From NCBI RefSeq assembly GCF_026151205.1, contig NC_087082.1, forward strand, positions 8,005,908 through 8,069,907: a stretch of 64,000 bases of DNA, read 5' to 3'. This DNA is from Bolinopsis microptera. Its lineage: Eukaryota > Ctenophora > Tentaculata > Lobata > Bolinopsidae. The notes beneath the pieces were generated by a model, which was not told the origin of the DNA, did not search any database, and worked only from the letters and a program-made list of their open reading frames with translations. The translations under genes and the position numbers were made by a program. Of the stretch, positions 1-64,000 are shown one piece after another; position 1 is the stretch's first letter; every line of letters begins with the position of its first letter.

Positions 1-45
1 TGTGCGGCGACCAGCAAAGATACCAGTTCGAATCCAAGCAAATAG
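1..45 (+). repeat. possible SINE/tRNA-like remnant at window edge
   Basis: The bases GTTCGAATCC near position 27 match the B box (T-loop) of a tRNA-type Pol III promoter. No folded tRNA or A box is visible because the window begins here. It could be the end of a tRNA-derived SINE or a chance match. Confidence 0.2.
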
Positions 46-805
46 TTGTTCATTAGCATCAGATCCTAGTAGGTATGTTGTTACTTTTGCAGAAAAAGGA
101 GATTGAGAATGAGTCCATCGCAAGTACATTTCAGATCTTTAAACGTCTGCCAAGTTATAAACTGACAACTATCAGTTATATTAGATTTCCAGAGAACAAA
201 AAAAGACTTGCAGTACCAAGCCTTTTCTACTCTCTGCTCTGGACTAAAATCCTTGTCTAAGAAAACCTCAGCTAGAAAATGGATACTCTTCAGAAAAAGT
301 CCTGTGGCTGAATATCCTTCTCTCAAAAAATACTAGTATAAGCAGGACAGATCCTGAACAAGTGAAGGATCTTGACGGTCAGTCAGATTCAAAGCACTGA
401 GAGAAGTATAGGCAAGCATATAGGGGTTGTCTTTGATGAAATTATAGATGAGTGGTTACATCAAATATGGAACCTAATTCAGGTATTTAATGACATGTAT
501 GATTACTGGAAGCTTTCTGGAATCCAATAGATAAAACATGTAATGGATAAGAAATCACACAAATTTCTATACATTTTTTGTAGATAAATGTAGATATTTG
601 TAGATTATTGTCAATGGATAATTCACGAAAAAAGTGGATGACATTCTACAAATATCTACAAATATCCACTTGGCCCCCCCCATAATATTATAATTAAAAT
701 GTTTCTTTTCGAATTATTGGCGGAAAACTGATGTATGTGGCTTTGCAATTTTTTTTAACAAAATGACATATTGGGTTAGGAAGCTGGAAAAATATAATAT
801 TATAT
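46..805. other. no gene seen
   Basis: AT-rich sequence with only short uninformative ORFs (at most 81 codons). Around 575-675 there are several copies of a short word based on TAGATATTTGTAG in both orientations. No domain is recognised. Confidence 0.5.
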
Positions 806-2000
806 AATGATTACGCTAAAGCGTTCGACGAGGTGGATCATTCCCTACTTCTTAAAAAGGTTAAGTCGTATGTAATACAAGGTAATCTGTACAAATGGAT
901 TGAACAATTCCTCCTTGATAGGACTCAAACGGTCATTGTTGATGGAAAACATTCTAAGGCCAATGCCGGTTATCAGTGGAGTACCGGAGGGGACTGTACT
1001 TGGTCCAATCCTCTTCCTTCTTTACGTCAACGATCTGGATCAGTACGTGAAAGATTCCAAACTTTAAGCAGCTTTGCCGATGACACCCGAATAGGCAGAA
1101 AAATATCAACTTTAAACGACTGCAATCTTCTTCAAAGCTTCAAGAAGATCTACACAGAATCATACGTTGGTCCGAGGACAACAACATGAAACTGCACGAA
1201 AACAAGTTTGAACTTGTTTGCTATAGAACACCGGCCTCTAAATCACTTTCAGAGGAGCTGCCATTTATGAGTGACATCACAAACTACACCACTCTAAATG
1301 GATCAATCTTAGAAAGACGCCCATTAGTGCGTGACCTGGGAGTCAACATGTCCGATGATTACTTCTGGACACCACATATCAATATCATGGTTGACAAGGT
1401 ACCTCAGATGGCATCTTGGGTTCTTGGAGTATTCAAAGACAGGACAGCACCTGTTATGCTCCAGCTCTACAAATCCCTGATAAGGCTCCAGACTCCAGAG
1501 TGGAGTACTGCTGCCCGCTCTGGAATCCAAACAAGATCTATGATATCCAGTCTATCGAGAGCATACAACGCCAGTTCACTAGACGGATTCTAGGGCTCAA
1601 AGACACCGATTATTGGAATAGACTGAAGGAACTGAAACTTACATCACTGCAAAGACGCTGAGAACGCTACACCATCATACATTTGTGAAAAGTTCTCCAG
1701 GGTATATATCCAAATGACCTAGATGTACAGTTCAGAGAGAATGCCAGACTGGGAGTTAAAGTTATACTCCCTTCACTCACAAAAAAACATCAGCTGCTGC
1801 ACGCTCCACCTACAACCACTCATTCGCAATGAGAGCTGGAAGACTCTGGAATGTTCTCCACAAAATGTTCAATACTCAAAGGATTTTGACAAGCTCCAAG
1901 ACATCTCTTGGAAACTTCCTAGACACCCTTCCAGACAAGCCCCCTACTCCTGGAATTAAACAGGAATTAAACAGGAATTAAACATGAAATGACCAAGGAG
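806..2000 (+). pseudogene. decayed non-LTR retrotransposon reverse transcriptase
   Basis: A 5'-truncated LINE. Reading begins with DYAKAFDEVDHSLL, the aspartate-containing RT palm block seen in Jockey/CR1/I-type RTs, continues through FADDTR (the FADD catalytic motif, near 1075-1090), and ends in the thumb/C-terminal region with SRVEYCCPLWNP and QRQFTRRILGL near 1500-1600. The coding sequence is spread over at least three frames, with breaks near 985, 1180 and 1500, so no functional protein is possible. The PQG block is corrupted. No poly(A) or endonuclease domain is seen. The clade is uncertain; that it is a LINE RT is secure. Confidence 0.85.
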
Positions 2001-2497
2001 AACACTAACGAACTCGTCTTGGTAATACAGCAATTCATAAAGACGATAAGAACTCTAAAAATTGAGAGAATGCTATACAAATAAATTCTTAAAAATTAAC
2101 CGCGTTACAAATTCACGAAAAAAAATCGAATGTAATAATTTAAATACGAGTAAAAAAGTCATGGAGGAGAGTTAATGACGATGAGTAGGAGACGGGAGGT
2201 GATTACTAGGACTTCTTTTCAGGAGGATGTCGAAGGTAGAAGGATTCTGTGAGGTACTTTCCAAATTCTGTTGCATGGAATGAGTTCATGATGGCCCCAT
2301 ATTCTGGATACAGTGTAGAAAAATCTAACTCAATAATAGACTGGTGCAGTCAAAAAGGTGGTCCGCAGATTGCGTGATGGCCGTGAAGATGCCTACTTCT
2401 AAACGACTCGATAGGTTCAATAGGTTCAATACAAGTATGTGACATATTGAGAAGGTCACAAGGACTATCAGACTGATGTAACATGTTCGTAATGGCC
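2001..2497. other. no gene seen; likely tail of the LINE remnant and unique sequence
   Basis: No ORF with recognisable content. The first part (to about 2100) carries three short AACAGGAATTAA-like direct repeats and probably belongs to the 3' end of the preceding LINE. Confidence 0.4.
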
Positions 2498-2700
2498 GGT
2501 AATCGCACTATATAGTGACAACAAGTCTATATAGTGACAACACTTTACAATGACAGCTGATATTTGTCACTATATAGCGTGCAAAACGCACTATATAGTA
2601 ACAGCACCATATAGTGACACGTTTATCTTATATCGACTTTTCTATACTTTTCACTCCACTCTACTTTACTTTTCTTTAATTCTACTTTACTCCACTTTAC
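2498..2700 (+). repeat. dispersed repeat with CACTATATAGTG palindromes, copy 1
   Basis: This block is about 85-90% alike to 8223-8412. Both contain several copies of the perfect 12-bp palindrome CACTATATAGTG or near variants in both orientations, the shared phrase TGCAAAACGCAC, and a tail of CTTTACTTTTC / CACTCCACTCTAC words. The two matching copies 5.7 kb apart show it is a mobile or dispersed element, probably non-coding. Exact ends and target duplications were not resolved. Confidence 0.7.
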
Positions 2701-3683
2701 TGATTCTTTAAATTATGATTGAATTTAAAAACGTTTATAAAAAAGTATAGTGAACTATACAGCAATGGCCACAATTACATATTGATTAATGATAATCATA
2801 CACCTCACAAATATCTCCAAAATAACTAATAATAATCCGTTTGGTCATAATGGACCTGATATAAGTCCAGGCTTGCTGAAAAATAATGGGTTTGATGGAA
2901 TGATGGTGTCAAGTCCTGGCAGAATGTTCTCCAGGCATTACGCTGGGAGTTGGATATCAATTTGTTATATTGTTTTTTGCTCTCTATAAGAGCAAGCCAT
3001 CGCGTCATGCGAGGTGTAACCGCGGCGAAATTTTTGTTCAAGTTGCTTTTAGACAATATTGTGGAGACAATATGCTCTAGCAAGTAGCTAGTCGTGCCCG
3101 TCAGATCTACTTTTACAAGGCTTTAGAGTGGTGCCTGGTACCATGGACAATACATTCCAGAAATGCTTGTGGCAAATTTTCATAATGCCCTAACTATGTG
3201 GGGTTAAACAAAGCGAGACACCTATTGTGCGCAACAAGTCATGTTCGTTGAGCGTGTCGTCCGGATACCCATGCCATGTGCTCCTTACGACTGGATCAGT
3301 GGATCACTTCGAAATACGTGACGTGAACCGACCCGACGAATCACTTAATTGTCCATAAGAAGGATAGGATCGGACCTGAACTTGGAAATATGACAGGATC
3401 TGGTGTCACACTACAGTACTCTACCTGGACTGTAGTGCGACATGAACTCTAGTGCGAAAGAGGGAGGTCTTGTCGAACTTCAGTATTCGCACTACCGTAC
3501 GTGTCGCACTACAGTACGTTTACCTCCCTGCATGATGATATGACAGGAATGATCCTGGGATGTCAGAAAATTCAAAAAATTCTTTCATATTGTTGAAATG
3601 TTTACCGAAATTATGTGTCTTTAAAATCGATGTGGACCACATATTTATGCTAAGTGAGTATAGCGGGAATTGCAATCATGAGT
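2701..3683. other. intergenic; short dispersed repeat words only
   Basis: No gene recognised. At 3008-3035 is a GGTGTAACCGCGGCGAAATT word that recurs at 7322-7342, so part of this stretch is another dispersed repeat. Between 3400 and 3520 GCACTAC/GTAGTGC words recur in both orientations (for example TGTCGCACTACAGTAC), suggesting a decayed inverted-repeat element. Confidence 0.4.
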
Positions 3684-3712
3684 CAACACGCACGCACGCA
3701 CGCACGCACACA

Positions 3713-3748
<36 letters not shown>

Positions 3749-3751
3749 CAC
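3684..3751 (+). repeat. (ACGC/CGCA)n microsatellite
   Basis: About 68 bases of nearly perfect tetranucleotide CGCA repeats with two CACA interruptions. Confidence 0.95.
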
Positions 3752-3857
3752 AAATTTTATTTTTAAATTCAAAAAGTAAAATCATGATTAATATTGAATT
3801 TTTATATTGTTGCTAGATCTCTTGCTTAAATTTTTCAATAAATAAATGAAATTATAA

Positions 3858-3863
3858 TTTATT
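3858..3863 (-). terminator. candidate polyadenylation signal for the DEG/ENaC gene
   Basis: AATAAA on the minus strand about 160 bases past the channel stop codon. It is a canonical hexamer at a reasonable 3' UTR distance, but AATAAA is common in AT-rich DNA and transcript support is lacking. Confidence 0.4.
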
Positions 3864-4019
3864 CTGTCTCACAGCAAAAAAGTGGAAAGCATGTTTAAAA
3901 CTAAAAAATGTCCCAGGTCCATTCATCTATGATATGCTGTAATTTTCTTAGCATGATCAATGATCACAAGTCCAGTGCCCCAAAAGCCCAAATACCTAAA
4001 CTGCAGGGCACTTGTTCGG

Positions 4020-6348
4020 TTATCCTAAATTCAGTACACCCTTAAGAAACATACAAAATGTAACTTCTTCCTTAGTGTTATTGTAGTTTCTAATTTTAAT
4101 AACAGTAGCTTTACAGAATGCGAAGAAGGAGAAGATACTGGCCCCGAGGAACAGCCCCATAACTCCACCAATATCACTCAGCAGATTCCACAACGTGTAT
4201 GCCGGCACACTCGCAATTAGTTCTGTGAATGAGTCTGCTAGATAAAACTCCATCAAAACATGGTTTTTCAGTAAGAACTCCGCAGACGTTTCCAGCCCCC
4301 GCTCGTCGCCGATCTGTTCAGCCAAGATCTTAGCGTTTCTGGCAGATATTTTAGAGGAAGAGACCACAATGTCGAAGTACCGTTTGTAGCAAGCTGGGGG
4401 GCAGCTCCCAGAGCAGGTGAAAGACTTACTGTCCACAAATAAAGGAATACCAGTGGGGGTCTGGGGCAGGGCTGATGCGGTAGTTACGGTCCTGTTTGTA
4501 GACGAAGTACTAGTTACAGGAGGTGAGGATGTGGAGCTCAGCTGAGTGGGAACCTCCTCTCCTAGCGGACCCGCTTCAGCATCACTATTGGGCATGTTCT
4601 CGTCCCTGGTGAGGAAGTGGTAATAAGCCACCCAGCCACAGTCCTCCATCTGCTTTATAGAGCAGGTTGGGTAATTGTACCGGTTATTAGGAGGAGCTGA
4701 TATTATACACCCACACGTGGAGTTTATGTATCTATCCCTACACTCGTACTCACACGAGTCCGCGTCGTACGCTAAATACGAGGTGACATTACGTGTGGGG
4801 TCGCACTCTCCACCTGCCTCGAACTCCAACTCAACCCGGATCTTAGGTTTTATCCCGACCCTGTACTTGTAGCCAGGAGACATCTCAATCTTGCTGCTGC
4901 CTTGGAATGTGGTGTGGTGGTGTATGTCCACTATAAACCCTACTTCAGGCACGGTAGCTGGGTACTCTGCACGGTGCACATTCATTAGGAACCGGAAGCA
5001 GCCCTCGTTACCAACACTCTTAGAGAACACTGTACCCTGGGGGTTGAAAGTATAGCACTTCCCACTTGCTCCTACATCATCAGCGAACAGTTCACTTTTG
5101 TGATAGTCAAGTTCATCACAATCCAACCACCCACCGTATTTACACTGATCTACTGCACGTTGCCACCCGAAACTGTTAGCGTACACATCACTATAGGTCA
5201 ACCTTCCTATCTCAGCTGCAGTCTCGTTCTTCCAATTAACAACCTTTGAAGCCTCTAGTCTGTCCCAAACTTGCTTGAATGTCGGATTGAGGTCTAGGAA
5301 TGAGTTCTCTATCTTGTTCATGTTACAGATGGAGATGGTCGGGAACTCTAATCCATCCTGGTCAGGTTTAACACTGGTTATTACTATCTGGGTGGGTCGT
5401 TCGAAGAAGCGGTTGACAAACAAGCTGATGTTGTAGATGGAGAAGAAGGCGGCTGCTAACCAGGCAGTCATGTAGAATGTTTTCCAGACTGTTCGCACTA
5501 TGCCCAGGCAACGGGCTTCTTTTTCTGGCTCATCTTCCTTCTCCTCTCCCTGAGGGATAAGAAAATTTTTAGCAATACTATTTCATGCTTCAAATTTTCA
5601 GATATATACTCAAGGTGAAACGTGAGAAATAATTGAATTGTTGAAAAGTTGAAACTGTTTGCAGAATAAAAAACCAATAAGAGCTCCTAAACTTACCTGA
5701 GGGACACAACGATGACAAGTGCTACATTCTTCTACACTCTTTACATTGCTTGCTGAAGTGATTAGATAAGGACAAATAAAATGTGGATTGTAGAAGCATC
5801 AAAATATATTGAAAATTTGTATGACGCATATGTTATGACGTGCGAGATATATTGTATTGCAATGAAATGACCCTCTGCACTATAAGTGGAAGAACCATAA
5901 TCCAGCAGAACATCGGTTCAAAAAAACCGATTCGACTGTAGACCATGATCCACCCAGTTATACAGGTAGCTGATAAAAGATATTGATGGGGGGAGGGGGG
6001 CTGCAGAATTAATTATTATTGGATAATAGGACAATTCTCCCACCAACTATAACAATAAAGTGGGAGTGCAAGAGGGTTACTTAATTAATCATAGTCGGAA
6101 AAAGTTAAAAGCGTGTAACGGAAACATTTCTTACTTGAATTCTGGCGCTTCAGTGCAGGACTGTGTGAATTGGGGCATATTTTCGTGTCTGTCAATCCTT
6201 GATCGGTACAGTTGTTCAGATGGTCGATACTGTTGTTCAGATGGTTTTCAGGCTGCAGGTTGTTTTGTGAACCGCCGTACGGGTAGATCTCCGTAGGGCT
6301 ATGGATTTTATTTACCGATGATACGGGTTGAACAACAGCGTCCTTGAC
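4020..6348 (-). CDS. DEG/ENaC-family sodium channel subunit (multi-exon)
   Basis: A ligand- or acid-gated, amiloride-type Na+ channel subunit of the plasma membrane. Supported exons are 6348-6135, 5752-5697 and 5549-4020; each has AG/GT(AAG) borders and the codon phases agree (phase 1, then phase 0). The long last exon holds TM1 (AWLAAAFFSIYNISLF), the post-TM1 FPTISIC block, a cysteine-rich ectodomain with CEYECRDRYINSTCGC (thumb/finger pattern) and CPPACYKRY, a Thr/Ser/Pro-rich insert (near 4440-4590), then TM2 with GLFLGAS, which carries the family's G-x-S selectivity filter. The short cytoplasmic tail ends at TAA. The usual His-Gly gating motif before TM1 is not obvious; only CLG aligns there. 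With a tentative first exon the product is about 608 residues, normal for the family. Subfamily is not determined. Confidence 0.9.
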
Positions 6349-7513
6349 CTGAAATAATGTAGATATTAATTCTCGACCAATATTTAGTAATAAAGGCCTT
6401 GAAGTTCTATCCTACTTAATCATTTCGGTCAAATTTATTTTAATGCGCGCAACGCCAATCGTGTGATACTTAATTGCACGCATAGTAACCGGCATGTTTA
6501 GTGGTTGACTACTGTTATGTTACACAAGTTTCAAATATACTACATTTTACTCTAATTCAGGAAAATAGCGTTCAAATCATTTGAACGAAATCGTCAATGT
6601 CAATGTTATTTTAGTGAAACAAGTCTGATAAAATAGCCGGTGCTCAAGTTCAGCTATGTCAAGACAAATCTCATTATACTTATAATATCGCTGATAAACT
6701 CATCACTCATGGATACTGTTCTTAGTTGGGCACTAATTGAAAATTGATCTTATTTTGAATTTACATCCAGGAAGCAACTAAAGGTTCGCTGTATGCTGTT
6801 AAAGAATTTAATATCAAATTAAGGGCTGTTCGAGTGTCGAGTAAGTATCACAAGTTTGAAATTTATTAGTGAATGGATGGAGTAAAATGGCCGGAATTCT
6901 GTTCTGTTGAAATTCGGTAACTCCTACATTTAGTTCTACTGGTATCTAAGATTGAATATCTGATTAGTTAGATCGTTTAGTCGACGTGAAGAATGTTCTT
7001 ACCAACGATTTTTAATAGAGGGCATTGTCAAGAAGAGTAATTGTATTCAAAAGTTGAGGTCATATTGAATTTTTTTAAATTTACAACAACATAATATTAT
7101 ATCGATAAGATTTTTATCATAAATTCATTGAGTCCGTGGGACTGCTAGTTAACTAAGCTTTGATACAAAGCATGCAAACTCAAAGTCGCTCTCACAACTT
7201 TTGTCAACTGTAATAAGAGATCTGGTTCCTCTTATACACAGGAAAACCAGCTTCCTGATAAAAAAGATAAAAGAAACGAAAAATTGATCGTGCGTGGCAT
7301 TAAAGAAAAAATTGATCGTGCGGGGTGTAACCGCGGCGAAATTCTTTTTGTCCGGCAGATCTATAAAATCTGTCCAATGCAGCTTATAAAGCATTGTCCA
7401 GTTTTTTAGTTTATGTTCAATTTGCAAGGTTCAAATAGTGAATTAAGCTGTCACCCATGACGATAGCTAGTTAAGAGTGGATACTATCATTGTGGGAACA
7501 TTTAACCACTTAC
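6349..7513 (-). other. probable first intron / upstream region of the channel gene
   Basis: AT-rich with no credible coding exon. It includes GGTGTAACCGCGGCGAAATT at 7322-7342, a dispersed word shared with about 3015, and a short local duplication AAAAATTGATCGTGCG near 7280-7320. Confidence 0.4.
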
Positions 7514-7540
7514 GATTAATAGACTAACTACACCGACCAT
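7514..7540 (-). other. tentative first coding exon of the DEG/ENaC gene
   Basis: On the minus strand an ATG at 7540 begins MVGVVSLLI, followed directly by a strong donor (ATC|GTAAGT). It ends in phase 0, which is the phase required by the acceptor at 6349. This would give an intron of about 1.17 kb. The exon is tiny, so a chance fit is possible; RNA-seq across the junction would settle it. Confidence 0.35.
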
Positions 7541-8220
7541 TCTGAAAAACGTACTTTCCGTCGCTGATTACGAAGGTCAGCTAGCTGCACGGGGTATTGC
7601 TGTAGTAGTACACAATACTTTATAGATCGCACTTTAAACTATTATGCAAAATGCATGTTTGCTTGAGAACTAAAAATGAAGCCAAACTTTTGACTGAATC
7701 AAATCAATAGTGACAACTATATCAATCGTCGAAAAAGGTTTTGGAATACCAACTAATTGTCTAAATTTTATCAAACTTTTGTTCTCTCATTATGAAGAGG
7801 TATTTTATAATGACACAATTACATGAAACTCATATTCAAAGTAATCAGTGCATGCAGCAGATATATTAAAAACGGTTGGATGAATATAATATATGATATT
7901 AATGCTTTTCATACTATTACTCTATTATACGATGAGAAACGTAATAAACGTAATAACTAGAACAAAGAGTATAAGTATATGAAACTCATGTTTATCACGC
8001 TGAAAAAATCCTGTGATCAAATTAACAATAGTAACCATAACAATAGGATATCCCATTGTTCTCATTATGGAGATAGAGAATTCTATAGAATAGCTGAGGA
8101 GAGACTAATAGAATTATAGAGTGCGTGGGCTATTAGCAGGGCTGCTAGCACATACTCAATATTTTTACGATCTAACGCTAGCTACAATTACGGTAAAGAG
8201 GGGTACACAATATGAAAAAA
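7541..8220. other. no gene seen
   Basis: AT-rich sequence without recognisable ORFs or repeats apart from short AACGTAATA words near 7940. Confidence 0.5.
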
Positions 8221-8222
8221 AT

Positions 8223-8412
8223 CGGTAATCGCACTATATAGTGACAATACTATATAATGACAAGCACTTTATAATGACAGCTGATATTTGTCACTATATA
8301 GTGTTGTCACTATATAGCGTGCAAAACGCACCATATAGTGACAGCACCATATAGTGACAAGGTTATCTTATATTGACTTTTCTTTACTTTTCACTCCACT
8401 CTACTTTACTTC
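8223..8412 (+). repeat. dispersed repeat with CACTATATAGTG palindromes, copy 2
   Basis: Second copy of the element at 2498-2700, same orientation, with the same order of blocks: GGTAATCGCACTATATAGTG, then CTGATATTTGTCACTATATAG, then TGCAAAACGCAC, then the CTTTACTTTTC tail. Small indels in the number of palindrome units separate the copies. Confidence 0.7.
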
Positions 8413-8739
8413 TCTTTAATTATTTTAAAAAAATGTTAATTAACAAAATCATCACATCTCTGACTGTAGGATGTCAGTTATTCTCATTTTTACATCAATG
8501 AACACACTATCATTTGGTCTTGCTTCCCTCAAAATTTCGCTGAAAATATTTTATCAACTGCAGGGAAATTTCGCTTCAAACTTGGTTTGATTTCAATATC
8601 GAACTCAATTCACCGGGCTATGATTAAAAATAAAACATGTTTTCCTTCATAAAAGATATCTAAGTCGTGACAAAATCCCTACTGTCGGGGTCTATCAATC
8701 TGTGCAAGAAATATAACAGAAGCTGGACCATGGAGCGAT

Positions 8740-9055
8740 TCTTTATCGCGCGTAGTGAAAATCATTATTATTATCAATTCAACTATATTTACGATACCAC
8801 CACTACATGATCGCCTCCCAAGCAGAAGACCCGGGTTCAAATCCGGTCGGATGCAAGTCGGTCAGTTACCAAGCTGTGATTTGGTACAGCTTCGGCTGGT
8901 GATACACACTTTCTGGCTCGTAGGACTAACCCCCTTACAGCTAGTATAGTGCCTCGGCACAGAGTGGCTTAGGGTTACTGAAAAGGAGATAAGCACCTCA
9001 GGCCATCCCAACGTTCGGGAGAGACCTGCCCTTGTATTTGTATTGTATTGTATAT
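8740..9055 (+). mobile_element. tRNA-Gly-derived SINE (5' part decayed)
   Basis: The stretch TCGCCTCCCAAGCAG then GACCCGGGTTCAAATCC (about 8810-8845) resembles the anticodon arm (CCC anticodon) and T arm of a eukaryotic glycine tRNA, including a B box. A non-tRNA body follows, with AGTGCCTCGGCACAGAGTGG and CAACGTTCGGGAGAGACC, and the end is a simple TTGTATTGTAT tail at about 9035-9055, as expected for a LINE-mobilised SINE. The A box is weak or missing, so this copy is probably silent. No second copy lies in the window. Confidence 0.65.
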
Positions 9056-9844
9056 TTACGACAAAACCCTGTATATACCCTGTATATCACACCCTGTGTA
9101 TATTATGTCCACCTACTGTAGCACAATATTACAGGTACGTAACATTTTAGGTGGCCTAAATTTTGGACTCGCTTTTATTTTATGTCAACAGAAATGGCAA
9201 ACATGTTGAGATTTGTAGCGAACTCGATCAGAATGAGACTCTCCAAATTAAATATTGGTTTGGTGCAGGAACGTGACAGTTTTAGCAATGACGACCAAAT
9301 TTCTGCAGAATAATTCAACACAAAGGAAGTTTTGGGCGTTAATTAATAAAAGCTTTCGCATTGAGTAGGCGGCAAAATATTGAGGACTTGCAAGGTGTTA
9401 AGGCGTATGTATTTTGTAGAAAGCTGTATTGATATTTTATGACAGTGATCAGAGAGAAGTCAAACTCGAAGAACTTGAAGAAAAGCTTTTGAAGTCAAAC
9501 TTGAAGAAAAGCTTTTGAAGATGAGGAATGAGCTGTAATCACTTCGTGCTCTGTAATAAAATTAACCATGTCCAAACTGGACTAAGTTATAGATATTGAT
9601 GAAAATTCAAAATACCGCATCAGTCATTTTGTTGGTGAAGGAAATTGATAGAAGGACTTAAAAGCAAAGGACAGGAGTGAAGGTCACGTGATGTATGGAC
9701 TGACAGCAGTTATCTCTCTCTGTTAAGGTCGACGGACGCTGACCTCCTGCAGTAAGCAGGAAGCCTTTTCGCTGTGCCCTCAGAGTGCAACTCCTGCTAG
9801 CTACACTCAAGGACCCCCTGAGCAAACCCACTTCGGTTGTTGTA
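9056..9844. other. no gene seen
   Basis: No recognised protein or RNA. A short duplication (AAGTCAAACTTGAAGAAAAGC-type) lies at 9460-9520. The 94-codon minus-strand ORF over 9658-9942 is partly made by the adjacent tandem repeat and shows no family. Confidence 0.45.
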
Positions 9845-9847
9845 CCT

Positions 9848-9903
9848 AAAGGAGCAGCTAAAGGAGCAGCTAAAGGAGCAGCTAAAGGAGCAGCTAAAGG
9901 AGG
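9848..9903 (+). repeat. 12-bp tandem repeat (AAAGGAGCAGCT)
   Basis: Four to five near-perfect copies of a 12-base unit. In the minus frame they give repeats of Ala-Ala-Pro-Leu, but nothing else suggests a real protein. Confidence 0.85.
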
Positions 9904-9905
9904 AA

Positions 9906-10905
9906 CTAATGGAGTCGAGTATTGAATATTTTCGATTGGCAATTTCAGGTTCAGGGTAATTTGCCTTTACAGAGTACTATAAAGGTAGTAGTGGTGCATG
10001 TAAGGCACGTTTTGAGGCACGTGGTGCACGTGAGTCTACTGTGGCGTGCGCTATCCTAGACGGATTGTTATGATTACAAGTAAAGAATCTTTGACGTGTT
10101 GAAGTGTTCAAATTATAGTTTATGAGCGCTAAGACCAGTCAACGCGTATTTGATATGGTTAGAGTCAAATTACTATTTACAATGCCACTGTTCAGATTTA
10201 CTAGGAATGTCTTCCCCGATACCACACACATTTACTGCTAGTGTCTACTTTCTAGACTCGAGCGCAACATGAACAACCAGGATTTCGGCAGATCTGATTG
10301 ATATTTTGTGAAGATATTATATTATCGCCGGCGAACAGAATGTGGCGATTTAATTATCGCTGGAGAACAGAGAGCTACATTTTTAAAATTTATGATACAG
10401 AGGGGCAATAAAGCTTTACAGAATACAGGTGAAAAAAGGCCCCCAATTGTGGAATGTTGGGGCCACATTTTTCACTGCACTTCTATCTCCCCGCACTCAC
10501 TGACCTGACCCTTACATTGATTTGTTGATTAACAGACCGTTTAGAATGAAAAGAAGTTAAGATTATAACCTGTTGGGATTTGTTCATTGTAGTAGCCTTT
10601 TCGTAAAACGAAAAGCAAACTATAAAAACCAAGCTCTTCCCTCTTTGATCATTGTTCACCTGTTAATATAATTAAGTTATATTTCTCGGCGACATGAGGG
10701 GTATATAATATAATTGATATAGTATTAAACTATTAAATCAGCATATTTCAAGTTAAACGGTCGTTAGCATCAAGTAAGAAACATATTGGAACAGCATTTG
10801 TAAATATTTCAGTGTCATATTGTGGCTTTAAGTTCAACCGAGTAACTCGTTTAGAACGCATTAGACGAAGATTGGTCCGATTCTTACTGTATGCGATATA
10901 TAATA
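9906..10905. other. no gene seen
   Basis: Short ORFs only (up to 85 codons) with no recognised domain and no clear repeat. Confidence 0.45.
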
Positions 10906-11095
10906 CAGGGTGGGCCAAAAGTAACGTTACATGGACTTTATAGCTCATAAACTGATTGCCCGATTGAGGTAATTTTTTTTGGTATGACTTACTATCCCCA
11001 CTCATTCGAGGAATATGTTAAATCAAAGAATATTCATGTTAATTTTTTTCGAATGAAGGTTCATTATCGTCTTTATTTTTATTGCCTTTTGACCA
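10906..11095 (-). mobile_element. one-ended copy of a Tc1/mariner-type MITE
   Basis: Begins TA|CAGGGTGGGCCAAAAGT and continues with a block (GAGGTAATTTTTTTTGGTATG ... CGAATGAAGGTTCATTATCG) that matches the right end, reverse-complemented, of the full element at 20969-21726. The opposite terminus is absent here. It is non-coding. Confidence 0.7.
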
Positions 11096-11401
11096 GTATG
11101 AAGAAGTACAAAATTGGCCAAGGAATAATAACTTTAGGTCCCGAAATTTGGAACCCCAAGTGGTGTCAAAATCACTGAATAAATAAATATAGTTGTCTCT
11201 TAACACTACTTTAGACGGGTTCCTGCTATAAGTAATAATTTGTAAGTAAAGTAAGTAGTATCAACTTTAAATACAATAGAAAGATGAGGTGGAGCTGTAT
11301 GGTCTAAAGTTCACATTTGTCATTTGTAACAAATACAAGTACAGTTCTATATTATGACGCAGTGAAACTATCGGACTACGATGTATGGGGACTTGCAACC
11401 C
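11096..11401. other. no gene seen
   Basis: Unremarkable AT-rich spacer between the MITE fragment and the minisatellite. Confidence 0.4.
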
Positions 11402-12003
11402 CATGGCAACATTAAAATGTATTGTATCTGTTACTATGGCAACATCAAAATATATTGTCTCTGTTACCATGGCAACATTAAAATATATTGTCTCTGTTAC
11501 CATGGCAACATTAAAATATATTGTCTCTGTTACCATGGCAACATTAAAATATATTGTCTCTGTTACCATGGCAACATTAAAATATATTGTCTCTGTTACC
11601 ATGGCAACATTAAAATATATTGTCTCTGTTACCATGGCAACATTAAAATATATTGTCTCCGTTACCATGGCAACATTAAAATAAATATTGTCTCTGTTAC
11701 CATGGCAACATTAAAATATATTGTCTCTGTTACCATGGCAACATTAAAATAAATATTGTCTCTGTTACCATGGCAACATTAAAATATATTGTCTCTGTAA
11801 CCATGGCAACATTAAAATATATTGTCTCTGTTACCATGGCAACATTAAAATATATTGTCTCTGTTACCATGGCAACATTAAAATATATTGTCTCTGTAAC
11901 CATGGCAACATTAAAATATATTGTATCTGTTACCATGGCAACATTAAAATATATTGTCTCTGTTACCATGGCAACATTAAAATATATTGTCTCTGTTACC
12001 AAG
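11402..12003 (+). repeat. 33-bp minisatellite, array A
   Basis: About 18 head-to-tail copies of a 33-base unit centred on GTTACCATGGCAAC, which is close to its own reverse complement. Most copies are identical; a few carry a 3-4 base insertion (AAATAAATATT) that shifts the period. Because 33 is a multiple of three, long ORFs appear on both strands with 11-residue repeats (MVTETIYFNVA on the minus strand). These are by-products of the repeat. The same array resumes at 15548. Confidence 0.95.
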
Positions 12004-13721
12004 ACAAAGCTTATTTCTCCCCCACTCTAAAGATCCACAAGCTTCAAAAGGAAGACCTTAAACCAGGAGTCGAGCCCCCCTTCAGGCTCATCACGGCACT
12101 TCAAGATGGAATCACAAAACGCAGTGATGTTTTCCTTGCTAGCCAATACCTGAAGGATCTTGAAAAGGATTTCTGCTCTGACCTTTTGACTGATAACACC
12201 GATGCCCTTCAATGGTTGGAATTCGTTGATAGTGAACATTCCCCAGTACAGAAGAAAGGCTTCAGATCGTTTACCTACGACTTTAAGGCCCTCTATGACT
12301 CTTTAACACCACCCCTCGTCATAGAGGCCTTAAGGTCCGCTATGTCATCATGTAGAGAAGATTGGTCTGAAGACTTCTGCCAATAGCTCACACAACTGGT
12401 GGAATTAAGCCTCCGATCCTCTGTTGGGGTGTTCGACCAAAATTGGTTCATACAGCTCATTGGTATCCCTACGGGTGGATCACTATGTGTCCAAATCGCA
12501 AACATAGCAGTCTACTACCTAATGAACAAATGTGTTTATAGTAACCCAGAGCTCATGAAGAAGATCGTATCAGCCAGGCGTTACATTGACGACGGAGCAG
12601 GTTTGTTTGAGGGAACTACAGATGAGTTCAAAATTTGGATTGCAGATGTCAACAAAGCACTCCTCCCCCATGGCCTAACCATTGATGAGTACCAAATAGA
12701 AGATCCTGGTAAATACGTATCTTTCCTTGACATAATGTTCACTTTCGATTCCTTGGGCTCCCTCCAAACGGATTTGTTCATAAAGAAAACGGACTCTCGT
12801 TCATACCTACACTTTAAAAGCTCCCATCCAAACCATATCTATTCCGGTATCGTATACTCTCAATGCCTTAGACTCAGAAGGGTCATCAACTGCCAAGAAT
12901 GCCTCAAAGGACACCTCGACAACCTCAAAAAAGCCTTCCTTGCTGCGTGTTACCCTAGGAAAATGGTTGAGAACATTAGTAATAAGGTTCTCAATTCAAC
13001 AAGATCACTGTTACGCAAAGTTCAATCTCCTGATGACCAGACATCTTTACACCTTCCAATCAGGGTCATATCTACTTATGGTAGTGATGATGATTTGGTG
13101 TCTGTGACTAAGAAGTATGAAGAACACCTCTCAAGAACAAGGAGTTTCAGTGAAAGTGACACTGTTGAAACATCCCAAGAGACCTCCTCAACAGCTTCCA
13201 CGCCTAGGAAGAAAATATTCAGTTACACCAAGAAAACAGGGCCAAGCCTAAAATCTCGCCTCGTCAAATTGAAAGAACTTGCTTTAGGAGCTAAACATGG
13301 TCCAACCAGCAAATGCCATATGCCAAGATGCAAATGCTGCGAACTTGTCAAAGGCAGCCATGAATTCAAAGTTAACGGTGAGAAGGTTAAAGCTTCCCCT
13401 AGAAACTGCCTGAGTTACAACATCATTTATCTGTTCCAATGTAGTTTCTGTAGAAAGGCTTACGTCGGTCGCACTACTCGCTCTCTACGGGTTAGAACTG
13501 GAGAACATAGGGTCAAATATTATAAACTATTAAATGGTGATAAGGTAGATGAAACAAGTGATGAATATAGTTTGGGCTTACATTTGTTGGATCATGGTTT
13601 TAAACAAAGGGAGGATTTTAACAAAATTTTTAATGTTTCAATTATTGATAATTCTAGTCCTAAAACTTTAGAAGTTCGTGAACATAAATATATTCAACAA
13701 CTCAAGACTTTAAAACCTTAG
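12004..13721 (+). pseudogene. Penelope-like reverse transcriptase with GIY-YIG endonuclease, one stop
   Basis: Reading frame from the truncation to a stop at 13719-13721, broken once by TAG at 12384. The visible order fits Penelope-like elements: a PTLKIHK block (family LPKIHK), GIPTGGSLCVQIANI (RT block 5), RYIDDGAGLF with the catalytic YxDD-type aspartates near 12580, FLDIMF near 12725, then a cysteine cluster CHMPRCKCC, and a C-terminal GIY-YIG domain (NIIYLFQC, then AYVGRTTRSLRVRTGEHR, near 13420-13510). The N-terminal part of the RT is missing. The element would reverse-transcribe its RNA at nicked DNA. The single stop and the good conservation suggest fairly recent decay. Confidence 0.93.
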
Positions 13722-13726
13722 GGAAT

Positions 13727-14894
13727 AAACACTTTTGCGAAAGCTTTTGATAGCGTTTCGCATGACCTCATTTTAAGTAAATTAAAGAATATTTTTAATG
13801 TCGATGGACTAATGCTTAAATTTATCAAGTCCTATCTTGAGGGGCGACAACAACAAGTAGTGATAGGAGGCCAAACGTCTTCCTCTCTACCAGTTCGGTC
13901 TGGTGTCCCTCAAGGTTCTATACTTGGCCCTCTATTGTTTGTAATATTTATAAATGACATGTTCTCCTGTGTCTCTGAAGGCACCAATATCGCCCTTTAT
14001 GCAGATGACACTAAAATTTGGAGGGAGATTCTTGGTTACCCTGACCATCACATAATCCAAAATGACATCAATAGATTGTATGATTGGTCAGTGAGAAATC
14101 GAATGAAGTTCCACCCACAAAAGTGCAAAGCCCTCTCTGTGTCCCTGCAAAGAAACGTGCTGGATAACTTGCCATTCAATACCTTCTTCTATAAACTTTC
14201 TGGAAGTGATATTGACTTTGTGCCCTCTCAGTCAGATTTAGGAGTCGCAATAAACTCCAGGTTTAATTGGGGTGCACAATGTAAAGCGCTTGTTTCCAAA
14301 GCTACCTCCAGACTTGGACTACTTAAGAGAACATGTCATTTCACTACTGATAAAAGGCAGAAAAGATCGTTCTATTTGGCGTTAATTAGGTCTATATTTG
14401 AACATTGTTCTGTCATATGGTCCCCTCAATCTGCAACTCATCTTCAACAGTTTGTTGCTATCCAAAAGAGGGCTATTAAATGGATCAATGGTGAACCCTA
14501 CTCCAGTTATAATGACGATAAACTTGCTACAGAGCAAAAGAAGCTAAATATTCTCCCTGTCATGCAGAAGTTTATTTATAACGATCTTATGACCTTCTAT
14601 AAAATAGTGAATAGCATAATCCCAGTTTCGCTTCCTACTTATATAGTCCTATGCCGTCCAGAGGGCACCCGATACACTAGGCACAATGCTCAAATAATCG
14701 ATAGGTCGGATACTTCAACTTACATGAGTACCACTGTGCCCTGCTCGGATGCCTTCCGAAATAGCTTCTTTTATAGATCTATGCTGAAATGGAATAGTCT
14801 ACCAGTATGTATCCGGCAGTCAGAGCGGATTTCTACTTTTAAGGCCAATCTGATCAAGTACCTCTGGGCTGCCGATACAGTCTGGCCAGACTAG
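13727..14894 (+). CDS. LINE reverse transcriptase, 5'-truncated but open
   Basis: Open from about 13727; the first in-frame ATG is at 13812. Motifs: FAKAFDSVSHDLI (palm A, the usual leading Asp lost at the truncation), SGVPQGSILGPLLF (block 4/5, near 13900), ALYADDTKIW (YADD active site, near 13995), LGVAINSRFNW, and the C-terminal SVIWSPQS and FFYRSMLKWNSLP thumb blocks. This is a Jockey/CR1/I-type RT C-terminal half. The missing endonuclease and N-terminal RT make this copy dead despite the intact frame. It starts right after the Penelope-like stop, so it is probably a separate 5'-truncated insertion. Confidence 0.85.
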
Positions 14895-15306
14895 TCTCAG
14901 AAATGTGTTTTTGTTGGTTACAATTCTGTCCGTCCAATTTCCTATCTGCTTGTCCTTCTTTTTCTTCTATCAGTTGTGACGGAATTGTAATGAACAAAAT
15001 CCATATATAATTATTTATGATATGTTTGATTTCTTGTTATTGTATGTCATTCAAATTTGGTAGACGGCCCCAACGTTAATGTGGCTTTTGCTATGTGTTG
15101 GTTCAGCCGAATTAATTATTATGTAATCAAGTTTATTTTTCACTTTTAGTTAGTTGTCATCCGGCCAAACATTAAGCAACTTATATTGCAGCACCATTTT
15201 TCAATTAGAATATTAAAATATGTCATTGTAATTTTGCATGGCTGAAATGTAACGCTTGATTTGTATATATAATAATTAATTGAATTTTCAAATAAAAAAA
15301 AAAATA
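14895..15306 (+). mobile_element. 3' UTR and A-rich tail of the LINE
   Basis: Non-coding, ending in AATAAAAAAAAAAAT near 15290-15303. The block 15064-15200 (GGCCCCAACGTTAATG ... GTTGTCATCCGGCCA) recurs on the minus strand at 25215-25352, which shows it belongs to a multicopy LINE family. Confidence 0.75.
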
Positions 15307-15547
15307 AATCCTTTTGGCCTTCCGTTACTCCTAACATCTTAATTTTAAATATTATATAACCGTTTTAAGAGTGTTCAGATTTTTAAAGGAATTTTGGGTT
15401 TTACTAACTTTTTACAATTTTTAGGCTTATGTCACTGAAGATGACGCCTTGCAACATGTTTGACGATAGCCTGTAAATTGATAGTTTGATCTCAGTATTT
15501 ACAACAAATCATCTAGCTTGATTGATTCAAAGGGAGAATTAAATTCC
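15307..15547 (+). other. possible displaced 3' end of the Penelope-like element
   Basis: Non-coding, between the LINE tail and the resumed minisatellite. It carries an AGGCT ... AGCCT inverted pair around CACTGAAGATGACGCC at about 15423-15475. The CTGAAGA word resembles part of the hammerhead core known from Penelope-like elements, but the GAAA half is missing. Confidence 0.35.
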
Positions 15548-15726
15548 TCTGTCTCTGTTACCATGGCAACATTAAAATATATTGTCTCTGTTACCATGGC
15601 AACATTAAAATATATTGTCTCTGTTACCATGGCAACATTAAAATATATTGTCTCTGTTACCATGGCAACATTAAAATAAATATTGTCTCTGTTACCATGG
15701 CAACATCAAAATATATTGTCTCTGTT
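15548..15726 (+). repeat. 33-bp minisatellite, array B
   Basis: Five more copies of the 33-base unit of array A in the same orientation, including one with the same AAATAAATATT insertion variant. Confidence 0.95.
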
Positions 15727-16146
15727 TAATCGTTCAAACTCCGTTAAAACCCTTCCACTGCGGAGCTTCATGAAAACAGGAGCAATCCGAAGTACAATAA
15801 ATCACCAAATATAGGAGCAAGTAAAAACATGCTGTCAGCTACAACATGCTGCCAGCTACAAGTGAACTGTACCTCAGAGATGTAGTTGGTACATTAAAAA
15901 CATGTACCATTAGTATTGGGTTTAACTCTAGAGGAGAGATGACAGAGAAAGAAAGAAAATGTCAGAAATGGTGAGAACTTGCGATGAGGATTGAGAGATT
16001 GAGGATATCCGGCTCTCGTAGTTTAACTATTTGACACGATGAGGCACTTTAAGAAGAGAGTTTAAATATTTCTGACAATACGATAGTTAAACAGTATACA
16101 CCTCATTACATGGACCAATTCACTGTACAAGCTTCAACAAACAAAC
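15727..16146. other. no gene seen
   Basis: Unremarkable; a short direct repeat ACATGCTGYCAGCTACAA lies at 15827-15860. Confidence 0.4.
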
Positions 16147-16590
16147 CAGAGATCGTCCGTAATCCCGGTTCCGGGGCCCGGCCGTAGCCGGGATTGGACT
16201 TTTTACCAAATCCCGGTCCCGGTCAAAATACCAATTTGACCGGGATTTTGACCGGGATTTTAAATACAACTTCTATTAAGATTTTAGAAAAAATTTGCAG
16301 TGTGACGGGGAAAAATTTCTAGAGCTCTTCTCAAAAGTACCTTAGCACTGTTAGTAGAAAATAGAAATCATATAATTTATAATATGAGACTCAACAAATT
16401 TATAATCTTAAACAAATTTCCATCTTAAACATGGATCACTTTCGCACTAATAGTTGATTCCGCTAAATTTTGTGTCCAAATAGAGCTAAAATCCCGGTCC
16501 GGTCAAATTTGACTAATCCCGGCCAATTTCAAATTGGATAAAAAATCCTGGTCCCGGCCATTTCAAAATTTTTATCCCGGTTGTTTGCTG
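16147..16590. mobile_element. non-autonomous hAT element (MITE) with TSD AAACAAAC
   Basis: Bounded by CAGAGATCG on the left and TTTGCTG on the right (CAG...CTG ends as in hAT transposons) and flanked on both sides by the 8-bp direct repeat AAACAAAC (16139-16146 and 16591-16598). The interior is rich in CCCGGTCCCGGTC and GACCGGGATTTT words facing each other near the two ends. It is 444 bases with no coding capacity. Confidence 0.85.
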
Positions 16591-16598
16591 AAACAAAC

Positions 16599-17325
16599 AT
16601 GCCCTTCTTAAGATCCACCTGAACACTATCCAGTGAACATCAAGACGAAAAAGTATCAGTAGCTTTTTCAATGTTCATAACATCGGAATGAACAATATTT
16701 GGTATTATGTAAATATATTAGAGTCTAGGTAGGATCTACAATGATTCACTGCAACTATAATAACTGTTGAATGATTCAGTCAAACACGATTCGAGAGATT
16801 AATAAGATCCAAGATTCTGATAATACATCATTGAAACGCTCAAAGATAAAAACGCCAAGTCATCAAAAACAAAATTGACGCGTGGCAGGATGCAAATTTG
16901 GTCGAATTATGCTTAAAAATCTGAATTTTATTCAATATCGATACAATAAGAAGAGAAGAACAATGACACTCTAACATCACGAAGTAGAGGTGACAAACTC
17001 TAACTGATCCTCATAACAGGCAGACTTCAACAGTTCAAAACTATGAAAACTTGACGTGAAAAGAGGAATGCTCGGTGAAACTAATCGCATTAAAAGATAA
17101 TGTGAAGTGTGGTTCTGCTTTGCCGCTGATATTCGTACTTATTGACGGAGAAACAAAGCACACAATATGTTGTCGACTATCGTGTCTAACTGAGAAGTTT
17201 GTACTCGTAAACGTGATCATCTTCAAATATAATATTTTAACGTCGGTGAAAAGTGATGTAGTCCAAACTTTAATGTTAGTAAAGTGTCCTAAAGTCTGGT
17301 TCTATTGCGCTCACGTTTGTATGTA
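16599..17325. other. no gene recognised
   Basis: An 83-codon ORF on plus (17075-17326) and a 61-codon ORF on minus overlap here; neither has a recognised domain. No repeat family is evident. Confidence 0.4.
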
Positions 17326-17652
17326 AACTACTCACGTTTACACTACACTACTCACGTTTACACTACACTAATCACGTTTACACTACACTACTCACGTTTA
17401 CACTACACTACTCACGTTTACACTACACTACTCACGTTTACACTACACTAATCACGTTTACACTACACTACTCACGTTTACACTACACTACTCACGTTTA
17501 CACTACACTACTCACGTTTACACTACACTACTCACGTTTACACTACACTACTCACGTTTACACTACACTACTCACGTTTACACTACACTACTCACGTTTA
17601 CACTACACTACTCACGTTTACACTACACTACTCACGTTTACACTACACTTCT
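17326..17652 (+). repeat. 20-bp minisatellite (CTCACGTTTACACTACACTA)
   Basis: About 16 tandem copies with almost no variation; two copies have AATCACG in place of CTCACG. Confidence 0.97.
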
Positions 17653-18079
17653 CCGAGACATGATCGGGTCTAGTTCTAATTTCTAGTGCCCACTTGTTCC
17701 AACATTTTTCTATAATATAAAATAGCTATATCAGATACCTAGTTATGAACCTAAACTTGAAGGGCTCTCTACAAAGTAGCACCACTTGAAGTATCCTCCG
17801 CAAGCAGTCCCACTCTTACTTGAAGTATCGAATCATTTAACGAATTGAGCAGAAGGAACCTCGTAGCGGTTACAATCAAAGAAATTATAAAGCAGTAATC
17901 ATTAATTAGTTTATTCACAGTAGTAATTATTGCGTTTTTAGGTGGAATGTCTGGGTGACGCCGGCATCTGACAGCGGAGAAACGAGTTCATGACAAGAGT
18001 AACGCCCGCCGCTCACAGCATCAGTCTAACCTGGAACCGCGGAACGCAGAATAAAAGTTCCCAAACCGGATTTTAAATG
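17653..18079. other. no gene seen
   Basis: No recognisable feature; possibly the 5' end of the LINE remnant that follows. Confidence 0.4.
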
Positions 18080-18125
18080 TAGATATCGTTTGTTTAATGA
18101 TGCTAAATGTGGGAACCTGGAACGT

Positions 18126-18199
18126 GACTAATTCAAGCTCATAAGCAATCACTGTTAGGTTATGACTATTCAAGCTCATAAGCAATCACTGTTAGGTTA
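18126..18199 (+). repeat. 37-bp local tandem duplication
   Basis: Two adjacent copies of a 37-base unit starting near ATTCAAGCTCATAAGCAATC with a period of 37, inside the dead endonuclease region. Confidence 0.9.
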
Positions 18200-19668
18200 T
18201 GACTGTTTCAATTACCATATTGTTGTGATGTGCTTGCAAGAAACAAAATGCACGGAGCTTTCTGATCAGAGAATCAGCAATGAATGCAGGCTTATCATTA
18301 TGCAGCAAAAGAACTGTAGACATGGAGACATTGGAGTTTGTTATCAACCCTAAGATGCTCACATGTATAAAATCACACTGTTACATTAGTGACAGAGTTG
18401 CATTTCTTGATCTACTCCTCCATAATAGCAAGGGAATCATTTGTCCTTCATCATTATCTTCTCATAATAACCACGGTGGCATAAAAGCACGACCCTTTAT
18501 TCAGTAGCCTTATTAATTGCAACTCAGCATTCCAATTGTGATCCACAATCATGATCTGGTGACGTGAATCTTATGGGTGTTGCGATAACATTGTTGCAGG
18601 ATACACTTGAGGTATCACATATAATAATAGCATAAGCAATAACAATAAGTCGACTAACTGGAAATGAAGAAGTTAGATATAAATGTACTAACAAAATAGA
18701 ATTCAGAATCACGAAGAAGAATACAGGAACAACAGAAATCCAACTATGAAACTGAGATCACTAATGATATTGTCGGGATCCGCAAACCAACTAGACACCC
18801 ACATCTCAGCGAAGACAAAGAAGTAGTTGGTCTATCAGAACAGTGAAAGATCCTTAGACTGAAGTTAAATCACAACTTTAGAGGGATAGATATGTGTTGC
18901 GTGCAAGTATTCAAAAGTTTAAACACAGTGCAAAAAGTGATAAAGCATCGACTCAAAGATTTACAATGGGAAGTGAATAAAGAGTGAATAACGAAATTTT
19001 GACGGCATTCATCAGCACCAAAGCCCCAACTGTGCTCTTTAAACTTAAAGAGACAGTTTTTCAGGATGTTATTTTACTTTCTCACTACTCACTAGCAGGT
19101 GGACTGAATCAAGTGAGAGTAATATATGTAGAACGGCCTGTTATACCAGTATCAATTATTGGACTACCATTAAATGGGAATATGCAGATGATGCTGATTT
19201 AAGTGATTTTGTAGATGATGATGAGGATAGATTGAAAAATGTGCTGCCAATTTGAACTGAAGTGCTGGAAGAATGGGATCTAAATGTGAATGAGGGTAAG
19301 ACCGAGTTTGTCTGCCTATTTCTTGCTTTTCCATGTGAAGTAGATGATAGTGACCTGTTATAAAGATAATGAGACCTGGAGGTCCAGTAAAAGTTTTGGG
19401 TCGCTATTGTGCTCGCAGGCTGACATTAAGCACAGAATCGTCATGGTAAACCTGTAAACTCCGCCTTTCAGACTTAGACATTTAGTAAGGTCTGGCTTGA
19501 GGAATCAAGATTCCTCTTGTCAACAAATTGCTTGTCTAATGTCTATGAGGCCAAATAAAAGTGATATATATGTGATGTTGTACAACTGCGCACCCAAAAA
19601 TGTTCTATCCAAATTAGATGCCTGCTCAAGGAAACATCTAAGGAAGATATTGAACATACACTGGCGGG

Positions 19669-20100
19669 CATAGATGGTTCGTGCGCACTTAACGTACTTT
19701 TAAAACATAACGCACTTAACGTACGAAAAACGTAAAACGCACTTTTACCTACCCTCGCTGGGCCATTTGCGGTTTTTTCATTTTTGAATACACAGTTCAA
19801 AACATCAGACAGTGTTATTTCCAAGATTTCACATAAACTGTCATTGGTGAGCCTTACAGTAGCTATTTTTGGAATGCCAGTGTGCGTGAAACTATAAATT
19901 GTAAGAGAAATAAATGTAATTTATTCGCTATGTAATCTTTAAGAACGTTATTCATGTGTTTTAATTGTTTGTCTCTACAGTCTACAGAAAATGCTGGTGA
20001 ATTTAACGGTAAACGTACTTAAACGCACTTTTTACGCACGAAATAATTCAAACGCACTTTACGTACTTTTCCCGAAAAATTTACGCACGAACCAACTATG
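19669..20100. mobile_element. non-autonomous hAT-like element (MITE) with TSD CTGGCGGG
   Basis: Flanked by the exact 8-bp duplication CTGGCGGG (19661-19668 and 20101-20108). Terminal inverted repeats are imperfect: CATAGATGGTTCGTGCG on the left against CATAGTTGGTTCGTGCG from the right. Sub-terminal ACGTACTTTT and AACGCACTTT words repeat on both sides. Length is 432 bases without coding capacity. The 8-bp duplication points to hAT, although the ends are CATAG rather than the commoner CAG(T/G)G. Confidence 0.85.
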
Positions 20101-20420
20101 CTGGCGGGTGAGTGACTGGCCAATATGGGTCATTAGCAACAAAGAGTTGTTCCACCGCTGCAATGCAATCCCAATCACATAGAGGGTAAAAAAGCTAAGT
20201 GGACATTACTTGATCACATTCTCCGCATGAACGATAACTGCCCACCAGTCTTAACTCTCAGATTTGTCATTACATCAGGTGAACTGTGTAGCGGTAGACG
20301 GTGCAGACCACGCATCTAGGTGCTATTCAAGACGACTTAAAAGATCATCGTTTTGAACTTCAAATAACTGTTGACGATCTAGAAAACGTTCGTAACATTG
20401 CACAAATCAAATAAGAATGG

Positions 20421-20968
20421 TGTAAAATGTTCAATTTCAGGTCTATTTAATGTATATTTTTACGATAAAGTTTTATTCTAGCTTTATTTTTAGATATTTT
20501 TAAGATTGTAGATATTCCTACAAAGGAAAAGTCACCAAAACACCTTACAAAAACTCCTAACTCCAACAATCTCAATTAAATTGTTGGAGAGCTATATTAA
20601 ATAAGCTTGACAGCAAGATAGAGGTAAAGACTTAAGGGCACTGCGGCAATATGTTGCCACTGTAAGAGCATATTTCAGAGCGGTGGCAAATATTTATGAC
20701 AATTAAATCTGCTGGATAGCCAGAATAAACCCGGCCAGTAAACTCCGGAATTTTGTTGCATTAACGTTGTAAATTCCGTAGCTGTGATCAGGATTTATTC
20801 CAGATATATAGAAGCAGTTACAACTTTACAAGAGTCGTGTAGTATTATGTTGTCTTGCCCGGACAGCTGTCTAATTAACGTGTCCGTTTAAGGCTGCCGA
20901 ACATTTTCGAAACTAAACAGTTGGCCCATATACGGCCTTTTAATCTTAATTCGTATTATTTATTATTA
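20421..20968. other. no gene seen
   Basis: No ORF or repeat recognised. Confidence 0.4.
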
Positions 20969-21726
20969 CAGGGGGGGGGGGGGGGGGGGGGGGCCAAAAG
21001 TCAGGTCCCATTCGTTGGGTCTTATACCACCGCCGTGTTTTATATTTGAGGGTTGTTGCTTTGCAGATGGCATACTGTACCTACTTGTTCAAGTATTCCG
21101 TCACCAAAATTTGAAAATTCGATTTTTGGGGGCCACACCAAATCAACATTGAATTGCTTATACTGGTGTTTGTGAACATGTTAGAGACTCCATTGTAACA
21201 TATTGCAATAGGTCATTTAATCCGGAATATAATCTGAAAAGATGGTGCGAAACGGATTTAAAATGACGAAGTTATCAAGCAATTTGTTTATCTCGTTAGC
21301 AAAATTGATTGGGTACTCAATGATTACCTAATTACGACACCGTAATTGGGCTCTCTGCACGATTCCCGTAATGCGGATCTAGCCTCAACCCAATCACCTG
21401 ATCACACGTAATGAACAAACTCGTTATGCTTCATATCTCGGTCATCTGAGAAGCTAGAACTCTCATTTTTTCAGGACAAACGTAATTCAAATGGCCAACC
21501 ACCATTCAATAAAATTTGGCTCGATCCGACTATTCAAACTATCTGATAAATGCTAAAATGAACCTTCATTTGAAGAAAATGAACACGAACAGCTTTCGAT
21601 TTGACAAATTCCTCGAACCAGTGGTGGTAGTAAGTCATACCAGAAAGAATTATTTCAATTGGGCACTCAGTGATTGAGCTATTAAGGCCAACGTATGGGT
21701 ACTGACATTTGGCCCCCCTCCCCCTG
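20969..21726. mobile_element. Tc1/mariner-type MITE, full length, with poly-G in the left terminus
   Basis: Flanked by TA on both sides, with inverted ends CAGGGGG..GGCCAAAAGTCAGG on the left and the reverse complement CAGGGGGAGGGGGGCCAAATGTCAG on the right. A longer matched pair, TGGGTCTTATA / CCATACGTTGGCC, follows. Length is 758 bases with no transposase. The left end holds 23 consecutive G (20971-20993). Related pieces lie at 10906, 23051-24842, 39550-39735 and 51855-51975. Confidence 0.8.
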
Positions 21727-23050
21727 TATATACGGCTATAATATTGTTACAGCTATTACGATTGTAATATAACACTTCTGTTATGTAGGATTATCTCTAA
21801 TCCGATTTCTGGAAATTGACCCTGGACTGGATTTGTTGGTTTCTTAAAATACAGACAAAAACTTCGTCGTAATTTCCAAAAAAGGGACAACAAATTTAAC
21901 TGGCGAAAATAAGGATAACAAATTTACACAATTCTGATCCATCGTCTAAACCCATATACGAAACATATTATGACCAAATCGTATATCAGCAAGAAAATAA
22001 AATGACAATGTATTATTAACTGATTAAAAAATCAGATAAAATTATTTTCCAGTTAAAAAAAACAACCAACAGAAGTGCATGGGGTATTTAAGGCTGAGGA
22101 GGTCCCAGAGCAGAAGCTTCTCCATGTTGCAAAATTCTCGCAATAGCCACGTTTATAGGTTTATTCTACACCTGAAAACAAGAAAAACGTCCAACAGAAA
22201 AAATGAAGCACTTGCAGTAACAAGTACTACTGTATAACACCAATATTATTATGTTACAGACCGCCACGGCCAAGAGGTCACATTATAATGGTCTCACAGT
22301 TGTTCAGGGAAACCGTTCAATAAATACTACTACTACTATACTACTATTCAATAAATAACTGTGTCTCAACACGTCTCAGTTACACCACTAATTGGGACGA
22401 CTAAAAATGCTTGCTGACCGTTTATTAAAATATTGTGTAGCCAAGCCCTATAGGGGGAAGGAAAAGCTCAGACTCGTGTAATTTACTCAAGAAAGATACC
22501 ACGAAGAGTGGTTTACGCAGAGACAGGAGGGGTCTGAAAAGGTTAAGATACTGCTAACGTTGTGAAAATTGTTGTGACTAAAAAGCTTCATTAAAAAACA
22601 GTACTGGTGAAAGTAGAATAAAAAGCGTTACAAACCTCCGCAGAAATTATAGGTCAGAATATTAAACTGCTTTGTTTAACTTAATTGCGAACTAAGTTAC
22701 GAATCAACAGTTCGTCAGAAAGCAAACAAAAATTGACCGCCAATATAACATGTGTAAATAACATGTTACCTGTCTGAAGAAGGGATCAAGCAGGCCTGGT
22801 GTGCCAAAGGCTGCTTCTCGTATCTCTACTATTATTACTATAACCGGTGTATCTCGAGTGTTGAACATTTTGTTCCACACGTTTAACTTGATTGCGAACT
22901 AAGTTACGAATTAACACAAGAACTAAGGAAGATGTACAAGTCTATCTATTCGATTACGTATTCAATTTAATAGGTCTATAAAGTGAAATCAATTATGGGA
23001 AGGCAATTACTATCGAATGATTTTCAATTTACCTTAAAATCTTCATAATA
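21727..23050. other. intergenic with short shared repeats
   Basis: No gene. Position 22640-22703 (AGGTCAGAATATTAAACTGC and onward) recurs at 41160-41222, and part of it again at 22880-22915. At 22280-22345 a GTTCAGGGAAACCGTTCAATAAATAC phrase plus ACT triplets resembles a LINE 3' end and is echoed in the low-quality block near 56,800. Confidence 0.45.
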
Positions 23051-23240
23051 CAGGGTGGGCCAAAAGTCAGTAATCATATGTTGGCCTTTATAGCTCAGTC
23101 ACTGAGTGCCCAATTGAAATAATTCTTTCTGGTTTGACTTAGTACCACCACTGGTTCAAGGAATTTGTCAAATCGAAAAATATTCGTGTTAATTTTTTTC
23201 AAATGAAGGTTCATTTTCGCATTTATTTGATAGTTTGGAT

Positions 23241-24387
23241 CTAAGATGAGAAGTATGTATGATACCGGGCGAAAAGTACGTACTTGTACTTTATTTTGAA
23301 AAGTACGTATGATACCTCAGTGTACGATTCAAAAAATTTTCAAACTTATTTTCACAGGCGCGATGTAACTTTTTTTAGATCCGACGTTTTATTTATTGGA
23401 AACTCCCGACTTCCACGATTGAAATTTCATTGTCATGATGGCTTTGAAAGCCATATTCATGGAGATAATAGAAACACTCAATCGCAGATAACAAATAAAG
23501 TTTAATAAGCTTCATCATTTCATCAAAACAAAAAACAATGAACTTTCTAGCATCATCATTTCAACAGATCAAATTTACTTTCAGCTTTAACCTTAGTTGT
23601 AGTGAACGTACGGAACGTTCACTAAAAATAGTTTGTGAACGCGTTCGCTAAAAGATTTTAACGTTCGGAACATAAGGAACGTTAATTGCTATTATGAAAT
23701 TAAAATGCCGGACATAGCCCAATTATCCGGCAAAGTACTAGCGTTTCCATTGCCAGGCCTTCAGGGGAAACTCGGTTTGCCACCCAGTTTATTATGTTGG
23801 AGAGACTGAAGGGTTCCAAGGATACTTTGATTTAGACTTATATTGATCCAACCCTTACTGAGTCTGTTAGCAATAAAAGTAATGCATACAAGAATTTGTT
23901 TGAGTGCGCTAAAGATTTAGTGTTTGACCCCCATTTCTGGATAGAAGTCGACTATTTATGCTCAATTCTCGAGCCGATAATAGTCTTGCCTTTAACGTTT
24001 CAGTTTTGCATTAGAGTAGATGTAGATCAATTTGTTGAATCTCTCAGGCTTAGTGCGTAGTCTTCTACTGCAGTAGATATACTCCATGTCTCTAAAATTT
24101 TGTTCACAGACTGAGGAAGAAGTCAGAACACTAAAAACTTTTCTAGCGATCAAATGGAGAACCTCATAACTCTGTGGGCTATAGTATCTCCAATACAACA
24201 TAGGATTTGGTAAATAAATTGAGCCCCTCGCTGTCCACATTTAGCCTGTAATGCTCGAGTTCTCTCAGGGCGATACCGCTGTCAAACTTCATCAGTCTAG
24301 CTGTAAAACTCTCGCTAAAACTCTTCTTAGATGATCTAGAACTTATAAGACTCTGAAATCGCGCGAAATTTTAAAAACCGCGCGAAA
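23241..24387. mobile_element. nested insertion flanked by GTTTGGAT, with hAT remnants
   Basis: The 8-bp word GTTTGGAT is present at both borders (23233-23240 and 24388-24395), as expected for a hAT target duplication inside the mariner-type MITE. Inside are a minus-strand hAT dimerisation-domain ORF and, just before it on the plus strand, an FDPHFWIEVDYLCSILEPII-like hAT core fragment (near 23925-23980). The outer ends do not form a clear inverted repeat, so the insertion is decayed or rearranged. Confidence 0.6.
23992..24240 (-). pseudogene. hAT transposase C-terminal dimerisation-domain fragment
   Basis: 82 codons. The pattern YWRYYSPQSYEVLHLIARKV, then FSVLTSSSVCEQNFRDME, then RRLRTKPERFNKLIYIYSN follows the hAT C-terminal dimerisation region (W..., P.L..LA..., TSS..CE..FS, R.RL.P....L..I..N). 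The catalytic DDE part and the N-terminal zinc finger are absent from this frame, so it cannot act alone. The adjacent core fragment lies on the opposite strand, which implies an internal inversion. Confidence 0.75.
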
Positions 24388-24974
24388 GTTTGGATAGTCG
24401 GATCGAGCGAAATTTTATTGAATTGTGTTTGGCCATTCGAATTACTTTTGTCCTGAAAAAAGAGTTGTAGCTTCTCTTATGACCGAAATTACGTGTGATC
24501 AGGTGATTAGCTTACCTAATCACGTGATAAGGTGACCCCGTTAACCACCCCGTTAAACATCATTTCTAATCCGTTTCACATTATTTTTTTAAAGATCAGA
24601 TGCAACATTTAATAATCGACCGTCTCTGAAAAAATTAGGCGTCCAGCATGTGCAGAGAGAATAATATAGGTGTTTTAATATTGAATGGGCGTGGTCTAAA
24701 ATATTCGAATTTTCAAATTTTGGCGACGGAATCCTCGAACAAGTAGGTACAGTATGCCATATGCAAAGCAACAACTCTCAAATATAAAACACGGCGTAGG
24801 TATAAGACCTAACGTATGGGTACTGACTTTTGGCACACCCTGTATATTATATGTTAGTTTTTTAATACTCGATTGACGGAAATTCGAATAATTTGTTAGT
24901 ACTTAGTACGCTTTGAGTTTTATTTGCAAAAATTTCGTTCTAAAAGCGTAAGTCAGCGTCAGCAGTATAAAGGG

Positions 24975-25062
24975 CTGTAGGACTATTGAGCGGAGGACTG
25001 TTGAGCGTAGGACTGTAGGTCGGTGAAGGTCGGAAGTAGGACTGTAGTAGGACTGTAGTCAA
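24975..25062 (+). repeat. GGACTGTAG / GAGCG repeat, copy without MITE
   Basis: Contains GGACTATTGAGCGGAGGACT, GTTGAGCGTAGGACTGTAG, then GGTCGGTGAAGGTCGGAAG. It matches 26099-26148 plus 26556-26628, where a hAT MITE sits between the two halves. It thus preserves the uninterrupted form of the target. Confidence 0.75.
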
Positions 25063-25214
25063 AGTAGTTCAACCAAATTTAGTCTCTAAATTTGGTTTAC
25101 AACAATTTTAGTGAACATTTTTACTAAATGTATGGCAGACTAAATTTGTCGTTCTTAAGGTCAAAGGTGTTATGTATAGATATATTTCGATATATTATCA
25201 TTACTAATGAAAAA

Positions 25215-25352
25215 ATAGTACTGCAATATAATAAGTTGCATACTGTGTGGCCGGATGACAACTAACTAAACTAGAAAAATAAACTTGATTATATAATAAT
25301 TAATTCGGCTGAACCAACACATAGCAAGAGTCGCATTAACGTTGGGGCCTGT
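25215..25352 (-). mobile_element. LINE 3' UTR fragment (same family as 13727-15306)
   Basis: Its reverse complement matches about 15064-15200 along most of its length, including CCAACGTTAATG, TTGGTTCAGCCGAATTAATT and GTTGTCATCCGGCCA. It has no coding part and no obvious tail. Confidence 0.85.
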
Positions 25353-25805
25353 GGAACTATTCTGTGAACTGGACACTCGAAAATATTATCAAACACGACA
25401 GCAAGGGGCCGTGTTAACTCTGTCACATTTTATAGAACATCACACTGCCGGCCCAATTTCAGCGATATCTTATCATGATCGTCATAATATTATTGTGACA
25501 AAGTTTGAGGATGAGACGATTATTCTAACCATTGAAGGTTTATATAGTTTCATAGTGTGACAAAGTTTACTTTATCGTGCCATTTAATAGGGATACTTAT
25601 ATTTTACCAATATCCTCATCTTCAAATGAACATGTCCTTATATTTGAAATGGAGCGTAGATGTCGGCTCTGAACAACATATAGTTTTCAAGGAATGTTGT
25701 GGGACAGAGTTGTGCATGAGAACTGATACGTATTGTACAGTATTAGAGGCAGTCTAACACTCCAAGATTTTTTTGTAGTTGTTGAATGCAGCATATCACA
25801 GGTTT
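25353..25805. other. unrecognised; two short ORFs
   Basis: Two overlapping plus ORFs (25342-25560 and 25557-25757) of 72 and 66 codons. Neither resembles a known family and codon content does not look coding; probably part of an old repeat. Confidence 0.35.
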
Positions 25806-25807
25806 AT

Positions 25808-26068
25808 GCGACTAGACGCTGAATGGCTGCTCTTGCTACACAAAACGGATCCTAGAGTGATACTTTTCCTCTATGCTTCATTATAGGGGAGTCGACCTAT
25901 CTAAACTTATATTTATAGTCCAAGTTCATTCCGAACGCAAGCTAAGAAAAGGGTGAACTGACAGCCGAATAAATATTCACCTTAGAAGGCTCCGAGAAGA
26001 CTTCAAAACCTCCATTGATCGTTTTTATACGCACTGTCAATCCATGTTTTTTTTCTGGGCGCATTAAT
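25808..26068 (-). repeat. dispersed repeat, inverted partner of 41252-41512
   Basis: The reverse complement of this block matches 41252-41512 closely over 250 bases (for example CCTCCATTGATCGTTTTTAT here against ATAAAAACGATCAATGGAGG there). Non-coding. Confidence 0.85.
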
Positions 26069-26098
26069 TTACTTTTTCAGCTGACTACTTTATACGGG

Positions 26099-26628
26099 AG
26101 CAGGACTATTGAGCGGTGGACTGTTGAGCGTAGGACTGTAAGTCGATGCAGTGATGCACGCCGGTTCATTTTTCGCCAACCGGCGGCGGCGTGCCCAAAA
26201 TGGCCCGGCGTGGCGGCGTTCGGCGGCGTGGAACATAATTTTGTCAAAATTTAGGTTTGAATTTCCAGGCCCACAAAAATTGTGGCGTACGTGCGTGCAT
26301 GAAATAATGATGTAATAAGTGTGGTTTTTACAATTATACTTGGTGATTTTTACAATTATATTTAAGAAAAATCAAATTCTTAACATTGTCGTTGGACAAT
26401 TTGGATCTCCTAAAGTTCAAAATCAACCCCGACTGGCACCATACTCTTTCTATTTCCTTTCACGCCACGCCGACTTGAGAGGTATCGGCGTGGCGGCGTG
26501 TGAAAATGTGCCGGCGCGGCGGCGTCCGGTGGCGGCGTGCATCACTGAGTCGATGAAGGTCGGAAGTAGGATTGTAGAGCGGTGTCAAATCGCCAGGGTA
26601 GGACTCTAGAGCGGCCGCCCTTACAGCC
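26099..26628 (+). repeat. GGACTGTAG / GAGCG repeat interrupted by hAT MITE
   Basis: Direct copy of 24975-25062, split at AGTCGATG by the 399-base MITE at 26149-26547. It ends in GGACTCTAGAGCGGCCGCCC. Confidence 0.7.
26149..26547. mobile_element. non-autonomous hAT element (MITE) with TSD AGTCGATG
   Basis: Perfect 15-bp terminal inverted repeats CAGTGATGCACGCCG ... CGGCGTGCATCACTG and an exact 8-bp target duplication AGTCGATG (26141-26148 and 26548-26555). Sub-terminal regions are GC-rich (GGCGGCGTG words) in contrast with an AT-rich middle. No ORF of note. All hAT hallmarks are present and a related empty site lies at about 25017-25040. Confidence 0.95.
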
Positions 26629-26706
26629 GACTATTACGCGTGTAATTCACTGCTTTTATGCTTTCTCATTCTCTTACTTCCTTTTCCCGTCAGGCAGTAT
26701 CTGCAT

Positions 26707-27225
26707 CTACCTTACAAGACATATTTAATATTTATAACGTACGAAATGTGGCGGTTTTCCGAAAATTTCGCCATATTTTCGGACCGCCAAAATTTCGGTC
26801 GTCGTAATAGAATCCGTCGCATTATCTTTTAGCTTATTTCAATGACTGTGCCTTCACTGCTTTATTTTGTTTCTAAAAAGTAATATCAAGTAAAATAAAT
26901 AAATAAATTCTGGCATCTTGGGACAAATTATCACCACACCAATGACGAATTGAATGTCAAGCAATACAGTTTAAATTTGCATTAAAATACATGTATGTGC
27001 TAACATGAAAGTCATACAGTCTTAATACAGACTAAGTTTGAACATGATTTTACCGAATTTCAGAAATTTCCTTACTGCTTACTGTCACAAAAAATGATGA
27101 AAAATACTCTTATTTTCTGTGACGTCCGAAATGTGACGGTTTTTGTTCAATTTCGCCATATTTTCGGACCGCCAAAATTTCGGTCGTCGCAAATTGGTCC
27201 GCCACAAAAAAGTCTTGTAAGGTAG
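26707..27225. mobile_element. MITE with 14-bp inverted ends and internal direct repeats
   Basis: Ends CTACCTTACAAGAC and GTCTTGTAAGGTAG are exact inverted repeats. Inside, about 70 bases (CGAAATGTGGCGG ... CATATTTTCGGACCGCCAAA ... CGGTCGTCG) occur twice in the same direction, at 26737-26808 and 27118-27189. The LTR element that follows is inserted with its GTAG duplication overlapping the last bases of this MITE. Superfamily not assigned. Confidence 0.75.
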
Positions 27226-28215
27226 TGTAAGCAGTGATTTGTAGAGTTACGTTAATATATTGTAGTATGAACTTTTATTCGGAGAATTTTATATTATAGT
27301 ATGAATTTGTGGTCAGAGAGTTAGATAGGGAGGATAATAAAGTTAGCAAGTAGCCTAATTGATAAATGAAGTCAGGGACCGGGAGGACAATAGGATATTA
27401 GGCGTGATTTATGACGACCTTGGAATCCTTAGAATTGTAGCTTCATCTGATTCATTCATTTAATTAAAACCAAACTTCGTCGGGACACCGTGACTTGGAA
27501 CAATGAATCTTTTGTTGGAAGATAAGACCAGCTGCTCAAGGTGGGAAGGGCGCACGTGAGGAGATAGGGGGAAAAAGCACGCACTGAGCACTATAAATAG
27601 TAAAAAGCTTGGAGAAGCAAAGATAGCAAGTTTGCCCCTTTCTGAGGGGGGTCATTGATGCCGGACACCTTGGATCCAGGAACCGTTACGGTAGGGTCCT
27701 GGAGAGAAGGTTGTCACGGTCCAGTATAGATAGTGGAGCTGTGCTCCGGTACCTGCCTGGCTTAGATGTAGACGAGGGGGTGGTAGTGTAACCACAACTG
27801 GGCTCTGGACGAGCGGGCTAATATACCAGGCGTTGAGCTTCGAGTGCTGTAGAGGTCTTGTAAGAGTAGATTAAGGGCGGAATCCCGTTAGGCACGGTCA
27901 ACAGGGGTTGACCGTGAGGGGGAAGTAGGCAGAATAGGGCGTGATAGAGCCAGACGATGGGGTGGTCTTGTAACCACAGCAGGGCTCTGGAAGAGCGGTC
28001 AGATATACTAAGATACTAGGCGTTGTGCTGCAAGGGCTGTAGAAGTTATTTAAGGGCCGGGTAGCGTAATTTAGAGGTGTATTCCAGTATAGTCGATTTG
28101 TAATCCTTTGTTATTATCCGAGTTGTTTCCTATTAGTTATCTTGTTTTCATTGGTCTGTAAACTTAATTAAATACAAATAACTACGAACTCAAAAGCAAG
28201 TGTCCACTGCTTACA
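27226..28215 (+). repeat. 5' LTR
   Basis: 990 bases, TGTAAGCAGT ... CACTGCTTACA. I found no difference from the 3' LTR on a by-eye walk. It contains a TATA box (27591), an ATTAAA near 28167 as possible polyadenylation hexamer, and an internal imperfect duplication of roughly 85 bases (about 27776-27860 against 27960-28050, sharing GTAACCACA, GGGCTCTGGA, AGCGG and AGGCGTTG). Confidence 0.97.
27591..27600 (+). promoter_or_regulatory. TATA box of the 5' LTR
   Basis: CTATAAATAG at a position that would place transcription start near 27625. The same site in the 3' LTR is at 37424-37433. It follows the common LTR promoter layout; start site not mapped. Confidence 0.6.
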
Positions 28216-28216
28216 A

Positions 28217-28230
28217 TGGCGCGAACGGTA
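28217..28230 (+). promoter_or_regulatory. putative primer-binding site
   Basis: TGGCGCGAACGGTA begins one base after the LTR. The leading TGG complements the universal CCA end of a tRNA, as in LTR elements. I could not name the tRNA. Confidence 0.6.
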
Positions 28231-28346
28231 GGATCTTATTTTATTATAAGTTAGTGTATTTGTATTTTAATTATGGGGAATAGGGGGGAGAGGGTATCCT
28301 TATTAAAGAGGTCGTGATCTAAAAAGATTCTGCAATAAGCAAGGAC

Positions 28347-29441
28347 ATGGAAACAGAATTAAGAGAGGAATTAGAAGAAGTAAAGAAGGTAAATGAGAAA
28401 ATAAGGAAAGAACGCGAGGAACTAAGGACAGAATGCGTGGAGACTGAAGCAGCGAACGCGGAGTTACGGACGCAATATGAGGAGTTGAGACAGCACGGGG
28501 CACAGCTAAGGAGGGATGGATTTACAGAAGGTAAATTAGAAGCCATGGAAGAGAATGAGAGAAAGATGAGAGTAAGAGAAGAGAATAGAGCAGCGGCGGG
28601 TAAGAATTACCCCTTGATGAAACCACGAATGTTTGAGCTGGGGAGAGACAGTTTTAGAACCTTCCTGAGCGGGTTTAGAATATTTGCTCATGCGGCCAAC
28701 ATTAAGGAGGAGGACTTGGTAGATATAATCATGACTTACTTGGATCCAAAGGCCCAAAGGAGAGTGGAGACTCTAAGGTTGTCCCAAGAAGAAAAGAGGG
28801 ATGTTGAAGCGAGTTTTGAGAGGATAACCGAGGTGCTGAGCGAGGTTCATTCGAAGGCGGAGTGCAGGAGGAGACTTTATGAGATGAAGCAAAAGGAGGA
28901 GGAAACCATTTCGGACTTTGCAGCTAGGGTCACTGAGATGGTAGAGGCTGCCTATGCACCGGAGGAAGAGGCAATTAAGAAGACCATCAGGCTGGATGTA
29001 TTTACCGCAGGAGTATTGAAGGATGAAATCGGGATAGAATTAATTAAGTCTGAAGTGCAGGATTTTGAGGCAGCGTTAAAGAGGGCGGTTAAATTGGACG
29101 GGATTCTAGCAAGTCGTAATCCTAAACCAGTAAGGAATGATGAGGAGCTGTTGTTCCAAATTGGGGAGAATGTAGAAGTAGATGAGGGGGTCGTGAACCG
29201 TCTGATGGATGAAAGCAGGATGAGAGGGGAAGTAGGCGCGTGTTACACCTGTGGACAGCATGGACATATGGCTAGGGAAGGTAGAAAGCCCATTCTTTGT
29301 TATGCGTGTGAGAGACCGGGACATATTGGAAGAGATTGCCCACAAAGACAGGGCGGCCGAGGAGGTTTTCAAAGAGGGAGAGGGACGAGGTTGACAGGGT
29401 TTAATATTTTTGAAGGGAAGAGGGGTAAGTTTCATTTTTGA
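28347..29441 (+). CDS. Gag polyprotein of the LTR element
   Basis: 364 residues. Residues 1-60 are highly charged and predicted coiled coil (ELREELEEVKKVNEKIRKER). Residues about 90-270 match the layout of a retrotransposon capsid (Retrotrans_gag-like, with FRTFLSGFRIFAHAANI and TISDFAARVTEMV). Two nucleocapsid knuckles follow. The second, CYACERPGHIGRDC (residues 318-331), is a perfect CCHC; the first, from C299, has C, C and H but Gly at residue 312 where the last Cys belongs. A basic Gly/Arg-rich tail binds RNA in such proteins. It would assemble the particle. No protease or RT frame continues from it. A possible splice donor GGG|GTAAGT lies at 29425 near the stop. Confidence 0.92.
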   Translation: METELREELEEVKKVNEKIRKEREELRTECVETEAANAELRTQYEELRQHGAQLRRDGFTEGKLEAMEENERKMRVREENRAAAGKNYPLMKPRMFELGRDSFRTFLSGFRIFAHAANIKEEDLVDIIMTYLDPKAQRRVETLRLSQEEKRDVEASFERITEVLSEVHSKAECRRRLYEMKQKEEETISDFAARVTEMVEAAYAPEEEAIKKTIRLDVFTAGVLKDEIGIELIKSEVQDFEAALKRAVKLDGILASRNPKPVRNDEELLFQIGENVEVDEGVVNRLMDESRMRGEVGACYTCGQHGHMAREGRKPILCYACERPGHIGRDCPQRQGGRGGFQRGRGTRLTGFNIFEGKRGKFHF

Positions 29442-29529
29442 AAAGGAAGAAAGGGGAAAGGTGGACAGGGTATTTGATTAATATATATAATTTAGATTAA
29501 AGTAGCGTTTAAATTGACCGTTCAAGTCA

Positions 29530-29535
29530 TTTCAG
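29530..29535 (+). promoter_or_regulatory. candidate 3' splice site before ORF2
   Basis: CATTTCAG|GTG within the open frame that leads into ORF2. ORF2 has no early ATG, so a spliced message that brings its start codon from upstream is plausible. A donor candidate in gag is AAG|GTAAAT near 28390. Splicing directly from the donor at 29425 would be out of frame. Confidence 0.4.
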
Positions 29536-29590
29536 GTGTAGTTATTGCTTAGTTATTACGGGAAGTGAGTATGAAGAGTGGAGAGTCAGG

Positions 29591-31072
29591 TTGGAAAAGA
29601 AGAACATCCGAGAATATGAGAACAAAGCAGAGGGTTTGGTGGTGGTAGAACGAAAGTGTGTCACAGAAGAAAGCTTTTTTGGAGTAAAAACGAACGAAAA
29701 AACGATGAGTTATGCGAGATTGACAAAGGAGACAGCTGATAAGGTGATAAGTCTACAAGGATGCATTGATGATAAAGGAGAAGTGGTCAAAAATGAGGGT
29801 AAGAGATTTTACAATTGTAAATGGGGATGGATGGAAAAGATAACCACGGTGGAAGGTAGTGGTAAACATGTTAAAGGGTCAGTGTATGTGAAGCACGGCC
29901 ATGAAGCGAGAACAGATTTAACAAGTTTTAGAGGGTGTAAATATAATCAGGGGTATTGCAAGACTGGGAATGAAATGTACTTAAGATGGGAAGTGAGACC
30001 GGAAGTGAGAGAAAGTTTCGAGGAAGTGGGAAGTTATGATGCAGTTCAAATTAATGGGCATTTATTATTCGAGGAGTTGGGGTTGGTAATTGAGGTGAAG
30101 GGAGGAGTGAATGTCACAAAATGGGTAGATCGAGAATTTAGGGTCACTAAGGAAAGTAGGAAGGATCACGTAGTTAAGGCAGTGAATTCAGATGAAGAAT
30201 CAATAAACGCACTAAGAGATGAATTAAATAGCAGATTTGAATACCTGGTGGAACTGATCAAATCACCTAAAGCACAGGCAATATATTTATGCAAAGTCTG
30301 GAATAGGTTAAGAATGATTGAAAAAATTACGGCTATGATAGATCCTACGACGTATATTAGAGAAAAGACGGGCAATAATTTATTGGTAGGACGGAGAGCA
30401 GGGGACTATGTGGTAGCTTACCCATGCGTAGAGGTAACTAAGTTAAAATGGATCAAACAGACGGGAGGGAAATGCTATGACGGTTTACCAGTAAAATTCG
30501 AGGTTAATGGATCGGAAACGGAACATAAGGGATTCCTTTTACCAAGGCATAATAAAGTTGAATTCAGGGGAATAGAGGTAAACTGTCACAAAAAGCAGCC
30601 AATAATAACGGAAGTAAAAGGAAAGTTAGAATGGCACTCAGCACAATCTGAGGATACACATAAGGTTAATGTAAGTAACGTGATAGACCTGACTAGTCAA
30701 ATGGAAGAAGGAGTAGGGGTGATAGATTTTATGCAAGCAGATTGGGTGTATAATGCGGAAGACTTAAGAGATACTGAGATTGACAGGCTAGTAATGGAGG
30801 AAAATTCGTTAAATCATGACAGCAAAATAGAGGGATCAGAAGGTGGGGAGGTTAGTTCACTTTGGGAGTTCCTGGGAATATTCAATGGGAAGATATCAAC
30901 AATGATTAATGCGGTAATAATGTGGATCGAGAGAGTGGCAATAGTGATATTATTATGGAAGGTTTTTAAGAGCTCTTGTAGTTGTTTGAGGAGGAGGAGA
31001 GTAAGACGAGGAGGGGCCCCGAGTTACGCTAGCGTGAGAAATAAGGAGAGGGTGAGAGAGAGAGAAGTGTGA
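29591..31072 (+). CDS. ORF2, putative type I membrane glycoprotein of the LTR element
   Basis: The frame is open from 29513 to 31072. The position 29591 is a TTG codon and the first in-frame ATG is 29705, so the true N terminus is probably supplied by splicing (acceptor at 29535). The product has about 10-15 scattered cysteines (GCIDDKG, YNCKWGW, GCKYNQGYC, GGKCYDG, VNCHKK) and a hydrophobic stretch MINAVIMWIERVAIVILLW near residue 440-458. A Cys-rich then Arg-rich short tail (SSCSCLRRRR) follows. That layout suggests an ectodomain, an anchor and a 35-residue cytoplasmic tail. No signal peptide is visible in this frame. I recognise no family; it could be a second envelope subunit or an accessory receptor-binding protein. 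Confidence 0.65.
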   Translation: MEKKNIREYENKAEGLVVVERKCVTEESFFGVKTNEKTMSYARLTKETADKVISLQGCIDDKGEVVKNEGKRFYNCKWGWMEKITTVEGSGKHVKGSVYVKHGHEARTDLTSFRGCKYNQGYCKTGNEMYLRWEVRPEVRESFEEVGSYDAVQINGHLLFEELGLVIEVKGGVNVTKWVDREFRVTKESRKDHVVKAVNSDEESINALRDELNSRFEYLVELIKSPKAQAIYLCKVWNRLRMIEKITAMIDPTTYIREKTGNNLLVGRRAGDYVVAYPCVEVTKLKWIKQTGGKCYDGLPVKFEVNGSETEHKGFLLPRHNKVEFRGIEVNCHKKQPIITEVKGKLEWHSAQSEDTHKVNVSNVIDLTSQMEEGVGVIDFMQADWVYNAEDLRDTEIDRLVMEENSLNHDSKIEGSEGGEVSSLWEFLGIFNGKISTMINAVIMWIERVAIVILLWKVFKSSCSCLRRRRVRRGGAPSYASVRNKERVREREV

Positions 31073-31113
31073 TTTGAAGGAGAACAATTGAAATAAGGCA
31101 CTAGTGCAAGAGC

Positions 31114-31116
<3 letters not shown>

Positions 31117-31199
<83 letters not shown>
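31117..31199 (+). repeat. (GA)n microsatellite between ORF2 and ORF3
   Basis: About 80 bases of almost pure GA dinucleotides with a few AAAG interruptions. The Leu/Ser ORFs on the opposite strand are artefacts of it. Confidence 0.97.
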
Positions 31200-31372
31200 G
31201 AGAGAAAGATAAGATACACAGGGAGGAAGTAATGTGAAGAAGGTAAATTAGTATGCGCATACTATAAGAATTAAAGAGGGAAAGGGAAAAGTGACAAGTT
31301 GATATTTGAATTTTCAATAAATGAATTGCTGTGAATGAATAACGAATGTAAAATGGTTAAACATAATAACGA

Positions 31373-31382
31373 CTTTTATCAG
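31373..31382 (+). promoter_or_regulatory. candidate 3' splice site directly before ORF3
   Basis: CTTTTATCAG ends one base before the ORF3 start codon (31384). A polypyrimidine-like acceptor in exactly this place is what a spliced subgenomic envelope message would use. Confidence 0.5.
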
Positions 31383-31383
31383 G

Positions 31384-34056
31384 ATGATTAAGTGGTATTT
31401 TGTGATAATGTTAGCCAGAGTGGTAGGAGCGAATGAGGAGATTTATGTGAATGAGGAACTAGGAACCATACTGATTTCGAAGGGACTATTACTAGCAGAT
31501 CAGAGGTCAGCGTACATATCGAGTTTTATTCGAGTACCGAACCCATTAGCAGACGTGAATTTATGCAATTTAGGGTGTGGACAAGGGTCCGTTACTTTAG
31601 ATAAGTATCTAATGGCTGCGGGATGCAAAGTAGGAGCTGGTAAGACGGGATTAGATAAGGTAGCAGATACGGTCATACAGGGAATTGAATATGAGCCAAG
31701 AGAAGAGGGAGTATCGGGAGGCAGAGCCTTGGAAAGTTGGTGTCTGCTGGAATGTCTAAGATCGAACAAGTGTAAGGCTTTTGGAGTAAAAGAGGGCAGC
31801 TTGTGTTGGTTAAGAAGTCGAGCGCTAACACATTATGAACTGAAGGATCAAGTAGGAAGTGCAGAGGTGGACTTAGCGTGTGTGGTGAAGAACAATAGGA
31901 CGAAAGTGTGTGAGGAACTGTTGAAAGAGGACAGCATGAATTACTTGATGACCCAAGATAATGAGAGATTTGTGCGAGAGCATTGGGAATCAATCAATCA
32001 GTTGATCAAAAATTCAGAAGGAACGATGAGGAGGAAGCGGTCCATAATAGGCACTTTGGCGGGGGCATCTATTGGATTCTTGGCAACAGGATTTTCATTT
32101 TTTGAGATGAACAAACTTGGGGATCATGTAGATAAGTTGAGAGCTGAATATAATGATTTCAGGGAAAGACAAGTGAAGTTTGATAAGGATCAAATAGAAT
32201 TTAATAAGGAGGTGTTGAAGATCTACAAGGGCCTAGAGAGAGAGACTCAGAAGGAGATAAGACGATTACATTGTGGGGTAAGTAGTTTGGGGTTCCATAT
32301 TTTGAATATGAGGAGATTGATGGAGTGGAAGGATTTCTTGTACCAGCTATACAAGGACGTTTTAGGAGGGGCAATGGTAGGGTCGATTTCTACCGTGATC
32401 TTCACTAAGGAAAACATGAGGACCGTAATAAAAGAGACAGAGTTGTTGAAGGGGACAATATATGAAGAAAACCCGACACTGGCGTATAGGCTGGGGACCA
32501 TGTCCATAGTGGAGAAATCGATAAGAGAGGATAGATTTGTGATCCATGTAGTTTTAAAATTGCCCATAATAAAGAGAGAAGAACTAAAGGTTGTGTTTGA
32601 GGTTCAACAGACAGGGGTGAGGCATGGAGAAGCGTGTGTGAAGTATAATTTACCAAGAAATGTGTACAAGAGTGAGGGGAAATTCTATGTGTTGGAGTCA
32701 CCTATGTGTTCAATGATTTCGAACATTAGGCTGTGTACGTCAAGTATCAACAGTACGTTCACGGAAATGCCTTGTATCTCGGATAAGGGGAGCTGTGTGG
32801 GGACATTAGAGAAGTGTAGCACCAACATTAAGCAAAGTATGGGGGGAGTCTTAGTGAGAAGTCAGGAACCAATCAGAGCAGCGGTGTTAGGGGACCCGAA
32901 TACTTTCGATCCAGAGCAGCCGAGGGCGAACTCAGTAACCTTTTTTAATTACAGTAGATATGGAGACGTGTTGGTGGGGAAAGTCAAGATAAGAGGAATA
33001 CGATCAGCAACGTTGGACAAGGTGGTAAAGCTGTCCAATCCCACACAATGGCTGGAGGAGATAAGAAATGATACAAGGAAGTTAACAAAGCAGAACATCA
33101 CGCGCTTGACAAAAATCATTGAAGATCAGAGTAAGGAGTTGGAGAAAATGAACGAGAGCACTGAACAAAACCGGAGATGGACCTGGTACATTGTGCCAAT
33201 GGTTATAATTATGGGATTGATGATAATAGGATATGAGTGTGTGTGGAAAGCGCTTCCGGAGGGATGTAGAGAAAGAGTGGCGAGCTGTAAGAAGTGTAAA
33301 GACTCCCTGGAAAGGCGTCCCCAATATGAAGAAATAACATCTTCCCGGAAACGAACAAGAAGGAATACTGATGAAGATACGGAGGAAAGGCTGGAGATAA
33401 AAGACAAATGTACTGCATTAGAGGATGAAGGGGAATTATTGGAAGGCTTTAACAGATATGGTGAGGAAGTTAGGGGATGGTTGCCAAGCATAACCTCCGA
33501 ACTAGAAAGGGTAATGAGAATCCAGGAAGAAAACAGATCAAGGACTGAGGAAGGAGTAAGATATAGGATGAAAGAGAATAAACTACGGAATACACTCAGC
33601 TGGAGATTCGACAAGACGTTGGAAAGTTATCCGCTGGCAGAAAGGAATAAGACACTTTATGATAGATTGGCCCGAGAAATCGGCGATGAAATTATAAAAG
33701 ATGAGGACCAAACCAGGGAGGAAGCTAAAAGTACGGAGAGGGAAGAGACAGAGTTTGAAAGAATGGCAAGACAAGCAAAAGACGGGGAATATATCAGAAG
33801 GATGGGTCTAAAGAGGGGTGAACAACTGGACATGCAATTGGTCCGAGGGATAAAACAAATAATGAAAAATGCAAAGGAAACAAGTACCGAGTCGGAAATG
33901 GGAAAAGAGGGGACCAAAAATAGTGAAAATGAGGGTCAGCAGGTGAATAAAAGAAGAGCGATATATACGGTGAAATTTCCGGGAGCAAAACCTGTCCGTG
34001 TGGAGGAAACTGGAGTGGATGCGAGTCGGGGAAAGAGCCTGGGAGATCCGGAATAA
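31384..34056 (+). CDS. ORF3, envelope-like class I fusion glycoprotein of the LTR element
   Basis: 890 residues, starting with a hydrophobic signal peptide (about residues 1-16). A Cys-rich N-terminal subunit contains a PAN/apple-like segment (SWCLLECLRSNKC, then CWLRS, near residues 118-140). Residues 216-219 are RRKR, a furin-type cleavage site, followed at once by a Gly/Ala-rich hydrophobic segment (SIIGTLAGASIGFLATGF) of fusion-peptide type. A long heptad region (residues about 243-300) and a second one near 560-595 suit a six-helix bundle. The anchor begins at W599 (WTWYIVPMVIIMGLMIIGY), and an unusually long charged tail of about 265 residues follows. Several N-glycosylation sequons are present. 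The layout resembles baculovirus F-like or retroviral envelope proteins; which lineage is unresolved. It is intact and free of stops. Confidence 0.85.
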   Translation: MIKWYFVIMLARVVGANEEIYVNEELGTILISKGLLLADQRSAYISSFIRVPNPLADVNLCNLGCGQGSVTLDKYLMAAGCKVGAGKTGLDKVADTVIQGIEYEPREEGVSGGRALESWCLLECLRSNKCKAFGVKEGSLCWLRSRALTHYELKDQVGSAEVDLACVVKNNRTKVCEELLKEDSMNYLMTQDNERFVREHWESINQLIKNSEGTMRRKRSIIGTLAGASIGFLATGFSFFEMNKLGDHVDKLRAEYNDFRERQVKFDKDQIEFNKEVLKIYKGLERETQKEIRRLHCGVSSLGFHILNMRRLMEWKDFLYQLYKDVLGGAMVGSISTVIFTKENMRTVIKETELLKGTIYEENPTLAYRLGTMSIVEKSIREDRFVIHVVLKLPIIKREELKVVFEVQQTGVRHGEACVKYNLPRNVYKSEGKFYVLESPMCSMISNIRLCTSSINSTFTEMPCISDKGSCVGTLEKCSTNIKQSMGGVLVRSQEPIRAAVLGDPNTFDPEQPRANSVTFFNYSRYGDVLVGKVKIRGIRSATLDKVVKLSNPTQWLEEIRNDTRKLTKQNITRLTKIIEDQSKELEKMNESTEQNRRWTWYIVPMVIIMGLMIIGYECVWKALPEGCRERVASCKKCKDSLERRPQYEEITSSRKRTRRNTDEDTEERLEIKDKCTALEDEGELLEGFNRYGEEVRGWLPSITSELERVMRIQEENRSRTEEGVRYRMKENKLRNTLSWRFDKTLESYPLAERNKTLYDRLAREIGDEIIKDEDQTREEAKSTEREETEFERMARQAKDGEYIRRMGLKRGEQLDMQLVRGIKQIMKNAKETSTESEMGKEGTKNSENEGQQVNKRRAIYTVKFPGAKPVRVEETGVDASRGKSLGDPE

Positions 34057-35061
34057 CAAAAGGAGGGCAAACGTCAACAGGAAAACGCTATTTGGAGGTA
34101 ACAGGTAATTAGAAAAGGTAAGGCATGCACATTAAAAAGGTAAAAGTATAAATTGTATAGTATTAAAAAGGTATTGTTTATGGGCACATAACACAAAAAG
34201 GTTAAAATTAAGTTAATGCCTGGGGCCAAATAGTTTAGACCAAAACATAAAAAACTGCTGCATAAAATATTCCCTTAATTTGTAAAATAGAAAGGTAACG
34301 ATAACCGTGCAGACTACCGAAAAAACACCACGGTAAATAACGAGTTCCAGAGGGAACTTAGGAGGGGTAGATAGCAGCAGGGGCGACGTGGTGACAGGAG
34401 GAGTAGTAAGGGCCGGGTCCAGATTCAGTGGTCTGAAGAGGGTTAATGTTAACAGGAGGAATCAGAGGTAAGAAGTATCAGGGATGTGTGTTCTAGAAAT
34501 AGAGACAGATTTAGCTGTAAATTAAAGGTTAAATCAGACATTAACATAAGGTCATTTACCTGTTGCATATGGAGGAGGTGCAGGTAGAGCAGGAAGCAAA
34601 AGAATAGTGCCGTGGACATGGTCCACAGCCGTTAACCGTAAGCGACTCAAAGCAGGCCCAAGTAGTCCTAAGATTAGATACGGAAAATAAAGTTGTTTGT
34701 ATATAAGTAAGTGTAAGGGTAACATATATACAGCATGAGAGTAAGCCCTGCCATCTTGAACGGACAAGAACTAAGGTAGTGCAGAATACGTTGGAAACAA
34801 TCGAATACGGGGTGCCATTTTAAAATCACTCTAAACGGTGTGTCTAATGTAATACTTTAATTAGAACACCTGGGGGTTAAGATGAGAAACAGAATATCTC
34901 GGAATGGCTATTGTTGAACGTTCAGTTGACATCGGCGAGTTTTATTATGTATTCCGTTCTTGTAGTAGATAAAGTAGCGATGATTTGCAGAAAAGGTAGA
35001 TAAGATAGGGTAAAATCGAAATAGAGGTCCTACTAAATAAAGGTAAAACTAAGGTAAAACT
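34057..35061 (+). other. non-coding 3' region of the LTR element, part 1
   Basis: No substantial plus-strand ORF. Purine-rich with several AAAAAGGTAA words (34115-34210). No pol motif in any frame. Confidence 0.6.
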
Positions 35062-35545
35062 TGATGGAGGACACATGGATTGAAGGCCGCATGGAAGCAT
35101 GGATCGAAGATAGATTGGAGGACACATGGATTGGAGGTCGTATGGAAGCATGGATTGGAGACAGATTGGAGGACACATGGATTAGAGGTCGCATGGAAGT
35201 ATGGATCGAAGACAGATTGGATGACAGATGGATTGGAAGTCGCATGGAAGCATGGATCGGAGACAGATTGGAGAACACATGGATTGGAGGTCGCATGGAA
35301 GTATGGATCGAAGACAGATTGGATGACAGATGAATTGGAATTTGGAGGTCACATATAAGCATGGATCGGAGACAGATTGGAGGACACATGAATTGGAGGT
35401 CACATAGAAACATGGATCGGAGACTGATTGGATGACAGATGAATTGGAGGTCACATAGAAGCATGGATCGGGGACAGATTGGAGGACACATGGATTGGAA
35501 GTCACATAGAAACATAGATCGGAGACTGATTGGATGACAGATGAA
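35062..35545 (+). repeat. minisatellite in the LTR element (TGGATYGGAGRYMGATTGGA units)
   Basis: Imperfect tandem units of about 60 bases built from GACACATGGATTGGAGGTC, GCATGGAAGCATGGAT and GGAGACAGATTGGA. They give long but meaningless ORFs on both strands (repeats of SMCPPICLRSML on the minus). Confidence 0.9.
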
Positions 35546-35559
35546 TGGGAGGTCACGAA

Positions 35560-35945
35560 GAAGACACACGGAGACCTGTGAGAAGACACGTGAGCACATT
35601 GGAATAAGACACATGGAGACATTGGAAGAAGGCACATGGCATTGGGAAGAGACATATGAAAACATTGGAAGAAGACACATGGAGACATTGGAAAAAGACA
35701 CATGGAGACATTGGAAGGAGACACGTGAACTCATTGGAAAAAGACACATGGAGAAATAGGAAGAAGACACATGGCATTGGGAAGAGACATATGAAAACAT
35801 TGGGAGGAGACACGTGGAGACCTGTGAAGGAGACATGTGAACACATTGGAAAAAGACACATGTAGACATTGGAAGAAGACACATGGAGACATTGGGAAGA
35901 GACACGTGACACATTAGAAGGAGACACGTGAAACATTAGAAGAAG
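35560..35945 (+). repeat. minisatellite in the LTR element (GACACATGGAGACATTGGAA units)
   Basis: About 16 imperfect copies of a 22-24 base unit, adjoining and probably related to the previous array. Antisense ORFs (FQCLHVSSSNV repeats) come from it. Confidence 0.9.
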
Positions 35946-37058
35946 ACACAGATATGGAAAGCTGGAGGGAAGGACAGTACGATAATACAGGGGACTGTAC
36001 AAAATGTTGGAAAACGAGTGGAAGACGGAGACATGGTGTGAGAAGAAGAGAGAGACGCAGAGAGGTTGATAATTGAGAGGAACACCAGTGAAACAAGAGA
36101 GATACACAGTAAAAGAAACAATGGAACGATGTTGGGAGGAGACCCGGAGACTTGGAGACTTACCAGGTTGTAAATACATTCTAGTAGGAGCAGTTGATCC
36201 AAAAGGTTTTACGCTATTCTTCCAACCTAAAAACGAAAAAATTTGATAGATGTAGAAGAGTAATGAATTTATAAAGTAAACTTAGACTGGATTGATTAAC
36301 TATGGGGGATTATCATCCCCCAGGGGCGCTGGAGAAAAGCTGATCAATACATACCTTGAAATGAAGATAGGGAGCGAATCTAATCATCCGGAGAGGAGCT
36401 GCTCACCATATCATTTTGGATAGGAAGACTTGGAGTCGGAGGCCACAAGTGGAGTGGGAGAAGTACCCGACGCAAAGTACTCCTCAAAAGTGACAGAAGG
36501 AGGATCGTCAGAAGAACTGATTTCGTCATGATGTACAGAGTCAGACATAATTAAGACGGATTGAAGGGCGGTAAAAAGATACGAAACATACCTGAAGCGG
36601 ATGTCAATCACGAGGAGCTGGGGAGCAGGTCACTTCATCAGATTGGAGGAGGGGAGCTGGAGACGGGGAAGGGCGAAGGAGGACTCGGCGGGAGTTAACG
36701 GAAACACTCCGTAAAATCAGAGCTAAACGTAAAGGAGGAGGAGAAGAAGAGGTAACTAAAGATACTCTAATGACATCTACGTGCACATCCGACAGGAGAG
36801 GAGAAAGTCAAGTGAGCGGGACATTTTATAGAGGATAGAGGGACAATTTGTAGAGGGAGAATTGATTTAATTTAAATCAGGATGGACTTCAAAAATGTTT
36901 AATATTTAGTAGGGTTGGGGACACGGCATTAAAATATGATAAACGGAATGATCCGGGCTAGCGTAGTTTAATGTAACGAGCCGTGATTCTGAGTGTTATG
37001 TTAAAGTTTAAGGCAAGGTATAATAGGGTTCTAAAAAATATTTATTTTGAAAGAGTTG
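35946..37058 (+). other. non-coding 3' region of the LTR element, part 2
   Basis: No recognisable protein. Just before the 3' LTR the sequence is TTTTGAAAGAGTTG; a long polypurine tract, expected next to the 3' LTR, is missing or very short (GAAAGAG). Confidence 0.55.
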
Positions 37059-38048
37059 TGTAAGCAGTGATTTGTAGAGTTACGTTAATATATTGTAGTA
37101 TGAACTTTTATTCGGAGAATTTTATATTATAGTATGAATTTGTGGTCAGAGAGTTAGATAGGGAGGATAATAAAGTTAGCAAGTAGCCTAATTGATAAAT
37201 GAAGTCAGGGACCGGGAGGACAATAGGATATTAGGCGTGATTTATGACGACCTTGGAATCCTTAGAATTGTAGCTTCATCTGATTCATTCATTTAATTAA
37301 AACCAAACTTCGTCGGGACACCGTGACTTGGAACAATGAATCTTTTGTTGGAAGATAAGACCAGCTGCTCAAGGTGGGAAGGGCGCACGTGAGGAGATAG
37401 GGGGAAAAAGCACGCACTGAGCACTATAAATAGTAAAAAGCTTGGAGAAGCAAAGATAGCAAGTTTGCCCCTTTCTGAGGGGGGTCATTGATGCCGGACA
37501 CCTTGGATCCAGGAACCGTTACGGTAGGGTCCTGGAGAGAAGGTTGTCACGGTCCAGTATAGATAGTGGAGCTGTGCTCCGGTACCTGCCTGGCTTAGAT
37601 GTAGACGAGGGGGTGGTAGTGTAACCACAACTGGGCTCTGGACGAGCGGGCTAATATACCAGGCGTTGAGCTTCGAGTGCTGTAGAGGTCTTGTAAGAGT
37701 AGATTAAGGGCGGAATCCCGTTAGGCACGGTCAACAGGGGTTGACCGTGAGGGGGAAGTAGGCAGAATAGGGCGTGATAGAGCCAGACGATGGGGTGGTC
37801 TTGTAACCACAGCAGGGCTCTGGAAGAGCGGTCAGATATACTAAGATACTAGGCGTTGTGCTGCAAGGGCTGTAGAAGTTATTTAAGGGCCGGGTAGCGT
37901 AATTTAGAGGTGTATTCCAGTATAGTCGATTTGTAATCCTTTGTTATTATCCGAGTTGTTTCCTATTAGTTATCTTGTTTTCATTGGTCTGTAAACTTAA
38001 TTAAATACAAATAACTACGAACTCAAAAGCAAGTGTCCACTGCTTACA
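37059..38048 (+). repeat. 3' LTR
   Basis: Same 990-base sequence as the 5' LTR, followed by the target duplication GTAG. Confidence 0.97.
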
Positions 38049-38183
38049 GTAGTTTAACTCATTGAAGTAATTATGTGAAACGACTTCTTCTAGAATTTAG
38101 CATTTAAAACCGCTGCTATATGTAATGAAAAAACCAAGTAAATGGAATGGAAAATGGTCTCGAAAAGTCGAAAAATGTGACTA

Positions 38184-39346
38184 ATGACGCTAGATGATGC
38201 TAGATGACGCTAGATGATGCTAGATACCGCCAGATAGCGACAATTAGCGACAATGCCACCAGTTGCGTGGCACCTTTTCAATGTCGCAATCTAGCGCTAG
38301 ATAGCGCTGGATGTAATGACGCTATATAAATTTGTTTAATTGTGCCGAGCGTGACTGGCGTACTGCACTGGCGTGCCAGGTAATTTGATTTTCGAGCCTG
38401 CGACATTGCATGCGTTTTTTGATTGAACTTGTTTTCATGATTTTATTTCATCGATTTAATTTGGGCGTTGTAAACGAGCCAAAAACTTCGATCCACGTAT
38501 TATTCGAACTAATTATGTCTTCGAAATATGTCTACACGAAATGAAGTATGAAATATATGAATTACACTATAATACTGGTACTACTACAAAATAGTAGTAG
38601 TACTACAAAGATTCAATAAAAAAGTAATTAATTACGATTATAGAGTGAAACGAAACACCCTAGTTTGTAGTTCGTACTTCGTTTACAACGCCCAACTTGA
38701 AGTTGAATCGATAAAACAAAATCGAAACAAGACGTTCAATCAAAAATGCCACTGGCTCAAAAATGAATACTAAATCAACACTAACTATTCACACAATTAA
38801 ATGGTTCAGTGCTTGAGGGGGCGTTATATTGTAGATTAATAACCTACCAAGACACGCAGCTTCCTGAGTGAAGTGAACAATAGACTAGCAAGCGGAGTAA
38901 TAATTTGGACTCTTCAATAGTCTTGTAATAATATTTGGACAAATATTTTACGAGTTTCACCTGTTAAACGTTATATTACGACAGCCATGAGTGACAAATT
39001 ATTGTCAGATGTCGCGGCGACATCTAGCATGAACTGTCGCAAACCGACATTCTCCACTACCGTATCTAGCGCTAGATATCGCCGTGTCAAATGTCGCCGC
39101 AACATATAGTGCTAGACAGGGCTAGATGTCGCCCAAAAAAAGGCCAACAAATTCTGTGGCAAATAGCGCTAGCTGTCGTCTGGCAACAGTGTCGCGTAAC
39201 TAGCGTTAAATGACGCTAGATAGCGTCATCTAGAGCTAGATCGCGACTTTGAAAAGGTGCCACGCAGTTGGCGGCATCGTCGCTAATTGTCGCTAACTGG
39301 CGGTATCTAGTGTCATCTAGCGTCATCTAGCATCATCTAGTGTCAT
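38184..39346. mobile_element. foldback element with long GCTAGAT-rich inverted ends
   Basis: Left arm about 38184-38309 and right arm about 39222-39346 are inverted copies (ATAGCGACAATTAGCGAC and GTGGCACCTTTTCAA on the left against their complements on the right). A second inverted pair lies inside, 38415-38475 with 38690-38752 (GATTGAAC ... GGGCGTTGTAAACGA). The heptamer GCTAGAT or GCTAGAY recurs over a dozen times, mostly near the ends. No coding capacity; clear target duplication not found. Confidence 0.75.
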
Positions 39347-39452
39347 TTCACGCTAGATGTCGAATTTCAACAATCGGTAAAGGTCCTAAAATTGTTGTAG
39401 ACTAAAAATTTGCGAAATTTGTGACTAAAATCATGGTAGCCAAAATGTTTGT

Positions 39453-39546
39453 AACCAAATTTATTGTGAACCAAATTTATTGTGAACCAAATTTATTGTG
39501 AACCAAATTTATTGTGAACCAAATTTATTGTGAACCAAATTTATTG
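39453..39546 (+). repeat. 18-bp tandem repeat (ACCAAATTTATTGTGA)
   Basis: Five to six copies of an 18-base unit CCAAATTTATTGTGAA, ending at TTTATTGGC. Confidence 0.92.
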
Positions 39547-39549
39547 GCT

Positions 39550-39735
39550 TTAAGGTATAAGCAATTCAATGTTGATTGGGTGTGGCCCCTGAAAACCGAA
39601 TTTTGAAATTTTGGCGACAGAATCCTGGAATGAATAGGTACAGTATGTCATCTGCAAAGCGACAAGTCTCAAATATGAAACACGGCGGCGGTATAAGACC
39701 CAACGTATGTACACTTTTGCCCCCCCCTCCCCCTG
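39550..39735. mobile_element. one-ended Tc1/mariner-type MITE fragment
   Basis: Matches the reverse complement of the left end of 20969-21726 (CAACGTATG ... CCCCCCTCCCCCTG|TA), including the C-rich terminus. Confidence 0.75.
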
Positions 39736-39901
39736 TATAATCAACTCTTCACCCCGTGACCCCGTATAATATGTTCCAAAAACCCCCTCTAGGTCAAGTG
39801 AAGTTGAACGTCTCCAAACTTTAATCTCAACTTTTTATGAGCTAACTGTGTACGAGCTAACAATGGAGACAATTTAATATGTTAAGAAAATTAACACAAA
39901 T

Positions 39902-40540
39902 TCCTAGGTATTGTTATAAATAGTAAGTTAAACTGGGCTGCCCACATGCACTACATCCGTAAAAAACTTCGGTCCATGACTGGTGCAATCTGCATCTGTA
40001 GAATTCGGCACTCGATATAGATACCTGCAGAACTATATTTGAAAATATATAATACTCTCTTTGAATCACATCTCAGTTATGGTATTAGTGTTTGGGGCGT
40101 TGTCCTTAAAGAACGGTCAAATGATAGTCGTTTTATCACACAGAAGCACTGTGTAAGGATCCTTTTTGGTGATCTCGATTCATATTTAGATAAACAATCA
40201 ACATGTGCACGTACTAGACCATATGGTATGCAAAAATTAGACCATAAACACTTTGATAGATTTTTTATAAATATCACTGCATTTCAGAATTCTCTAAGAT
40301 TATCAAGTACCACTGCCCATACTCCCTTTATGAGGCCATCAACATTTCAAACCGTGCAACGAGTCTAACGGTTACTCTTCTAAATAAATCAAATACCTTT
40401 TTGTTTAGTGCAGCCAAGCTTTGGAACGCTGTTCATAAAAAAATTTTAACTTCAAGCAATAGCCTAGAAACTTCCATTAACTTAATAAAATTGGGAACAA
40501 AATCAGGCAGCTGACTTAAAAGATACATGGACTCCAAACA
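39902..40540 (+). pseudogene. LINE reverse transcriptase C-terminal fragment
   Basis: Translation begins LGIVINSKLNWAAHMHYI, then ELYLKIYNTLFESHLSYGIS with VWG, and later ITQKHCVRILFG, the RT thumb and following region common in CR1/RTE/Jockey LINEs. An in-frame TAG sits near 40018 and the frame fails again near 40365. 5'-truncated; palm domain missing. Confidence 0.85.
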
Positions 40541-40806
40541 ATTTTAAATTGTAGTGATCAAATTACAGCGGCACACAATTACTAATAATATCATGAATGA
40601 ACTATAAGCTGAAAAGCTTTCAGATCGATTTTTAACCACTTGATGTAATATTTTTAATCATTAAATATCTTAGTTTATCTTAGTAAATTTTTATCAGATC
40701 GAACCTATATTTATTTATTCAATAGTTTAGTTTATGTGATAAGTTGATATTGATATTATTATTGTTGAATGAAGTAAACTCCTGAGATAGATGTTATAAC
40801 TTTTTA
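40541..40806 (+). other. probable 3' UTR of the LINE fragment
   Basis: AT-rich and without an ORF; no clear poly(A) tail. Confidence 0.35.
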
Positions 40807-41108
40807 ACAAAGGGACTTGGAGTATAAAAGACCAAGTTCGCATAAATGCCTAACCAGCCAAGAATTTAGGATTCAAGGGTGGGTGCGTAAACTTCACGGT
40901 CTGCACTCTTTGATCCTGTATCACCCTGGATTCTTTTTGACGTATTTTTGTAAAACTTATATACCTTCTAGTCAATCTCTTGCTACTCCAAGTCCCCTAG
41001 GATATCTGATCTAAAGTTCGTGCTAGTTATATATATATGAAATATATTTTTGTTTGCTTTAATTGATACTAAATAAAATTATGCTTTTCTTGAAATTGTT
41101 GTTTTCTT
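40807..41108 (+). repeat. dispersed repeat, inverted partner of 45174-45474
   Basis: About 300 bases matching the reverse complement of 45174-45474, from GGGACTTGGAGTATAAA to TTGAAATTGTTGTTTTCTT. Both copies contain the phrase ATCCTGTATCACCCTGGATT (or its complement). Non-coding; probably a MITE or LINE end. Confidence 0.88.
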
Positions 41109-41156
41109 ATATTTCTAGTTGTTGACAGTATCAAAATAAAGTAATCAACACCGCAC

Positions 41157-41222
41157 CAATTATAGGTCAGAATATTAAACTGCTTTGTTTAACTTAATTG
41201 CGAACTAACTTACGAATTAACA
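41157..41222 (+). repeat. short dispersed repeat (also at 22640)
   Basis: AATTATAGGTCAGAATATTA and onward, nearly identical to 22640-22703 in the same orientation. Confidence 0.8.
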
Positions 41223-41251
41223 TTTTGTTGTTGACGTCCACTCACCTTATT

Positions 41252-41512
41252 TAATGTGCACAGAAAAAAAAATGGATTGACAGTGCACATAAAAACGATC
41301 AATGGAGGTTTTGAAGTCTTCTCGGAGCCTTCTAAAGTGAATATTTATTCGGCTGTCAGTTCACCCTTTTCTTAGCTTGCGTTCGGAATGAACTTAGGTG
41401 GACTATAAATATCAGTTTAGATAGGTCGATTCCCCTATAATGAAGCATAGAGGAAAAGTATCACTCTAGGATCCGTTTTGTGTAGCAAGAGCAGCCATTA
41501 AGCGTTTAGTCG
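41252..41512 (+). repeat. dispersed repeat, inverted partner of 25808-26068, ending in poly-G
   Basis: Reverse complement of 25808-26068. The right end runs into 19 consecutive G (41512-41530). Confidence 0.85.
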
Positions 41513-41530
41513 GGGGGGGGGGGGGGGGGG

Positions 41531-41844
41531 CACTCATTGCAGTCTGTTCATACAACAATGTAATGCGTGTTTTCGATTATAATAGACGGGTTTATACTTT
41601 TGCATTTCAACTGCGATAGTGAAGTCCCGGCCGATCCGTAGGCAGTGCTAGGCACGGGTTACATTAGTAATATCGATAATACCAGTTGTTGACAGTAGGA
41701 AAATAAAGCAATCAACACCAGGAAAAGTGCAATATCATGGTACTATTCACAGGACTTGAGTCTAGTTCCTCAAACCCTCCTGTGTGTGGTGAATCCTCGT
41801 TTATCACATTATATACGTGAAATTCTTTCACACAACTTTCTTCA
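41531..41844. other. no gene seen
   Basis: Contains GTTGACAGTAGGAAAATAAA at about 41685, a near copy of 41124-41150; otherwise unremarkable. Confidence 0.4.
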
Positions 41845-42575
41845 ACTTGTGTCTTCCTTTACCAGTATTACCTAGCATTCCTTATACCAGTACTACCTAT
41901 CATTCCTTTTACCAGTACTACCTAGTATTCCTTTTACCAGTATTAACTAGCATTCCTTATACCAGTATTACCTAGCATTCTTTTACCAGTATTACCTAGC
42001 ATTCCTTATACCAGTACAACCTAGCATTCCTTTACCAGTATTACCTAGCATTCCTTTACCAGTATTACCTAGCATTCCTTTTACCAGTATTACCTAGCAT
42101 TCCTTATACCAGTATTACCTATCATTCCTTTTACCAGTATTACCTAGCATTCCTTATACCAGTATTACCTAGCATTCCTTTACCAGTATTACCTAGCAAT
42201 TAGCATTCCTTTTACCAGTATTACCTAGCATTCCTTTGCCAGTATTACCTAGCATTCCTTTACCAGTATTACCTAGCATTCATCTACCAGTATTACCTAG
42301 CATTCCTTAAACCAGTATTACCTAGCATTCCTTTGCCAGTATTACCTAGCATTCCTTATACTAGTACTACCTAGTATTCCTTTACCATATTACCTAGCAT
42401 TCCTTTACCAGTACTACCTAGTATTCCTTTTACCAGCACTACCTATCATTCCTTTACCAGCACTACCTATCATTCCTTTACCAGTATTACCTAGCATTCC
42501 TTAAACCAGTACTACTTAGCATTTGCATTCCTTATACCAGTATTACCTAGCATTCCTTTACCAGTATTACCTAGG
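41845..42575 (+). repeat. minisatellite (CAGTATTACCTAGCATTCCTTTAC, about 24-25 bp)
   Basis: Around 29 tandem copies with length variation in the CCTTTTA/CCTTATA/CCTTTA part and TATC/TAGC variants. Confidence 0.95.
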
Positions 42576-44881
42576 GTAATGACAGGTAGAGGTTAATGAC
42601 AGGTAGAAGGTAGAGGTTAATGCCAAGTCGAGATTATATAATTATATACCCTACCCGTCATTATATTATATCGTGTTTCACTCAAAAATGGCAATATTCC
42701 AAAAATAAACATACGAGAATTCGTAGCCCTCCCCCCTGTAATGTTGCTTATGTAATCAACAGCCTCACTCAGGGCTTCATACCTTAAGAACCAAATACTT
42801 TAAGTTCGTGTTAAATTTTGTCAAATTGTTGTAAACCAAATTTAATGTGACTTAATTAACCGTTGACTGTATCAATAGCTGAGTCAGCAAGAGCAATAGC
42901 TATTCTACAAACAGAGTCACATAGAAAATAAATAAATGTAGTGGAACTTGTCCCAGCCTTTTAAATGCTGAAAAAGTGGACAAAGAGGGATGCATGTAAT
43001 AATATGTATATATCAAACCTCAAAACATTGTTGTTATTGTAACTCTTCCAGTTTTACGATTCTTCTGCCACATTCTGAAAATGCTTATCCGAACTAGTTC
43101 TGTTTATTTGCAGTGCCTTTACAATCTGATAAAAATATTGTGTATAAATGTTTGATTATACGTATAGACATATATATATGGAAATTATTGAACAAATGAA
43201 ACAAAGTTCAAATGGCAAGTTCAACTTCAAGCTTCATACTATAGCAATTAAACTAAAGCAGTTGTCAGTTGGATCACGTCGGAGTTGGCTAGGACCTGTT
43301 CTATTTCCCGGTGGTTAAATCCTTGGAGAGAGTTATTCCCGTATGGTACCTTAACAGTTAACCAGGTGAGCAGGGAGGCTGGAGCACTCTTGTTTTTGGA
43401 ACCTATCTACAGTAACAACTATCTGTTTGGTCTGCTGAGAAACCTATTTGGTAGATCCGTTGGCACTCAACAACTATAATGACAAATTATCTCGATGTCC
43501 TGAATTGTCAACATTTTTTGTCGTTGCAATCGTCAGGAACTTGTTTGTTTGTTTGTTTGTTTATAGAACCCGTCCCCAATCTCGTATCGGAAAATGACTA
43601 AACTCAGGTCTGAGTGTGAACTTAGATTAGATCTAAAAATATTCTCTTAAGACAGTTTGCTCCTTCATAAACAGTGCATTATTAGGAATTTCCTTGAGTG
43701 CCTGCATTTTGAGATTTAAGCTCGGTCCTGCTCTTGATGGACTTCAGGTTTTATTAAATGGAAATTATAATATTTTATTTGGATTCGAATCCTTGTGATA
43801 TTTGTAAACTTTCTATTCTTCTTTTACATAATATTACACTGCAAAATAATGGTTTAAAAAAAGTACCTTTTAAAGTGGTAAAAGTGAGTATCTTTTTAAA
43901 CAACAGCAATTCATTATAAGCTGAATATTTTCTCTTCTGTCCTTTTATTGAGTGATCTGTGAGTAGTTTTTTCTTGATGCCATAAACGATCCATTCTGAA
44001 TTCATAAGGGGGATTTCGTTATTTCTATATTTTATCATAATTCAACTATAAATTGATATGATCACAACCTTGTCAATCATCGTTTGAATGTGGGACAATT
44101 TTGAAAAAATTAACTACAGTACTAGTGCAAAACTGCGTGTTTTACTCCAGAAACACTTTTTTTAGAGTATCCTCTAAAATCACCTAATATGTCCAATATC
44201 ACGGTTGGGGGGGGGGGGGGGGGGGGCACCAACAGGCAAGGTTATGATGACTGCATCATTGTTTTCCGCTGTCTTATTGTGATATCTAGCACATCTTGTC
44301 ATTGGTCAGTTATTATAATTAATAGCACTATTAAAATGCTCTCCCTATTCATATCCTTGTCACTTTACCTCCCTTCAGCCTCTCCTAGTCATTCCTCTGC
44401 ATCATTTTCGGGACATCATTACCTTTAGTTCAGTAGATAATTCTCAACACCCATGTGCCAGTACTTTAGACTTAGTCCACATGCTTTTGAAATTTAAAGA
44501 ACGGTATTTGTAATGCTCAAAATTCTATTCCTAGTGGTGCGTTCTCGCTGAAGATTAATAGAACCATTCAAGTCAGTAATCAGAGAATAGACAGATTAAT
44601 CTCAGTTTTTAACTAATATAATTACAACATTATAAATTTATTACATTAAGGAGGCTCCACAAAATTCTCCCGAAATTGACTTTATAGTTGATTCTAATAG
44701 AGAAGAGTAATATCTACCAAATGCTTTTGGTCCCATGGAAAATTATTGTTCCTAGCCGCAATTATTATTGCCCGTCAAAATTTTCAATCTGCAATCGCGC
44801 ATTCTGAAAATCGAGTTTAAAAATCTAACTTCTTCTACATTTTTGGAGCAATCACCCTGAAACTTTTAGGATATGTTTTAG
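42576..44881. other. intergenic, no gene recognised
   Basis: Holds a (GTTT)n run at 43540-43562 and 20 G at 44207-44226. A 64-codon ORF at 43285-43479 and an 87-codon minus ORF at 43775-44038 have no recognised domain. Confidence 0.45.
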
Positions 44882-45019
44882 ACACAGGAGGGCCAAAGTG
44901 CAAAGAAACTGCTGCTAACTGCTGCTTACTAGCTTCAGTGAGCAGCAGTGAGCAGCACTTAGCAGCATGCAGTGAGCAGCAGTTAGCGTCAATTTCTTTG
45001 CACTTTGGCCCTCCTGTGT
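44882..45019. repeat. 138-bp foldback hairpin with perfect 27-bp arms
   Basis: Left arm 44882-44908 (ACACAGGAGGGCCAAAGTGC and on) and right arm 44993-45019 are exact inverted copies. The inner part (GCTGCTAACTGCTGC facing GCAGCAGTTAGC) pairs further, and GCAGCAGTGA words fill the loop. Non-coding; a small foldback or MITE. Confidence 0.9.
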
Positions 45020-45063
45020 AGAAATCATTTAAAAGATCGCCGCTTCGACATCCCCCGGCCCCT

Positions 45064-45088
45064 CCCCCCCCCCCCCCCCCCCCCCCCC
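45064..45088 (+). repeat. poly-C tract (25 C)
   Basis: Uninterrupted C run. Together with poly-G runs at 20971, 41512 and 44207 it is one of four such tracts in the window; length is likely uncertain in the assembly. Confidence 0.9.
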
Positions 45089-45173
45089 GCGAACTATTAT
45101 GTATTATTTTTGCTTTTCATCGAGATCGCATCAAGATCATTCACCTAACCATGTAATGTGTTTTCGCGCTCTC

Positions 45174-45474
45174 AAGAAAACAACAATTTCAAGAAAAGAA
45201 ATTTTATTTAGTATCAATTAAAGCAGACAAAAATATATTTCATATTTATAACTAGCACGAACTTTAGATCAGATATCCTATAGGGGACTTGAAGTAGCAA
45301 GAGATTGACTAGAAGGTATATAAGTTTTACAAAGATACGTCGAAAAGAATCCAGGGTGATACAGGATCAGAGAGTGCAGACCATAAAGATTACACACCCA
45401 CCTTTGCCTCCTGTATTCTTGGTTGGATAGAAATTTACGCAAACTTGGTGGTTTATACTCCCAGTCTCTTTGTT
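45174..45474 (-). repeat. dispersed repeat, inverted partner of 40807-41108
   Basis: Reverse-complement copy with about 90% agreement, bounded by AAGAAAACAACAATTTC and TCTCTTTGTTAAAA. Confidence 0.88.
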
Positions 45475-46635
45475 AAAAGAAGTAATAATAATAATAATAC
45501 AATTTTTAACTCGTATATTGGGTAGACTGTGTATTTGTTATGTATTTTATATTATACAGTTTTGTGTACAAGTAATTACTGTTATTTACTGGACTAAGGG
45601 GTATACATGTGTTGGAGTTTTTCTCTTATTTTTCTTCTCTTGCTCTGCATGCCCTGATTCTTGTATAAACATGATGTTTGTTATCTATATTATATTTTAA
45701 ACTTGACGAAATTTCCCCGGCAACGGGGACATAGAAGAAAAAACACCGAAAATCGACCTCAAAATGACCCTCTGGTGATGCCAAACCCAGCTCGCAAATG
45801 GAGTTGAAACCTCGCCATTTTTAGCAGGGTTGTAGAAAAAGGATAGGAATAGGCTATAGCATTCTTAGAATTTTGATTTAGGCTTTAGATTTTTTATAAT
45901 TAACGTCGGAAGTGAGGTAAAATAACCGTTAGAATAATGTCGTTATTTTAGCAAAGGTTTACTGCGCTGTTGCGTAGCAACGTTAAAATGCACGTGCGCG
46001 AGCAAAAACATCTTAACTACGCGCGTTGTTATGCTGTATGCTACGTCATAATTTCAAAACTAGCTCACATTTACGCTCACGCTATGACTTATATTCATTT
46101 AACTTTGGTTGTGATTGGTATTTTTTGATGCGGTAAAAAGTATCGTTTTGGGAATCCGAATACTAACAACGCTGTCGCCATTGTTAGATAAATTCCATTA
46201 TGTCTACAGTATAACAGAGCTATATGATGAAGAGAAATTAAAACATAACTGATTTTTAAAATTTCCTCGAACAAAGCTTTCGACTAGCGGGTTTGTAGTA
46301 TTGTATATTCTTGTATTGATTGTGGTATTTTGTGGGTCAGATTCAGCAATACCCAATGGGTACTTGCTGAATCACTGTTTTATACACTCTGTAACCAGTT
46401 CCTGTGTTCCGTCCCTTGCCCTGCAAGCCCTGTTTCTTGATTATACAGCATTTATTTATCGTGTATTACACTGTAGTATGTAATAAACATTTGTAGTAGT
46501 GTAGGATTGTTTGAATTTCTTTTTGCTAGGTTTTATAATATTTATTTGTATAATTTGTGATTGTTTCTCCCGGTTTTCTTCCCTTGCGTAGCAAGCCCTG
46601 TCTCTTGTAAAAACAACCTCGAAAGATTTGTAGAT
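45475..46635. other. no gene; three related GCAAGCCCTG phrases
   Basis: The words TTGCTCTGCATGCCCTGATT (45638), CTTGCCCTGCAAGCCCTGTT (46415) and CTTGCGTAGCAAGCCCTGTC (46582), each followed by TCTTG and an AT-rich stretch, suggest three decayed ends of one repeat. No domain is recognised. Confidence 0.4.
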
Positions 46636-46780
46636 AAACATAGTCTCTACACCTTTACCCTCTGGTCCCTAGGGTCAGCTGATCCCGGGCCAGAGGAAAA
46701 CTACTGACTGCCAAGGTTTGACGCCTAGGCAGTCGAGACCTCTTATTGAGACCCTTTATAATAATAATAATAAATAAATT
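46636..46780 (+). mobile_element. retroposon 3' end with (TAA)n tail
   Basis: GGTCCCTAGGGTCAGCTGAT and CTAGGCAGTCGAGACCTCTT followed by ATAATAATAATAATAAATAAAT. The simple tail is typical of a LINE or SINE 3' end; family not identified. Confidence 0.45.
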
Positions 46781-47943
46781 GATGTTATTTTTATACAGCA
46801 CCAAAAGGTTAAATATTTTAAATTTAACCCTTATGCTCAGCTGTAAATGATACCTAAATGACAGTAGAGATCGTGCATCTCGCCTTGGACTGGAGTAAAA
46901 ACGGAAGTTTAAAGCTGCAAGTTAAATCCTGACTAAATAAGGCAGATACACCTAACAAGAAGATATCCAAGAAAGGTTAGCAGGTTTTCTAACAAAACAT
47001 ATGAAAAATAGATGATGACCACAAGAAATCTATGTATGAGACTCATCAGACTAACAAAATGATATACAAGATAATAAATATGAAAAATCATAAAATAGGA
47101 TTATCAAAAACGATTACTGCAGAACAGTGAAACAAATCGGGTGTGAGGGTTAAATGAGGAGCTGCACATTGCAGCAAAGTCTTGGGCAAAGAAAGTATGG
47201 TACACACTACCTTAACCGTCACTGGCTAAAAACAAATCCTTCGTCTTCCTGTAATTGGCTACAGACGGTGAAATAAACAGATTGGTAGAAGATGCTAAAA
47301 TACTTGAGACAAAATACAAAAAATAAGGCAGCTTTCTCCTGGGTGCCAACCCAAAAAATGTTGGTGTCCCGGGATAGAGCCTCTATGTTGACCTATACTA
47401 CAATTTTTTTGGCAGACACAGTTATTAAATCAAAGTTCTTAACAAGGGATAGTTAAAAAACAACGCCCAAGTCTAATCTTTCCCTAAAACAAAAACAAAA
47501 AATCAAAAACTTCATCGCAATTTCCGCCAATATCTCTTGTCATAAGCTAAATTACGGAGATAATGCAGGTCAAAGATATTATTTAAATAAAGATTTCTTT
47601 CACATAAATCATGCACAATCAGCGAGAATAGATTACTTTGGGGTCTTCCTCTTCTCCCTGGTAAGTCAGTGTATTGATGGCAAAAATGAGGGAAGAAAAC
47701 GCCGGTCCGTCAATAGGACCCCGCAAAACATGCCACTTTTTCTGACAATGGTTCAGCATTGCAGCGTTTATACAAGTTTTTGTTGGAGATGACTCCTGGG
47801 TACTTTATATTCAAAATAGTGCGAAGATGTCTGCAGTGAAACACGGAACAGAATAATATCTCGAATGTTGCCCGAAAATCCTGAAAAATTAGAAGCCTAG
47901 AATAATTTAATTTAAAGCGTAAAATTGACCTGCTATAGGATGA
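46781..47943. other. no gene seen
   Basis: No recognised ORF; includes GGGTGCCAACCCAAAAAATGTTGGTG near 47340 (short inverted words). Confidence 0.4.
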
Positions 47944-48430
47944 AAATTTTAAAAATCTTCTGATATTATATTATTTATTTAGTACATATCAAAGGACTTT
48001 CTAAACAGATGAGCTTTTAGTTTTCCCTTAAAGTCATTGATGTTTACACATTTCCTGATTTCTTGAGCATTGAGGAAGGTTGTTCCATAATCTTGGAGCA
48101 GATGAAGAGAAGGCTCTTGGTGGACTGTTTATAGGGCAATGAAGAGACACATCTCTGCCACCACTGGGATTGTACTTGACAAGGTTTGACAGGTATGAAG
48201 GTGCTAGTCCATGGAGCAGTTTGAAAGTTAGCAGGAGTATTTTAAATTCAATACGTTCTTGTACCTTGAGCCAATGAAGTTTTTTATGTATGGCTCAACT
48301 TCTTCTCTCCTCTTTAGACCTTTAACTAAGCGCATGCCCTGTTTTGCAGAGATTGAAGCTGTTTCAAAACAAAATGATTAGTACCATAGTAAAGTGCATT
48401 GCAGTAGTCAAGGAAACTAATAACAAAAGA
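47944..48430 (-). pseudogene. CR1/L2-type LINE RT C-terminal fragment
   Basis: Read on the minus strand it gives, across frameshifts, KQLQSLQNRA, then QERIEFKILL-type and FKLLHG, SLHCPINSPPRAF-like, APRLWNNLPQ and KAHLFRKSFDMY. This is the familiar end of CR1/L2/Rex-type RT proteins (LQ.VQN.AAR, R..FK.L.L..K.L.G.AP.YL, AP.LWN.LP, FK..LK..LF). Only the last 150 or so codons are present and several stops intervene. Confidence 0.75.
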
Positions 48431-49505
48431 TTCATGTACAGTAAAATACAATTTAAAGTAAAATACAATTTTTATTTTCCACAGAAGAATCAATACATAT
48501 TGAATTATAAATATCCGATAATTCCATTAATAATCATTAAAAGTTGCTTTGTCATTTGTAAAATCAAAAACGAAAAGCCCTACGCTGAACGCGCGCGGCA
48601 TTTTTTCTGCAGCTGCCTAGCTTCAAGCTTGTAGCCGCATAACACCAAAGCCGCCGCGCGCGCCCAGTGCTGGGGTGCATTCTCATTAACAATTAAACTT
48701 GGTCAAAGATATTTATATACAATTCCTAAATTAAATCAATAATCATGTTAATATGAGTATTCAACACTACTCGACAACAAATATTTGCCGGCCCACCAAC
48801 GATTCAGTCGCTGAAACAAAAATCAAATGTTTGCTAATTTTTCGTTTCGGGGACTGTTTGAACTCAGTACTATATCCGACTAATCACACTTTATAATGGT
48901 TAAAATACAAAGTAAAAAGATTTTCCTCGATGGGCCGGCATTTGCAACCGCGAAACGTTTTGAGTACGACAAACGATGACACCACCACCAGCCGTTAATT
49001 GATAAGTCCATGGGTGACGGGATAAAGTTAAAGTAAGATGTGTAATTTCATATTGCCTATCACCTATCACCTAAGTTACTTTGCATATACTGCTTCTAGT
49101 TACACGATAGCGATCTCAGTTCCCAATAACGTGAGACCCAACAGAGGGGATTGTGGAAGGACACGTACATTTTTCATTAACACGTGCCCTGATTACCCCT
49201 CCGTTGAGCTACTAAACGGGGAACGTTGACCGCCAGTCTGTAGTCAGATCGTTAATAAATTATATATATATACTTTAAAGTTGGTTGCCGGGTGATGGTG
49301 TCAGTGAGAGACGTTATATTAAGTTAGGTGAACATTGGTACAAAAATATAATAATCTAGCAGTTTATCTCAAAGTTAAAATCACTATTTGTTAAAGTATA
49401 CAAACAGTTCTATTCAAAAGAACAAAGTCCGAGAGCAGATTGACCATTGTTAATGGTCTGACCCGGCGCGCGCTACTTCGAAGAAATTTAGACGAGTAAC
49501 ATCCG
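48431..49505. other. no gene recognised
   Basis: A 63-codon plus ORF at 49038-49229 (ending FFINTCPDYPSVELLNGER) may be another RT C-terminal scrap, but this is weak. GC-rich GCCGCCGCGCGCGCCC at 48650. Confidence 0.4.
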
Positions 49506-49733
49506 TCAAAAATTAAATGAGCCAATTTTACAAAACTCATTCCACAGCCACGCTGATTTATAGATGAATTGTTTAGTTGGAGAAGGTGTGATTAACATAT
49601 TGTCTTTCCTATGAGATATGGTGAACAAAGAGAACATTGAAATTGGTACTCTTGTCTTAATTATCTTAAAAAATTCCATTAGGCAACGTAGTCTATATAG
49701 GTTCTCTACAGTATGGTGGCCGAGGAGGCTCAT
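49506..49733 (-). pseudogene. LINE RT C-terminal fragment
   Basis: 75 codons reading NLYRLRCLMEFFKIIKTRVP then LFTISHRKDNMLITPSPTKQ and YKSAWLWNEFCK, the RT tail pattern in which a K..P region is followed by T.QF..SA..LWN. 5'-truncated and partly overlapping a CGGCC-rich array. Confidence 0.6.
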
Positions 49734-49984
49734 TTTTAAAAATAAAATAAAAAACCATACTCACGTGGCCGAGGAGGCTCATTCGGCCGAGGAGGATCAT
49801 TTTTTTTAAATGACCCTGCTCGGCCATGGCCGAGGAGTATCAAACAATATGACGGAAAAATGAGTCTCCTCGGCCATGCCGAGGAGTATCAAACAATATG
49901 ACGGTGGCCGAGGAGGCTCATTTTAAAAAATAAAATAAAAACCATACTCACGTGGCCGAGGAGGCACATTCGGCCGAGAGGATC
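49734..49984 (+). repeat. palindromic GGCCGAGGAGGCTCATT array, left part
   Basis: Units built from GTGGCCGAGGAGGCTCATTT and ACCATACTCACGTGGCCGAG alternate with the palindrome CTCGGCCATGGCCGAG and TATCAAACAATATGACGG. The array continues after the CT tract. Confidence 0.88.
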
Positions 49985-50040
49985 ATTTTCTCTCTATCTC
50001 TTTTTCTCTTCCTCTCTCTCCTCCTCTCCTCTCTATCCTC

Positions 50041-50095
<55 letters not shown>

Positions 50096-50256
50096 CTCCT
50101 CTCTCTTCTCTCTCTCCTCTCTCTCTCTCTTCTCCTCCTCTCTCCTCCTCTTCCTCTCTCTCCTCTCTCTCTCTCCTCTATCCTCCTCTCTCCTCCTCTC
50201 TCTCTCCTCCTCCTCTCTCTCTCTCTCTCCTCTCTCTCTCTCGCTCTCTCTCTCTC

Positions 50257-50289
<33 letters not shown>

Positions 50290-50317
50290 TATTCTCCTCT
50301 CTCTCTCTCTCTCTCTC

Positions 50318-50363
<46 letters not shown>

Positions 50364-50378
50364 TCTCTCTCCTCTCTC

Positions 50379-50473
<95 letters not shown>
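49985..50473 (+). repeat. (CT)n low-complexity tract
   Basis: Nearly 490 bases of CT with frequent CCT or TCT interruptions. The Leu/Ser and Arg/Glu ORFs on both strands result from it. Confidence 0.97.
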
Positions 50474-50862
50474 AGGATCATTTTAAAAAAATGATCCTGC
50501 TCGGCCATGGCCGAGCAGTATCAAACAATATGACGGAAAAATGAGCCTCCTCGGCCATGGCCGAGCAGTATCAAAAAAATGAGCCTCCTCGGCCATGGCC
50601 GAGGAGTATCAAACAATATGACGGGGAAAATGATCTCCTCGGCCATGGCCGAGCAGTATCAAACAATATGACGGGAAAATGAGCCTCCTCGGCCATGGCC
50701 GATCATTATCAAAAAAATGAGCCTCCACGCCATGGCCGAGGATTATCAAACAACATGACGGGAAAATGAGTCTCCGCCTCGGCCATGGCCGAGCAGTATC
50801 AAACAATATGACGGAAAAATGACCTCCTCGGCCATGGACGAGCATATCAAAACATCGCGCGC
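50474..50862 (+). repeat. palindromic CTCGGCCATGGCCGAG array, right part
   Basis: Seven to eight units of about 45-55 bases, each holding CTCGGCCATGGCCGAG (a perfect 16-bp palindrome) followed by AGTATCAAACAATATGACGG and AAAATGAGCCTC. Some units differ by GAGCAG or GAGGAG. Confidence 0.92.
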
Positions 50863-51854
50863 GCAATGCGCGTCTTTTACTTCTTAACAAATGTCACGCA
50901 CAGCGGCTTACGTAAACAACAAGACAGCGTGGACAATCAATATTTCGACTCGAATTATAGAACGACATGCCATTGTCATCATCTTTATACTTGAAATCTT
51001 TTTTACAAAATGAAACACAGATGTAAAATAATGAATTTATAAAGCATTATCCGAGAACCCTTAAACACTGCAATGAAACTCCGCTGAAAAATCCGTTAAG
51101 TTAGGTGAGAATTTACCTACCATCGAAAGTTCCAAAATCTGTAGCTAAATCCAAAACGTTTTACAATCATACACTCCTTGCACCTTGAGATACGATATGT
51201 GAACAGCGAGACGGAAAAATAAACGATGAGACAGATATTGAACACTAGGAGTTTGGACGGACATTAAATACAGAGAGAACTATTTAACACGAGATACGAG
51301 ATTGAAAACTGAAAGACAGATATTAAACACTGCACAGTGAGACGGACAGTCAATACGCAGGAAACACTGGACGGTCATCAAACATTGAGGGAGACGGAGA
51401 ATCGAGAGAGTTAACACTGAGTGACATAAACACTGATGTGCATGATTGTTTGAACTACTCAAACTCTTTCCCCATTCAAAACATCAAATAACAAATGTTG
51501 TCAGTAGCAGATTGTAAAATAACATTGCATTACTTTAAGATTAAAAAGTTATAACCATTCTGAGCTGCGAAAGTAGCATTTGAAAGTGAATTTCAATCCT
51601 CCAACAAACTTTAGTAAAATACCACGATGTCATATGTTTCAAAAGATTGTTATATTTTAATCTACCCTTGCTTATTAATAACCTCGTGCGATTTGCTAAA
51701 GAGAAATAGCATTAGCAGATCTAGTTCACGTCTTCATATTTCATTCAAGTCTGCGTGATGTAATTCGATGAAGCCACAAACTCACAGAGCTACAGAATTC
51801 AGTTGATCGTCTACAACACCAATAAAACCTGAAAAAAATGGAAGTTATGATATA
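50863..51854. other. no gene; degenerate GACGGACATTAAACACTGA words
   Basis: At 51200-51425 loosely repeated words such as GAGACGGACAGTCAAT and GACGGTCATCAAACATTGAG recur without clean periodicity. No recognisable ORF. Confidence 0.4.
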
Positions 51855-51975
51855 CATTTTAGAAACTCCATTGCAACTATTGCAATAGATCATCTAATCC
51901 GGGGTATAGTATGATGTGAAATTTGAAAAGTATTTAATATAAAAGCAAATTGTTTATCTCGTTAGGAAAATTTAT
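51855..51975 (+). mobile_element. internal fragment of the Tc1/mariner-type MITE
   Basis: TTTTAGAAACTCCATTG ... CATCTAATCCGGGGTATA ... CAAATTGTTTATCTCGTTAG matches 21178-21302 of the full element; both ends are lacking. Confidence 0.65.
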
Positions 51976-54749
51976 CACGGACCTCAAAAAGAACTTTTCT
52001 CTGCCACTACACGAAGGACAACGCAGTAAATTTTAATGCTAAAGATATCTTTCTTCAAGATGCACTCTAAAATTTGGATCAGAATAATACACAATGAATC
52101 TTAGCCAAATTATTAACGAGATCGTCTACTGATATTTCTCCGGAGTTGCAGTTCCACGACCGGAGACCATCTACGGTAATTTTGTGATTCTGTATGAATT
52201 AATCTCCGAGAAATTCCGGAGAGCTTCATCTCCGTCTAATACAGTAGACGGAGCCGGAGAATCATCTAGTCTCCGGAGATGATCTACGGGAAATGGACCT
52301 CCGTCTATAATTTGGCATAATATCCGGCATGGAACTGGGGGTAAACTGTTTTGGAAATATCTGTAAATTTGAAAATGTTTTATTATAAATGATGGCAACG
52401 TTTCGACTAAGACGTTGCCAACCTCGACAGTCTGCTATTGTGTAATCAATTTTACCTAAGTTAAGTCAGAATTCACACACCATCTGTACCTCAAATAGTC
52501 CACTGCAAATCATTTTCTACAGAACCCATTAACTGTTGGAATGGACTCTTTTAAATTACAGGAAAGACAGATTGTGTCTGAATTGTTATCCTTTTATTCA
52601 GAGACCGTGTAGATTATATAATATATATTAAGTAACTGCACTTATACAATTTTCTGGAATCATTGCAGTTGTGTGATAAGTTCATGTTTATTAACTCTTA
52701 AGTAGTGTTCATGGTGATCATATTTTTGGATCCCAAAACTTGGAAGCACTCACACACCAGGCTGAAGCAAAACTTTCCCCATTTCACCGTACGAGGTAAG
52801 ATGATCTAAAAGTATGTACTCAGCTTACAACTTGACTCGTGGGACGAGACGGTCGTGACTTGAGCCCCGAAAATTATTGAAATTATATACAGTTAGTTAT
52901 AAGTATGCATACATAAATATGATACCAAACAATGTACAATGTGGTTGGGCCATTGCTATAATATTTAAAATAAAATAAAGCTGCCATATAATTATAAAAA
53001 ATTTAAAAAATAAACCTGAAGAAAGGAGATGGAGAGTACTGAGTAGTTTTACAAACATACATAGAATTAATTAAATGTTAGACAGAATAAATGCAAGCTT
53101 GTATCATTTTATTTTATTTCTCTAGCTCCCAATACCCGTATTTTAGCCGTTCAATCTACTTTTAGTCATCATAACTGTCATTTATTTTAACTTCTTCCTA
53201 GTGATCGATAATTTTTCATGACTTTTACAGCTTTACTCACTCCCGCATATTGTCATTCATCAGATCACTGTATAATAATGTGAACGTCTTTAACTAGAAT
53301 TCCTCCTTCAGAAAATCAGAACTTGAGGTGCTGAAAAGATAAAGAAAACAAGGAAATCAAAGTCGGGGCCAAACACAATGAACAGTACAGCATTGTAGAG
53401 TAAAAAATAAACTCTTTTAAAATTGTGCCCTACAGATCAGTACAATTAGTTGCACTGAACAGGTGGTATACAGTCCACTGTCCACTACAATTTAATAAAA
53501 TGTCCACTGAAATCAGGAGCACAATAGCACCAGCTCAAGCTTGTTGACAACTTCTATACAATCATCATTGCTAAAAGTCGCCTAGGAATTCATAAAGCTG
53601 CAACATGCAGCTAACAATACAGCATGGACCTCAAGTGATTATGACACAGCTTTGATTAAAAATAACCTCCATCAACAAACAATGAGTAACCAGAGTAAGT
53701 ATCGCAAAACATTCAAACAGAAATTGCCATTAAACTTTAGAACTACCACAACTATTTACAGAATAAATGTTAGAAAAAAGGATAAAAAGTTATTCAAAAA
53801 GTACAACTTGTATGGTGACCTTTATTAAGAGGGGAACTGCATTGTTATTAATATTAGATATAAATCCACGATCTACATAAGCACTATTACACTCAGGTAC
53901 TAGCATAATTTAATGATTTTTCTTAGTGAATAAATAGATACATTTACAGTATACGTTAAATTCGGTTATTCACAAATCACAGGCCGTTAGATTCATTGTC
54001 TCCTAGAGTCCTAGTGGTAATGTGTAGTGTTTAGCGTGTAAGGCGTAGTGTTTTAGTGTCCAAATGTGGATGTGTAGTTTTGTGTCTCACAGCAACAAAT
54101 ACAATCGATCATTAATTGTTGGATTTATACGATTTTGATCTCAACTTTAAATAATCTTAATCATTTAATCAAAACTTGGTTCAGTCTGCTCAGTAATATA
54201 AAATACTAGCATAATATCAGTGTTTCAAAGTTGGTTGAAACTGTGGAGGAAAAGCTTGAAAGGTAGAACGATTAAAAATAACTATTATAACTAACCAGGT
54301 TACAAGTAAGACAGTCAGTATGTGCAGACTTCAGAGGTTGAGAGGTACATTAATCAGTCACAGTGTGAACTAAAGCATCTGGCTTTGGTCTGACTTCGTT
54401 TTCACACCGCACTTAGATCGTTGCACTGCTTCAAATCATCTTCTAAACAGTTAAAAGCTAAAGCAGTTTAAACGAATAGTAACGCAAAATGTTTTATTAA
54501 GAATGGACCACATTAAAATCAATAAATCTTCGGCTGCAACTTCAAATTGCTACATCAATCAAAATGGATACTTGAAGAGCCATAAAATGATGACATTATA
54601 CAATAGACATTTTTACATTATATTCCCATTATTCATTGAACAAACTACACAGGGAATTTAAACATAAATTCGAGATACAATTCGAAGGTTTCAAATATCC
54701 AGACAAGATATAATTATAATAATACTGTTAGGTATCTGTGTGTGCACAC
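51976..54749. other. intergenic, no gene recognised
   Basis: At 52130-52330 the word CTCCGGAG and its variants (ATCTCCGGAGA, TCTCCGTCTA, GACGGAG) face each other, perhaps a small inverted-repeat element. The remainder is plain AT-rich sequence of normal quality up to about 54745. Confidence 0.45.
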
Positions 54750-57700
54750 AAAAAAAATTTTAAAGATATGGCCCTTTAAACTGTTTTTTTAAATTTAAAA
54801 AGGAAAAAAGTTAAAAAAGTATAAAAAAAAATTTATACAAAAATTAAAAACAAGTGGGTGCAATTGGGGCAGACAAATCGTAAAACCTGAGCAATAGATA
54901 TGCTAAACCCTTGTAGCCCCTTTTTCCTCAGGGATCAGGTTGAAGGGGAAAATTTTGGGAAAAAGGGGCGGTCCCCCCTGCCTTCTTTAGCTTTCAAAGT
55001 ACAAACCCCCGCTACAGCACACTCCTCTTTAGTCTTTATATCCAAAGCTAGGCGTCCTGCTGTTTCACATACCTGGCCCGTATCTTTCCCTTTGGGCTTT
55101 TGGGGTATCAACACCGGGAAGTTTCCTTTTAAAAAACTTGGGCCCCAAGCTCAGGGGCCATTCCTCCCTTTTTTGGTAAAAAAAAGGGAGGACAAAAATG
55201 ACCCCTTTTTTCCCAAATTTTTGTACCACTGTTTTATGCAACTGGTTTTTTTTCTCAAATTTTGTGCAAGAGGTAGAGCTGTGGGGATGGTCCCCTTTCC
55301 TTTATTGTAGGCGATTTTAAAGGGTTGAAAAAACCCAAGGGCAAAAAAAGTCCCTTTTCCAAAAAAAGCTCCCTATCCCCCTTTCGTATATCGGGGCCTA
55401 GCCTTAATCCCCAAAGTTTTCCCCTTTTTTTGGAAGTTGGGTTTTTTCTAAAGGTGTTTTAAACAGGGGCTAAAAACCTACCACATCCTTTTTTCCCAGC
55501 CTAAGGGTTTTCCAACAGAGTCTCCACGTTTTTTATGACGGTAATTTTTTACAGTTTGGGGTATGTTTTTGGGCATTCTTGGCTCCATAAACAAAGATTT
55601 TTGGGGGGTTAGGGAAGCCCAAAATACCAGAGATAAAAAAGCAACTCGAAGTCTTGCTCGAATATAAAAACATACCCTAGCGTTGAATGGGGAGAATGTT
55701 GCCCGCCCCCACCCCTTTTTTTTAAACCCGTTGCAGTGACCCCTAGTATTCTATCCCCACCCCATTTCTCAACAAAACTCCTTCTTCAAGTGTAATTCTT
55801 TAACTAAATTGAGGGTTTTTTCACCCCTGCCCTTTATCAAAAATTTTTTCCCCAATTTTATCAGGAAAAAATTTTTGGCATAATGAGGTTTAACCACTCC
55901 TCTTTAAAATTTGGGGACGTCGGGTTTTCCCTTTTTCCGCGAACTCTACTGGGAAAAAAAAACCAACCCCCCCCCCAAACATAGCCAGCAAATTTCCCCC
56001 CGGGGGTTAAAACCTACCCAAAAATTTCCGGAAAGAATTTTCCCCCTTTTTAAAACCCCCTCCCAATTTGGTTTAAAAAAAGGTTTTTAAAAGGTTTTTG
56101 GGTTTTGGGGCCCCATCACCCAAAGGCCCCGTTTATAGGGCCTTTGGTTTTAACCATAAGGGCTCCAAGTTTATTTAAAGCAATTTTAAAAACTTTTTTC
56201 CATCCCAAACCCCTTTTTCTACTTTTTTTTTTGCCTACGTCTCTCTGCCCCCCTCTCCCCCCAACCCTGTTCCCCGAAAGAGTCCCCCCGCCCTGTTATC
56301 TTTTATAAACCGTTTTCTCCCCAAAAAAAACATGGGTCTGGGGAGTAGGATTTTTCTTTTTTGGCCCTTTTTGGATAAAAGAAACCCAAATTTTTTGAGA
56401 AACAAATTTGAATTTTGTCTTTTAAATTTCAGATTTAAAAATATCAAATATAACCCCTAAAAAGCGGGGTCGGTTTTTTCCTCAACCCTGGATTGGTAGT
56501 AATTTCCCCTTTTCAGAAGCTGAAGGGCCCAGCTAAAAAACCCCCCGGAACCATCGGAAAGTTTAAGGGGCTTTGAAGGGCCCAAAATTTGGGTTTTTTG
56601 AACCCCTTTTTTTTCCGATTTGCGTGGCCCCGAAGGCCCGCCCCCGTGCTTTAAAGGCACGTGGTTTTTTTGTTTAAAAAAACTTTTTAAATTTAAGGGG
56701 ACAATTCATTTGGTGGGTTTCAGTTTTTTAAAAAAAATTTTCATCAATTTTTTTTTTCGGTTTTTTACACTTTTTTACAATTCAATCCCTTCCCCTGCAT
56801 AGTCAACATTGTTGAGGCAACCGTTCCCCAGTTCAATAAATTTGGGGAAACCCAAAAAAAATAAATTGATTTGAAATTTTTCAATTCATGTTAACAAATA
56901 TGGGAAAATATAAGAAAAGGGCTTCCCCCTTTTTTTTTGGGGGGTAGCCCAAATTTTGGACCGTTCAAAATGAGTAAATCCCACAAGCCCGATTTTTTTC
57001 CGAGAACCCGCGTGCAGAGTCATCCACCATCACGTTGCATCAATTTTTAAAATAGTAGCCTTGTTACAGGCCCTTGTTAACGGGGGATTTAAACCACGAT
57101 TCTTTTTACATTACCCATTTTCAAAATTTGGTGTTGGGGAAAAATTTTGTTTTGGCTCCTAAGATGTACCCCAAAAAACTTCCTGTTACCCGGGCCAAAA
57201 TATCTTTTGGGAAATTTTTTTAATTTTTTTAAAGATCTTTTAAAATCTTTCCCATTTAATGTCCCTTTTTCCTTCTCAAGTGTAAATCCCTAAACAATTT
57301 ACAATACGAGAAAACCTTTGATAGTTTAATCAAATTTAAAGAAAAAGATAACCCAATAAAGTGTAAAGGGGGTTTGAAAGGGAACGATAACACTAAAAAA
57401 ATTTCTAAAGTAATTTTTGTGAAAATTGGCATAAATTTTTTTTTAGCGCTCCCATTTTAAATTAAAGGTGTAAAAATTTTTGAAAAAATGGGGCGGCGAA
57501 CTAAAATTTGGTTTCCCTTAAAAATTAAATTTTTTTGCCAGAATTATTTTTTTGCATTTAAATTTTTTCCGGTTTAATTTAAGAAAATTTGGGGGGCCAG
57601 AAATGAAAATTTTTAAAAAAATTGTTATAGGGTTTTAATATATAAATAAAATTTTAAAATTTTTTAATTTAAAATTATTATAATTTAAATTTTAAAAACC

Positions 57701-60700
57701 CAAAAAAAATAAATTTATTTAAAAACCCATCAAAATCAAAATCCCCCCGAGTTGGGAAAACCCTTTACAGTCAAAGTTTTTTTGGTTTTTCAAATATCAC
57801 TTGTTTTAAAAAAGCACTTAAGGTTAATATAAAGGGCTTAAGGCCAGGAAAAACTTACTTGGAGCTGGGCCGTGGGCCCAAGGCCCCGTAGCCCCGGGTG
57901 TGTTATTGTGTGCGCCCCCGCCGTCCCAAAAATGCTTCCAAAGTGACTAGTTGTGGGAAGATGCACTACTGTACCTCGCCGAGCTGCGAAAAATTTAAAA
58001 ATCTAAATTTAAACAGTTTCAGCTGTTTAAATTTCTTTTTTCCCAAAACCCTTTTTTTTTCTTTCGCGAAAAGTTGCGTTACACATGCAACATGGTTATG
58101 TGAAGCCCTACAAATAAAATTTTGCTAGTGTTTCGCTGTTCAATGCTGTTTGTCCCACGTTTTTATTATAGACAAAAATTTTAAAACCCAAAAAAAAAAA
58201 ATTTTTAAAAAGTTTTCAATGGGGGAAACCTTTAAAAATTTCGGGAAAACCATGTTTATTCACGTTTTCAATTTATTCCCCCATTTTCGCCCATCTGCAT
58301 ACGGTTTCGAGAAAGAATTTTTTGATGCGGGGCCCGATCCAGTAGTGCAATTTCGCTACAATAAATGATGGGCTTTTTTCTTTTTCAACGGGGTTTTTAA
58401 AATTTGGCCTAAAATTTTCCTTTTCCGGGGGGCAAAAATTTTTTTTTCGGGGCCCAGCAAGCTTTAGGGGGGGTTGGGGTTTAATACACAAACTGTCTGC
58501 TTAATGAGGGTGGTAAAATTTCATCGCAGTCGGGAGGCCAGTGGCCCCTTTTTGCCCCGATTTAGTCACAGTGAAAGATAATTTATTTCGCGGGCGCAGC
58601 CCAAAAAACTCGCGCTATGGGGCCAGGCCACTGCCAGTGCCATTAAAAAATTTTCCGGGGTTAGGGACCTTTTTATTAAAATCCTTAAGTGGATTTTAAC
58701 ATGTTTATACTAGTAAAAACCCAAAAAAAATTTTACTGTAAAAGAGTTTAACTCGGCGCGCAAATTTTTATTTTGATAGGTTTTTTAATTTTTATTATTT
58801 TTAAAAAGTTTTTAAATTTTTAAAAATTTAAATTTTTTAAAATTTTAACTTTTAATTATTTTTAATTATTTTTCCTTTAAAAATATTTTGAAATTCTTTT
58901 TTGTAAAGGGGCAAAATTTTTTAATAACGCAAATTTTTAAAAGCATCAAAAATAATTCGGGCAAAAAAATTAAATTCCTTTAAAGGGAAACCCAAAATTT
59001 TTGGGGGCGCCCCCATAAATTTTTGAAAATTTAAAACCCTAGTATGAAAATGAGCGCTAAAAGCCAAAAACTGCCATTTTTCACAAGAATATTTAGTAAT
59101 TTTTTTTGTGTTATCGTTGGGATTTCAAACCCCTTTAACACTTTATTAGGTTTTTCTTTTCGAAAGATTAATTTGATTCTAACTATGTTTTTGTTTTGTA
59201 TTTTTTAAAGGAGTTTCAAAATTTATGAAGGAAAAAAAGGGCCCGTTAAAATGGAAAGATTTTTTAAAGAGTTTAAAAAATTCCCAAAAATTGAGCCAAT
59301 TGGGAAAAGTGGGTGGTAACGGAAGTCCTTTTTTTACATCTTTTGGAGCCCAATACGAGAAGTTACCCACACCAAACTTTTTATTTAAACGGTAATGTAA
59401 AACAGAATCGTGGATTATACCCAATAACTTCTGGCCGTAACAGCCGGCCAATAGCTTTAAAAATTTGGGGCAACCGGGGTGTGTGGAGAAATTTCAGCAG
59501 AAGGGTTTCCTTAAAAACCCCCGGGGTTTTAGGGTTTTTCCCCAGTTTTAACGGGCCAAAAATTAAAGGGTACATCCCCAAAAAAGTGAAAAAAAATTCT
59601 TAAACCAAAGGGCCCCAAAAAAAAAATCGCTACACCCACAGCCAAGTTTTTATTTGGAATACTGGTATAGAGTTTTCCCGCCTTTTTTGGACATCTTTGG
59701 GGAAAATTTAAAAGGGGGTAGGGGGGATTCTAGAGAGACGAAAGCAAAAAAAATAAAAATAGGAAAAAAAGGGTAAAAGGAGTAAAGAGTTTTTCAGAAA
59801 AATTTCCCCTTCATTAACTTCAGGGGCCCCAACAAGTTTTTAACCCAAAAACCCTCTGTCCTTTGGTGGGGCCTTTGTGATGCGCACCACCAAAACACTT
59901 TAATACCTCTTTTCCCCTTGGGAAGTGTAAAAAGAGAAAAGTTCTTTTCCGGGAATTATTGGTAGGAATGTGACTGACCTGCGCAGGAGAATGCTCGCTA
60001 CCGAAAAAGAGGGGGGGTTGGTATTGTTTTTTCCCGTTTGAATCGCGGAAAAGGGAAACCAGGGGCGTCACTCAATTAAAAACAGAGGAGGGGTTGACCC
60101 CCTATGACCGGAAAAATTTCCCCGATGAAGTTGGAAAAAATTAAGATTTAAAAGGGAGAGTGAAAAACCCCCAAATTTGTTTTAAAAAATTAAATTGAAG
60201 AAAGGGGCTTGGGTTTAGAAAATGTTAAAGGGGGATGAAATTTCTAGGGAGTCACAGCAACTGGTACAAGAACATGGGTCCAAAGGGGTTGGTAACATGT
60301 CTTTCCCCAAATTTAACAGCCAAAGGGTTTTGCTTAAAATTTTCGAGCAAGAATTCAGAGATGCGTTTATCTCTGGGGAAGGTTTTGGGGACATCCCTAA
60401 ACCCCCAAGGGAAACTTTGATTATGGAGCCCAAAAATGTCACCCATCTTTTCCCCCAACTGTAAGAAAAACCGTCATAACAAAAAAGAGGGGACTCTGTT
60501 GGAAAAACCAAAAGGGTGGGGACCAAGGATGTGAGTGAGGAAATTTTGCCCCTTTTAACACCTATTTGAATCACAACTTCCAACAAAAGGGCAAAAATGC
60601 TGAAAATTTAAGGGTAGGTCGAAAATCGAAAAAGGGTATGGAGCCCATTGGAGGGGCCCTTTTTTTGACAAGGTATTTTTAAAAACCTAATCGCCCACAT

Positions 60701-61215
60701 ATCAAAGGGAAAGACCATGCCACAGCTCTACACTCTGCACGAGAATGAGAAAAAGAACCAGTATGCATGAACAGTGTGCTACAATAATTGAAGAAAGGGT
60801 CATTTTTGTCCTCCCTGTATTTACCACTACAGGAGGAATGGCAACCTTGAGCTTGAGGCCAAGTGTTTTATAAGGAAACTTGCTGTGTTGATAGCCACAA
60901 GACCAAGGAAAGACTACAGCCAGGTGATGTGTAACAGCAGGACACGCCTGAGCATGATATAAAGACTAAAGAGGAGTGTGCTAGTAGCAGTTAGAGGGGT
61001 GTACATGGAAAGCTAAAGAAGGCTTGGACCGCCCCTATATCCAATGTCTCCTTCAACCTGATACCTGAGGAGAAGAGCTACGAAGGATGAGACGATATCT
61101 ATTGCTCAGGATTAACGATTGTGCTCTGCCAATTGCATCACTTGATTTAATTTATTGTATATATATTATATATACTGTTTAACATTGGAAAACAAGGAAA
61201 CAAGCATGTCAGCAG
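54750..61215. other. 6.5-kb inverted duplication in low-quality sequence (probable assembly artefact)
   Basis: The left arm (54750 to about 58100) is a degraded reverse complement of the right arm (about 58200 to 61215). Pairs seen: CCTGAGCAATAGATAT at 54887 with 61101-61116 inverted; TACAAACCCCCGCTACAGCACACTC-type at 55000 with 60985; GAGTCTCCACG..TATGACGG at 55518 with 60470-60500; AGCACTTAAGG at 57810 with 58687. From about 54750 to 60700 runs of 3-8 identical bases dominate and frames are shattered; quality returns at about 60700. ORFs here, such as 54900-55310, 60222-60464 and 59313-59603, should not be annotated as genes. Confidence 0.85.
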
Positions 61216-63570
61216 TTTATAGTCAACAAGACCCAAAATCTAAATGTAGCTCAAGCAAACAAATTCTGGAAAGACTTCAACAGACTTTTTAAGCCTCCAA
61301 CTGACCAACAAGTGGAAGCTCTGGTTAATGAGGATGGGGACAGTCATGACAGAGAATAAAGAAATAGAAAAAGAGTTGTTTGAGACATTCTTCATGGGTA
61401 AGCACATTGTAGAAAACATAGATAAATTTGATCAGAACTTCTATAATGAAACCAACAAACTATACTCAGAAATCAAAGAGGATGGATTTCAGCCATTTGC
61501 TGATTCCATGGATAACTTTCAACACAGCTCAAAGCTTTACTGCCCAGTTCACACGGGAAATCCTTGGTATAATTAAGGGAAATAAATCCACAGCAGGAAG
61601 TTTCGACAACTGCCAAGTTCATCCATCTATGCTCAAACACCTTGGTCCAAACGCATTGCATGCCCTGAGTATACTTTTTTAGCCTCTGCCTGAGAAATGG
61701 AAAATGGGTTTGGAATGCATCTAACATAATATTTCTGAAAAAAGAAGGAAAGAGCAGTTATGCAAAGCCTGGTTCTTACAGACCAATCTCAATCTCTTCA
61801 TACTTAGGCAAACTCTTTGAAACGGATTCTTGCATGCCGGCTGGAAACATATCTTTTCACTATCGGACTCATTGATAGCAACCAAGAAGGCTTCTCAAAA
61901 GGTAGAAACACTATAAGGTATCTGCAACAGGCTAACAGCTGGAATTAAAGGAGACATGATGAAAAAACTGACCGTTCTCTGCCTATTCATTGACTTCGAA
62001 AAAGCATTTGACTCGGTGTGGAAACAAGGCCTGATAGTGAAACTATGGGAAGGTTGGTGTGCATGGATGCTACCTAAGAACAATTGATAGTTTTCCTCTT
62101 TGGGAGGACGGTAGCCTCCTCCTAAATGGTTTCATTGGTCCTGTTAGGATGTGCCTCGATTATGGGCTGCCACAAGGCTCTGTTCTGTCACCAATCCTTT
62201 TCAAATTTTATGTGTTCGACATGGAGACCCTGTGCAACTGTATGAGCAGATTCAGGCCTTCAAATTTGCAGATGATGGAACCATCAAAGTGACTGGAAAA
62301 GATCTTGAAGAATGTCTCTTTTACCTAGAGCTGGCGATGGGATTCATAGGGGAATGGACTTCTCAATGGAGGATGGTCATAAACTGTAATGTGAATAAAA
62401 CAGAAGTTATATGTTTCCAATGCCAAGATGCTTCAGCTGTTCCCAAATCCTTTGATCTATGTGGAAACACCATCTATCTCACAGACAGCAGCAAAGTACT
62501 TGGTATAACACTTGACAGTAAGTTGAACTTCAAGCAGCACAGCCAGGATGTATACAACAAGCTAATCTACCGCTGGGTTTGTCTGAGCAGGTATACAAAC
62601 CGTAATTGGGGGATGAACCAAAAGGTCCTAGTGAGGTTGGCCAAAACTGTGATGTTTTCCTCCCTCTTCTATGGCTCGTTTATCTGGCAAACTAATGCCA
62701 ACATGCTGGAACTGAACAAACTTTGGTACAAGGTTGCAAAATCTGCTGTGGGAGCAGTCTTCAATGTTCAAAATGCCATACTAGAGGTCATCTTGGGAAT
62801 ACCCCCACTCCGGGTTACAAACAGAATAATATCGGTAAAGCACTACCTGAAGGTATTCAGTAGTATACATATCGATGTACACCATGACTTCATATGGCAG
62901 AGAGATAGAATCCGGAAACACAAAAATTCTGGGCCAGATGCGGGATGTGTTGAAATTTCTAAAGTGGAAGGTTGAAGTACATGCTGACTCTGTTCTGCCA
63001 GGTTATGCAATAATAATTGGACTGAATGATGCCTCGAAATTGTTCGAGCTCTCTAGGAAAGCCTGCCATTACACCAAGGTCTCCATCAAACAATTCACTG
63101 AATTCGTATGGCAGGAATCTATTAAGAACCAGTTACAAATGGAGGGCTGGTCTCAAATTCCCGTGGTGTCTACCACCCCCCTGAAGTTCCCTTATCATAC
63201 TAGCAGAGAAACTGAGGTTCTAGTCATGAGCTTGTTTTACAAAAACAATCTTCTAAACTCATTTCTTTTTGTCCTTGACAGACTGAAATGGCCATCTCCC
63301 TATTGCTCCTGTGGTCATGAAGAACAAACTGCAATTCATATACTGACTAGTTGTGGTCATGTTGACGAAGACCTTAGGGACCAAGCCTCATATCTTCTCA
63401 GTATTGGTAACGAGGTCTCCAATCTGGAAGATCTGGGTACTCCACACTTGGCGATCCTAAACTGCTCCAGAGATCCAAAGTTCATCCAAATCTGCAGTGA
63501 ATGTGTGAATAATGATGACCTCAAGCTAAGAAGGAAGATCTGTATTTCTACAGGGCCCACCCACGCCTAG
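61216..63570 (+). pseudogene. LINE with reverse transcriptase and C-terminal Cys/His motif, frameshifted
   Basis: A non-LTR RT split over at least four frames. NKFWKDFNRLFK and EALVNEDG (61260-61330) lead in. TREILGIIKGNKSTAGSFDN and PSMLKHLGPNALHAL (61550-61670) are the RT N-terminal blocks. FIDFEKAFDSVWKQGL near 61985 is palm A, YGLPQGSVLSPILF near 62160 is the PQG block, and FKFADDGTIKV near 62260 is the FADD active site. FYGSFIWQ and later ILGIPPLRVTNRI follow. The last frame (62875-63570) ends with CSCGHEEQTAIHILTSCGH, the C..C...H...C pattern common at LINE C termini. Palm and C-terminal parts could be aligned only by changing frame near 62150 and 62950. Endonuclease not seen because of the corrupted block upstream. 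Confidence 0.85.
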
Positions 63571-64000
63571 CTGGGGAGTCTAGTCCCTACACTAGACGGC
63601 CAATGCTCTATCCATTGGTATGTACGCGGCCTTACCCAGGCCTGTAATAAATGGGGAGTCCCTCTTAGGACGACCAGTGCTAGACACTGTTTACTACTGA
63701 CTGAATGGAAATCTACTTTACTCTTCGGATTGGTAGAACCTGTCTGGTTACATGAACATTGGAGCTAGTTTTATATTAACTCACATGATATTATTGTCGA
63801 CTTAGACTGCTTGGATGTATCACATCTCAACCATTGTTGGGTGTGTTACTTTGTTTTGGGCTTCACTTTTAAGCTTTATTGATTTTATCTATAAAATTGC
63901 ATCTCCATTGATATTTATGTAACTCGAAAAACTTTTTCTACCAAAAACGTTTTTGATCGGGAATCGTCTTTAAATTATTTTGGGGAATATTTTGACTTGA
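63571..64000 (+). other. probable 3' UTR of the LINE, running off the window
   Basis: No ORF. CCCTACACTAGACGGCCAAT and GGCCTTACCCAGGCCTGTAA are present, but no tail is reached before the window ends. Confidence 0.4.

Follow-up and report, generated by a model that had tools for sequence, protein, structure and literature searches.

Structure of the element

The window, a stretch of 64,000 nucleotides from the ctenophore Bolinopsis microptera, contains an LTR element at positions 27226-38048 that is bordered on either side by a GTAG target duplication (Table 1). Its LTRs start with TGTAAGCAG and end with CTGCTTACA, and the likely primer-binding site presumably resembles that of tRNA-Ser-primed gypsy elements. 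LTRs flanked by a short target duplication are a trait of Ty3/Gypsy (Metaviridae) elements, and the window element shows it, with LTRs of 990 bp and a duplication of 4 bp. The initial sequence-only reading had described an LTR-bounded, GTAG-flanked element with three open ORFs, and this is confirmed, as is the spacing of roughly 70 bases that it gave from the gag stop to the open frame of ORF2 (71 by our count). The complete identity of the two LTRs supports the view that the element is young.

Table 1. Features of the element and their positions in the window
Feature	Position	Strand	Basis or remark
5' LTR, 990 bp	27226..28215	+	0/990 differences from 3' LTR; GTAG outside
Likely primer-binding site TGGCGCGAACGGTAGGA	28217..28233	+	Sequence; directly past 5' LTR
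ORF1, truncated gag, 372-aa open frame	28323..29441	+	1 intact CCHC knuckle
Pol-deletion junction AGGGAGAGGG	29375..29384	+	10-nt repeat at both C4 break sites, 5,933 bp apart there
Gag tail built from sequence found downstream of pol in C4	29385..29441	+	
ORF2, N-terminally truncated glycoprotein of putative gB/Monjiviricetes (class III) type, 519 aa	29513..31072	+	
Candidate splice-acceptor-like TTTCAG	29530..29535	+	Sequence
6-nt filler AGTTAT	29551..29556	+	Replaces 230 bp of C4 (ORF2 start and signal-like peptide)
ORF2 membrane span	30893..30949	+	Hydrophobicity scan
ORF3 open frame, 905 aa stop to stop	31339..34056	+	First Met is residue 16
ORF3 from first Met, predicted paramyxovirus/pneumovirus F-like class I fusion protein	31384..34056	+	
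ORF3 furin-type site RRKR and fusion-peptide-like stretch	32029..32100	+	Sequence, alignment, hydrophobic stretch
ORF3 membrane span	33175..33231	+	Hydrophobicity scan
3' region, no recognised gene	34057..37058	+	Sequence varies among copies
Minisatellite in 3' region, 51-bp unit	35065-35554	+	
Minisatellite in 3' region, 23-bp unit	35557-35950	+	
3' LTR, 990 bp	37059..38048	+	990/990 identity with 5' LTR

Loss of pol

The element had been read as lacking protease, RT, RNase H and integrase, and the ORFs, Pfam and six-frame tblastn all bear this out. No pol family is among the Pfam matches of ORF1, ORF2 and ORF3, and six-frame tblastn of the element at E 1e-3 returned no match to the RT or RNase H/integrase of a pol-bearing relative (C4), nor to the whole 1323-aa pol of another family. 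A pol hidden in this copy, whether spliced, on the opposite strand, or strongly diverged, was dropped on these grounds; since gag and ORF2 lie just 71 bases apart and C4 marks where pol formerly lay, its probability is close to nil.

A copy with pol between gag and ORF2 exists: C4 lies in the same genome, has a gag 97% alike that of the window element, and, where the deletion junction would fall, encodes a protease, RVT_1, RNase H, and integrase by their Pfam domains. The order PR-RT-RNase H-IN is found in C4 and not in the window element, and the assignment of the family to Ty3/Gypsy is made from Pfam matches and gene order. C4, the one close pol-bearing relative examined, is itself broken: its RT lies in another frame than its RNase H/integrase, and another gypsy-like element interrupts its ORF3.

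Judged from the alignment with C4, the loss of pol is a single deletion between two copies of AGGGAGAGGG, 5,933 bp by the measure of C4. Among random break pairs, a common stretch of at least 10 nucleotides occurred in 5 of 100,000. A random deletion that spared both neighbours had been called lucky; the junction is less lucky than supposed, because it is located in a 10-nt repeat and the neighbours were not spared. Both the gag/ORF2 junction and the ORF2 filler are identical in all four pol-less copies of the genome, and an assembly artefact was rejected because one junction is present at four loci. Reverse transcription of a spliced RNA was rejected as the source of the deletion in this lineage because the break sits in the repeat, and a spliced-RNA origin was likewise rejected for the break at L053, where GT is absent at the 5' side.

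Copies and their age

The four pol-less copies are the window copy (C11), C5, C6, and C5b, the last without a 5' LTR within the stretch examined. Differences between the two LTRs of a copy are 0/990 in C11, 1/1034 in C5, and 0/948 in C6 (1/1035 in the pol-bearing C4), while LTR divergence between C11, C5, and C6 is 2.6-5.0%. Target duplications are GTAG in C11, AAGG in C6, and TATT in C4; AATG flanks a solo LTR, and the flanks of C5 agree as CTTT only when one T is counted as common with the LTR. There have been at least four pol-less insertions, three of them recent, and the pol-less form has moved repeatedly, because LTRs diverge by 2.6-5% between copies yet the two-LTR copies were inserted recently. 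Several insertions of one defective form are what characterizes non-autonomous LTR elements mobilised in trans, and the pol-less form is a lineage of several copies, not one dead element. A one-off deletion in a pol-bearing family, which the sequence-only reading had held against itself, describes how the lineage arose and does not describe its later propagation.

The pol-less copies are also mosaics that have segments in common with the pol-bearing copy (10 switches over 27 informative sites against a mean of 17.7, a value reached in 27 of 20,000 shuffles), a pattern that, from the sequences, fits co-packaging and help in trans. All three ORFs are open in both C11 and C5, whose LTRs are 2.6-2.7% apart, and both ORF2 and ORF3 are broken in C6 and C5b.

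Gag and the two envelope-like proteins

ORF1 matches a zinc knuckle model (PF00098, E 1.3e-9), and one CCHC knuckle is intact in the window gag versus four in the pol-bearing relative. Among the three two-LTR pol-less copies, knuckles 3 and 4 are missing throughout, the final Cys of knuckle 1 is gone in two, and silent/replacement counts of 2/14, 2/10, and 0/14 show no silent excess, so that gag looks to be evolving neutrally in these sequence comparisons.

From its relatives, ORF2 appears to be a member of the gB/Monjiviricetes (class III) family. The window protein itself passes no Pfam model; PF24664 is passed by three of seven homologs, and ORF2 aligns with ORFs of the same genome that match BDV_G or Glycoprotein_B, one such relative passing BDV_G. 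Its predicted model is poor (pLDDT 45.5), and its profile found PDB sequences at chance level only. The first in-frame ATG does not come before residue 65, a signal-like peptide is absent as judged by eye, and the start and this peptide are lost in all four pol-less copies; a spliced leader exon could provide them. Silent/replacement results for ORF2 are mixed, and the comparison with C4 was restricted to homologous parts, as the 5' end of ORF2 is non-homologous there. ORF2 looks constrained, less clearly than ORF3.

By its modelled fold, ORF3 is a predicted paramyxovirus/pneumovirus F-like class I fusion protein. In Foldseek the best match was RSV F (E 5.4e-7), and all 50 matches listed, of 384, were paramyxo- or pneumovirus F; the model has a pLDDT of 54.7, and the TM-scores, normalised to query length, are low at 0.08-0.22. 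Fusion_gly (PF00523) was matched by two of 13 aligned proteins of the ORF3 family (P0012 at 31.1 bits against a cut-off of 29.8, and P0011 weakly) and not by the window protein, and the ORF3 profile retrieved no F from PDB sequences, with chance-level matches only. A search for relatives in viral contigs gave 24 pattern matches, none confirmed. The predicted signal-like peptide, cleavage site, fusion peptide, and membrane span together make up the trait set of an env-bearing endogenous retrovirus or errantivirus-like element. In the ectodomain and membrane span, silent/replacement counts are 8/3, 15/15, and 13/12 (p 3.3e-4 to 6.2e-4, from pairs that are not independent), and the tail is indistinguishable from neutral in the single pair tested. 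ORF3 thus looks to be under constraint, which could be imported by recombination with pol-bearing relatives.

The pair of ORF2-like and ORF3-like genes is also present at other gypsy-type loci of the genome. In a second family, the four copies examined have lost pol through different deletions, suggesting several separate losses, and the F frame is open in each of them (704, 704, 696, and 704 codons); these copies were picked through an F search, which F-less copies would escape.

Origin of the pol-less lineage

We consider it probable (about 85%) that the window element represents a non-autonomous lineage, derived by one pol-removing deletion from a Ty3/Gypsy-type endogenous retrovirus (ERV) family, that later spread in trans. 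In its fuller form the family has gag, then protease, RT, RNase H, and integrase, then accessory ORFs, a gB-like ORF2, and an F-like ORF3. The deletion between the two repeats, probably by a template switch during reverse transcription, would have taken knuckles 3-4, pol, and the accessory ORFs, and a second loss of 230 bp, with the 6-nt filler, the ORF2 start and signal-like peptide. Since the RNA retains the LTRs, primer site, and leader, it may be packaged and copied by enzymes of pol-bearing relatives, which probably also provide full Gag in mixed particles, where recombination would have given the mosaic sequence. The supply of polymerase in trans, already proposed from the sequence, seems the best reading because the pol-less lineage is multi-copy and a pol-bearing relative shares its genome. 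Counting against this account are the broken state of C4, the C5 flanks that agree only with a T taken from the LTR, and the missing 5' LTR of C5b.

Why the remaining genes were kept is a separate matter. Selection for particle assembly and membrane fusion, or else very recent inheritance, had been suggested to explain why gag and both envelope-like proteins are present; selection agrees with the apparent constraint on ORF3 and, less clearly, on ORF2, and is not supported for the seemingly neutral gag with its lost knuckles, nor does it agree with the lost start of ORF2. A narrower version, in which the envelope pair, chiefly ORF3, is selected within the pol-less lineage, and the satellite provides a fusion protein to itself or a common pool while relatives give Gag and Pol, is favored by the silent excess in ORF3 that gag lacks and by the open F frames of the second family. 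We nonetheless find it doubtful, as mosaicism means that the constraint could stem from pol-bearing donors, ORF2 and ORF3 are broken in two of the four copies, the ORF3 tail looks neutral in the pair compared, ORF2 is mixed, and the second-family sample is biased toward F.

Passive retention, for which we see an even chance, would hold that the kept region bears packaging, splicing, or second-strand signals and that the ORFs are recently inherited. The youth of the copies, neutral gag, and damaged ORF2 point this way, as do bovine ERVK D-type elements and RecKoRV, which keep flanks with gag/env portions read, in the passages cited, as possible cis effects (PMC10924933); the three open ORFs of C11 and C5, despite their divergence, speak against it. 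Takeover of the gene trio by the host, syncytin-like, would account for open ORFs and a constrained ORF3, and is made very improbable by the identical LTRs, the several loci with different duplications, and the damage to ORF2. More broadly, a Ty3/Gypsy-type ERV clade with two unrelated fusion machines (class I F-like and class III gB-like) might repeatedly yield pol-less satellites in which envelope, not gag/pol, is selected, one parasite exploiting another and repaying it with a fusion protein; this we hold to be rather unlikely.

Comparison with known systems

Defective elements mobilised in trans are already known; what is newer here is the presence of two envelopes. Like the window element, bovine ERVK[2-1-LTR] D-type elements are defective morphs that are mobilised in trans, recombine with competent ones, and keep gag/env portions in their flanks; in the passages cited, they differ in being vertebrate retroviruses in which none of the gag, pro, pol, and env ORFs is intact and the central part has been exchanged for old retroelement sequence, and RecKoRV and ETn are named as parallels (PMC10924933). 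TelKA2n of the bdelloid rotifer Adineta vaga is likewise a retrovirus-like LTR element, kin to a family with a paramyxovirus F-like env, but has a single envelope gene, with no gB-like partner mentioned in the sections cited, and its authors considered env variation mostly neutral (PMC5408684).

Anakin-type elements with a chuvirus/Jingchuvirales glycoprotein also represent acquisition of a class III glycoprotein by an LTR element (PMC10084718, PMC7642597), but are BEL/Pao, and the cited part of the 2023 paper mentions no F partner and reports that clear evidence of glycoprotein capture by Gypsy was absent (PMC10084718). Errantiviruses and other env-carrying gypsy elements are, like the window family, Ty3/Gypsy with env and widespread in animals (PMC13172572, PMC12992720, PMC12859917), and type III fusion glycoproteins have been noted in some gypsy elements (PMC13172572); two fusion proteins per element were, however, not found for them in the literature examined. 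Among the titles and abstract openings listed we found no LTR element with both glycoprotein types, and the study of Chary and Hayashi (eLife 108449) may cover such elements.

Two unrelated membrane-fusion protein genes in one family are unusual, and class I and class III proteins in one retroelement would be relevant to the acquisition of envelopes and to the question of whether two fusion proteins divide the work of entry. While the best-studied defective riders on complete retroelements carry no working genes, here pol was lost (apparently by one deletion in the window family and several in the second) while the F-like frame is open in the young copies examined, and selection on an envelope in a satellite is therefore testable from copy sequences.

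The element and its missing pol

According to the sequence-only reading, a young LTR element here has gag and two membrane-protein genes but lacks pol, and the sequence bears out each of these points. The two LTRs, which have TGTAAGCAG at the 5' end and CTGCTTACA at the 3' end, show no mismatch across 990 bases, and GTAG adjoins the element on either side. ORF1 is a gag whose zinc knuckle is matched by Pfam, ORF2 has a membrane span at its end, and ORF3 combines a membrane span with a signal-like N-terminus, an RRKR site and a fusion-peptide-like stretch. Pol domains were absent from the Pfam matches of the three ORFs, and tblastn with relatives' RT, RNase H/integrase and one whole pol as queries gave no match inside the element.

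Coordinates of features in the window and at related loci
Feature	Position	Strand	Remark
Window, 5' and 3' LTRs	27226-28215; 37059-38048		
Window, minisatellites inside element	35065-35554; 35557-35950		51-bp and 23-bp units; copies differ there
Window, 126-bp inverted repeat	38183-38308 / 39222-39347		90% complementary, 913 nt between; directly beyond element, possibly another transposon
Window, 520-aa intronless ORF	4020-5582	-	presumably resembles DEG/ENaC-type sodium channel
Window, ORF with RT-like and GIY-YIG-like sequence	12387-13721	+	which we take to be perhaps a Penelope-like element
Window, further fragments	767-1593; 13722-14894; 62148-63570		presumably RT-like
L046, F-box protein	84-1028	-	PF00646, above cut-off
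L047, F-box protein	7780-8451	+	PF00646, below cut-off
L053, LTR, leader and gB-like ORF	819-4801		all kept; F-like ORF begins where the stretch read ends

Related copies and the loss of pol

The genome (264.65 Mb in 232 contigs, the window being C11:8005908-8069907) was searched with a DNA query made of the LTR's first 500 bases (40 of 50 candidates scored) and with gag as a protein query (110 of 290 scored), so that both copy counts are lower bounds. At least five gag loci are at least 96% alike, namely the window copy (C11), C5:10.10 Mb (C5), C6:20.64 Mb (C6), C5:22.14 Mb (C5b, whose 5' LTR was not seen within the stretch read) and C4:13.57 Mb (C4), and C4:8.62 Mb has a solo LTR. The genome, to which the sequence-only reading had pointed for pol-bearing and pol-less copies, holds at least one of the former (C4) and at least four of the latter, and these four of the five gag loci have one common junction. 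All three ORFs are open in C5, ORF2 and ORF3 are frameshifted in C6, and gag, ORF2 and ORF3 are broken in C5b. In C4 the gene order begins with a four-knuckle gag of 438 aa and continues with an aspartic protease, RT, RNase H and integrase, a 300-aa ORF, a second CCHC ORF, ORF2 (with a start and a signal-like peptide) and ORF3. This copy is itself broken, with RT in another frame than RNase H/integrase, and ORF3 interrupted by another gypsy-like element.

In C4, AGGGAGAGGG stands at either side of the junction, 5,933 bp apart, and a single AGGGAGAGGG is left in the pol-less copies; a shared stretch of at least 10 bases was found in 5 of 100,000 random break pairs within this C4 stretch. A short way downstream of the junction, all four pol-less copies have AGTTAT in place of 230 bp with the ORF2 start and signal-like peptide. 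This filler duplicates the sequence preceding it, and in C5b it is followed by an extra 3-bp loss. The single AGGGAGAGGG and the filler are the expected traces of template switching, which, judged from these junctions, would be the mechanism of the loss. By eye, a protein of another record (P0013) has an integrase-tail-like stretch fused to the ORF2 body, which may mark another deletion event in a close relative.

Movement, probable recombination and tests of selection

Differences between the two LTRs of a copy number 0/990 (C11), 1/1034 (C5), 0/948 (C6) and 1/1035 (C4), while the LTRs of C11, C5 and C6 differ from one another by 2.6-5.0%, or up to 6.6% if the partial LTR of C5b is included. 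Target duplications are GTAG (C11), AAGG (C6), TATT (C4) and AATG (solo LTR); the C5 flanks form a CTTT duplication only when one T is counted in the LTR too. Because the duplications are distinct, and LTR differences are small within and larger between copies, these are separate, recent insertions of a lineage older than each of them. The C5 LTR is closer to the pol-bearing C4 (1.3-1.5%) than to C11 (2.6-2.7%). At 27 informative sites in segments common to C11, C5, C6 and C4, support is spread over three groupings, with 7, 9 and 11 sites. Along the element these sites are clustered: the grouping switches 10 times where 17.7 switches are expected, and 27 of 20,000 shuffles gave so few. The numbers behind each segment are small, 4 at the most. 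This clustering probably reflects recombination of pol-less with pol-bearing forms, as would be expected were RNAs of both to share particles.

Gag changes among the pol-less C11, C5 and C6 follow the pattern of neutral drift (silent/replacement 2/14, 2/10 and 0/14 over 354 codons); comparisons of pol-less copies with C4 give 8/7, 10/17 and 10/11 (p = 0.005, 0.05 and 0.005). For the ORF3 ectodomain and membrane span the values are 8/3, 15/15 and 13/12 (p = 3.3e-4 to 6.2e-4, the pairs not being independent), and for the ORF3 tail, in the single pair tested, 2/5 (p = 0.64). ORF2 is mixed: C11-C5, C11-C6 and C5-C6 give 6/8, 2/9 and 6/3 in its first part (p = 0.04, 1 and 0.003), and 1/1, 6/3 and 7/2 in its second (p = 0.37, 0.004 and 4e-4). 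The window ORF2 lacks one cysteine present in all seven other aligned proteins. Because the copies are mosaic, the constraint may have arisen in pol-bearing relatives.

The two glycoproteins

The protein collection yielded 12 homologs of ORF3. P0012 scores above the Pfam threshold for Fusion_gly (31.1 bits, cut-off 29.8) and P0011 matches weakly; the window protein itself is unmatched. Its AlphaFold model is of modest quality (pLDDT 54.7, pTM 0.30), and against PDB structures all 50 listed of 384 matches are paramyxo- or pneumovirus F (best E 5.4e-7), with TM-scores that are low (0.08-0.22 by query length), as expected because the model is poorly packed. ORF2 has seven homologs, three of which pass Pfam Monjiviricetes_fusion. 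It aligns with the gB-like ORFs of two other loci in the same genome, L047, which matches BDV_G above cut-off, and L046, which matches herpesvirus Glycoprotein_B below cut-off. The source listed is a JGI contig of 5,371 bases both for an ORF3 relative (P0005) and for an ORF2 relative (P0014), suggesting that in other places, too, the two genes travel as a pair.

Other envelope-carrying families

L047 (contig C8) holds gag, a 1323-aa pol, a gB-like ORF, an F-box ORF (below cut-off) and an F-like ORF, and L048 (C2) has, in order, matches to pol, gB-like and F-like proteins. At L046 (C11:20.45 Mb) there are gag, a protease with a stub of RT, and gB-like, F-like and F-box ORFs; RT and integrase were not found past the stub. 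The element is bounded by a 226-bp repeat of 100% identity, and its outer flanks (CATG, CATA) show no matching duplication. A small F-box protein occurs in related envelope-carrying elements.

A copy on C12 (L051) is 99.7-99.9% alike L046, yet has another pol deletion. In a copy on C7 (L053), the leader is joined to the region before gB, and gag and pol are gone; at 5 more copies of this type of F ORF, gag had no match within 16 kb upstream. In a copy on C3 (L052), a gag piece is joined to the final 75 codons of gB, with F next. The F frames of L046, L051, L053 and L052 are open (704, 704, 696 and 704 codons), in copies picked from F-like places, so that they give no measure of F kept versus lost. 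When 35 F-like places (from 51 rows, fragments and weak rows dropped) were paired by script with 32 gag places (of 112 rows), 20 of the 35 had a gag match at most 16 kb upstream. The spacing is at least 5.1 kb at 12 of these 20 and 1.4-4.7 kb at the other 8, which leaves insufficient room for pol and a gB-like ORF. L031, L033 and L035 form one family (gag identity 71-73% by tblastn) in which gag is kept with little pol, and neither RT nor envelope was matched in the stretch read.

Comparison with known systems

The window element is best read as a morph that, though defective, still moves, with pol, and probably full Gag too, supplied by relatives. A retroelement with class I F-like and class III gB-like proteins together was not found among the matches listed in our literature search, and we provisionally regard the pair as new, the most relevant survey (eLife 108449) lying outside this comparison. 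The nearest described counterparts are the rotifer TelKA2n (PMC5408684) and, in cattle, the D-type ERVK complemented in trans, alongside which RecKoRV and ETn are named (PMC10924933).
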